Part shown: positions 1 through 51,881 of the stretch, one piece after another | Numbering within the stretch: position 1 is the stretch's first letter | Layout of the letters: each line of letters opens with the position of its first letter | DNA from: Hydnum rufescens UP504 | Taxonomy: Eukaryota; Basidiomycota; Agaricomycetes; Cantharellales; Hydnaceae | Reading direction: 5' to 3' | Assembly (NCBI GenBank): GCA_014904985.1 | Contig: MU129115.1 | Location: forward strand, 35,561 to 87,441 | DNA: 51,881 nucleotides | The notes under the pieces: model-generated | Told to the model about the DNA's origin: nothing | Seen by the model: the letters and a program-made list of their open reading frames with translations, nothing else | The model's database searches: none | Translations under genes and position numbers: made by a program

Positions 1-9
1 GTTGTAGTT

Positions 10-1602
10 CTAGACTTGAAGGGGGCATTGGCGGATGTCGAAGGGACTCCGGATGTCGAAGGGACTGTGGATGCTGAAGAGATCGTGGATGCCGACAAGA
101 TCGCAGATGCTGAAGGAACCGTAGACACTGAAGGAACTGTAGATGCTGAAGGAACCATAGACGCTGAAGGAATCATAGACATTGAAGGGATCGTAGACGT
201 CGAAGGAATTGTGAGTGTCGAAGGACGTGCAGGACGTCAAAGGAATTGCGGGCATCGAACAATTGCGGAGCATCGAAACGAATTGCGGACGTCGAACGAA
301 TTGCGGACGTCGAACTGAATTGCGGACTTTGAAGGAAGTGTAGATACCGAATGAATGGCGGGGGTGGAATGGCCCGCAAAGGTAGAGTGAACAGCAGATG
401 TGGGAGATGTTGGATGAACAGTAGATGCCGAAGACAGTGCTGATAAAAGGGGAATCTAGTAAGGCGTTGGATCCTGTGTCAGATTTTCTTTCACTCAAAA
501 CGGATTGGGTGCACCTACGGCAGTGTCGTGTCATTTCGTACGTTCGCTTAGCCATGTTCAAGACATCAACTAGCCACTTATCGATAAGTCCAGACTCATG
601 GTCTGTGGGACAGTGAGTAAAAGCGGATTGGAACATCTCGGGAATCACGGCTACCGCACCGCCAGAAGCCCAGAACACCGATCCATCCATCTGTTGAGCG
701 TTCGCAATCGATACCGAGCATGCGACTTGCCGAACACTCTCGAAATTGCCCGTAGAGAACATGGCAAGTGCCGCTTCAGCTTCGTATCGATCCCCAAAGG
801 CTTGCTTGGCGAAGTCTTTAAATGCCGGGCCAAATTTAAGGTCGTCTATGAGAAAATCGCCAAAATTGTCAATGCCGAAGACTTGTCGCCACTCTTCATA
901 AGACTGAGGAACGTAGCTCCCAAGGTAGTCGCCCTGTGATGCAATAGTGCCGACATCTGGGAGGTGCTGAACGAGAATACGAAGATGTTGAATGCGCAAT
1001 GCACGCCATTCAGTACTACGAGGATCCCCGCCATTGAAAATCTCATATTCAATGGGAGTATCGGTACCCATAGAGGCGTGTAGGGAACTGAAATCCATGA
1101 CACCTGCCATCATGAAGCTGTTCATATAATAATTAAGCGGGAGTTCCTTAGTGACGACTGAATACTGACCGATATAGTATCATTATTGGAGAGAAGTATG
1201 GGGTCAATTGGGATTTCACTGCCCGAGGATAGGCTATCCGCATTTCTGGGTGGCATGCCAAGTCTGGGTTGTCTGCCTTGGCCGCGGCCCCGCACTTGTC
1301 CTTGTCCATGTCTGCGACTATGAATATGAATTGACTGCACCCGAGCGGCAGTGGGTTTTCCCCTTTTGGAGCCCAGCCCTCGGCCCCTGGCTGCCTCGGA
1401 CTGAAGATATTCTTGACTTTCTTGGTATTTCTGAGTTCGTCGTATTTTACGCGTATGACCAGGCTAAAATAAAAAAAATATTAGTTCAATGAATGGAAGG
1501 GGTCTCAATGCATACGTCTGCAGACCCGGAGCCATCTTCACTCTTGGGTAAGTCTTGTTCACAGGCGGGATCAGATAATGAGGCACTCTGAGGAAAGTTC
1601 AT
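10..1602 (-). CDS. Unrecognised multi-exon hypothetical protein, repeat-tailed
   Basis: I do not recognise the family. The main exon is open from about 1125 down to a TAG at 10-12. Its first ~200 residues look like ordinary protein (for example EYEIFNGGDPRSTEW and SYEEWRQVFGIDNF). After that the frame runs into Ser/Cys-rich sequence and then the 18-bp minisatellite, so the C-terminus is doubtful. Upstream exons fit well. One runs 1463 to about 1170 and encodes a basic Arg/Gly-rich stretch (RHGQGQVRGRGQGRQPR, AT-hook-like). It is preceded by a 52-nt intron (1515-1464) with a GTATGC donor, CTAAT branch and TTTTAG acceptor. A short exon from 1602 or further upstream to 1516 encodes an acidic segment. 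The join between the 1463 exon and the main exon is unresolved: donors at 1169 or near 1220 are possible. No domain or catalytic motif was seen. Confidence 0.45.
34..345. repeat. 18-bp minisatellite
   Basis: Tandem 18-bp units are visible, of the form GATGTCGAAGGGACTGTG, with drift along the array. From about 240 onward the unit changes to one built on AATTGCGGACGTCGAAC, also 18 bp. Because 18 is a multiple of three, the array is open in several frames: a hexapeptide such as EGTVDA on plus and VYGSFS on minus. It forms the 3' part of the minus-strand gene that starts upstream. Confidence 0.9.
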
Positions 1603-2113
1603 CAGAATTGTGTAGGAATATATAGGTGAATATACTCATACCTCTCCTCTTATCCTTTTCTTGTCATTTAGTGATGTCTCTGAGGGTCCAGGATTATCTG
1701 ACATTTAGAACTAGTTGTGAAAGCTGATCAAGCCTCAGTAAATCCCGCAACAGTGCGCCCCAAGCTGAAAATATTCAATTATGCCTAGAGTAAATATAGT
1801 CCTATCCACTTCTCTAGTCTCCTGTATTCCTTCCATTGCTCTCTGAACCTTTCCCTCTAAGTTAATTATAGCAGCATGAAATAGTATAGCCTGCATAACA
1901 TATGCATATTATACTATTTAGAGGAATCATGAGTCTTAATCTTGTAGTGATGTTATAATGTGGTAAAGGGGCAGAAATACTATGAGAAATACTATCACAA
2001 GGATTACTAGAAGGTCTTGGTACATGGGGGGTGCAGAAATTAGGGGTTAGCGGCCTTGAGGAAGGGGGTGGAGGACCCGGCCAAATTTGATTCTGTGGCC
2101 AGGCGGACCCACC
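1603..2113. other. Non-coding, nothing recognised
   Basis: AT-rich intergenic sequence. Only short shadow frames are present. No repeat, RNA gene or promoter motif stood out. Confidence 0.5.
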
Positions 2114-2236
2114 CCTATCTGAGGATCCCACAGCCTGATTCCGGGGTCCCATGACCTAATCCAAGTGTCCCAAGGCCTAACTCGGGCGTCCCCAGGCCAA
2201 CTTTGGGTGTCCCCAGACCAAGAACCCCAGAGCTTC
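2114..2236. repeat. 21-bp GC-rich tandem repeat
   Basis: About four to five degenerate units of 21-22 bp of the form GTCCCAAGGCCTAACTCGGGC, each starting GTCCC or GATCCC. The array runs directly into the next, longer repeat. Confidence 0.75.
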
Positions 2237-2239
2237 TCG

Positions 2240-2625
2240 GGGGCAGTAGCCCCCGAACCCCAGGTTTTCTGGAGGGGACCCAGGGCTGAAAAATCAGCCC
2301 TGGGGAGCCCTATTTTTCAAGCAAATAAATAGGTGAGTATTCCAAGTGTACCATTATAAGTTGTACCTCCGTAGGTAGGATGTGCCTATAGGGTATTACA
2401 TAGCTAACTAGGTACTTAACGGTGTTTGCCTAAGGTGCCCCGAACCCCCACCTTTTTCCATGTGGACCCAGGGCTAAAAATGTGGCCTAGCAAGCCCTAT
2501 TTTTCAAGCAAGGAAGGACAGTGATCCAAGGTAAACTCATATAGATTAGACCTAGTTAGCTAAGATATGCCTATAGGGAATATCCTAGCTAACTACGTGC
2601 CTCGGGTTGATTGCCTGAGGTGATG
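2240..2625. repeat. Two tandem copies of a ~185-bp repeat
   Basis: Copies run about 2245-2432 and 2433-2625. Both share GCCCCCGAACCCC/GCCCCGAACCCCC, GACCCAGGGCT, AGCCCTATTTTTCAAGCAA, TGCCTATAGGG and TAGCTAACTA in the same order. Divergence is moderate with small indels. Copy one contains a perfect GGGCTGA...TCAGCCC stem. Confidence 0.75.
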
Positions 2626-3320
2626 CCAGGAATAAAGGGAGAATTACAAATGTATTACATAAAATGATTTCCTCAAGCAATGAATCTTCACACCACTGTA
2701 TTCTAAATTCCCCTTGCTCGCGCTCGTGTCGCTGAGCATCCTTTTCTTCACCCGCCCACCTCCCTTTTATTGTCATTAAAACAAATGCGCCAAGAACGGG
2801 GTTGCATAGCCATGCTCCTTAGATTCTCTCGCGCTCCAAGTTCTGAAGAAGGTCTATCACTTCTGAGTTTATCAATCTTCAGTGAACGAAGAGCTAAACA
2901 TTAGTGCTCAATGTTCTGATGCTTACGTAACTCAGACCCTCTTCGGCATTCTCCGCCCACACTGGATCTCGAGCGAGATCAAGGATTAAATGGCAAGGCA
3001 AGCTAAGCTAAGCTAGCTTAGCGTGTTCAATCCTTGATCTTATTCCACCAGAAGATCTTATCTAGCGTTGACTCAGGCTCCCAGTCGACTTAAGTCTGAG
3101 TCAAGCGGAGTCAAGCCAAGTCGATTGATTACAAATCATTGACTTGACTTGGCTTCACTCGAAGTCAGCTCAAGCCAGGACAATCTAAAAACAAAGGCCT
3201 CATCGCTGTCAATCGGATTGTCCAGCCTACAAATGAAGTCGCACATGATTAATATTTCGAAGCGATGCATATCACTCATAGATCACTGTAGACCATTTCG
3301 AGCACACACTCAGTGGCTTT
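2626..3320. other. Non-coding with an 11-bp inverted repeat
   Basis: No convincing gene. GATCAAGGATT at 2977-2987 pairs with AATCCTTGATC at 3029-3039 around an AAGCTAAGCTAAGCT core. Repeated AGTCAAG/GACTTGACTTGG blocks at 3095-3160 form a second weak inverted pattern. Confidence 0.5.
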
Positions 3321-4700
3321 TTGGTTCTGAGGTTGCACGACAAAGATAGCAAACCCATGCCACCAGCTGATATTGATGCCCTCACTGAAGAAGAGATCAA
3401 CGATTTACGAGACGATTCAAAGCTCGTAGACTACCTCCAACTCTCAATTCCAAACCTTCAACGTGGTCCTCACACCAAGCTTTACTCTGATGATGATTTG
3501 GCACGCACTCTCCAGAGAGCAACCACAGTTCCAGCTGGCGCTTTCAGAATCAGCACCCTCCCTCTTCGAATCTTGCTGTTTCTTTTCTTAGTTTGATCAT
3601 ACGCCTTAGGCCTGTGGGGTCCCTGGCATGTGGGCGTCATCGAAATCCTCAGTATCAGGCAAGCTCGCAGTTGGGGGTGCTGCACCCTCAACGATCTCCA
3701 GAGGTTCCCTGGTCTAAACCTGCATGCCACATCTGGGGAATGGAACTCTGATCGTTCTATCGCTGAGACGGCTCAGAAACTGTATCGAAGCATTGAAAAC
3801 CTCGCGTTGTATGTAGGCTTGGCTGCCGAGGAAGCGAGGAGTGTCATCCCAGGTTCCAGCCTATGCCCTCCTTGTCAGTACGCATTGCACAGTTGCCTCC
3901 ACAAAATGAAATATATATATTGTCCCTCTTAGACACGACGGCCCGGGGCCATTGTTGCTGGTGCCATCACACTGGTGCGATATGGTCCTTATGTTACTTA
4001 CAATTTCACACCCTCCAACCTCACGACGTGAGAGAGGTCAACTGGGGCCACGTCCTCGCACGAGCCTCCAAATCATAACGATGCCGTGTCTGTTTACAGA
4101 CACATTCCCCTCATTATTCCTACTTCTTTGCAGCCATGCTCCATAGACAACATTCTAGAGAAAAATGGGTACGCAGCTCAATATTCGCTTGATTCTCCTG
4201 CAATCCAGCCCGTTACGAGGCTGTTCATGGATCCGAATGTTATACGTGCGGCTCTTTGAGATGACAAGACTTCTTCGTACCCACAGACGACATCATACAC
4301 GATGATAACGTGCAGGACAACGTGCAGGACACGGAACATTCCCCCCATCACCCTAGCAATGTCGCGTCCAACCACCATGATACCCCCGTCCATCATTATA
4401 ATCACAATTCCGACCATATCCATCACCATAAATATCCTGTTGTCGATGGGGAGTACCATCCATTCTTCCAATGATGACAAGCGCAGAATCGATTGCACAT
4501 CGACCCACAGGCTCGCCTCCTCGAAGAGATTACCCTTCTTCTACTTTAGTGCCTAGCAACGACCAATCTATGGTTCCCCCCGAGGGATGGGTCGACCCGC
4601 CCCGGTCGACCCCACCATCAGCTCCTTCCTTTCAATTGACGTCCGTCGCATCGACTGAACCATTGCCTCACGGCCCACCCTGAATTGTTTCTCAATTGCA
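3321..4700 (+). pseudogene. Coding remnants, family not recognised
   Basis: Several disconnected plus-strand frames look protein-like but do not join into one gene. They include one at 3321-3593 with an acidic helix-like stretch (DIDALTEEEINDLRDDSKLV), one around 3750-3860, one around 4000-4270 (SLDSPAIQPVTRLFMDPN), and a His-rich stretch around 4290-4470. Stops and frame changes interrupt each. I cannot say whether they are remnants of one gene or several, or whether they are the decayed N-terminus of the IF2-like gene that follows. Confidence 0.25.
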
Positions 4701-4804
4701 CGTCACCCCACCCATCCCAACACAATCTCCCGCGCTGGGGTCAATATGTGGGCAAAATCCAACCCTTCGCCAGTTCTCTGGCTGGGACACTAATCCATTA
4801 GTCT

Positions 4805-6603
4805 CTGAAGATGACACTTCTCGATACCCTTTGATCGGCATTTGTTGCCAGTGGCAAAGCCCGAGGCATCATGCAGCACATAGCCGCTTTCAGTGTCCAT
4901 GTAGCATCTCTTTCGACATCACCCCCCTTACCTCCAGCTCTAGCGGACGAGGTCCCTCGAACAATCACGTTGCTCAACACGCCAGAACACGCAGCGTTCA
5001 CTGCAATGCGTGCACGAGGTGCAGGCGTGATAGATATACCTGTTCTGGTCGTCGCTGCGGATGATGGGGTATTGCCACAAACAAGGGAAGGCATTGCCCT
5101 ATCGAAAAAGGATTCTATGAATGAAGATGGCTACGGTATTGGCATGGTTGTGGCGATTAACAAAGTCAGGGGCTAACATCGCACGTCTCTTTCCTCTGCC
5201 ACCGGCACTCGATATGTAACTCATATCAACTTCAGACTGCAGTAAAGCATGCTCTCCTCGCAGAGCGTGTGCACCTTGAAGAATTTGGTGATGTGCCATG
5301 TGTTGAAGTGTCTGGTTTGACAGGGCTGGGCTTGGACAAACTAGTCTAGACACTATGGACTTTAGCGGAAGTGAAAGAGCTCCGAGCTCGAAGGACAGGT
5401 CGTGCGGAAGGGCGCATGCTGGAGAGTCGTGTGGACAAGGGACGCGGGTGCGACGTTGGACTTATTTCCACCATTTCCCGAGTTCTTTTCTTGCTTTCTA
5501 GTCCCATTACTATGGTCTTACTTACACAAGGCTGTCTGGAAGCAGGGGCATATCTGATTATGGGGATGACTTGGGCTCGAGTACGGTAGATGACCGACTC
5601 TGGCGGCCAGTCCGATCTGCAACCCCTGCTTTCCCACCCACGATCTCGGGATGGAAAGAATGGGCTCAGGCTGGCGATGAAGTCCTTGAGGGGAGCGAAG
5701 ACGTGGTCAAGAATGCTATCCATAACCGTAACCGGAATCTTGCTGTCCACCCATTGCAGGAGGATGTGGTGCTGATCAACGAGAAATGTATGGAGGCGAA
5801 AGATATGGCGCAAGAAGCTGCGAACGTCAGGCTCAAGGATGCCTTCATCTAAAGCCTCTCCAGTGGCAAGCAACGCTGCGGATCCATCTCTGCCTGGTCC
5901 CGCGGAGGACCATGTCAAGGAACTTCACCTTATTATCGAGGGAGATGTGAGTGGTTCTGTATAGGCTGTCGTTGGTGCTGTGGGGAGTATAGGGAACCAT
6001 ATCGTGAAGGTTAGGATCATCCAGGCTGCTGCGGGGGAGCTATTCATGGTGTCTTTTTGCTACACTGCCACTCCATTACACCTAAATCTCTTCCAGCTAT
6101 GATCATCGGTTTTTCCGTGAGCACTTCACATAAAGTGAAGACTACGCCCAGCGTTTTCATCCACACTGATACTGGATAATGGACGAAGTCCGATCTTGCG
6201 TGCAAGCACTCCCCCTGTGATCATCGAGGATCACGCCCCCGGGGAAGCGGTTGTGCAACAGATATCCCAAGTCCATGGCAAGCACAAGGTAACCACCCGA
6301 GTGGCCGGTTGCCGGGTGATGAACAGTGTTATCCGGCGGCATAAACCTGTGAAAGCCCAGCGTAATGATTTAGAGGTGTACAATGGTGCATCATCAGTCT
6401 CTTCTTTTTGTACGAATGAACTTCCCGTTGGCTAACATTCTCCGATCGTGACAGGCACGTTGGACCCCCTCAAGCATGTTAAAGGATATTTTGGAGGCAC
6501 CTAAGGGTAGTGAATGTGTGTGTCTTTTATGAAGTTTGCAGGTGTCCAGGAGCGTGATCGGATCCAGACGATTTAAGTGATCGAGAAGCCTGGTCAGCTG
6601 TAA
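4805..6603 (+). pseudogene. Decayed mitochondrial translation initiation factor IF-2 (mtIF2)
   Basis: In order and on one strand, the fragments match the bacterial/mitochondrial IF-2 GTPase, which brings initiator tRNA to the small ribosomal subunit. The G1 tail (TLLDTL) and switch region ([11 protein letters not shown]) are at 4811-4905. The G3 region with [20 protein letters not shown] and [14 protein letters not shown] follows at 4985-5095, and the G4 motif AINKV at 5155-5170. Next come FGDVPCVEVSGLTGLGLDKL and LAEVKELRARRTGRAEGRML at 5282-5435, domain II pieces (TQGCLEAGAYL, WARVR), and the domain IV/C-terminal pieces VTTRVAGCRVMNSVIRR and LDPLKHVK, ending near 6603. The classical GHVDHGKT P-loop is missing. 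In-frame stops occur (for example near 4833, 5344 and 5587). Gaps between fragments still end in acceptor-like CTTCAG, CTTCCAG and GTGACAG, so this is an unprocessed gene relic rather than a retrocopy. Confidence 0.8.
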
Positions 6604-6762
6604 TGGGCTAAAACCTGCAGGCTCATGAAACCCATGTACAAACAATGAGGCAAAGCTCTTCAGGATTGAACGGTTCAACCATACCAACAGACCCAGTATA
6701 ATTATTTTCCCCTTCTGCAAATATTCTTGAATATTAGCACTCTAGTTGCTGCCATTCTCATC

Positions 6763-9700
6763 TCAGTCACTGTCATCCTCACCACTCTCCTCTCCACCAT
6801 CCCCCTCCCCACTGCTCTCCTCCCCATCACTCCCCACCCATTCCATCTCATCACTACTCTCATCTTCATCATCGGTAAACTCCAACTTCTCACTATGGTC
6901 CCTCCTAGACAAACTCTTCTGTACTGGGGTGGCCAACTTGAGCTCTCCAGCCAGTCCACCCATGATGCTTTTACCCTTGGCAGTATCATTGAATCCTGGA
7001 GGCTGGAGGCCTGGTTCAATGCAGATATGCCAGCCCTGCATGGTGGCATTTCGGTATTCATGCAGTTTCCGGTGACCTATGAAAGTCACATCATCAAGGG
7101 TGTTGCCATAATGGCGGTCACCTATCTCATGACTGTGGCCAGCAAGGCCATGGAGAACCCGATAATCCTGGTCTGAGTGGTTGGTATCCATTTCCTCAAG
7201 CCTGATTAGGAAAGCACTCGCAGCCTGGCGATAATCCTTGACACCAACCAAGAATCCTAGCTTCCTTGTGTAGAAGGACCAAACTTTACTCCCATACTTG
7301 GATATCTCTGTGTCAGACATCAGGGATGGATGGATTGGAGGGGTCAGAGGATTACTGAGAGACTGTGGGGGGATAAAGAGCTCTGAAGAATTCAGATTTG
7401 CTCCTTCCTGATCACCCAAAGCACGCATAAGCAGTCTATCAGGAAATCAGTCATTAGCAGTGAAAACAGGCAATAAGAAAAATCCATTACATACATAGCA
7501 GTGGGGTGAAGAAATGTGAGAAAGATGATGACTAAATCACTTAGTGCTTTTGTCATGAATCTTGGGTGTAAGACACATTCTTGGCATGAGATGCAGATTT
7601 CGAGTCGCGCCATACCCACATGAGCATGCCATTGGAAAGGAACACATGTCGGTAATGGTCCTTTGTCTCTCTAATTGCAATGCGCATAAACTGTGGCATA
7701 CGGTTGGGTGGTCCACCACCAAGTTGCATGGCCATCATCATCCAGAATGTGGCATCATCAAAGCCATCCCTCCAGGCCTGGCAGCAGGAATGGTCAAGGC
7801 CAGGGGGATTCAGCAGTATGCCAGATTGGTTTGAGCATAGGCCCCCAGGGTGTCCTGAGACCAGTATATCCCATAGTGCCTGTGAGTACTGCTTATCCAG
7901 GCATGAATCTGGGTGGGACAAGAAGGAGTAACCAATGGTCTCATTGTTAGGTGAGTCACGAAGTTTCATCCCCAACACTGCTAGACGTTCTTCTTGGAGG
8001 ACCAAAGGGCCAAGCATGCACTTGTCAATTGCAGCAGAGAGATTGGAGAGGGAGAGCATGTATGCCTGCTGATCAAGCACATTGATATGCTGGGGTAATG
8101 GTGTCCTTGGTATGGGTGAGAAAATGCACTCCCATACTCCCATCACTGAACAGGTCCAATTCTGGCATGATTCTCCTGCCCTTGGTTTGACTCCACAAGG
8201 TACTGAATGTCTGTCGCAAGGTGCCAAATGGGGTCCTGGAGTTTCTGCCAAGGAAATGGAGCCACTGACTCTCTGGAGTGTTGACATTGCTGGTTGGGGA
8301 TGAGGGAGTCTCTGCAGCTTGCCCATCAAGCTCCCTTTCTTCAGTCTCCAGGGCATCAAGATCAAGCAGATCCCCCAAAGTGGTTGGAACCCTTTCCCCC
8401 TTTTCTTTGTAGAGGCGCATTATCTCCAAGAATATGGAGACACGGAAAGGGTAGACGATAGAATTTATAAGCCCAGGGATGAGTGTGAGATCCCTCCAGG
8501 TCTTCCCATTTTTGGCCAAGTGATGTGTATACAACAAAATGGTGTAATGGATCCTGGGACCAGTTGTCTGGCTGGATTCATGCTGGAGGACTTGGAGTAG
8601 GACATTGTGCAGAAGTGGTCCAAGTGATTGAGGTTCCAGAGGTCCAATCTGCACTTCTTTCCTCTGGTCAATAGCAACTTGCAATGCAGAAAGAGCAGCC
8701 TTCAGATTCTTCCGAGGAAAGAGATGTTCCAGCTTTCGAGTGAGCAGATTGCTGTTTGCACGGAGAAGGTATGCAATGAGGCGTGATGCTGCTGCTGCAT
8801 ACCGGTGTATGGTTTTTGAAGACACAACATTAAGCTTTCGCTGAGAATGCCCATTGTATTTCATGTCACTGGAGCCATTCAAATTAATCAACATGGCCCA
8901 TAGTTAGCCATAGTTAGTAACTAGTTGAAGTGCCAGAGGCTGATTTTCACTTACATTTCACCATGCCACAGCTGCTTTCTCAATAAGATATCCCCTCCAG
9001 AGACATCCCTAGTACCATCTGAAAGATACTTGAGCATTGCCTCCCGAAGGCCAGGAAACTCTGGTGTCTCTCCATCTGGGAGTCTGAGTGGGACCAGTGC
9101 AACAAGTTTCTGGGCTCTCTCCACTCCCCCACTTTCCTTCTCAAGCTTCTGAAGTAATGCATGGAAACCCCTTTCCAAGGCCCATCTCTCTGGCACATAG
9201 GCATTGTTGAGTGGGATGGGGGAAGGGATTGGGGAAGGGATTGGACCAGGGATGAGGCCAGCAGTGGAGTGGGTTGGATCACAGATAGATGCTCCAGCCC
9301 AGTTGGTGGTGTGACTTCAAAGTAACCCTCCCCAGTAGTAAGGAATTTATTAAGTCGTCTCTGCACCCAGAGCACACTGCCTGACTCGGATACCTCCCCA
9401 CAGGCTTTGCCACCCTTGGCAACTGGACAGTGATGTTTCCGAAAAGCTGAGTCATCAGCTTGTTTGGCAGTCAAGAACCCACAATCCAAACACACCAGGC
9501 CTCTCTGATAGATAATGCCTGGGATTGGAAGACGGCCTTGCTTCTCTTTAAAGAATGGTGATCTGATCATGTCCTTATAAGGCTGGAGGATATGGGTGTG
9601 AAGGGTGTGGATCAATTGCATTCGAGGAGGGAGTTGTGGCCTGCCAACACATGAGCGGGTGGTATTGCGCACATGGGTGGAGATAGATTTCAAGGGCTCC

Positions 9701-10250
9701 TTCAGTTGAGTATCAAGGAGTAAGCCTGTGTGACAATGGGTGCAGATGACTAGGCCTTCCAAGGCCAGAAATACAAGCCCTAGATCTGCAAGAGCTCTTC
9801 TGTGATTGTCATAAGCTAGGTTAGGGTAAAGTGTAGGTTAGATTAAACACCAAACTTCAACACAGGGACTCACACATATCCCAGGCAACAGAGTTATAAA
9901 AAAATTGTCACCAAAAGGAGCAATGGATCTTTGTGAAATCAATGGCCCATCAATGGTCCTTTCAGGGTTATCCAGGCAGGGTCGTTTAGAGGCCATGATA
10001 TGGTGGGACACATCAGTGTCAGATTTCTGAGAGGTACTCAGAGCTAGCTCATGAACCATGGATGCTAACAACTTACCTTTCTTTTTGACAGCTTATTCTC
10101 CTGGTCTGCCAAGGATTCCCCTGTCGCCCGGGTGGCTCGGCGCACGGGTAAAACAACTTCCACTTGGGAGAATTGTCGGGGAGGTGGCGGACTTGATGTC
10201 ACAGTTTGACCCAAGGATAAGGTGTTCTTTATGTTTTGGAAACCCATCAC
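6763..10250 (-). pseudogene. Large OrsD-like (DUF3505-type) zinc-motif protein, frameshifted
   Basis: Five exons can be traced on minus. Exon 1 is about 10250-10077. Introns follow at 10076-10027, 9875-9786, 8954-8869 and 7494-7436, and the last exon ends at a stop at 6763. All have GT...AG ends and compatible phases. Exon 3 carries C-x2-C (ICTHC) with a downstream His, then GLVCLDCGF followed by a KHHC cluster. This spacing resembles the OrsD/DUF3505 domain found in many expanded Agaricomycete proteins; the assignment is from memory of the family pattern. Exon 4 encodes a long helical region, and the C-terminus is strongly acidic (runs of D/E/S from 6763 to about 6900). Three single-base frameshifts break it, near 9270, 8095 and 7565, each beside a run of C. 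That pattern fits either decay or homopolymer sequencing error. Function is unknown; such genes are often found in repeat-rich regions. Confidence 0.65.
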
Positions 10251-10538
10251 ACTTCACGATGTTGGATGTGTGGCTCTGAAGCCGGCAAGTTCCGGAAACT
10301 GCCCTTATCCTTCCGTCTTCCATGAGGGTTGTAATCAGGGGGGTCCCCCGCCCAACCACTAGTCGCGATAACGCGCTTGGTTGGGCTCCTCCTGGTGCAC
10401 TCTCCATCTGCCCGTGACACCTGTTCCTACATACCGGTCTCCAGTGTATTTCTTGTCGGCGGACCAGTGATCACGTGACATCAACGGGCGCCTCAGCAGT
10501 TAAAAAGTTGCCTCATTATCAGCCTATTAAGGAAGCCA

Positions 10539-10946
10539 CTAGGCAGCCCATGGTAAAGAATAAAGACTGAAATTGTAGCCCTGATGACTGGGCAAAAGGC
10601 TATCTTGGTACAGCGGGCACAGATATCTGCTATGCTTCGGGTAAACTTTACACATGCCATTGAGGAATTCATGCTCCACGTTAAACTCATTCAGCTGGAT
10701 TTCGAGGAGCTCGTAAGACTCGACAAGTTTCTGAGACTTGAAAGCATGCCGGCACCAGAGATCGATCCGCCAGGGTTTGGTGTATTTCAGTAGATGAGAA
10801 TTTGAAGCTTTGCTGAAGGTGGGACAATGGTTGTTGAGCTGCGGGTGAGGGCGTTCAAGTTCATTTTGAGGTCGCGGAAGAGAGCAACAATGCGTTGGAT
10901 GAGTGGCGGTCTTGCACGGCGAGGTTTTATACCCTCCTGTTTTTCA
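10539..10946 (-). CDS. Open frame without clear start, unrecognised
   Basis: One minus frame stays open for about 135 codons down to a TAG at 10541-10539, with protein-like content (WRIDLWCRHAFKSQKLVES, YELLEIQLNEFNVEHEFLNG, YPKHSRYLCPLYQD). No ATG opens it; a stop precedes it just upstream. It may be a terminal exon or a 5'-truncated gene. A second minus frame (10978-10787, basic MVKAKKGDEKQE start) overlaps and could be an upstream exon. No family was recognised. It lies directly upstream of the OrsD-like gene on the same strand. Confidence 0.35.
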
Positions 10947-11509
10947 TCACCTTTCTTAGCTTTCACCATGCGAATCAAAGAAAGCTATATCTGATACAAA
11001 TCATGACTCGGTAAGTACCGGTGTTGAGCATAAGCTCAGTGCCAGCACTGAGAGTGAGCTAGCGTCAACACCTCTAGTCCCAAGTTTTTGTTCGATTGTC
11101 TAGCTCATCCTATTGCAATTGTTCCGACGTTAGTGGTGCGCTTTAACCACGTGCCCTGCTCAATTGTCAGTCTACTTGGCATCCTGCAAGCACGCTGTGA
11201 TGAAACTTGGGACGTAGGCCGAAAGCAGTGGACTGGAGATTCGGGCTCCAAGGCAACTGTGTAGCACCGACCCGAGCGTCGTTGTGACAGCACTTTGACG
11301 CCCTACTCCCCATTCTCTGGCTTTTCTATGAACACACATTTTGACTCGTTCGTGGTTTGTTCACTGCTCTAATTGTCCTAGTCGAAGGCACTCACCTCGT
11401 ACATGTTCAGGTCGAAATATCAAAAGAATCACGAACGCACAAACGCAGAGAAGGAACTTCGTGCACTTTCCCGCGCCCCCCTGCTCTCGTTCCCTCATCC
11501 GGATCCACA

Positions 11510-11839
11510 ATGCTGCACAACCCATTCCCCGTCGCCACGTATCTTAATTGCGACTACTATTCTGGGGGAGCAGGAGCCCTCGTCCCTAATGGAAGTCTCA
11601 TGCCCTCGGGATACCGGCAGTATTCCCCCTACTATCCTACTGCTGCCCTTGGAAATTATATGGCCTCAGCGTATCAGCAGTATCAGCATCCTTATTCATA
11701 CATAGGCCAACATCCGTACTCGTATGGATACGGCTACGGCGGACCGTACGCGGGCATAAATGGAGGAGTGGGGGTGCAGCCATACTACCCGCCCCAAACT
11801 ATGATGCCCTACTTCATGGGATATCAACGAGGATACTGA
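11510..11839 (+). CDS. Small Tyr/Gly/Pro-rich protein (109 aa)
   Basis: The ATG in the context CCACAATGC opens a 109-residue frame ending QRGY-stop. Composition is strongly biased: YGYGYGGPYAG, SAYQQYQHPYSY and PYYPPQTMMPYF, with no Cys-rich or enzymatic motif. Such low-complexity Y/G/Q/P proteins are common in fungi and tend to be disordered. No signal peptide is evident. The frame is open further upstream (from 11357), but that extension is basic and less protein-like, so I chose the internal ATG. No assigned function. Confidence 0.5.
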   Translation: MLHNPFPVATYLNCDYYSGGAGALVPNGSLMPSGYRQYSPYYPTAALGNYMASAYQQYQHPYSYIGQHPYSYGYGYGGPYAGINGGVGVQPYYPPQTMMPYFMGYQRGY

Positions 11840-12678
11840 TCCATCGTGTGCCGACAGTCTCTGCCTTCCTCGTAGCCACTTGCATCACCGATATTCCTAC
11901 GACTATCATGATTATGATTACGATTACGATTACGACGTTGGACGCTACGGTCCCTGGTCCACATTTTCCCAATTGACATCGCAATCCTCATCAGTGTGAT
12001 CCTCCAATACCGCCTCATCCCCGAGTTCACTTCTCTCAAAAACTGCTTGGTGGATCTGTCTTCATTTTTTCCCCACATTATTTATCCTTCGCCTAGTGCT
12101 CTCGTTCGGAATTTCTGTTTGCCCTGGTGGTGTATCACGATCAGATATGAAGAACGAGTTTTAATGGATATTGTCTTGTGCTTGTAATGCATTGGTCCTT
12201 CGAGACAATCGGCGTATTTATCCATCATCTCCCGTATCCGAAAACATTCATTTTATGAGAGAGGTATATCGCAATATCTTTGAATATGTTGCGATATGTC
12301 TCGCCCATAAGGGCTAAAAGACGAATGTTAGTTTCGGACACGCCTCCCCTTTGAACTAGCTGAAGTAAATGTCCGCCACATCCCGTCAACATGCATAGGG
12401 ACCCAACCCCCAGTTGCCTTCTGTACCCCACAAGGTAAATCCTTAGAAGACGAAGTCGTTATGTACATCATAATTTATTCGAATTGTGGACTGTTCATGA
12501 TCACTGATCTTACACAAGACGCAAAATCTGAGTATCTGCGTTCGCAATAGCTCTACGGCTTGGACTGAGTTCCTCCATGCGCTCCAACATCCTTCCAGTC
12601 CCAGCCATTACCTCGGCGGTGTGGTACTAGGCACAGGTGCTACCACGATAGTCACCAGGCGAAGGGAGGAGTGCACTG
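11840..12678. other. Non-coding; short hexamer microsatellite
   Basis: A GATTAC/GATTAT hexamer repeat of about five copies is seen at 11907-11936. The rest shows no supported gene. Confidence 0.5.
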
Positions 12679-12911
12679 TTTATGCTCCATGGGGCGGACT
12701 GTAATTGAATCTATCCGATACGACAGACTTCAACGTTTAATGCACAGATATCTCCAGGGCCGACTACGGGTTCTGTTGTTTCGAGTTTCTACCATCTCAA
12801 AGACTCGGAAAACAACGGTCAAGATGCTGGTTTCTTCATCTTCCGGGATCTCAGTGTGCACATGCAAGGTAGCTATAGGTTAAAACTAAGTCTGTTTGAA
12901 ACTAAAGGCTG
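12679..12911 (+). pseudogene. Velvet-domain fragment
   Basis: One plus frame reads through a stop into a clear velvet core: TGSVVSSFYHLKDSENNGQD, then AGFFIFRDLSVHMQGSYRLK, then LSLFE. The velvet fold (VeA, VelB, VosA, VelC family) is a fungal DNA-binding domain linking light, development and secondary metabolism. Only the central and C-terminal part of the domain is recognisable. The N-terminal part is short and broken by a stop (TAA near 12706-12710 in another frame, TGA in this frame), and sequence after SLFE no longer matches. This is a partial, dead copy. Confidence 0.6.
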
Positions 12912-13846
12912 CGTCGGCTGGGAGGTACTCATTACAAATCAAGGTGTCAACGACCATTATGTAAAGTGCCACAAAAGGGCACACCCACAGCAGACCTTGA
13001 ACCGACAACCCTTACGTAACTCCTAAAGTAAGAATGAATACAACCTATATACAACTGCCACCTGAATGCATGTGCTGCTTGGTTGGTGTTTGAGTCTTGT
13101 AAAACATTACTAATATATTATGCATTGCGGGCCCCGTCCGCTGCGCAGGGCTTTTTCGGGGACACCCCGCTACCCGTTCTGTTGTTGCTGCCACGGGGAC
13201 ACCCCGGTCCCCTTGCCGCTGCGCGCAGCCCTTATTTTTTTGGTATCCTGGCTTTTTTACGTAGTTAGGCCTTCCATCTCTACATCAGCAACAAGGAAAG
13301 TTTGGCCCTCCAGCGTTTCTCCCCCGAAGTTGACCCTGAAGTGTTTCGAGTAATCCCCTGTTTTGGGGCGGTGCATTAATCAAAGGTATCTCATGAGATG
13401 AAGAGAGGAGAAAAATAACCTTGCACTCTATCGGCACCGATCACCCGGTCCATTTCCAAAGTTTCATTCTGGGAAGAACCGCTTTGTAGCATTTTGGGAG
13501 ATTTGAGGTCACCTTTTGAGTATCTTGTGTGAAGTCGATGAGTTCTGTTCCTAGTTCAACTGCAACACCAAGCCGATTAAGATGAGAACATAAGATGGCC
13601 CCTGGAGTGGATTGACGGAGTATCCGGGGATTGGGCTGGGGTGACAAAGCGACAGTGAGAAAGAAAAAATCGGGGATATCAAGCCATAAAAGAAATGGTA
13701 CGAACGTAGGATCCGAAGGTTACGAAGCCGTCGTCTTTGTGTCGCAAGGGAAGTCCCATTCAACCAGACCGTCTGTGACGGTCTGGTTACGAGACTAGAA
13801 GCTCTCAGAGGTGGAAGACACAAGACGGCATGGGCCGAGCAGGTAC
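12912..13846. other. No supported gene; GC-rich repeat at 13125-13235
   Basis: Two related GC-rich blocks share CCGCTGCGC and CGGGGACACCCCG at about 13139-13170 and 13195-13225. Minus frames at 13441-13647 and 13551-13850 are open but not recognisable beyond the next feature. Confidence 0.4.
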
Positions 13847-13922
13847 CTAGCATAATAAGAGTAATGAGAAATAGGACCCAATCACGGATCTGCGGGTCAA
13901 GAGTCAAGATAGGAAGAAACAT
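13847..13922 (-). pseudogene. Possible EMC3 N-terminal relic
   Basis: A short minus frame begins MFLPILTLDPQIRDWVLFLI and continues TLIML. The stretch LDPQIRDWVL followed by a hydrophobic segment is typical of the N-terminus of ER membrane complex subunit 3, a membrane-protein insertase subunit. After about 25 residues the resemblance fades (frame continues to 13551), and the conserved later helices are not seen. Either a relic or a first exon whose partners I cannot find. Confidence 0.4.
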
Positions 13923-14657
13923 CCCTATGTAAGGCGAGCGTTGCGACGGTCAAGGCGTGAATACCCCCGTGAGGCAGCCATTAGTGAAAGCGTCTAAACT
14001 TTGCGTATCCTGGATCGGACGAGCAAGAGGATAAGTCAATTTCGACAGAGCACCACACGATCGCACGGAAAATCTTGGATGAGACCGCACAACTCTCAGG
14101 CTACGCGATAAGCATTGTTGGGTACCTTGAAAAATGGCCAAACTAGCGGCCGGCAACGCCCCCAATGGCTTTAGAGTCGGGGATTGGTGCTTGTCGATGA
14201 TTTCCAAATTAGGAGAGACCATCGGACGTGGTTACTAAGTCGGATGTATTATTTCAAACTCCGAGATCCATGGCGATGACAATTAACTACCTGATCTACC
14301 CGAATTGCGAACCACGCACTACTGTGGGCTGAATCCTTTCTCTGGATCATCCTAGTTGATTGTCCCGTCCAGGAATACTCGAGAACGAACTCGAGAGTCC
14401 TTCTTTTGGGCCCTCTACTCGGCACAATACAGGTACCCTGTTCTTGATCTCTCAACGGCTTAGTATTCACATCTCCTGTAAGAAGTCCTAGTTCATGCCC
14501 CAGCAAATCCCAGACAATGCCTGGCCCGTCAGCTTGAGTCGGGAAGAGCATCGTGGGTCTGATCCCGTAGCTAGTACCCACAAAGGTGTGTTGGAGTTTG
14601 CAATCCAGTTGACCGTGCCCTGCAAGATCTGTTTTCTGCGCAACAGGGGGTTCTTCG
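13923..14657. other. Upstream region of the kinase gene, nothing recognised
   Basis: Open minus frames at 13950-14222 and 14249-14779 have no recognisable content and look like shadows. Undetected 5' exons of the kinase gene could lie here. Confidence 0.35.
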
Positions 14658-16930
14658 ATGGATGATGTCGTAGACATGACTGTCCGCGATCCGACCATAG
14701 ATGCAGTTGAACGTCTCTCAACTCCACCGAATCGCACGAGCCAGTTGCCCAGCATATCGCAACGCACACCCGTCAGCAACGGTGTGTCTAGCTATGCATC
14801 CAGCGATCGCAGTCAACTTAAGCTGCAGCCTTTCCTTGATCGCGACATCAAAGACCCGCTCATCATCAGCTTCGAAGCCTTTCTGCAGGACGTCTTTGAA
14901 TTTAACGCCAGCACCGATATCAATCTGGAGGAGATATGCCAAAATGACGAGACTTGTTGCCTTTTACAGGCCTTCGTACTTACTTTGGACCAGTCAGAAT
15001 CCCGGCGATATGAGCCTTTTATCAACTTGGCCAACAACATGTCTTCGTTGATTGCCAACACAAATGGCAGAGAATGCTCCATCTTCGCACGACGCCATGA
15101 CCGACATGCCGCGGAGAACTCATCAAAGGCAACAAGGCTCCCAGACGTCGTTTTTGTCTCAAAATCGGAAGATTTGCAGTGCAATTCATTGCACTGGTCC
15201 GATATCAAATTGGTGTTGGAATTCAAGGTCAAGTCACCGTGAAGTAATGTTCTTTCTTCCGGAATGTCTTTGGCACCATCAAGTGCAAGCACGGGGTCCA
15301 AACGCCGGCCCGGAGTGTCAGCGAGCGACAATGCGCCCAACAAATTTCTGCGGACTACGCCCTTCAAGAACAATCGAGACACACTCCAATTAGCATCGTA
15401 CGCACTCGAATCCTTCTACCACGGACCCTATCGCGGTCACGTTGTCCACGGAATGATCCAGGGGTCTATGCTTGAACTGTGGTATTATGATCGCGTTGGG
15501 GCTGTGAGGTCTGAGGCAGTCGATTTTGCCAAGAATCTGGTATTGCTGGCCCAATTTCTTATGGCTATTGCACACCTCTCCGAAACAGGCTGGGGCATTC
15601 ATCCGAGAATTACTTATCCCCGATTGACGCCCCTTTCGCGATCGCCCAGCCTTCATCCCAAATCACCGACCCCTTATTCCACCGACGACAAGGGCCCGTC
15701 CCTTGACACTGGGTCCCACAGCTCTGTGCACGGTTCCAGCTATGAGTCAACACCAGAATCCCCACTCGATTGTAATGAACCCTTCCACGGGGCTACGATC
15801 ACGATCCAAGGTCGAGAATTTGTTCTCGGTGTTTGCCTTGTGCGCCAATATGCTTTGACTGGCCGGGGTACCTGTGTCATTGACGCTGATGGTGGTCGTA
15901 TGGTCGTCAAACTTAGCTGGCCAGATAAATCCAGGACGCCAGAATACGAATTCCTGGAGCGAGCTTACACGAATGCCAAGGAATACAGCGATGGGAAATA
16001 TGACAATATGAAAAACCATCTACCGGTTCTCGAGGCGAAGGAGGACTTTGGTGAATGGGGTCCGCGGAGCCGTATCTTTGCCCGGAGATCCACATTGGAC
16101 CCTTCAGGAATGGGATCACGTATTCTGAGGGTTACTGTCTACCAGAAGCTGGAACCAATGACCGGGATCCGCACTGCCGATGATCTCGTGAGCGTGATGC
16201 GATATATAGCTCTATGTGGGTATCCCTGTTATACGATGCCTTGTTGGATGATTGCTAAGGGATGATTTCTTTAGGCCATCGCTGGCTCTATCGAGTTATG
16301 GGGATTCTCCATCGCGATATCACCATGGATAACATTATGATTCGCCGCAATGGTGCCAAGGTCGTCGGCGTCCTGATCGACTATGATCTGGCCGTTGATA
16401 TCAACAACCCATCCAGGGCGAGCTTGGAACGAACTGGTGTTCCTCGTTTTATGGCTATTGATCTTATGAAGGGCACAGACATGCATCATCACGCGAGGCA
16501 CGATATGGAAGCGATGCATTGGGTACTAGTGTGGTTTAGCTTCCGGTATGAGGATGGAAGGGAGATACCCGCTGCTCGGAGACCCTTGGAGAAATGGGTT
16601 ACCAGCCTGAACCTTGACGATGTGAAGAATTCATTTTTGCACACCATTGAAGGACACCCAACTCCACCTTTCTCTAGCCTCGATATATCATGGATCATTC
16701 CTTTGAGCGGGCTATTCTCCCAAGCGCATGGGCAGCTGACGTCTTATACTCGACTCGTCGATCTGGGTAAATCCCCTGTCTTCCCCCCTGATGCGGCCTT
16801 CTTTCATGATACCTCTATGTGGACTGCTTTTTGGAAGGTGTTAAACCCCGATGAGCACCTTGACTTTGACGACGTCTGTAACAGCGCACGGTTGGGATTT
16901 TTACCTTGCCCGAGACATAGCAGTTTGTGA
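14658..16930 (+). CDS. FunK1-type fungal protein kinase (722 aa)
   Basis: Three exons, 14658-15238, 15284-16215 and 16275-16930, joined by a 45-nt intron (GTGAAG...AAG) and a 59-nt intron (GTGGGT...TTTAG), give one uninterrupted 722-residue frame. The FunK1 order is clear: a helical N-terminal region, then SYALESFYHGPYRGHVVHG and LELWYYDR in the middle, GREFVLG, QYALTGRGTCV, and the presumed ATP-binding Lys403 in MVVKLSW. Then come GILHRD with catalytic Asp519 and Asn524, and IDYDLAVD (Asp540-Asp542) in the metal-binding position, followed by FMAIDLMKG and HDMEAMHWVLVWFSFRYEDG. FunK1 kinases are fungus-specific eukaryotic-type kinases that are highly expanded in Agaricomycetes; substrates are largely unknown. 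Catalytic residues are intact and no internal stop was found. More 5' exons are possible, but the ATG chosen gives a normal-length product. Confidence 0.87.
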
Positions 16931-17859
16931 TCTTCCAAATCTCTCAACTCACACCATTCTGTATTTATGCCGTACTGTCAACCGTCCTGCGGGCTTCAGG
17001 ATACAAGTGCAAGGACTCAGGAAGTGTACTAATGAGACAAGATGTTGTATTAGGGATTGTACCACCTCGTGAGGTCATCACTGCTGTAACATGCAGTACG
17101 AGGAAAGAGGAAGGAACCGAGGATCGCGTGTGCAAGCATCCACGAACCTCACTCCGAACATCATTTATAGCAAGTGAAATTTTATAGCAAGTGAAATGAA
17201 CTCTGGTTCGTCTTTCTTGCTTGATGATTGCAGACCTCGAATTAAGTCTGAGAGGGTACGTTCGAATGTTCTGAGCGGTTGTGGCTGGATGCTAGACAGA
17301 GGTACCACCGTGCGCTTTTCAGTGGCCCTAAGTGTCGTACTTTGAGGGGGTTGGGTAACTAGATTCAGGGAGTGTAACAAGCACCTTAGATAGACTCACT
17401 CGAATCCAGAGTTATCCGGAGTACCTTACATAAGAGAGAGATCATAGATTCTCTAGTGGCGGTTCTTCTCTCCAGTGACACAACAGGCAAAAGGAAATAT
17501 ATTTTGATTATACAACTTTGATGAAATATTTGCAGTTAAAAGCAGATTTGAGAGATGATTAATGTCCACACTCAATAAATGCACAGTCTGTCCATCCTTT
17601 CCATAATAGAATTGGAGGGTGTTTCCAAGTTGGGACAGTACATCATAATGGAACATAACATCTAAGCCTCTGACAGATAACACTAGTGTTCATGCAGTTT
17701 GACGCAGAAGCCAAGAGACCTTCTTGACCCACCATTGCATGAAAAAGAACCTTCTCTTGGGAGGTGAGGCCATTAGTACAAATCCAAAGGGCCCTTAGAT
17801 GGGGCTTTGAGACTGGGACAACGCAAGCAACATAAAAAGATTAATGGAGGGATTAGTTG
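16931..17859. other. Non-coding, nothing recognised
   Basis: Downstream flank of the kinase. A short direct duplication (TATAGCAAGTGAAAT) lies at 17166-17199. No gene seen. Confidence 0.5.
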
Positions 17860-18230
17860 CAAATAAGGTTATTATTGCCAACACACATCAGAGCCCTCCA
17901 TTACCTGATCATTTGAAATAGTGGTGAAGCCAAACAACTTGGGCCTGTTTTCTAATATCCAAATCTTTTGAATATGATCACCAGGATACCTAACAGATTT
18001 GAACATCTTGAACTGGAGTTGTGGCAGGCAATGTAGTGCACCTCAGACCATGGTCATTAGAACTGATGGCTCCAAGTTGGCCAAGGTGATCCAGGCACTG
18101 CACATCTGAATTTGTGGATACTCATCCATCTGAGATCCAATGTAACCATGAGCATAGTCCTTTGAGTGGTGGCTGTTGGGTGCATCCTTGTTATTCATGT
18201 GAGTTGGTAGCAGTGATCAAAGCTGATGGC
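17860..18230 (-). pseudogene. Coding remnant of unknown family, cut by the gap
   Basis: A minus frame entering from the N gap reads NSHHSKDYAHGYIGSQMDEY and then, after a stop near 18050, QFKMFKSVRYPGDHIQKIWI followed by LENRPKLFGFTTISNDQ. The composition is protein-like with few changes, but it carries at least one stop. The family is not recognised; a repeat-borne gene is likely given the surroundings. Confidence 0.35.
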
Positions 18231-18242
18231 AATGTAGTCTTC

Positions 18243-19036
18243 NNNNNNNNNNNNNNNNNNNNNNNNNNNNNNNNNNNNNNNNNNNNNNNNNNNNNNNNNN
18301 NNNNNNNNNNNNNNNNNNNNNNNNNNNNNNNNNNNNNNNNNNNNNNNNNNNNNNNNNNNNNNNNNNNNNNNNNNNNNNNNNNNNNNNNNNNNNNNNNNNN
18401 NNNNNNNNNNNNNNNNNNNNNNNNNNNNNNNNNNNNNNNNNNNNNNNNNNNNNNNNNNNNNNNNNNNNNNNNNNNNNNNNNNNNNNNNNNNNNNNNNNNN
18501 NNNNNNNNNNNNNNNNNNNNNNNNNNNNNNNNNNNNNNNNNNNNNNNNNNNNNNNNNNNNNNNNNNNNNNNNNNNNNNNNNNNNNNNNNNNNNNNNNNNN
18601 NNNNNNNNNNNNNNNNNNNNNNNNNNNNNNNNNNNNNNNNNNNNNNNNNNNNNNNNNNNNNNNNNNNNNNNNNNNNNNNNNNNNNNNNNNNNNNNNNNNN
18701 NNNNNNNNNNNNNNNNNNNNNNNNNNNNNNNNNNNNNNNNNNNNNNNNNNNNNNNNNNNNNNNNNNNNNNNNNNNNNNNNNNNNNNNNNNNNNNNNNNNN
18801 NNNNNNNNNNNNNNNNNNNNNNNNNNNNNNNNNNNNNNNNNNNNNNNNNNNNNNNNNNNNNNNNNNNNNNNNNNNNNNNNNNNNNNNNNNNNNNNNNNNN
18901 NNNNNNNNNNNNNNNNNNNNNNNNNNNNNNNNNNNNNNNNNNNNNNNNNNNNNNNNNNNNNNNNNNNNNNNNNNNNNNNNNNNNNNNNNNNNNNNNNNNN
19001 NNNNNNNNNNNNNNNNNNNNNNNNNNNNNNNNNNNN
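18243..19036. other. Assembly gap (794 N)
   Basis: An uninterrupted run of N. Any reading frame spanning it is meaningless. Confidence 0.99.
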
Positions 19037-21330
19037 TAATGCCATTGATCTTCAAGCGAACATAAATGTGGGATCTCGTGATAAAGGCGCGCAAGGCACT
19101 TTTGACTTGCTCAGAAAATTAAGGCCTCATCGGGGATTATGAAGAAGAAAAACTTTGGTTGGACGGACACCGTCACGGGTAGGAAGTCCATAGCGCTCGC
19201 TGAAGGAACGATAGCACCATCCGCATTAGACACTTAGATATCTCCATTGAGGCATGAAGAGACACCCATTACAGAATTGCATGGACTATCACCTGGGAAA
19301 TTCCCATTACAAAATTGACGCGACTTAGAGCAACAGATCAAAACGAAATCCCCCATAGAATACCTTCCAAACACGGAACACTGCGATCTTCGCGCTCCCA
19401 AGACCATTTCTCCAGAGAGGTTAAAAGCGAACAGAGGTACACAAAGGATGTATGGCCGAAAGTACGTGATACGTCCTTCCAGACCCACAACTTGAATCTC
19501 GCAATTGCGAAAAGGGGACGCAAGGAGAAACGAGGTTATACAGCATGGCACCAGAGCGCAGCATTTCGAAGTGGCCCAAGAATACGCGAAGGGGTGATTC
19601 ACTCCTTCCGATAGAGAACGCATGAATCAGAGTATCCTGTCCACCGCGCTAAAGATAGCTTGCGATAGCAATATTCTCACCCCAAGAAGAGAGACAAAAA
19701 ACAATCTAGTACTGACCTGGAACTTCGCTGGGTGCCCACCTGACGAACCCGTACCCGCGTCCAAAATGCTTCGAAGGAATAAACAAAGCCTATCGGGTCG
19801 GTCCTACGAAAGCCTGGGTACGTAGATGCAGATAGCACTAAACTCGCGAAGGAGGCCACACTGAACCTTCAAAAAAAATGTTAAGCGTCGTTCAACGCCC
19901 ATTCCAAAAAAAATTGACCCGAAAATAATAACCACAAAGAGAAAGTACACTTGGATTCCCTGTGATTGTGCAGACAGTTGAAGACCATAACTGTGAGCGA
20001 TCGGCCGATTGGCGAAAAAAATGAGAAGAAGAATAATAAGGCAAACAACGGAGAATTCCGGATACATCCACGGCATCCAGCCATCTTGAAGTTGGATGGA
20101 AGCACCCACATAACACACCTACCAACAGCCCGCCCTGTTAGGGCCCAAACGACCCCTTTTTGGTGTTTCTGATTTAATTGAATTGTTGCCTTTAAACTGT
20201 TACAGGAAAGGGTCAACAATTCCCAAAGCGATCTCCACGCATGAATTGCAGCAAAGGCATAATGAGATGCTGCAGAAAAGAAGGGGGTAACAAGGCGACA
20301 AAAGATGTTATACCAGGTCACAAATGAATAACATTTAGCCAGGAGTCAAGTATATGGAGTGAATGTACCAGGTACTATTAAAGATACAAGCCCTCCAACT
20401 GGAGAGGAGATAACTCGAGGATTGATAAGGAACAGCCGAAGCTCCTCATAAGATCCTGATGAAAGGACAAAAGAAGAAGGAGGATTAGAGAAGTGAAATT
20501 GGGAATACGAAACAGAACAATGGAGAAGACCCCAAGGGCAAATTTCCGCACCATCACATCGATTTTATTCATTAAAAATTTTGAGAAATGCCTGGAATGG
20601 GTATGCATGCCAAAAGAAGATCGCACGCAAGCAATTCAACCAGAAAGGGCACGCTAGGCATGGTGAGTCTTCTTCTTTTCCATAACAATTATTGACAGTA
20701 GCCACCAACAGAGTACAAATCAACACCTCTGTTCTCAAAAATGCCATCAACAAAACCAATGAACATAGGATCAGCCAAAAGGTTATGAACTGAATCATGG
20801 ATCAACTGGCATCATCACCTTTGAAACCATTCATCCCTTGACCCACCCCGATTCTTCGTCTGAAAAAACCCCTCATTCTCCTGAAGCCTGGTAAGAGTCC
20901 CTGGTGTCCTCAGCAATCCCAAACCCTTAGTCAGTAATATCAACAGATGAGGGAGCCTCCAGCCTCCATGAATTCAGGCCACAGTCCAGTACCAAGTCAA
21001 CAATCATGACAAGAGGTCGAGCAACAGACTTCCCACATATAGGGTTCTGGGCCAAGGTTCACCTCCCGCAATGGAAACTGCTGGGACCCCGTGACAAAGG
21101 ACAACACCCGCCAGTGCTACTTTTGCAGCACTCCAAATATCTGCAATCTCCAGGATAATTTCAAACAATTCATCCATAATATTCTCGTGCAGATCCAAAG
21201 CTATGCTTCAAGTATGTGATCCACAGAGCCTCTCCCTGTTTTAGGTTCAGGAACAAGATTGATAAACCAGGCTGTAGTCACAGAAATTAGCACCAGGAAA
21301 AGCTGATGCTGGTGTATGGATGCTGTGGTT
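19037..21330. other. No supported gene
   Basis: Short frames on both strands, including a 146-codon minus frame at 19881-20321, lack recognisable protein content. Sequence at 20380-21000 looks like heavily decayed coding DNA. Nothing can be named. Confidence 0.4.
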
Positions 21331-21890
21331 CAGATTTAAACCTGTGGAACCTGGCCCAGGTCAGGTTCCATTGTGGTCAGGTTCAGGTTTTTCCCTTTCC
21401 CTGAATCAGGAAACTGGTCTGAAACCAGGTTTAAACCTGAACCTGAAAGGTAGGGTGTAGGTCCATTCCATGTAAATTGGCCATTAGTCTGCTACTAAAT
21501 CTGGCAATTTACAGATGTGACTATAGTTCCAGAGTCACTCACATGGCTCAGCAATCAAATGAGGTAATTGGTGCAGGTCACAAGTCACATGACAGAATGT
21601 GGTGACTAAATACCATCTCCAGAAGATGTGTGAGCAGTAAATTGAAGTGAAAGGAGGCTAGGGAGGAGATGTGGATCCAAAAAGGGAGTGGCAGAGGCAG
21701 AGATTTGAGTAGAGGGTCTAGATATTCTGTAGGACCCCCTGAGAATGTTGGCCTCCCCCATACCTCAGGTTTCAGGTTTAACCTGGGTTTAAACCTGAAC
21801 CCTACCTGAATGGAACTGAACCTCAGGTCAGGCTCAGGTTTTGCCCAAATTGGGCAAAACCTGACCAAACCTGACCATGGCAACCATATT
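21331..21890. repeat. Clustered AGGTTTAAACCT / CAGGTTCAGG motifs
   Basis: Two clusters (21340-21460 and 21765-21880) are built from CAGGTTCAGGTT and its complement AACCTGAACCTG, with the palindromic core GGTTTAAACC. Orientation flips repeatedly, giving several small inverted repeats, including CAAAACCTGACC repeats and TTTTGCCCAAATTGGGCAAA near 21840. No gene. Confidence 0.7.
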
Positions 21891-22329
21891 GTAGGGGGTT
21901 TCTTCTATATAGAATGTGAGAAACCAAAGGGAGGATTTGAGTTTGGTGCTCAAAACCTTGCCTTATACACCAAGGTGAAACAGGTACTTCCTTCCTATTT
22001 AGCTTGGGAATGCCTGTAGGCTTTTTAGAACAGTGCTAAGGTAGGTAGCTATCTGGACTGGTAATAAGGGTGTTTGTTAAGCTGAGTCCACAGAAATCTT
22101 ACAAGGTCTAGGTGTTGACAGGGAATACCTTCACAGAGCTTCACAAAAGCTCTTTTGGCTTGTAGTGGTAAGGGGGAAGAGAATTACTTATTATTAGGGG
22201 TGCAATGTACAGGTTTTTATGTGCTAGCCTAGAACTCCTGAGCAGCACATGGCATGGATTTTATTTTTAGATGGGTTCTAGACCTGGCTGGCCTTTGCCT
22301 ATTATGGAAAGCTCCACTAAGCCTGGTGT
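21891..22329. other. Non-coding, nothing recognised
   Basis: Unique-looking AT-moderate sequence without supported coding frames. Confidence 0.4.
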
Positions 22330-22625
22330 TCACCTCGATCAGCCACTTGGGCTGACCTCAAAAGGAGTACCATTTGAGGTCATTTTGCCAGCCTAATGAG
22401 GCTAATTTTCTTTGATGTCAATTGACAATCCTCAAATTGACCTTGTGGGAAATTTTGACATGACCCAATATCAATACTACATGGAGGGGTTGTAGCATAG
22501 GGGGACCAGGAAGGAGTCCAGAAACCAGAAAATGCCCTTCTTGGGGTCAGCAGGCAATATGGCTTTATCAGTGATAGTCTCAAGTGCTTATAGTTATTGT
22601 TTTACTATTCTAATGAATGTGAACA
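22330..22625. repeat. Dispersed repeat, copy 1 of 3
   Basis: Starts CACCTCGATCAGCCACTTGG. It shares start, order and several blocks (GGTCAGCAGGCAATATGGCTT) with the copy near 29560-29850. The copy near 35975-36130 shares its first half. Confidence 0.55.
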
Positions 22626-22734
22626 AAATTAAGAGGAATTATTACAATACAATGACAATACACAAAGGTTCAATTCCCTTGACCAGGGAAAGAATGCCTT
22701 TTGAGATCAGCAGAGGTAACTGACCAACATTGGT

Positions 22735-23890
22735 GACAGGAGAAGATGAGGAACTGTGAGGCCAGAAGTGGTCATAATACACTGGAAAGTGGGTGTGTTG
22801 AAAAGCTGTGATTTGGGTGCACAGAATGCACCCACACACAGCCTGAGCAACAACACCTAGTCCCCAGGGGGGGCACATGAACCCAAAATAGAAGATTGAG
22901 GATAGTGCAGTGGAAAGTAGTCAGTTTGTTGCTTACATATGCTCATGAGATTTGGATGAATGAGACGAATTGATTGACCCCAAGAACCCCAAAATCAGAC
23001 ATGATTTGACCCCCCCAGGTGATGTTGACAGGGAGATGAGGGGAAGATGAGGAACTGTGAGGCCAGAAGTTCTCAGAATACACTGGAAGGAGGTGTATGG
23101 AAAAGCTGTGATCTGGGTGCACAGAATGCACCCACACACAGCCTGAGCAACAACACCTAGCCCCCAGGGGGGGGCACATGAACCCAAAATGGAAGATTGA
23201 GGATAGTGCAGTGGAAAGTGGTTGGTTTGTTGCATAAATATGCTTGACGGATTCCAATGAATGAGATGAATTGAGTGACCACAAGAACTTCAAAATTGGC
23301 CATGATTTGACCCCCCCAGGTGATGTTGAGTGGGAGATGAGGGGAAGATGAGGAACAGTGAGGCCAGATGTCCTCAGAATACACTGGAAGTAGGTGTGTT
23401 GAAAAGCTGTGATTTGGGTGCACAGAATGCACCCACACACAGCCTGAGCAACAACACCTAGCCCCCAGGAGGAGCACATGAACACAAAATGGAAGATTGA
23501 GGATAGTGCAGTGGAAAGTGGTTGGTTCATCACATAAATATTCTCAACAGATTCAGACAAATGAGACAATCAATGGAGCCCAAGAATGCTGAAATTGGCC
23601 ATGATTTGACCCCCCCAGGCAATGTTGAGTGGGAGATGATGGGAAGATGAGGAACTGTGAGGCCAGAAGTTCTCAGAAAACACTGAAAGTAGGTGTGTTG
23701 AAAGGCTGTGATTTGGGCACACAGAATACACCCATGCACAGCCTGAGAAATGACACCTAGCCCCCAGGAGGAGCATATGAACCCAAACAGGAAGATTGAG
23801 CATAGTGATGTGACATGAATCAGGTGGTGTATTCTCTTGAAGTAGGCTTGTTGGAGAGCTGAGATTTGGCACAGATACTGTGCCCACACT
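22735..23890. repeat. ~300-bp tandem satellite, four copies
   Basis: Copies begin near 22740, 23041, 23341 and 23641 at GGAAGATGAGGAACTGTGAG, so the period is about 300 bp. Each contains GGTGCACAGAATGCACCC (itself an inverted repeat), CACACACAGCCTGAG, ACACCTAGCCCCCAGG and a poly-C run after GATTTGA. The last copy is the most diverged. Minus frames read through whole copies (for example 22943-23569), but content is repeat-derived. Confidence 0.88.
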
Positions 23891-24261
23891 CAGCCTATCC
23901 AACAAAGCCAGGGCCCAGTGCCCCAGTGGGACCCAGCAACATCACATTTGATGTCAGCTGTCTGTTGAAAGCTTGACTCAACACCAGCACTTGCTGAAAT
24001 TAACAAAGCACCCATATACACTGTTCCAATATCCCTGGATACCAGCTATTTTTCTGCCACTTATATTGGTAATTCCATTGTTATATTTCTTTGTTTCTCT
24101 TCATGTCCACTTGCCTACTATCTTGATATCGAAAACAACACCGATCATTCTATTATGCCTACTTGAGCCAAACCCGAACCAAGGACCTCAGCTCAGATGG
24201 TCACCTTCTCGTTCGGATCCACCTCATCCTCGTAGTATTTGGTGAAATGGACAATGAGTGC
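23891..24261. other. Fragment with a foldback-element end at 23971
   Basis: TGACTCAACACCAGCACTTG at about 23972 matches the outer ends of the foldback elements at 31440 and 31918. The rest shows no supported gene. Confidence 0.4.
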
Positions 24262-24264
24262 CCA

Positions 24265-25255
24265 TACCATACTTCACCCATGCAACCCCGTCGTCGTTTG
24301 ATCCTTTACGAAATAAAACATCGCCTCTGCCCGCACCCTGATGACATTGATGTATGAGAAGATGACAGCGAAACATGAAGCGACCCTGCCAATCAATGAA
24401 GGAATCCGAATCCATGGAAAGCCTAAGCGAAATTAAAATGGACACATGATCAATTGGTCTACGGATGCAAAAGTGACATAAAAGCAAATTGAACGACTAT
24501 CCTCAAGGCCTGAATCAAAAAAAAAGTGTTCACCATGCCATTGGAACTTCACACGATTATATACCGGCAATTCGATTACCATACCCAAACCATTCACCCA
24601 TCTCAAACCCCACATGATTATCCGCTATTATCCAAATCCCAAGTTGCATATGATGGCGTTATAAAGACAAAAGAGTTGACTGGACAACATATGAGTTTGG
24701 AGAACCGCATAACAATTGACCCACGATACGCCATGATCTCGAAATTGAATTTGTCCTTCTCCTCTGTATTCCAGAAAACACCACTGTACCTCGTCGAACT
24801 TCTCCATGGATGCTCTTGACCTCCACCCTAACGATATCATCCAAAGTGGGTATTCGCTTAAAAATCCTAGGACAATACAAAGGAAAAACTATTAAAAACA
24901 CGGATATTAAAGACCCTTACCCAACAATAAGCGACTTCTATCACCAAATTCGAAGCACAAGCTCGCAGGAAATCTTGCTTTGGTTCGAAGGATGGACATG
25001 GTGGTTCTACATGAGGAGCATGATCAGATTTCAATCGTATAACTGTGAAAAAGGCAAACGACATTGCAAGGGGCTGCAATTAAAGTGTTCACCATCTGTG
25101 GAAGATAAAAACATCCAGTATCAGAAACATGAAATCACACCACTCCCAGCCTTTGGACGATCACATGACCAATTACGAAATTAATTATGGCTACATGCGG
25201 AAATCGAATTCGTTCTATAACTCCGTCAGTTTTGATCGGAGAGGTACACCCATAT
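24265..25255 (+). repeat. Left arm of a ~1-kb inverted repeat
   Basis: Matches 34757-35760 in reverse orientation along its whole length, with indels. Shared landmarks include the end near TTCACCCAT, AATCAATGAAGGAATC, a frame starting MFTMPLELH (24526), GGGTATTCGCTTAAAAATCC, TGTGGAAGATAAAAACATCC and the inner end near TCAGTTTTGATCGGAGAGG. Overlapping plus frames at 24526-24819 and 24810-25184 look coding (FYHQIRSTSSQEILLWFEGW), but the protein is not recognised. Probably two copies of one element in opposite orientation. Confidence 0.8.
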
Positions 25256-25324
25256 AACGCTCCGAAAGCTACGATTCACACCTTTCGAACGGTACAAACA
25301 CAAGTCGAACGGACCAAAACTGCA

Positions 25325-25615
25325 CTCTCCAGGCCATTTTACTACCAAAAATCCGGAATTTCCAGTAAAAATGAATTTCTCCATCAGTTCGCATTCAATC
25401 CTCTCGGAACAACCGTGCCTAGAAAGATATACAAAATCCGCATCTGACGGTACCGAGCACGCAAAGAACAGATCAAAACTGAACTCTACAGAGCGATATT
25501 ACTATCAGAATCAACACCCATCAGTAAAAAACGAATTTCTCTGTCAGTTTACACCGGATCTTCTTGGAACCACCACGCCCAGAAAGCTGTGAAAAATCCG
25601 CATCTAATGATATCA
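25325..25615. repeat. ~165-bp direct duplication
   Basis: ACTACCAAAAATCCGGAATT at 25341 and ACTATCAGAATCAACACCCA at 25499 start two copies sharing AAAAATGAATTTCTCCATCAGTT/AAAACGAATTTCTCTGTCAGTT type blocks, a CCTAGAAAG/CCCAGAAAG block and AAAATCCGCATCT. Confidence 0.65.
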
Positions 25616-25769
25616 AGAACGTCTATTACGGATGCAAACTGCTGTTTCTGCATTGAATCCCATCCCATGCACTTGTCCCCATTATCAACCAACAACAAAA
25701 CACCTTAACCACTGGACTATGCTCAAATTAATCTCCAAAACCCGGAGATATCTTTCATTTCGCCTCCAT

Positions 25770-26225
25770 AATGCTCCACATGGTCAGTGACCACATGTTC
25801 CATAAGCATTCCACATGCTCAGCAAATTGGTGACATCACCCCCCCTCATGATTCCTTTTGTTCTCTTTATGAATGACATCACTATGACATCACTCCTCAT
25901 GATTTCTTTTGTTCTCTTTATGCATGACTCAGCTATGACCGCATTATTACATCATCTTGTTATTTTTCTTTTGTTCTCACCTATGACTCACATATGACTC
26001 ACCCATGGGGGAGTCATATTTCTTAAACACAGCCACCTTCAGAAAGGTATAAAAGCTGGTAGATTTCCTGTACCCACACACAATAATCTCCTCTGGAAAT
26101 CATTACTGTCAACCACTGTCAACTTTTCTGCTTGCCTCTAAAGAACAGTCTATCTATAAGCCATCTGGAGCTAAGTCATCTTCAAGGTTGTTGAGACAAA
26201 GCCACTGGTAGCCCTCTACGCGAAT
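25770..26225 (+). mobile_element. Putative solo LTR
   Basis: The layout resembles Agaricomycete LTR-retrotransposon LTRs: a TATAAAAG box at 26048, downstream CCTCTGGAAATCATTACTGTC and repeated CTGTCAAC, a short tract of TCTAAAGAACAGTC, and an end near GACAAAGCCACTGGTAGCCC. Short TTTTGTTCTC repeats precede it. No internal gag-pol or second LTR was found in the window. Exact ends and a target duplication were not established. Confidence 0.35.
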
Positions 26226-26809
26226 CACTAAAGCCAAGGATAGTTGCAGGACCTAAGGTTAGAGTTGCTGGACATCCAAGGAAAAGTAAGCATAACGAAA
26301 TACATATCAGGTTTTGAAGAAAGAAGAAAGAAACATACTAACAAGACTAACCAAGCACTGACCAGTCTATAACCCACAGATATCCGCATTTTGACCAGGA
26401 GAATGTAAACAAGAATACACAATATCAGTAAACAGACCAACAACACAACACGAACGATGTATAAGCCTTTCCACAAGCATCCCAGACATATAAGCCTTTC
26501 CATAAGCATCCCACATGACGTATAAGCCTTTCTACAAGCATCCCAAACGATATATCATTGACTACAGCTGGTCCATATCCCTTCCTATTCCCCACTGAAC
26601 ACCATACACGTCTTGCAGAGTGTGATCAACCATTGAAGCAAACAGCCCAACGAATAACAACAGAAATACAGTCTCCCATCCACACACTGGCTGAACCAGA
26701 TTTTGATTTGACAGTCATCAGAGCTCCCAACCCTTCTTCTATAACGGCAAATGAAGCCGTGCCCAACAAAACCACATGAAATGAAGGGCGAGAGGTGGCG
26801 ATGATGCGA
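26226..26809. repeat. Spacer with three ~34-bp tandem units at 26455-26560
   Basis: TATAAGCCTTTCCACAAGCATCCCA-type units repeat three times between 26460 and 26545. Downstream, 26558-26779 is open on plus (73 codons) and leads into the first hairpin unit. No family recognised. Confidence 0.5.
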
Positions 26810-28293
26810 ACCACACACCTGCTGTGGTGGGTGTGTGGTTCTATATAAGATAAGTAGACTTATACATCCCCAACAGTGCAAGAAGAGCAGCAAATGCTGC
26901 TCTTCTTGCACTGCTTTTAATTTTTGAACTAATACATCCATTCTAGGTTACCACTGCAGATGAAGAGCCATGAAACAACCCCCCCCCCCAGAAACAATAA
27001 CCCACCAGCAGAACGAAACCTGTGAATGATGCCAAAACCCCCATGAACCACACATCTGCTATGGCAGGTGTGTGGTTCTATAAGATAAGTAATATTGTAT
27101 ACCCACAATGGCACGAAAGAGCAGCATCTGCTGCTCTTTTGTGCTGATTTTACTTTTTAACTAACACATGATTTATTATTTTAGGTTACAGTATCGCCTG
27201 AACCTCAAACAGCAAAACAAAGATCCCTGGACAAACTCCCCCCATGGAAATGACAATGCCCCGCCAAAGGAAAGCCACAAATGCAACCTGCCAAAACAAC
27301 AAGTACCGAATGAAACCCGTGAATGACAACTGGCCAAGGAACACCCACCAGACGAATCCCATGAACAGGAATGCACAATGCAAGACCCAGAAACCCCAGA
27401 CAGAACCACACACCCACCAAAGTGGGTGTGTGGTAATTTTAAGGTAAGTATTCTTGTAACATATAGTGGTGCTGAAGGAGCAGCATATGCTGCTCCTTTG
27501 GCATAGCTTTTTCTTTTTTTCTTTTTTACTAACATATTATTCATGTATTATCTGGTTCCAGGTTCTCATCTAAACCCACGACCCCCCCCCCCCCAAACAC
27601 TCTAATCAAGACCCATGACCCCACCAAAAAATACCTGTGAACCGCAACTGCGACACAACTCGCCACACCCAACCAGCAAACTGAGGGAAAATGGGCCAGA
27701 CCACACACCTGTGGTGGCAGGTGTGTGGTCATCTAAGGTGAGTCCCATTCCCCATAGATACAGTGGCGCAAAAAGAGCAGCAACAGCTGCTCTTTTTGCG
27801 TCACTTTTAACTTCTTACTAATCTAAATTTTTTTATTCTAGATCTTGCTCCCCCTGAACAAGTACATGCCTGAAAACCCCCCAGCCCCCTGAGCCCTGTA
27901 CCAAAAACCGATGGTGGGGGGTGCACGACCATGGGCCAAAATGAGTACCACCACACCACCAAAGTGGGTGTGTGGTACTATAGGTATTTTTTAAAACTTT
28001 CTACACATATGGTGATGTAAAAGGAGCAGCTTGCACTGCTCCTTTTGCTCACTTTGAATTGCTTCTATTATTCTAGGATCTGAACTGACCTGCGAAATGG
28101 AAAACTGAGCCCAAACTATGCAGCAACCACAGTACAAGATGAGTACCACACACCCGCTGAAGCAGGTGCATGGTACTACAAGGTATTTTTTTTTAAAATT
28201 TATATATATACCGTGATGCAAGGGGAGCAGCCCAGGCTGCTCCTTTGCATCACTTTGAATTTTTTTTTTTACTAATGTATGCTATTATTTTAG
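26810..28293 (+). repeat. Hairpin-intron array 1 (six units, plus)
   Basis: Each unit holds hairpin 1 (ACCACACACC arms), a donor-like sequence, hairpin 2 (GAGCAGC/GCTGCTC core), then a CTAAY-like site in most units and a TTTTAG/TTCTAG end. Hairpin 1 lies at 26810, 27047, 27405, 27700, 27950 and 28145. Hairpin 2 lies at 26877, 27111, 27469, 27765, 28018 and 28215. Acceptor-like AG falls at 26946, 27184, 27561, 27841, 28076 and 28293. Donors are GTAAGT (27444), GTGAGT (27738) and GTATTT (27984, 28183); the first two units have ATAAGT instead. Sequence between an acceptor and the next hairpin 1 differs from unit to unit, as exons of a gene would. Reading frames there are only partly open, so a coding role is unproven. 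Confidence 0.85.
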
Positions 28294-28378
28294 GATCCAA
28301 ATTGAAGCCCCTGAAATGACAACCTGCAACTCATCCAAATGACCTGCCCCATGATGAATCATCAAGCCCAGCCCCCTG

Positions 28379-28650
28379 TACCACACCTGCCCAAGTGGGT
28401 GTGGTGCTACTTAGCTTTTTTCTTTTTTAAATTTTGAGGGACAGTACCACACACCTGCCCAAGCAGGTGTGTGGTGCTACTAAGTAGTGCTTTTTTTTCT
28501 TTTGATTTGTATGGACAGTACCACACCTGCTAGGGTGGTGTGGTGCTACTTATTTTATTTTTTTTAATTTTGAGGGATGGTACCATACCCACCCAAGTGG
28601 GTGTGTAGTATATTAATTGAATTTTTTAAATAAATAAATCAATAAATAAA
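28379..28650 (+). repeat. Tail of array 1: four lone hairpin-1 copies and an AATAAATAAA tract
   Basis: Hairpin 1 alone repeats at 28379, 28446, 28520 and 28582, separated by 35-45 nt of T-rich sequence. A TAAATAAATCAATAAATAAAC tract follows, then AGTCAATAACAAGACTGACC. The same order recurs at 34303-34510, marking a shared downstream end. Confidence 0.75.
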
Positions 28651-29559
28651 CAAGTCAATAACAAGACTGACCACTGAAGGAAACACTGAGTGGGGGTATA
28701 TGTATAATATGAATGATTATAAATGGAACTATCCCCAGTATGCCCATATGACCTGCTCCAAGTCTGAGATTCTCTAAGTCCCAGTTTCAGCCAATTTTCA
28801 GCCATTTCAGCCAATTCTGGGCCAGGTGAAATCATAAAAATGGCCATTTTGGCCAAAATAGTGATGGGACCTACTTAGGGACCATTATCTGCCCCAGAAG
28901 TGGTACCTAACTAGGTAGGCTTAGATGACTGACCAAGGTGGGGGTTTTTCTTTTGTGTTGGGAACCACACTTTCACATCATGGCCTTTTGGTACTTTCCA
29001 GATTTGTTCAACACATTTGGGGGTTTGGCTCAAAATCTTGATTTAATCTTGATTTGCTCTGATGACTTGGGGTGACTCATTGGGTGACTCATTTTATATG
29101 GCTTTGGCTTCAGGGATGAGGATCTAGGTTCTTTTTTTTTGATTTTTTAATTTCCCATAACACCTCATGATGTACCCAATGACACATCTGAATCTGAAGA
29201 TGAGATTTCACTGACAATTAACTGGCAATGCCACTCAATAAGTTTGTCACCCCAATACTCCCAACTATTAGTAGCCTGCCAGGTTGGCCACAAATAATTC
29301 CGTAAATGGTTTTCTGGACCAAAGGACACCTGGGGTCATTCCCAGTACTCGAAATCCCGTGATATCCCAGCATTGTTATCAATTAATTCCTGATTGGGAA
29401 CAGTGGCTGTGATTGCATATACATCTGCTGATAGTTCATTTCCCGTTTCATCATGATTTGTAATATCCATTTTTGGTATATGGTCATGTGAATAGTATTT
29501 CCTAATTCAGTTAGCTGCAAATATGGCATTCATAGGAGTACCATCCAATCACCTTGGTC
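28651..29559. other. Spacer sharing its start with 34511 onward; no gene
   Basis: The first ~130 nt resemble 34511-34615 (TATGTATAATAT and TCTCTAAGTCCCAGT are shared). After that nothing recognisable is seen. Confidence 0.4.
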
Positions 29560-29860
29560 AGCCATTTAGAGGGGCCTTAATAGGTATGTCACACTGCATC
29601 AAATCAAAAGCCTAAGAGGCATCAAAATCCTTTGATATCAAATAATTTCAAGAGGGTGACCTTAGGTCAATCCGTAAGTCTGCCCATAGGCATTTTGATA
29701 TCAAACTCATATTTGGCTGGGGGTATCAGGATAGGTCCCAGCAAGCCCGGGAATGCCCCCAAGTGGGTCAACAGGCCATATGGGCTTCTCAGCAGCTACA
29801 ATATTTACTTATTACTGTATTGTTTATTCTCATCAATAATTATTAATATTATATTATATA
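29560..29860. repeat. Dispersed repeat, copy 2 of 3
   Basis: CACCTTGGTCAGCCATTTAG start, GAGGCATCAAAATCCTTTGAT block shared with the 35975 copy, and GGTCAACAGGCCATATGGGCTT block shared with the 22330 copy. Confidence 0.55.
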
Positions 29861-29879
29861 CATATTATCCCCCGCCCAC

Positions 29880-31372
29880 AAGGGGGGGGGGGTTGCACCC
29901 AGCAGGGCCACACCCCACCTGGTGGCCACACTTCATTTTATCCACACATTTCATCTGGGGGCCACACACCCATTCTTGCAGGTATTTGGTCAGCAGGGTC
30001 ACAGGTTGCTTTGTTCGGGGTCATGGGTTGCTTCATTTGGGGTCATGGGTTGCTTTGTTTGGGGTTGCGTGTTTTGGGGATGGCACAGGTAGTGGGCACC
30101 TACATTAAATAAAGTGCTACCTTAGTAAAAATAAAAATAAAAGAAAACCAATGCAAAAGGAGCAGCCTATGCTGCTCCTTTTGCATGGTCGGACATGTAA
30201 ATATATACTTACTTTAAAGATTACCACACCCGCAGTAGTGGGTGTGTGGCTCTTTATTTCCTCTGTGGCTTCGTGTGTGCATCCTCGGTCCTTCACCCAT
30301 TTTCATTCTCATGGTGGTATGTGTTTGTACGCAGGGTTTGGGCTTGCGGTTGCATGGTTCGTGCATTGGGGTGGGGCATCTTGGCCTAAAATAAAAGATA
30401 AGTTAGTTTAAAAAACTTGCACAAAAAGAGCAGTGACTACTGCTCTTTTTGCATGTTTGTAGCTACTGGAAAAATACATACTTTATGTGGCCACACACCT
30501 GCCGCAGCAGGTGTGTGGCTCCCTCATTTCCCCTGTGGCTTCAGGCACGCATTGTCCTTCATTCGTTGCTGCGTTTGTGCATAATGGGGTGCAGGGTTTC
30601 ATGGGATCTTGGCAGGCCCACAGGTTTAGGTTTGTGGCTGCATGATTTCATGCATTGAGGTGGGATACGTTGACCTAGAATAGGATATGTTAGTTGAAAT
30701 CAAAGGTCATGCAAAAAGAGCAGCGGCTGCTGCTCTTTTTGCATGTTTGTAGCTACTGAAAAAATACATACTTTATGTGGCCACACACCTGCTGCAGCAG
30801 GTGTGTGGCTCCCTCATTTCCCCTGTGGCTTCAGGCATGCATTGTCCTTCATTCGTTGCCATGTTCATGTGTAATGGGCATGGGGTTTCATGGGATCTTG
30901 GCAGGCCTGCAGGTTTAGGTTTATGGCTGCATGATTTTGCATGTTGGGGTGGGATATGTTGACCTAGAATAGGATATGTTAGTTGAAATCAAAGGTCATG
31001 CAAAAAGAGCAGCAGCTGCTGCTCTTTTTGTGCATCTGAAACCAGTGAAACATAATACATACCTTATATGGCCACACACCTGCCTCAGCAGGTGTGTGGC
31101 TCTCTGTTTTCATGCTCTTCATCATGGCTTCCTGTGGGTGTTGTTGTTGTTCATTCATTCACTCGTTCGCATGTTTCCATTCATGTGGTCATCATTCATG
31201 GGTGGGACAGCTTGACCTAGAATAGTAAATCAAAGTATTAGTAAAAAATTTAAAACCTGCACAAAAAGAGCAGCTTTCACTGCTCTTTTTGTGCCATTGT
31301 ATCTACGAGCATAAAAATAAAAATAAAACTCACCTTTTGACCACACAACCCACAGTGGCAGGTGTGTGGTCA
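29880..31372 (-). repeat. Hairpin-intron array 2 (five units, minus)
   Basis: Same module as array 1 but inverted. In minus order hairpin 1 lies at 31340-31370, 31072-31101, 30781-30810, 30482-30511 and 30222-30250. The hairpin 2 copies are at 31260, 31000, 30711, 30421 and 30154. Donors on minus read GTGAGT (31333) and GTATGT or GTAAGT for the others. Acceptors read TTCTAG just before GTCAA at 31217, 30964 and 30675. The exon-like stretches of units three and four are near-identical, suggesting a recent unit duplication. Downstream on minus (30070-29990) three copies of GGGTCATGGGTTGCTT (plus sense) occur. Confidence 0.83.
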
Positions 31373-31439
31373 TTGGTGTCTGCCTTTCTAGGCAGTTGCC
31401 TCTTAAGTTCGGTGGGTGTATGTGGTCAAGGGAGAGACC

Positions 31440-31917
31440 AACTCAACACCAGCAATTGCCGGAATTCAAAAGGTGCCCAAGTGCTGGCATGGCAAGCAGG
31501 ATATGGATGAATAATAAGGAGACAAATGAGCGATAGATGTTAGATAATAAATATTCTGTGCCAAAAATGATAGAGAACAATAATAATAAGGCAGACTTCC
31601 ATGAGGCCACTATATGCCCACATTGCAAAGCAGGTTGGATCATTTCTGTGGGCCAGAATTGAGCCAAATTTGAATATGTTGGTCATACATATGCATATAC
31701 TATGGACAATTCATTATTATAGACAATCCGGTCATTTTTCAATTTCTGGCACCTTCAAATTGCCTATTTAGGCAATTGAAGCGTGCCAGAAATTGAAATG
31801 GCCGGATTGTCTATAATAATGAATTGTCCATAGTATATGCATATGTAAATGCCACACATATTCAGAATTTGGTCGCATGTCTTTCAGGCTGGCGCTTGTT
31901 GTGGTTTTGGGAAAGAA
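31440..31917. mobile_element. Foldback element A
   Basis: Outer left end ACTCAACACCAGCAATTGCC. The core is a near-perfect inverted repeat of about 77 nt per arm (31686-31845) centred on CAAATTGCCTATTTAGGCAATTG. Flanking arm sequence (CCAAATTTGAATATGTTGG against CCAACAC...-type complement) continues the pairing with lower identity. The right outer part is truncated where element B starts. No coding capacity. Confidence 0.75.
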
Positions 31918-32582
31918 GATGACTCAATGCCGGCATTGCCAGGTTGTTTAAAAGTGCCCAAGCGTGGTGCTTGCAAGCAGAATACATATTAATAACCAAG
32001 TATAATAGACATGAAATAACACTATATATATATATATTTGTCCAAAAATGTTGAAAAGATGAATGATAATAAGTCAGAGCTCAAATAAGGCATGAAAGGC
32101 TAATTGCAAGAGTGGATGGGGGGCCACTTCTATGAGTCACAATTGGCCCAAATTTAAATATAATGATAGTAAATGCATACCCCTACATGGCGACCAGTTA
32201 TATTAGACGATTCTGGCACTTTTCAATTTTTCATGCCTTCAATTCCCTATTTAGGGAATTGAAGGCGTGAAAAATTGAAAAGTGCCAGAATCGTCTAATA
32301 TAACTGGTCGCCCATGTAGGGCACATATACGCCAGCAATATATTTAAATTTGGGCTGATCCTGAACAGTAGAAATTGCCCAATCCACCTTGCAATGTAGC
32401 ATATCATGCCTTATTGGACTCTGACTGATTGTCTAGGTCTTCTTTATTTTTTTGGGAAGACATTAATCATATATTATTTATTCTACATCTATTTACTTGC
32501 TACCAATTCATATGGCACTTGTGGCACCATGCACTTGGGCGCTTTTTGGGTGCCGGCAATTACTGGCATTGAGTTGCCTTCG
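31918..32582. mobile_element. Foldback element B
   Basis: Left end GACTCAATGCCGGCATTGCC pairs with right end GGCAATTACTGGCATTGAGT. Arms of about 330 nt pair throughout. The inner 65 nt (32190-32332) are almost perfect around CAATTCCCTATTTAGGGAATTG, and the outer parts are diverged but collinear (AAATAAGGCATGA, TTGCAAG and CCCAAATTTAAATAT are present in both). Element A has the same plan with different inner-arm sequence. No coding capacity. Confidence 0.82.
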
Positions 32583-34181
32583 TTCTCGACCACTAAGGCA
32601 ACCACCCAAAAAGGAAATAGACGACCACACACCCACCACTGCGGGTGTGTGGTCACTAGGTGAGTCTCCTTTTATAGTAGTAGCTACAACAGTGCAAAAA
32701 GAGCAGTGAAGGCTGCTCTTTTTGCTCTGCTTTGAATTTCTTTACTAATGTATCTTTATTATTCTAGATGATGGCCTGGGACGCCAGACAAAAAACCCCC
32801 CAGCGACGAGGGCATGACCAACCAGGGCCAAAACAACAACAAGCCAGCTGACAAGAAAATGACGTACGAGAACACCAATGAGACCACGGCAGATGTGCCC
32901 AGTGAACGGCCATAAGAACCACACCTGCTGCAGCGGGTGTGTGATTCTATGTAAGGTAAGTCACTCAGTACACCCAACAGCACAAAAAGAGCAGCATTTG
33001 CTGCTCTTTTTGCGCTGGTTTTAATTTTTAACTAATATATTGTCTATTATTCTAGGTCCATCGCCTGAATCAGAACCACCAAACGAAGACCTGCCAAACG
33101 ACAAGTCGCCAAATGAGCTGCCAAACGAGCACCCACCAAACAAGCACCCACTAAACGAGCACCTGCCAAACAAGCACCCACCAAACGAGCACCCGCCAAA
33201 CAAACACCCACCAAACAAACACCCACCAAACAAACACCCGCCAAACAAACACCCACCAAACAAACACCCGCCAAACAAACACCCGCCAAACAAACACCCA
33301 CCAAACAAACACCTGCCAAACAAACACCCACCAAACAAACACCCGCCAAACAAACACCGCCAAACAAACACCCACCAAACAAACACCCGCCAAACGAGCA
33401 CCCACCAAATGAGCACCCACCAAACGAGCACCCGCCAAACGAGCACCACCAAACGAGCACCACCAAATGAGCACCTGCCAAACCAGTACCCCCAAAATGA
33501 GCACCCGCCAAACAACGACCCGCACGCGTAACTACACAAACCACACACCCGCTTCGGCGGGTGTGTGGTAATATTAGGTACGTCCAATCCCAACAGTGCC
33601 AAAAGAGCAGCAGAAGCTGCTCTTTTGGCACCTCTGTTTTCTTTTTTTTTTACTAATGTATTATTATTTGTTCTTCTAGGTCTCTTCCCTCCGTGAAGAC
33701 CCACCCGACGAGGACACAGACGAGCCCCCAATATGCGCAGCCACCCAAGCCGCCCCCCGAAATGATGATCAACGGAACCGTGTACCACACACCCGCCAAA
33801 GTGGGTGTGTGGTAAATATTAGGTACATCTTAATCCCACCGGTGCCAAAAGAGCAGCAGAAGCTGCTCTTTTGGCACCTTTGTTTTCTTTTTTTTACTAA
33901 TATATTATTATTTGTTGTTCTAGGTCCATTCCCTACGTGAAAACTCACCTGACGAGGACACAGACGAGCCCCCCCAGTATACCATTTAATGTGCAGCCCC
34001 ACATGCCTTGAGTGCCTGCCCCCCAAACACGACAATCGGCGAAATCGCGTACCACACACCCACTGTGGCAGGTGTGTGGTTTTATATAATGTAAGTGCAC
34101 CCCCAACGGCGCAAAAAGAGCAGCACTGCTGCTCTTTTTGCGCCTGTTTTAATTTTTTAAACTAATGATCTATTATTCTAG
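32583..34181 (+). repeat. Hairpin-intron array 3 (five units, plus)
   Basis: Hairpin 1 lies at 32624, 32917, 33540, 33784 and 34051. Hairpin 2 lies at 32693, 32980, 33596, 33841 and 34110. Donor-like sites are GTGAGT (32660), GTAAGT (32956), GTACGT (33578), GTACAT (33823) and GTAAGT (34091). Every unit has CTAAT before a TTCTAG acceptor, at 32767, 33055, 33679, 33923 and 34181. The exon-like stretches 33680-33822 and 33924-34090 are clearly homologous. In one frame they encode related acidic peptides around SLREDPPDEDTDEPP and SLRENSPDEDTDEPP. The stretch 33056-33577 contains the PNKHP minisatellite. Confidence 0.87.
33108..33525. repeat. 15-bp minisatellite (PNKHP codons)
   Basis: About 27 units of CCAAACAAACACCCG and variants. 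On plus they read PNKHP or PNEHP; on minus they give VFVWW or CLFGG-type repeats. A single missing C near 33356 shifts the plus frame. Located inside the third exon-like stretch of array 3. Confidence 0.9.
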
Positions 34182-34302
34182 GCTAGCAACAAATGAAGAC
34201 CCATAGAATGAGCCCCCCCCCTGAACGATAACTCACCCGCAAAGCAGGATCCACGAACGGGACGCCAAACGACGAAATGAAGTGACGCCAAACCATAGGA
34301 AC

Positions 34303-34510
34303 CCCACACCTGTGATAGCGGGTATGGCTCTGTAAAATATAAGTAATGCACGTCCCCGGTACCACACACCCGTCCAAGCAGGTGTGTTAGATAGTGTTTT
34401 TTTTGTTAGTTTTTAATTTTTTTATGGATAGTACCACATGCCTGCCCAAGCGGGTGTGGTATGTTTGTGAATTTTTGAATAAATAAATAAATAAACCAGT
34501 CAATAAAAAC
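34303..34510 (+). repeat. Tail of array 3
   Basis: Degenerate or lone hairpin-1 copies at 34303, 34359 and 34432 are followed by T-rich spacers and an AATAAATAAATAAATAAACC tract, matching the tail of array 1. Confidence 0.7.
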
Positions 34511-34756
34511 ACAACATGACTGCTGAGTGAAACCCTGCTGACCCCAGGGAGCATATGTATAATATCATGCCAGGTGTAGCCCACTGTTGTCTGAGAATCT
34601 CTAAGTCCCAGTCTAAGGTGAGAGGCAGGGGCCCCTGGGGCCCCTGCCTGAATCATGCAAATCATGTTAGCCGGCCCCAGGGGCCCCCGCCTAAAAACAT
34701 CTAGTTAGACTATTTAAATGCAAGGCTCATTGTATCTAACTAGATGTACATTTGTG
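34511..34756. other. Spacer with two strong hairpins
   Basis: GGCAGGGGCCCC pairs with GGGGCCCCTGCC (34624-34648). ACATCTAGTTAGA (34697-34709) pairs with TCTAACTAGATGT (34735-34747). No gene. Confidence 0.6.
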
Positions 34757-35760
34757 GCTGACCGGGTTGACCTCTCCAATCAAAACTGATGGAGTTATAG
34801 AACGAATTCGATTTCTGCGCGTAGCCGTAATTAATTTCGTAATTGGTCATGTGATCCTCCAATGGCTGGGAGTGGTGTGATTTCGCGTTTTCTGATACTG
34901 GATGTTTTTATCTTCCACAGATGGTGAACACTTTTAATTGCAGCCCCTTGCAATGTCATTTGCCTTTTTCCACAGTTATACGATTGAAATCTGATCATGC
35001 CTCCTCATGTAGAACCACCATGTCCATCCTTCGAACCAAAGCAAGATTTCCTGCGAGTTTATGCTTCGAATTTGGTGATAGAACTTGCTTATTGTTGGGT
35101 AGGGGTCTTTAATATCCGCGTTTTTAATAGTTTTTCCTTTGTATTGTCCTAGGATTTTTAAGCGAATACCCACTTTGAATGATATCATTAGGGTGGAGGT
35201 CAAGAGCATCCGTGGAGAAGGTTTGACGAGGTACAGTGGTGTTTTCTGGAACGTGGAGGAGAAGGACAAATTCAATTTCGAGATCATGGTGTATTGAGGG
35301 TTGATTGTTATGCAGTTCTCCAAACTCATACGTTGTCCAGTCAACTCTTTTTGTCTTTATAATGCCATTGAATGCGACTTGGGGATTTGGATAATAGCGG
35401 ATAATTGTGTGGGGTTTGAGATGAGTGAATGGTTCAGGGTATGGGTAATCGAATTGCTGATATACAATCATGTGAAGTTCCAATGGCATGGTGAACACTT
35501 TTTGATTCGTGCCTTGAGGATAGTCGTTCGATTTGCTTTTATGTCACTTTTGCATCCATAGACCAATTGATCATGTGTCCATTTTAATTTCACTTAGGCT
35601 TTCCATGGATTCAGATTCCTTCATTGATTGGCAGGGTCGCTTCATATTTTGCTGTCATCTTCTCATACGTCAATGTCATCAGGGCGCAGGCAGAGGCGAT
35701 GTTTTATTCCAAAAGGATCAAATGATGATGGGGGTTTATTCAGGAGGGTGATGGGTGAAC
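34757..35760 (-). repeat. Right arm of the ~1-kb inverted repeat
   Basis: Reverse-complement counterpart of 24265-25255. The corresponding minus frame starts MFTMPLELH at 35498 and stays open to 35124. A second minus frame runs 35344-34976. Indels place the frames differently in the two arms, so neither copy looks functional. Confidence 0.8.
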
Positions 35761-35974
35761 ATAGGAAGGTAGACCATCCTTCTGTCGACATTCCCATATA
35801 CGAGTGTCTTTATTTCCACCCTCACATGAAAATCAGAGTCATCGGAGTAGTCTCGGATTACGTGATATGATTCGATGCGGGTGATTGTATACGTTTGGAC
35901 TGTGGTTGTCGTGTTGGGGCAAAAGTAACCTCTTCGTCCAATGTGGAGATTTAGAATTGGGTTGTTTGGGTCCC

Positions 35975-36130
35975 TGATGCACCTCAGTCAGCCACTTGGA
36001 CTGATCTCAAAAGACATGTCGAACCGCATCAAATTAATTGCCTATGAGGCATCAAAATCCTTTGATCTCAAATAATTTCAATGCCATGACCTCAGGCGAC
36101 AGACATGGTCTTTTGATCTCAAATAATATC
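35975..36130. repeat. Dispersed repeat, copy 3 of 3
   Basis: CACCTCAGTCAGCCACTTGG start and GAGGCATCAAAATCCTTTGAT block shared with the copy at 29560. Truncated. Confidence 0.5.
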
Positions 36131-36271
36131 AACATGGGGACTTAGACTACATAGATCAATGTATCAATGAGCTTCCAAGTTAAATTAATCAGTGTACATC
36201 TATTATCTATTCAAGAGACGAGAAACTACAAGATTGACAAGGACATGAATCCAACAGGATGACAAAAGAGC

Positions 36272-38373
36272 TCAAAATAAGGAGGATCCAGCAAACACAT
36301 TCAATCTAAGGCCCAAATCAGGATATTGTGCAAGCAATGCATCAAAGTCGCTAGGAGGGACATCATTTGGCACCACAGGGTTGTACACTCCAGTGTTCAG
36401 CCCATTTTCCCAGTTAACTGGCACAGCGAATGGGTCGGGTCCTGAGGCACTGCCAGAAATACCACCAAGTGATGCATCAAACGTAGATGCCCCCTGCTCT
36501 TCAGGCTCTTCATCTGACTCCGCTATGAACTCGCTGGATATCACGTCCCTAGCGCCCTTCTTCCTGCCACCATGAACCCGTTTCTTCTTCTGGACCAGTC
36601 CCCCACTCGTATCAGACCTTCACTTTCGGGATCTAGATGAGCCCGTGGCAACTGAATTTGACTGTGGGTTGTTGGGTTCTGGGGGGGGAGCATTTTCAGT
36701 GGCTGAAGAACCCACCCCATTCACACCATTATGACTTTCTGGTCCACCCGAGCCCTCAGATTCGTATGCTTGCCCAGCGGTAACAAGTATTGCATTATAT
36801 CGATCCACAACAATAGCAGTGTCATCTGGCAATCACGTGTCATCCGCCAACTGTAGAATTCGAACCCGCTGTGAATCATCCTTCGGTTCAAAAAATGCCC
36901 ACCACAGTTTCTTCCAACTATCCGTTCGGACCACTGATACATCAAGTGACATTAGATTCAGAAAGTCCAACTCTGTGACCCAATTCTCCATCTTCAGATG
37001 ATTGTTGGCAAGGAATCTGGGTAGAGTTGCCCATGGCACCCTAGGGACGTGGCCAACAAATGGCTTCAGAAGATTTTGGAGCTCTTCTGAAATCTCCTTC
37101 CACATCATGTGCATAGGTTTTTGGGACCTTCCGCCTCATGTCCCTTTGCAGCTGCTGCTCCCCCTGATAGACTAGGATGTGAGAATGAATCATCTTCAGC
37201 AATGTGCTGTCCTTGGGAAATGATTCATCCAGCCATGCTTTCATCGCCGGTGTCCCAGTAAACACAGCATTGTGTTTGGATGCTGCCTCATCAGGAATGC
37301 GCTAAACAATGCGCAGAACCCATGGATGTTCATAGTAGCCATCCATTTCAAATCATTGGTCCAACGTTTTGTTGTTTGCTTGATGACTTTACCCATAGCG
37401 GCAGGAGAATAGTGCGATCGCAGCAGCCTGGGCAGCCTTTGAAGCATTGTGTTGTTCCACAAGTTCTTTGGCCTTCTTCTTCCACTCAGCAGAGTCTTCA
37501 CCACCATGTTCAAGAATGAGCAAACGGTATGCAGGCTGTATAACCTTCTCCACATACTCATGATGAGGCCGATCCAGGTCAGAATCCTTCTCATACGAGT
37601 GATGAAACACATTCCACAGATTCCCTCCACTTTGTCATTCTCTGGTATTGATGCCAAGGTTGCCAATCCGCATCACTGACTCCAGAGGTCACTCCCATTC
37701 CTTGGCCTTTTGCTCTAGCTGTTGATTCATAGCATCAACTATCTCCCTAATCTCAGCAATTTGTTGCTCAGTAAAGGGGCCTCCAAGAGATTTGGCCAGG
37801 ACCTTGTCGCCACTATCAATGTCTCCACCATTCTCAAGACTGTGGTCAATCTCATCCTCACTTCCTTCCCCATCATCAAGGAACAGGGGAGTATCATCCC
37901 CTATGGTCTTGAGTGGGAGTGGCAAGTGTGAGTGTGGAAATAAAAATCTGGTTCATCAAAATAAAAGGCAAGGGGCGAATGCAAGTGGGGTGCAATGCAA
38001 CTGGAGTGAAGAGTGGTATGGAGAATTGCCAGGGGAAGCTGGGGAACCATGAGGAGAGTGCAAGGAATTCTGAGAGGCCAGAGAACTGCCAGTAGAGAGG
38101 GCTGGAGAATTGACAGTATTGTAGACCAGGGAATTGGCAAGGGAGCCAACAGGCAAGTGAGCAGGACTTACATCTGCCATGGATTGGATTAGGGGGTGGA
38201 GGGCCCCTGATGACAATGGTGCATCCAACTGTCATGGTGGTATTTCAACACTCCATTTCATGCAAGGAGCTGCTGACTGTTGAACTAGATCACCAACTAC
38301 ACTTTTCATGGGCACATCAGATGCACCTGGTTGTTGACCAGAGACCCTGCCAATATCTGGAGACAGGAATCGC
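36272..38373 (-). pseudogene. 3' half of a split gene, unknown family
   Basis: Protein-like minus frames follow one another with repeated frame changes. They include an N-proximal Ser/Pro-rich linker (38228-37956), an acidic segment (37925-37689), HHSYEKDSDLDRPHHEYVEK (37610-37389), TPAMKAWLDESFPKDSTLLK (37265-37041), RVPWATLPRFLANNHLKMEN (37114-36833), and a Ser/Pro/Asn-rich C-terminal region ending FAGSSLF-stop at 36272. At least five frameshifts or stops are needed, so it is dead or badly assembled. It continues the gene at 43374-46485, separated by the palindromic element. No domain recognised. Confidence 0.55.
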
Positions 38374-38381
38374 GCTTAGCC
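38374..38381. other. Target-site duplication, left (GCTTAGCC)
   Basis: Exact 8-bp match to 43366-43373 on the other side of the palindromic element. Confidence 0.9.
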
Positions 38382-39168
38382 CACCTAATGCACCCTCAAA
38401 ATAGTACCTCTTAGGTGGTTTGAGTTTGCATCTGCAAACCACCTAAGAGGTGTTCTGAGTATAGGCATGTCTAAGACACACCTGAGGGGTATTTTTGGGG
38501 AATTTTTTTTCTAAGTTCACTATATAGACATGTCTAAAATAGCCTGCTGCAGGCACCACCTGGGAGGGTTTGTTCACTGGCTGGAGAGTGTTACAGGTCT
38601 AATTTAGGCATGTCTAATAAGATATTTTCTGGAGCCTTAGAGGTGTCTATCATCCTTACTGTGTGTGTACTGGTGTCTAAATCAACATTTTGAGCCCAAG
38701 ACCTCTGGTGGCAGTACTAATAGGTGTCTAATGTTGTCTAGATCCAATAATAATCCAATAATAATGGTGCTATTTATGCATGTCTACTAGTGTCTAAATT
38801 AAAACAAAGGCATCTGCTCAGGGGGAGATCATTAGATGGTGTCTAATTCAACACTTGTGGTACTCTTGTGGATGTGTGCACAGTAATGTCTAAATCAAAC
38901 TTTTTGACATAAGGGCCCCTGCTCAGGTGACATCATTAGGTGGTGTCTAATGGTGTCTAAATCAAACATTTTGACATAAAGGCACTTGCTCAGGTTGCAG
39001 TACTAAGAGATGTCTAATGGTGTCTAGATCAATAATTGTGGGACCATTGCAGATGTGTGTCTACTAGTGTCTAGTCATGTCTAGACATGTCTAGACATGT
39101 CTATAGTCATGTCTAGTCATGTCTAGGCATGTCTAGACATGTCTAGTCATGCAAAGGGTGCATTAGGT
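38382..39168 (+). mobile_element. Left outer module with its own terminal repeats
   Basis: Begins CACCTAATGCACCCT and ends AGGGTGCATTAGGT (39155-39168), so it is itself bounded by inverted 14-bp ends. It includes an inverted pair CACCTCTTAGGTGG/CCACCTAAGAGGTG near the outer end, many GTGTCTAA and GTCTAAATCAA repeats, and the AGACATGTCT array near its inner end. Confidence 0.75.
39058..39152. repeat. AGACATGTCT subterminal array, left
   Basis: About eight to ten overlapping copies of the palindromic decamer AGACATGTCT and near variants (GTCATGTCTA). Confidence 0.85.
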
Positions 39169-42100
39169 AATATCCCATAATAACTTTGGATATCCAGTTA
39201 CATAATAAAGTGTTTCTTATTTTAAAAAAAGCCTAAATGCGGAAATTGGATGAAGTACATCCAAATGACATTTAGCCATCCAGCCTAATGGAGGCCCAGG
39301 ACCAGGGGGAGGTGCCTGGGATGGGTGGAGGACCCCTAAGGACCCTGGCTGAGTGAAGAAACCAGGCCCAGAGCAAGTGCCTAGTGCCTGGAGAGATGGG
39401 GCAGTAAAATGAATACCGGAAATTGCGGAACTTGCCGGATCTGAACCGCTGGGTGGTTCGTTCTGAAACTTGGCACATGATTGGGGACTATTAGGGTGAA
39501 GAACATATTAAAATCTCAGCCAATTCTGATCAGTAGGTATTGAGATATGAGGAAAACAAGTTTGGACACTGAAAATTAATTTCCTCCCCTTACAGAATAC
39601 CTGGAAACTTGAAAATTTTCACAGAGTATGATAATATAATGTACTAATTATGTGCCAAAAATTATCCCAATCCACCCACTTTAAGGTAGGGAACTGGACA
39701 ATGGATACAGAGACAGTGAAAATGCCAAAAAATACCCAATGAGCAGACATTCTGGAAATTGGCATGTGGATTAGACACTGCTCAGGTGAAGAAACATATT
39801 AACTTTCAGCCAAATCCATGCAGTAGGTACAGAGATTATTGAGCCACATAGGTTCAACCTTGAAAATTGATTTACTCCCCTACAGACAAGTTTATGGACT
39901 TGGAAATTTTACATGGAAGTTATGACCATGTAATAAAATAAATATGTGCCCAAGAATCCAGCTTATTTTCGTTTAACTTCAGCATTGAACTCCCTTTTCA
40001 AGGCAAAAAGGGAAACAAAAGCCTTAACCATAAATGTAGAACACTCCACATTAGGACCTAAACTAAGGTGGAATAGGCCCTTAGAATAGTTATTATAAAC
40101 TGACTATATCCAAAAAATGAAATACAATTGGATGTGGTGAAAGTGGTGAAATTCAGGGGGAGGGGAGAGAAGAGTCAATAAGTTCAATTATATATAGGAT
40201 GTAGAGCAGAGGTGCTCTAATATAATTGCCAATAAGTTTTAATACATATATGGGGGTATACATACCAATATCAGCCTGATTTGGACTCCATCTAGGCACC
40301 TATTCACACAGCACTCCCTCCTAATAAATAATTTTCCACCCCAAGAAGCCTTCCATCCATGCAATGGCCCTGAAAATTCACCTTAGGTCGTCATCCAAAA
40401 CATTATCGAATTCATAACATTCCCCAAAATTTCAGATTCATGACCCAGTGTGAGAGTTTCCATAATATTTTCAAGTTTCACTGAATACCCCTTCACCAAT
40501 TGGGGGCACTTCCAGAGTCACAATCTCCCTTTTTGGTAGCGCACACCCGGCACCATTTGGCCACCCAAAATTTCAGGGCCCATTCTAAGCACTTTTGACA
40601 TCTGTCACCATGATCATGATCTCCCCCTGCTTCACTAGGTATCCAATCTGTATGACAGCTGTTGCCATCATGAGTATAGTATTGTAACAGTGTATGATTC
40701 AAATTTCAGAACATTCCATGCAATCTGATTGAGGTTATTCAAAGAAATATTCTAGATCTTATTCAATTTGGGGGGTTAGGGTTATGGTATGTAGTGAATT
40801 TCGACTAACCATACCCCTAACCCCAAATTGAATAGATCTAGAATTATTTCTTGAATAACCAATCATATTGCATGAATGTTCTGAAATTTGAATCATACAC
40901 TGTTACTATACTAACTTACAGAATGGCAACAGCTTTCATACAGATTGGATCATGAGTGAAGCAGGGGGGGGATCATGATCATGTGACCAAATGTCAAAAG
41001 TGCTTAGAATGGCTGACAATTTTGGCCTGAGCCTCAAATGGGTGGCCGGGTGTGGCCTACCAAAAATGGAGTTTGATTGGAGCTCTGGAAGTGCCCAATT
41101 GGAGGGGGTATGTCAGTGGAAACTTGAAAATATTATGGAACTCTCACACTGGATGTCATGAATCTGAAATTTTGGGAATGTTCATGAAAGTATTTGGATG
41201 ACCTAAGGGGTGAATTTTCAGGGCCATTGCATGGATGGAAGGCTCTGGGGTGGAATTGATTATTTAGGGGGGAGTGCTGTGGAATATGCCGTAGATGGAG
41301 TCCAATCAGGCTGATATTTGGTATGTATACTCCCCATATATGTATTAAACTATTGGCATTATATTAGAGCAACCTCTGCTCTACATCTTATATAATTGAC
41401 TTTTGATCTTCCTCCCCCTCCCCCTGAATTTCAACCACTTCCACACATCCAATGTATTTCATTTTTGGATATAGTCAGTGTTATTAATATTCTAAGCCTA
41501 TTCCACTTAGTTTGGTCCTAATGTGGAGTGTTCTACATTTATGGTAGGCTTTTGTTCCCTTTTTGCCTGAAAAGGGAGTTCAATGCCTAGAAGTAAACAA
41601 AATAAGCTGATTCTTGGCACATATTTATTTTATTACATGGTCATACTCCATGTAAAATTTCAAGTCCATAACTTGTCTGTAGGGGGAGTAAATCAATTTT
41701 CAAGGTTGAAACCTATGTGGCTCATATCTCTGTACTACTGCATGGATTTGGCTGAAAGTTGAATATGTTCTTCACCTGAGCAGTGTCTAATCACATGCCA
41801 ATTTCCAGAATTGTCTGCTCATTGGGTATTTTTTGGCAATTTTCACTGCCTCTGGTATCCATTGTCCAGTTCCCTACCTTAAAGTGGGTGGATTGGGATA
41901 ATTTTTTGGCACATAATTAGTACATTATATTATCATACTCTGTGAAAATTTTCAAGTTTCCAGTATTCTGTAAGGGGAGAAATTAATTTTCAGTGTCCAA
42001 ACTTGTTTTCCTCATATCTCAATACCTACTGATCAGAATTGGCTGAGATTTTAATATGTTCTTCACCCTAATAGTCCCCCAATCATGTGCCAAATTTCAG

Positions 42101-42394
42101 AACGAACCACCCGCGTTTCAGATCCGGCAAGTTCCGCAATTTCCGGTATTCATTTTACTGCCCCCATCTCTCCAGGCACTAGGCACTTGCTCTGGGCCTG
42201 GTTTCTTCACTCAGCCAGGGTCCTTAGGGGTCCCTCCACCCATCCCAGGCACCTCCCCTGGTCCTGGGCCTCCATTAGGCTGGATGGCTAAATGTCATTT
42301 GGATGTACTTCATCCAATTTCCGCATTTAGGCTTTTTTTTAAATAAGAAACACTTTATTATGTAACTGGATATCCAAAGTTATTATGGGATATT

Positions 42395-43365
42395 ACCTAA
42401 TGCACCCTTTGCATGACTAGACATGACTAGACATGACTATAGACATGTCTAGACATGTCTATAGACATGACTATAGACATGTCTAGACATGTCTAGACAT
42501 GCCTAGACATGACTATAGACATGTCTAGACATGCCTAGACATGACTAGACATGACTATAGACATGTCTAGACATGACTATAGACATGTCTATAGACATGA
42601 CTAGACATGTCTAGACATGACTAGACATGACTAGACATGACTATAGACATGTCTAGACATGTCTAGACATGACTAGACACTAGTAGACACACATCTGCAA
42701 TGGTCCCACAATTATTGATCTAGACACCATTAGACATCTCTTAGTACTGCAACCTGAGCAAGTGCCTTTATGTCAAAATGTTTGATTTAGACACCATTAG
42801 ACACCACCTAATGATGTCACCTGAGCAGGGGCCCTTATGTCAAAAAGTTTGATTTAGACATTACTGTGCACACATCCACAAGAGTACCACAAGTGTTGAA
42901 TTAGACACCATCTAATGATCTCCCCCTGAGCAGATGCCTTTGTTTTAATTTAGACACTAGTAGACATGCATAAATAGCACCATTATTATTGGATTATTAT
43001 TGGATCTAGACAACATTAGACACCTATTAGTACTGCCACCAGAGGTCTTGGGCTCAAAATGTTGATTTAGACACCAGTACACACACAGTAAGGATGATAG
43101 ACACCTCTAAGGCTCCAGAAAATATCTTATTAGACATGCCTAAATTAGACCTGTAACACTCTCCAGCCAGTGAACAAACCCTCCCAGGTGGTGCCTGCAG
43201 CAGGCTATTTTAGACATGTCTATATAGTGAACTTAGAAAAAAAATTCCCCAAAAATACCCCTCAGGTGTGTCTTAGACATGCCTATACTCAGAACACCTC
43301 TTAGGTGGTTTGCAGATGCAAACTCAAACCACCTAAGAGGTACTATTTTGAGGGTGCATTAGGTG
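42395..43365 (-). mobile_element. Right outer module with its own terminal repeats
   Basis: Inner end ACCTAATGCACCC at 42395-42407, outer end at 43365. Inverted copy of the left module, 971 bp because of the longer decamer array. Confidence 0.75.
42413..42682. repeat. AGACATGTCT subterminal array, right (expanded)
   Basis: Counterpart of 39058-39152 but nearly three times as long, with alternating GACATGTCTAG and GACATGACTATA blocks. Confidence 0.88.
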
Positions 43366-43373
43366 GCTTAGCC
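43366..43373. other. Target-site duplication, right (GCTTAGCC)
   Basis: Exact repeat of 38374-38381. Removing the element plus one copy joins the minus frame that ends LFKDMAK at the insertion to about 23 further open codons in 38373-38305. Confidence 0.9.
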
Positions 43374-46300
43374 ATGTCCTTGAACAGGAGGTACATGTGG
43401 TATTGCACCCCCTTCCTTTGATTTGGCCTCAGCCTGCGAGCTGCAAGGACCCCATGCTCAGAATACCTCCACACCCAATCCATAGGCTCCTCTGTGTGAT
43501 CAATCCCTTCAATATCCAATGCTGGCCACTGAGCCATTCTCAGGCACTCAGGTGGGGGCCATGATACATTGTTATCAAGCTTCATCACACTAGACAATGG
43601 TCCTGCCACTAAGGGAGTCAAATGAGACTCCAGCCCCAAGTTGGGTGGGGGAGGCAAAGAGTGAGGAGAACACCCTTGACTCTGCAGTGATCACAGCCCA
43701 TGAGCTCCTGGCGACAGGGATTGTCTTCGTGGAGATTGGGAGTGTCATTGTCTTGGCAGAGTCCATGACTGGGAGCATTGTTGTGGGGACCGAGAGCATC
43801 GTTGACATGGTGGTGTCTTCAACTGAATATGTCTCCATGGAGACGGAGAGGATCACCTTCCAGCTGGATGTTGAAGGGACTCAGACAGCCCCCTTGATGA
43901 TCTGGCCTGTTTGGTGGCTCTGTCCCAATCTCATTGGCTCCAATTGTCCCACAATGGTGCAAGAGAATCATGTCACCATTCTTGGACCCTTGGGGCTCCC
44001 ACTGGCCTCTCAGGGGAATAAGCATACCTTGAGGTGCTCTTGGGGGTTCTCGAGACATGGGGACAGGACGATGCTCAGGGGGACAGGCAGCAGAATGATG
44101 ATATGCAGAGTCCAGGGCAGGGGGAGGATGCCGAACAGGGGCCACAGGGCATGGAGTGTTGACATCAGGAAGTCCAGGAGCAGGTGCAGGGGGTTGAGGA
44201 GGTAGCAAGGCAGGGCCAGTGGTAGAGGCAGTGGGGGCATGCTGAGTGGAGCCAGAGGCAGCAGGGGGATGATGGCGTGTGGGCATAGGTGGTGGTGGTG
44301 CAGGTGCAGACAAGACAGTAGGAGCACTCTGGCAAGATTGAGAGGCTTCATGTTCATGCTGCTTGACTTCACATTCATGTACTTCTGCTTCCCATCTAAG
44401 CTCCTCTGCTTTCGATGTTTCTACAGCTTCCAACTCATTTCTGCTTCAATCTGCCTCTGCATAATCCTTTGCACATTGAGCCTGCTTTGCACAGTGCCTT
44501 GCATCATTCTTGCGTTGCCTCTCTTCTTCGTGGATGACCTCCATAGCCTCATGAGTGCAGTCTTGAAGTCACTCTGGGCAGGTTTCCCATTACATGACTT
44601 TCCCCTTTTCTTCCCAGCCCCTCTCAGCACAAGTTTGATTCTCTGCCATGCACTATCATCCCCATTTTCTGCAGCCAATATGAGGGCCTTCACAGCATTC
44701 TCTTGACCAGGATCCAAGGGGGATGGTTCTCTCTGATAATCATTGTCTTCATCATGGCTGTCGTAAGTGTCATCAAATTCTGTGTCAGAAGGGTTTCCCA
44801 TGATCACCCCAAAGATGTCCATTCCATCATCATCATCCACACCACTGCTTGCTGCAGGTTTCAGTGCACTGAACATTGGATCATCCTCCTCGTTATCATA
44901 GACTTTGATCCTTTCCCTGTACTCATACACCCAATGGAATCCTGGCACCATGTATGTCTGGGCAGAGGGCCATGGACCAGGGCCAAGCAAGTTGCACAAG
45001 ATGGCCACATGTGTTTCACACATATCATTGGCACCAAACATATGGCTTTCAATGTACAATAGGGAGTGTTCTTCATCATCACTACTGGATTTGCCAGGAT
45101 ATCCCTCATGTGGTCTTATATGCCATGGATCAGGGCATGAGACATGGATCAGAGGAATTTCAACATGCACCACATGCTCCTCAACTTGGAGCCTATCCAC
45201 CTTCCACTGCTTCATTGCAGCAGCAGACTCTGCATCTGCAGCTGCTGACACCTCAGGAGATTTGGGAGTGCGATTGGGAATAATATCATGATGAACCCAG
45301 GATGGATACTCCTGAACACCAAAGACTGGTACACCTTGTTGAATCATATCGTCCACCATGGATCCAACATCAGGATCAAAGGGGAAGCAATATATAGCCC
45401 CAACCCATTGGTCATCCACACCAGCTTGGCAGTTCTAATTTGTATGTATGTGCAAGATGGTTGAAGCAAATGTGCATGACATATTTGGCAAATCCTCTGT
45501 TATTGTAGGCATAATTCATGAGTAAATTAAGAGAGAGTTCCAGATTTTCCCAAATGAAGTCCTCAATGAGCTGCACAGAGTATTGCTTCTCTAGACCATG
45601 TGGCTTGGTGGGGAGAGGGGGAATTCCTGGCACCTTCCATGCCTCAGCAATTATTTCCCAGTCCCTTGAAATGGTGAAGGAATCTGTGAAAAATTGCTGA
45701 TATAGCTCTTTATAGTAAGGGAGAGGGGTTTTTATCCCATCATTCATTGAGCACATTGCGGAGACATAAGGAGGCAGATCAGACTTGAGGCGATAGATAT
45801 AAGGATGATAAGGGGTCAAGGGATTGAGCATATTTGGCCAAAGAGTGTAGTCATGGGGTTCCAAGGTTCCATGAGGGCAAAGAGGCCACTTAGTTGGCTT
45901 TGGCAGCAATGCCTGGTTATGTGGGGCATGCCCCATATTGGGGGATGTTGGGAAGCCCAAGAATTGGAAGTGCCACTGACTATTTGAGAACACCAGAGTC
46001 CACTCCTTCTGGCCATAGTATATCTGTAATAAAGGCCTCACTAGCAACACAAATGTGAGTCAACAAGGAAGGGCAAAAGAGGAGAAAAGGAACATACAGT
46101 CTGACTGGGATGCACAATTTTGAGAGTGCTTTTCCCAACTATCCACTGTGTTGAATAAATCTGCCCAAATCCTGTCTGATGACAGTGGCACCAAATCACC
46201 ATTCTTATCCCAAGTCCAAGGCACACAATTCCCTAGAGCAGAGGAGCCACATTGCCCGCTATGAAGAGCAGGGTCTGCAACAATCTCCTGGCCCAACTCT

Positions 46301-46485
46301 TGTTGAGAATCTGTGTCTGACTGTATGCGAGGCTCAGACAACCTGCTGGGCTCACTGTGATCTGCAGCGAGGGGCATGGGTTGTGACTGAGCATCAGGCT
46401 CAGATGACTCACTGAGCTTGCTGTGATTTGTGGCAAGGGTTGTGGGTTGTGAGTGAGCAACTGATACTTCCATTTTGTCAAGCAA
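43374..46485 (-). pseudogene. 5' half of the split gene, unknown family
   Basis: In order on minus: 46485-46060 is a Ser/Glu/Pro-rich N-terminus, ending at a GTATGT donor near 46100. 46050-45412 is a well-formed exon (for example NQALLPKPTKWPLCPHGTL and YYKELYQQFFTDSFTISRDW). 45419-44421 contains GVPVFGVQEYPSW, CETHVAILCNLLGPGPWPSA and an acidic stretch. 44433-43819 is a Glu-rich helix then Pro-rich. 43657-43374 contains DWVWRYSEHGVLAARRLRPN. Frame changes fall near 45425, 44430 and 43820. I recognise the style of a repeat-borne Agaricomycete gene family but cannot name it; no catalytic motif was seen. Confidence 0.6.
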
Positions 46486-47560
46486 GGAAATTTGCTTCCA
46501 TGTGTTCTAAGTCTGGAAGACTGAAGGCACACTCCCAGAAAGGTGAGTCAACTGATGAGACCAAAGAAGAGGCTGTTTCCAAAGCAAAGGCCAAGGGTAA
46601 AGATGAATTTACCATGTTGGATAATATGACTAACATTTCTATTCTCAAGGACATTATGATCTGTGCACTGATGACAGCAGTGAGGAAGGAGACAAAGCTG
46701 AGGACAATGAAGATGAGGATGAAGAAGTTGAAGAAGTTGAAGCAGTTGTGGGGATCAGGAAGCTGTCACCCAAGAAGGTCATGATGAAGAGTTCAAAGGG
46801 TGCTTGACAAAAGGGTGAGTGTTGTGTCTAATCTATGAGAGTATCATTGGATTAACCCTCCCCCCTTTTCAGAGCTTATGAGGTTCTTCCTCAGGCTATC
46901 CAGCCAGCAAAGGACCGCAGAGCAAAATTAATGGCAATTTCCCATAAACATCCTGCCAACAAGTCAACAACCCATCATGAGATGGAACATAAACAGGAGT
47001 GCAATGAACAGAAGAAGGTTGGACCCTCTCACAAGTTGCCTCAAGCATCACCCAGCCCCAAGGTGGACTCCCAGGCATGTGAGGTTGAAAAGGTGGGCCC
47101 TCCACAAGGGTTTAAAAAATCAGGCCAGGCCCACAAAAGAGAAATCTGCCATTACTGGAAAAGACATTAAGAAACATCATGTTGATGTTAGGCATAATTC
47201 TGATGAACTCCTGGCTTTACACACTCAGCAAAAGTACAGATTGCATACCTTCAAGCCCAATGGCAGAGAAGTCTGCCATCACTCAAAAAGATGTCAAGAA
47301 ACATCATATTGATGGTAGGTGTCATTCCAATTGACTCATGGCTTTATGCTCAACAAAAATCCAGATTGCATACTGAGCCCAATGACCAAGAGGCCTCCCA
47401 TCACTCAAAAAGACATCAAGAAACAGCCTGTTGAAGGTACACATCTTTCCAATGAGGCTAACATCTTTCATACTGAGTTGGAACTGTTGGGGTTAGGCAA
47501 AAGTGGACATAGTGCCAAGCATCAGAGAAGTAATGCAAATTGTCCCAGATGACTCTACCC
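46428..47560 (+). pseudogene. Lys-rich hypothetical gene with three internal modules
   Basis: Plus frames divergent to the gene at 43374-46485. They include a Lys-rich start (KEEAVSKAKAKGKDEFTM), then an acidic stretch in another frame (EEGDKAEDNEDEDEEVEEVE), and a likely intron at about 46814-46873 (GTGAGT...TTTTCAG). After it comes AYEVLPQAIQPAKDRRAKLM. At 47110-47440 a module of about 125 bp (SAITGKDIKKHH, then ITQKDIKKQ forms) repeats three times. Frame changes break it. No family recognised. Confidence 0.35.
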
Positions 47561-47988
47561 ATGCATTCTCACATACTTTTTTTATTAGAGTAATGGCTCA
47601 TCTCACTCCTTTCTTTTGGCCCACATCCTCACTCCATACTCTGATTTCTTGCATGTTCCTCCCTCCTTCTTTTTGATTCCCTATGCTTGAAATCACCAAC
47701 CACACTAAATGTAAAGCCTTACTTAGTGTTATGGTGTTACATTAGACCACTCTCAACCATTGCCACCCATGCAGTAATTTCATCTCCCATTGTTTTGTGA
47801 TTTTCCTGCTTCCTCTCATCCTTGAGACTTGATTGCACATGTAAATCTTGCTTCTGTCCATAGAAATGCAGATGTCTGCCACTCCTAGCAAGGTGGAGAT
47901 AAGCTAGAGGCAGCAGTTACATTGCAGATACTGAATTTTATGATACATGCACAGTACATACTAATTGTACTTAGTAATCATGAACCTT
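47561..47988. other. No supported gene
   Basis: AT-rich sequence with short pyrimidine tracts; nothing recognised. Confidence 0.4.
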
Positions 47989-48730
47989 TCAGTTGGAATC
48001 AAGTTCTTCATCATCTGTCAAGGCCCAACTCACATGTTTTGAGAGGGAATTGAGGTTTGGTCCTTTTCTCCTTTTCAGTGGGGGTGGTAATGCCTCATCA
48101 TTGTCAGACTCATTGGAAAGGTCAAATCTAGGGGATACATATCCATCATCTGGAACAGGCATTAATACAAGTGCTGGCCTCTCCATATTGCCACAGTCCT
48201 AAGGTGGATGAATGCCTCATCAACATCAAAACTAGCCTGAGCAATGAAGAAAACACTGACAGCAACTTCATGTTCCTTCCACTTCTGCTTCTTCTCCTGC
48301 CTCCTCTCCTCAGATGCTTGGTAACCCAGGAGTATTAGAGATCCCTGGATGCTTTTGGACAAGCAGAAAGCTGTTGACATGTCAGGGGATCAGCAAGAAT
48401 ACCATCTTTCACCATGGAAGCATGACTCACCTCCCTCACTGTAGAGACATCATCACAAGCCTTATCTGCTGGCTTGCCTTCAAAAGGAGCATCTACCAGA
48501 GGAAGCAGATTGTTCTTGCCACCAGCAGCCAGAAAGATATTATGCCTCACCAAGGGGGGGGACAGATCCATGGAGCCATGAGAACTGGGAGAACTCAATG
48601 GAGCCATGAAGTCAGTGGACCATTCCATAAGTAGAGCCAATAAATGAGCTGAAACATCAAGGCCAGGAGACATTTCATGATGGTTGAGGCTGATGTTATT
48701 GAAAGAAATCCTCTGAGCATCTGAGCTCAA
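47989..48730 (-). pseudogene. Hypothetical nuclear-type protein, frameshifted
   Basis: Three minus frames chain together. 48730-48335 contains APLSSPSSHGSMDLSPPLVR and GGKNNLLPLVDAPFEGKPAD. 48380-48162 contains EERRQEKKQKWKEHEVAVSV. 48186-47989 contains DDGYVSPRFDLSNESDNDEA and a basic PPPLKRRKGP stretch (possible nuclear localisation signal), ending DDEELDSN-stop. Two frame changes separate them. An upstream exon may exist at 49140-48845 (SRVVIYTYGVSHFLTGLIPS). No domain recognised. Confidence 0.45.
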
Positions 48731-49138
48731 GTTTCAGAAAGTGCCACCAATGCATGGCATCACTGCACCATATCACACACAACACATCCACTGTCTCAAA
48801 AAATATCTTACTGTACCTGAACAAACTAGCTGTGGGGTTCATGCTCACTTGCAACCCCTAACACAGGATCTGTAGTGGGTGCTTTCAACTTTATACTTGA
48901 ATACAATTTCCCTCACACACAGTCTAGAGTGTGATGGGATGAGTCCAGTGAGGAAATGGCTCACACCATATGTGTAGATGACAACTCTGGAATGATATTT
49001 TACTTTGTCATTTTTGCTCTTAATGGGTGGGAGGTTCATGGGCTGAAAGGGGCTCCTTGATATCCAGAAAGAGCTGATGCAAAGCATGATGTAAGCTCCT
49101 AAGCAAAAAGGATAGGTGCATGGGTGAAATAACAATGA
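48731..49138 (-). other. Possible upstream exon, otherwise nothing
   Basis: A minus frame at 49140-48845 is protein-like in its second half (PSHSRLCVREIVFKYKVEST), but its link to the gene at 47989-48730 is unproven. Confidence 0.3.
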
Positions 49139-49139
49139 A

Positions 49140-50560
49140 TGGGGAGCCACATAAAGGAAATTTCCATGGACTGTGGGCTCCATTTTCAGGAACTGGAGCT
49201 CCTTGAGATCTTCAAAGAGCTGATGGCTAGTACAATAAAGGTTTCAGTAAATAAACAACAGCTACAAGGGGGAAACTGTAAGCTGCAATACAAGAATAGC
49301 AGTAACATGAATGAACCTGCAATGACATAGAGCTCCATTTACTGGGGAAGAGCTCCTTGGTGCCCCAGATAGAAGCTCCAATGAGAGGACAGAAGCTACC
49401 AAAGGACCCTTGCAGTGAAATGTGGGGAAAAGAGCCTTTTCATGGCCAGGAAAGAGCTGATGATCACCAAGAGTAAGCTACAACCTGAGAACATCAATTA
49501 CATAAATGAAACCACAATAGAATGGAGCTCCATCCCCATGAGGCCAAGCTCCTTGGAATGCAAGGGAAAAGCTCCAAAAGAGAAAGAGTAACTGAATGTG
49601 CCTCAGGGAGCTGCTTGATGGAAGCTCCTTTAAAAGAATAGCAGCTACATCAATGAAGCTGCAAGGCATTGGGGTTACACTTTCTGATAAAAGCCCCATG
49701 AGATGCAAGGTAAGAGTTGCATTGAAAGAATAACAGCAGCTGAATAAATAAAACTGCTCATGATATGGAGCTCAACCCCTTTGGAAAAAGCTCCTTTGAA
49801 TACAAGGGAAGAGCTCCAAGGAAACAACAGCAGCCACAAAAGAGAAACTGTGCTGACTTTGAAAAAAAAAGCTCCTTTTATATTCAAGAAGAGCCAATGA
49901 TAATGAAAGGATGAGCTCCAATGCAAGGACAGCAGCTCCATGGATAACAGTGCAATGAAATAAAGCTCCATCCTCTTGGGTTGAGCTCCTTGGTGCACAG
50001 AATAGGAGCTCCAAGGGAAAGACAGCAGCTACATAAATGAGCTTGGAATGGAATGGAGCTCCATAAGGGTAATATTGTAGCTGGCTCTACAGGATGTGGA
50101 GCTCTTGGATATTCAAGAGAGCCAATGAATAATCAAGAGATGGGCTCCAATCCAGCAACATCAGCTACACATGGGTGAAAGTGCAATGAAATGGAGCTCC
50201 CAAGGGGAAAAACAGCAGTCAGAAATGTCTCCAATACAAGGACAGCAGCTACATTGATGAGAGTGCCATGAAATAGAGCTCCAATTTGCTTGGGAGAAAC
50301 TCTTTAGTGGGAGGGGTGGAGCTCCAAATGTTTTGACTCAGCTGACTCAGGGAATGGAGCTCCTGGATGAGTTGATGAATTTCAAGAATGGAGCCACATG
50401 AATGCAACTGCATTGACATGGAGCTCCATCATCTGGAGACAAGCTCTTCAGTGTGCAAGACAGGAGCTTCAGGGAAGGATTAGCAGCTGAAGAGGCAAAA
50501 GTGCAGCTGAATTCCCAGAAAATGCAGCTTAGGGCGACTAGTATGACCCCTTGAAGGTCC
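49140..50560. repeat. Degenerate repeats built on GGAGCTCC
   Basis: The palindrome GGAGCTCC or AGAGCTCC appears some twenty times, often in pairs about 18-20 nt apart (GGAGCTCCAT...AGAGCTCCTTGG), alternating with ACAGCAGCTACAT and AATGAA(A/C)CTGCAATG blocks. Repeat length is roughly 90-220 bp. Open minus frames here (for example 49675-49998) are repeat-derived. CpG is almost absent. Confidence 0.75.
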
Positions 50561-50649
50561 AATTTTAATGTATGAAACCCCCCCCTTGAAGGGTATCTTG
50601 GTAGCAGGTTATCACCTGCTATTCCTGGATGCTACAGAATGACATCCTG

Positions 50650-51690
50650 TACCACCTGCTATGGTAGATGACTAGTACCAACTACAGAATCCACATCACC
50701 TACTAATAACTGGATATCACCTACTATGAAATCCATGATACCTACTATGAAATTCCTGGTACCTACTATCAAATCCATAGCACCTACTATCAAATCCTGT
50801 TCACCTACTATCAAATCCTGTTCACCTACTATCAAATCCTGTTCACCTACTATTAATTCATATCACCTACTATGAAATACATGTCACCTACTATAGAATC
50901 CATTTCACCTACTATAGATTGGATATCACCTACTGTGAAGTGCACATCACCTACTATGAAATCCATATCACCTGCTATGAAATCTATATGACCTACTATG
51001 GAATCCATATCACCTAGTATAGAATCCATACCACCTGCTATGGAATCCATATAACCTGCTATAAAATCCATATCACCTACTATGGAATCCATATCACCTA
51101 CTATGAAATCCATATCACCTGCTATGAAATGCACATCACCTACTATGGAATGCATATCACTTACTAGGAAATCCATATCACCTGCTATGAAATCCATATC
51201 ACCTACTATGGAATGTATATCACCTACTATGAAATCCATATCACCTGCTATGAAATCCATATCACCTGCTATGAAATCCATATCACCTACAATGGAATGC
51301 ATATCACCTGCTACAGACTCCATATCACCTACTATGAAATCCATATCACCTACTATGGAATGCATATCACCTGCTACAGACTCCATATCACCTACTATGA
51401 AATCCATATCACCTGCTACAGACTCCATATCACCTACTACAAAATCCATATCACCTTGTATGGAATGCATATCACCTGCTATGAAATCCATATCACCTAC
51501 TATGGAATGCATATCATCTGCTATGGAATGCATATCATCTGCTATAGAATCCATCTCACCTGCTATGGAATGCAGATCACCTGCTATGGAATGCATATCA
51601 TCTGCTATGGAATGCATATCACCTGCTAGGAAATCCATATCACCTGCTATGGAATCCATATCACCTACTATGACTGCATATATCACCTAC
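50650..51690. repeat. 21-bp minisatellite, roughly 45-50 copies
   Basis: Unit ATCACCTACTATGAAATCCAT and variants (CTGCTATGG, ATGCAT). Because 21 is seven codons, long frames are open on both strands (GDMDFIV heptads on minus, MKSISPT heptads on plus). Some higher-order order is visible: three similar multi-unit blocks with CTACAGACTCC occur between 51290 and 51440. Confidence 0.95.
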
Positions 51691-51773
51691 TACAGACATG
51701 ATATTTGCTTTGTAATCATTCCTAATATGGCACACAATTACATAATATACTTCATTATATAAGCATTAGCTAA

Positions 51774-51868
51774 TCCAGCAATTACCTAATTTGGCTATTG
51801 CCTAATTTGGCTATTACCTAACCTGGCTACTCCCTAATCTGGCTATTACCTAATCTGGCTCTTACCTA
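51774..51868. repeat. 16-bp tandem repeat at window end
   Basis: Five to six units of CCTAATTTGGCTATTA and variants, directly downstream of the 21-bp array. It may continue beyond the window. Confidence 0.85.
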
Positions 51869-51881
51869 ATTTAATTTTATT

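What the first reader, a model, noticed from the sequence alone, without database searches (positions are those of the whole stretch)
26810..34460. Modular hairpin-intron arrays (three arrays, sixteen units)
Sixteen units repeat the same plan: a 30-nt hairpin, a donor-like GTRNGT within about 5-15 nt, a second hairpin, a CTAAY branch-like site and a TTCTAG acceptor-like end. The intron-like part is similar in all units while the part between acceptor and next hairpin differs. That is the opposite of a normal satellite and resembles introner-like elements, which spread near-identical structured introns, but here packed in tandem. Alternatively each unit could be a non-coding structured RNA module. 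I know of no described family with this pairing of an exon-end hairpin and an intron hairpin.
Basis: partly seen in the sequence, partly recalled or inferred. Interest (0 to 1): 0.87.

Follow-up and report, generated by a model that had tools for sequence, protein, structure and literature searches.

The report
Jumping DNA built from intron arrays
A fungal genome holds thousands of hairpin-bearing, intron-like modules, and those examined lie packed back to back inside a 4-5 kb mobile DNA element that leaves 8-base target duplications; the modules are predicted to be transcribed and spliced into RNA that likely codes for no protein, a transposon design for which our searches found no description.

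Summary
In detail: all 16 units carry both hairpins and a YAG end, 14 have CTAAY, 11 GTRNGT, 11 TTCTAG. Free-standing introners are not supported. The arrays are the body of a dispersed DNA transposon family ("Y") in a 63-Mb fungal genome: 4.2-5.3 kb, inverted termini (CARCYYRGTCAGCC), exact 8-bp target duplications in 4 of 6 simple copies examined, and a central palindrome between two outward-pointing arrays. The hairpin core occurs 5318 times genome-wide (control 3). Oriented by hairpins alone, 131 of 190 units have a donor (shuffles 6.7) and 147 of 190 branch plus acceptor (14.7). Between subfamilies donor, branch and hairpins stay 81-93% identical (acceptor 60-86%) while "exons" fall to 57-60%. 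Exons show no coding signal (27 of 69 open; shuffles 22.4). Whole units, exon included, also duplicate in tandem. Against RNA-level hairpin selection, G-U and A-C mismatches are equal (124 vs 130); one junction query found no spliced retrocopy. Transcription and splicing are inferred. Best reading: non-autonomous DNA transposons carrying two divergent, likely spliced, non-coding hairpin-intron arrays.

The parts
26807..28293 (+). Array 1: six hairpin-intron units (IH at 26885, 27119, 27478, 27775, 28024, 28225)
30117..31376 (-). Array 2: five units (IH at 31285, 31024, 30735, 30445, 30177)
32623..34181 (+). Array 3: five units (IH at 32701, 32989, 33605, 33851, 34118); GTRNGT donors 32660, 32956, 33578, 34091; acceptors end 32767, 33055, 33679, 33923, 34181
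31374..31872 (.). Centre of the element that carries array 2, with a short palindrome near 31737-31798
31875..32620 (.). Centre of the element that carries array 3, with a 61-nt-arm palindrome at 32189-32312; presumed divergent promoter region (inferred)
33105..33530 (+). 15-bp tandem repeat (CCAAACAAACACCCA) inside one exon of array 3; much shorter in copies C200, C163 and C71
28382..28660 (+). Tail of array 1: lone first-type hairpins without intron hairpin, then an AATAAA-rich stretch
34302..34769 (+). Tail of array 3: lone hairpins, AATAAA-rich stretch (about 34476-34510) and the A-end of the transposon
34740..34769 (+). A-end terminus (...TACATTTGTGGCTGACCGGGTTG)
34770..34777 (.). ACCTCTCC: expected target duplication in repeat X (5 of 6 uninterrupted X copies found keep the octamer); its partner copy is not in the window
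28927..28940 (+). Degenerate end-like motif, probable terminus of the array 1 element
29550..29563 (+). End-like motif CACCTTGGTCAGCC, possible left terminus of the array 2 element; it may instead belong to another small element, since 29550-29666 resembles 35980-36096

Best explanation
The arrays are the body of a dispersed DNA transposon with inverted termini and 8-bp target duplications, which is likely moved in trans by another element's transposase and is predicted to be transcribed outward from its central palindrome into two spliced, non-coding RNAs. Shown: the element ends, the target duplications, near-identical copies of the end, the divergent arrays, the conserved donor, branch and acceptor signals, the hairpins, the drifting exons and whole-unit tandem duplication. 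Inferred: transcription from the centre, removal of each ~100-nt intron with its hairpin, and polyadenylation in the AATAAA-rich tail. Also inferred: the product is the spliced RNA itself, whose exons each end in a hairpin just before the junction, rather than a protein. What the element gains is a guess: a transcript that looks properly spliced, with hairpins covering the zone before each junction, may escape RNA surveillance or splicing-triggered silencing.
For: Ends and duplications: 4 of 6 simple copies with both ends have exact 8-bp repeats. Near-identity: 13 other places match the last 266-270 bp at 97-99%. Divergent pairs: 15 divergent vs 4 convergent opposite-strand neighbours within 3 kb in the 100 listed places. 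Splice signals: 131 and 147 of 190 units against shuffles of 6.7 and 14.7; 3 of 190 on the other strand. Constraint on introns, not exons, between subfamilies (seven annotated units). No coding signal.
Against: No RNA data. G-U and A-C mismatches are equal in the stems (49:52 and 75:78), so present copies show no RNA-strand selection on the hairpins; in 8 group majorities G-U is 2 and A-C is 6. One junction query gave 50 matches and none spans the junction. No transposase was found with the element; the KDZ link failed at the one locus examined. Two of 6 simple copies and 3 of 3 A-end/A-end pairs lack the duplication. Acceptor identity falls to 60% in one of the three subfamily comparisons. 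No promoter was demonstrated.
Confidence: 0.6

Rival explanations
1. The hairpins act as DNA. The transposon carries perfect inverted repeats (cruciforms, protein-binding sites, or palindromes kept perfect by template switching or gene conversion), and the splice-like signals are relics of an ancestral gene that were copied with each repeat.
For: Stem mismatches are symmetric between G-U and A-C; group majorities are almost purely Watson-Crick; the element centre and ends are also palindromic.
Against: Donor, branch and acceptor stay conserved while the linkers beside them drift to 66-69%; donors sit only on the outward strand (131 vs 3 of 190).
Confidence: 0.2
2. Decayed multi-exon protein gene: each array was a gene for a Pro/Asn-rich repetitive protein inside the transposon, now broken by CpG decay.
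For: One exon holds a 15-bp repeat that reads PPNKH-like in one frame; many differences between copies are at CpG sites; a cellular gene can be carried by a transposon.
Against: 69 exons: lengths mod 3 are 17/26/26, 27 open against 22.4 in shuffles (range 13-32); 24 of 24 pairwise exon indels outside the repeat are off-frame, some counted in several pairs; exons at 57-60% between subfamilies while introns are kept.
Confidence: 0.08
3. Introner-like elements that inserted one after another into a transposon transcript.
For: The introns share structure and often have AG|GT-like borders; many introner families have target duplications or inverted repeats (PMC9860276, passages).
Against: Spacing is regular (145 spacings, median 274, quartiles 250-329); whole units with exon are tandem duplicates; 96 of 100 listed places are clustered; no gene-interrupting copy was noticed in the loci read, which were not searched systematically for genes.
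Confidence: 0.06

Closest known systems
Non-autonomous TIR DNA transposons with 8-bp target duplications (Zisupton of the KDZ group, hAT, P types)
   Same: Inverted termini, 8-bp duplications (Zisupton 8 bp: PMC12730594, passages), many dispersed copies, no transposase found. KDZ transposases are abundant in this genome.
   Different: Body made of two divergent hairpin-intron arrays; not shown to share termini with any transposase-bearing element here.
Introners / introner-like elements
   Same: Many related structured introns; link to DNA transposons (PMC9860276, passages).
   Different: Here the introns are internal parts of a larger transposon, arranged in arrays and duplicated with their exons; no solitary gene intron was found in the sample.
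Sister stwintrons of Hypoxylaceae
   Same: Multiplying fungal introns with internal symmetry (PMC8469720 and PMC9024468: search listing and start of abstract only).
   Different: Those are described as introns at gene positions, nested in a second intron; here there are arrays in a transposon and no nesting was seen.
Foldback-type elements (recalled)
   Same: Inverted arms with internal short repeats and palindromes.
   Different: No splice-signal modules are known to me in them.

Membership tests
Non-autonomous TIR DNA transposon | Terminal inverted repeats | tested here: met
   A-end CAACYCRGTCAGCC (also CAGCACAGTCAGCC) and B-end CAGCCTGGTCAGCC, inverted; B border shared by ten fetched pieces
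Non-autonomous TIR DNA transposon | Target site duplication of constant length | tested here: met
   Exact 8 bp in 4 of 6 simple A-B copies; none in 3 A-A pairs
Non-autonomous TIR DNA transposon | No transposase of its own | tested here: inconclusive
   No transposase domain among the frames scanned; frames inside complete copies were listed but not scanned against Pfam, and an autonomous relative may exist
KDZ / Zisupton transposons | 8-bp duplications | tested here: met
   Zisupton 8 bp in PMC12730594 (passages)
KDZ / Zisupton transposons | KDZ transposase inside elements with the same termini | tested here: inconclusive
   KDZ 8-24 kb inward of A-ends 16 times vs 3 outward (102 of 159 ends known, 150 KDZ places used), but at C137 two other repeats lie between the B-end and KDZ
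Introner-like elements | Solitary copies interrupt genes as introns | tested here: inconclusive
   96 of 100 listed places clustered; 2 isolated ones read are array remnants; no genome-wide gene annotation
Introner-like elements | Insertion of the intron alone, without flanking exon | tested here: not met
   Units duplicate with their exon at 30422-31050; regular spacing. This was tested in the window and fetched loci only
Spliceosomal (U2-type) introns | Donor, branch and acceptor signals in order and at intron-like spacing | tested here: met
   131 and 147 of 190 units vs shuffles 6.7 and 14.7; intron length 91-121 in 57 signal-filtered units
Spliceosomal (U2-type) introns | Removal from RNA | not testable with these tools
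   No RNA data; one genomic junction query found no spliced copy
Satellite DNA | Tandem repetition of the whole unit | tested here: inconclusive
   Some neighbouring units are whole-unit duplicates and spacing is regular, but between-unit exons mostly differ and the arrays are short parts of a transposon

The most novel reading that the evidence does not exclude
A transposon family whose product is a pair of divergently transcribed, multiply spliced non-coding RNAs. The selected parts are the introns and the hairpins at exon ends, and the exons are free spacers: mobile DNA that uses splicing itself, for example to pass as a legitimate transcript and avoid RNA-based silencing.
Probability: 0.4. 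Interest if true: 0.82.

Novelty: new variant of a known kind. Interest (0 to 1): 0.62.

Why it matters
Selection usually keeps exons and lets introns drift. Here, within one mobile element, the intron signals and hairpins are kept and the exons drift. If the RNAs are made and spliced, a DNA transposon depends on splicing without coding for a protein. That would make the link between splicing and transposon silencing directly testable and give a natural stock of thousands of variant introns. If they are not, it is still a large dispersed transposon family with near-identical copies and an unusual palindromic body.

Tried and rejected
Rfam: no family reached its gathering score in the window. 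Protein coding: not the best reading. Pfam on 20 window and flank frames: fungal kinase, a lysine/ornithine monooxygenase on another contig, and low-complexity or weak hits. Large inverted repeat 24312-25251 / 34764-35708: first taken as the ends of the array element, then seen to be a separate repeat X into which the array 3 element is inserted. C56 10.3-kb palindrome: first read as one element with 4.5-kb arms, then as two copies facing each other, because the B-end is a constant border. KDZ as the element's own transposase: suggested by positions, not confirmed. Spliced retrocopies: none for the one junction tried. RNA-strand selection on hairpins: not found. Literature: searches in an open-licence library listed no paper whose title or shown abstract describes such an element; subscription papers were not searched.
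Full report
SETTING. The window is G000:C207:35561-87441 of a 63.2-Mb genome in 539 contigs. It is fungal: window frames 15264-16930 match Pkinase_fungal, and a monooxygenase frame on contig C20 is closest to Cantharellus anzutake (60% identity). The host is therefore probably a Cantharellales fungus; this rests on one protein.

OBSERVATION. Sixteen units are present in three arrays: + (26807-28293), - (31376-30117) and + (32623-34181). Of 16, both hairpins occur in 16, strict GTRNGT in 11, CTAAY in 14, TTCTAG in 11 and YAG in 16. The hairpin core has 5318 places genome-wide against 3 for the reversed control. Three stretches folded as RNA give z of -10.0, -4.9 and -6.0.

SPLICE SIGNALS. I oriented 190 distinct units by the order of the two hairpins alone. 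GTRWGT lies within 22 nt after the first hairpin in 131 (shuffles: mean 6.7, max 12). CTAAY followed by YAG lies within 80 nt after the second in 147 (mean 14.7, max 23). A window of like length on the other side of the first hairpin, read on the other strand, gives 3 of 190. Genome-wide, GTRAGT 22-52 nt before the hairpin core has 2532 places against 171 for the scrambled GARTGT. The donor distance from the first hairpin clusters at 7, 9 and 11 nt. The tables filtered units on the signals themselves, so I do not use them as proof of the signals.

WHAT THE ARRAYS BELONG TO. Array tails end at a constant border, in the window at 34769 (...GTGGCTGACCGGGTTG). Thirteen other places match 266-270 of the last 270 bp at 97-99%, and the exact 27-nt end pattern has 157 places with 0 in the control. 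The sequence after the border differs between loci. A second border, the B-end (...GATAATTGGCTGACCAGGCTG), is shared by ten fetched pieces. The two ends are inverted repeats of each other (CARCYYRGTCAGCC). Of six simple copies with both ends, four have exact 8-bp duplications (C1 TGGTAACC, C137 ACATAGTC, C163 CAATGTGC, C56 right copy ATGCATGC); two (C56 left copy, C3) do not. Three pairs of two A-ends (C49, C31, C3) have none. In the window the A-end of array 3 sits in repeat X exactly before ACCTCTCC; of six X copies found that run on without interruption, five keep that octamer. The four aligned complete copies are 4.2-5.3 kb. The arrays point outward from a self-inverted centre. In the 100 listed GTRAGT+hairpin places, opposite-strand neighbours within 3 kb are divergent 15 times and convergent 4 times. 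The centre in the window is composite: 31374-31872 and 31875-32620 match largely different sets of loci, so arrays 2 and 3 are most simply parts of two elements joined there.

EXONS ARE SPACERS. Of 69 exons, 27 have an open frame, against 22.4 in shuffles (range 13-32), and lengths mod 3 are 17/26/26. Among four related copies all 24 pairwise exon indels outside the 15-bp repeat are off-frame, some counted in several pairs; within the repeat 5 of 19 are multiples of three. Comparing complete elements of different subfamilies over seven annotated units (C137-C163, C137-C56b, C163-C56b): exon 57-60%, intron linker 66-69%, donor 83-92%, branch 86-93%, second hairpin 86-91%, first hairpin 81-83%, acceptor 60-86%, centre 70-77%. 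Leaving out CpG sites gives a similar picture. So the "similar intron, different exon" pattern is real, but it is explained by constraint on the introns and drift of the exons rather than by separate insertion of introns. Whole units including the exon are tandem duplicates at 30422-31050, and spacing is regular (145 spacings, median 274, quartiles 250-329, with a tail to 1397).

AGAINST AN RNA READING. If the stems were kept for RNA pairing on the transcribed strand, G-U mismatches should outnumber A-C. They do not: 49 vs 52 in the first hairpin (104 units) and 75 vs 78 in the second (108 units). In majorities of 8 groups of units, G-U number 2 and A-C 6. Many mismatches may be decay after insertion, but the result leaves open that the palindromes matter as DNA. 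One spliced-junction query gave 50 matches, none spanning the junction.

INTRONERS. Of 100 listed places (contigs C1-C5), 96 have a neighbour within 5 kb. Two isolated hairpins were read, C1:444897 (L010) and C2:7611 (L013); both match array units and neighbouring repeats of this family. Of the four isolated places, one (C1:444861) is the L010 place, one (C5:224402) lies about 0.8 kb from an element end, and two were not inspected. Genes were not annotated genome-wide.

WHAT MOVES IT. No transposase was found with the element. KDZ transposases are very common (154 matches, 584 candidates of which 150 scored), Plavaka less so (57). Zisupton makes 8-bp duplications (PMC12730594, passages). KDZ domains lie 8-24 kb inward of A-ends 16 times and outward 3 times; within 40 kb it is 19 and 8. 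At C137, however, two other repeats lie between the B-end and the KDZ domain, so the link is not established.

MECHANISM. My reading is a non-autonomous DNA transposon, predicted to be transcribed outward from its centre and spliced into two non-coding RNAs. Recalled knowledge suggests two uses: a hairpin ending 7-11 nt before each junction would cover the zone where exon-junction complexes are placed (about 20-24 nt upstream), and efficient splicing may avoid the siRNA response to stalled spliceosomes known from Cryptococcus (recalled; related papers seen as a listing only). Both are guesses.

NOVELTY. The mobile-element class is known. A body made of two divergent hairpin-intron arrays was not found in the searches listed under Tried and rejected (open-licence library only).

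Noticed in passing
38747-43000: A second element with long inverted arms: 38747-39151 and 42596-43000 are 100% complementary, with ~10-bp TGTCTAGACATG-like repeats near the arms.
   Followed up: no
24118-26743 and 34770-35977: Repeat X, present many times in the genome (799 first-look candidates, 40 scored and matched); array 3's element is inserted in one copy. A TATA-like GGTATAAAAG stands at about 26046-26055.
   Followed up: partly
L011 6746-7186; L043 716-1526: In two loci the B-terminal piece lies inverted, and the same 8-mer then stands next to the A-end and the inverted B-end (GTTTTCAT; CCAAAGAC). Unexplained; it may reflect recombination or an aberrant transposition product.
   Followed up: no
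22331, 29550, 35980: Further CACCTYRGTCAGCC-like ends: other small elements may share the same terminus type.
   Followed up: no
G000 genome: KDZ transposase domain is strongly expanded: 154 matches from 584 first-look candidates, many with TGA stops.
   Followed up: partly
22738-23807; 50687-51692: A 301-bp tandem repeat (3.6 copies) and a 21-bp tandem repeat (48 copies); the latter's minus frame hits a beta-roll family, probably through low complexity.
   Followed up: no
33536-33680 (+) and 30960-31103 (-): In two of three RNA folds the donor region pairs with the branch region around the intron hairpin, which would bring the two splice signals together.
   Followed up: no
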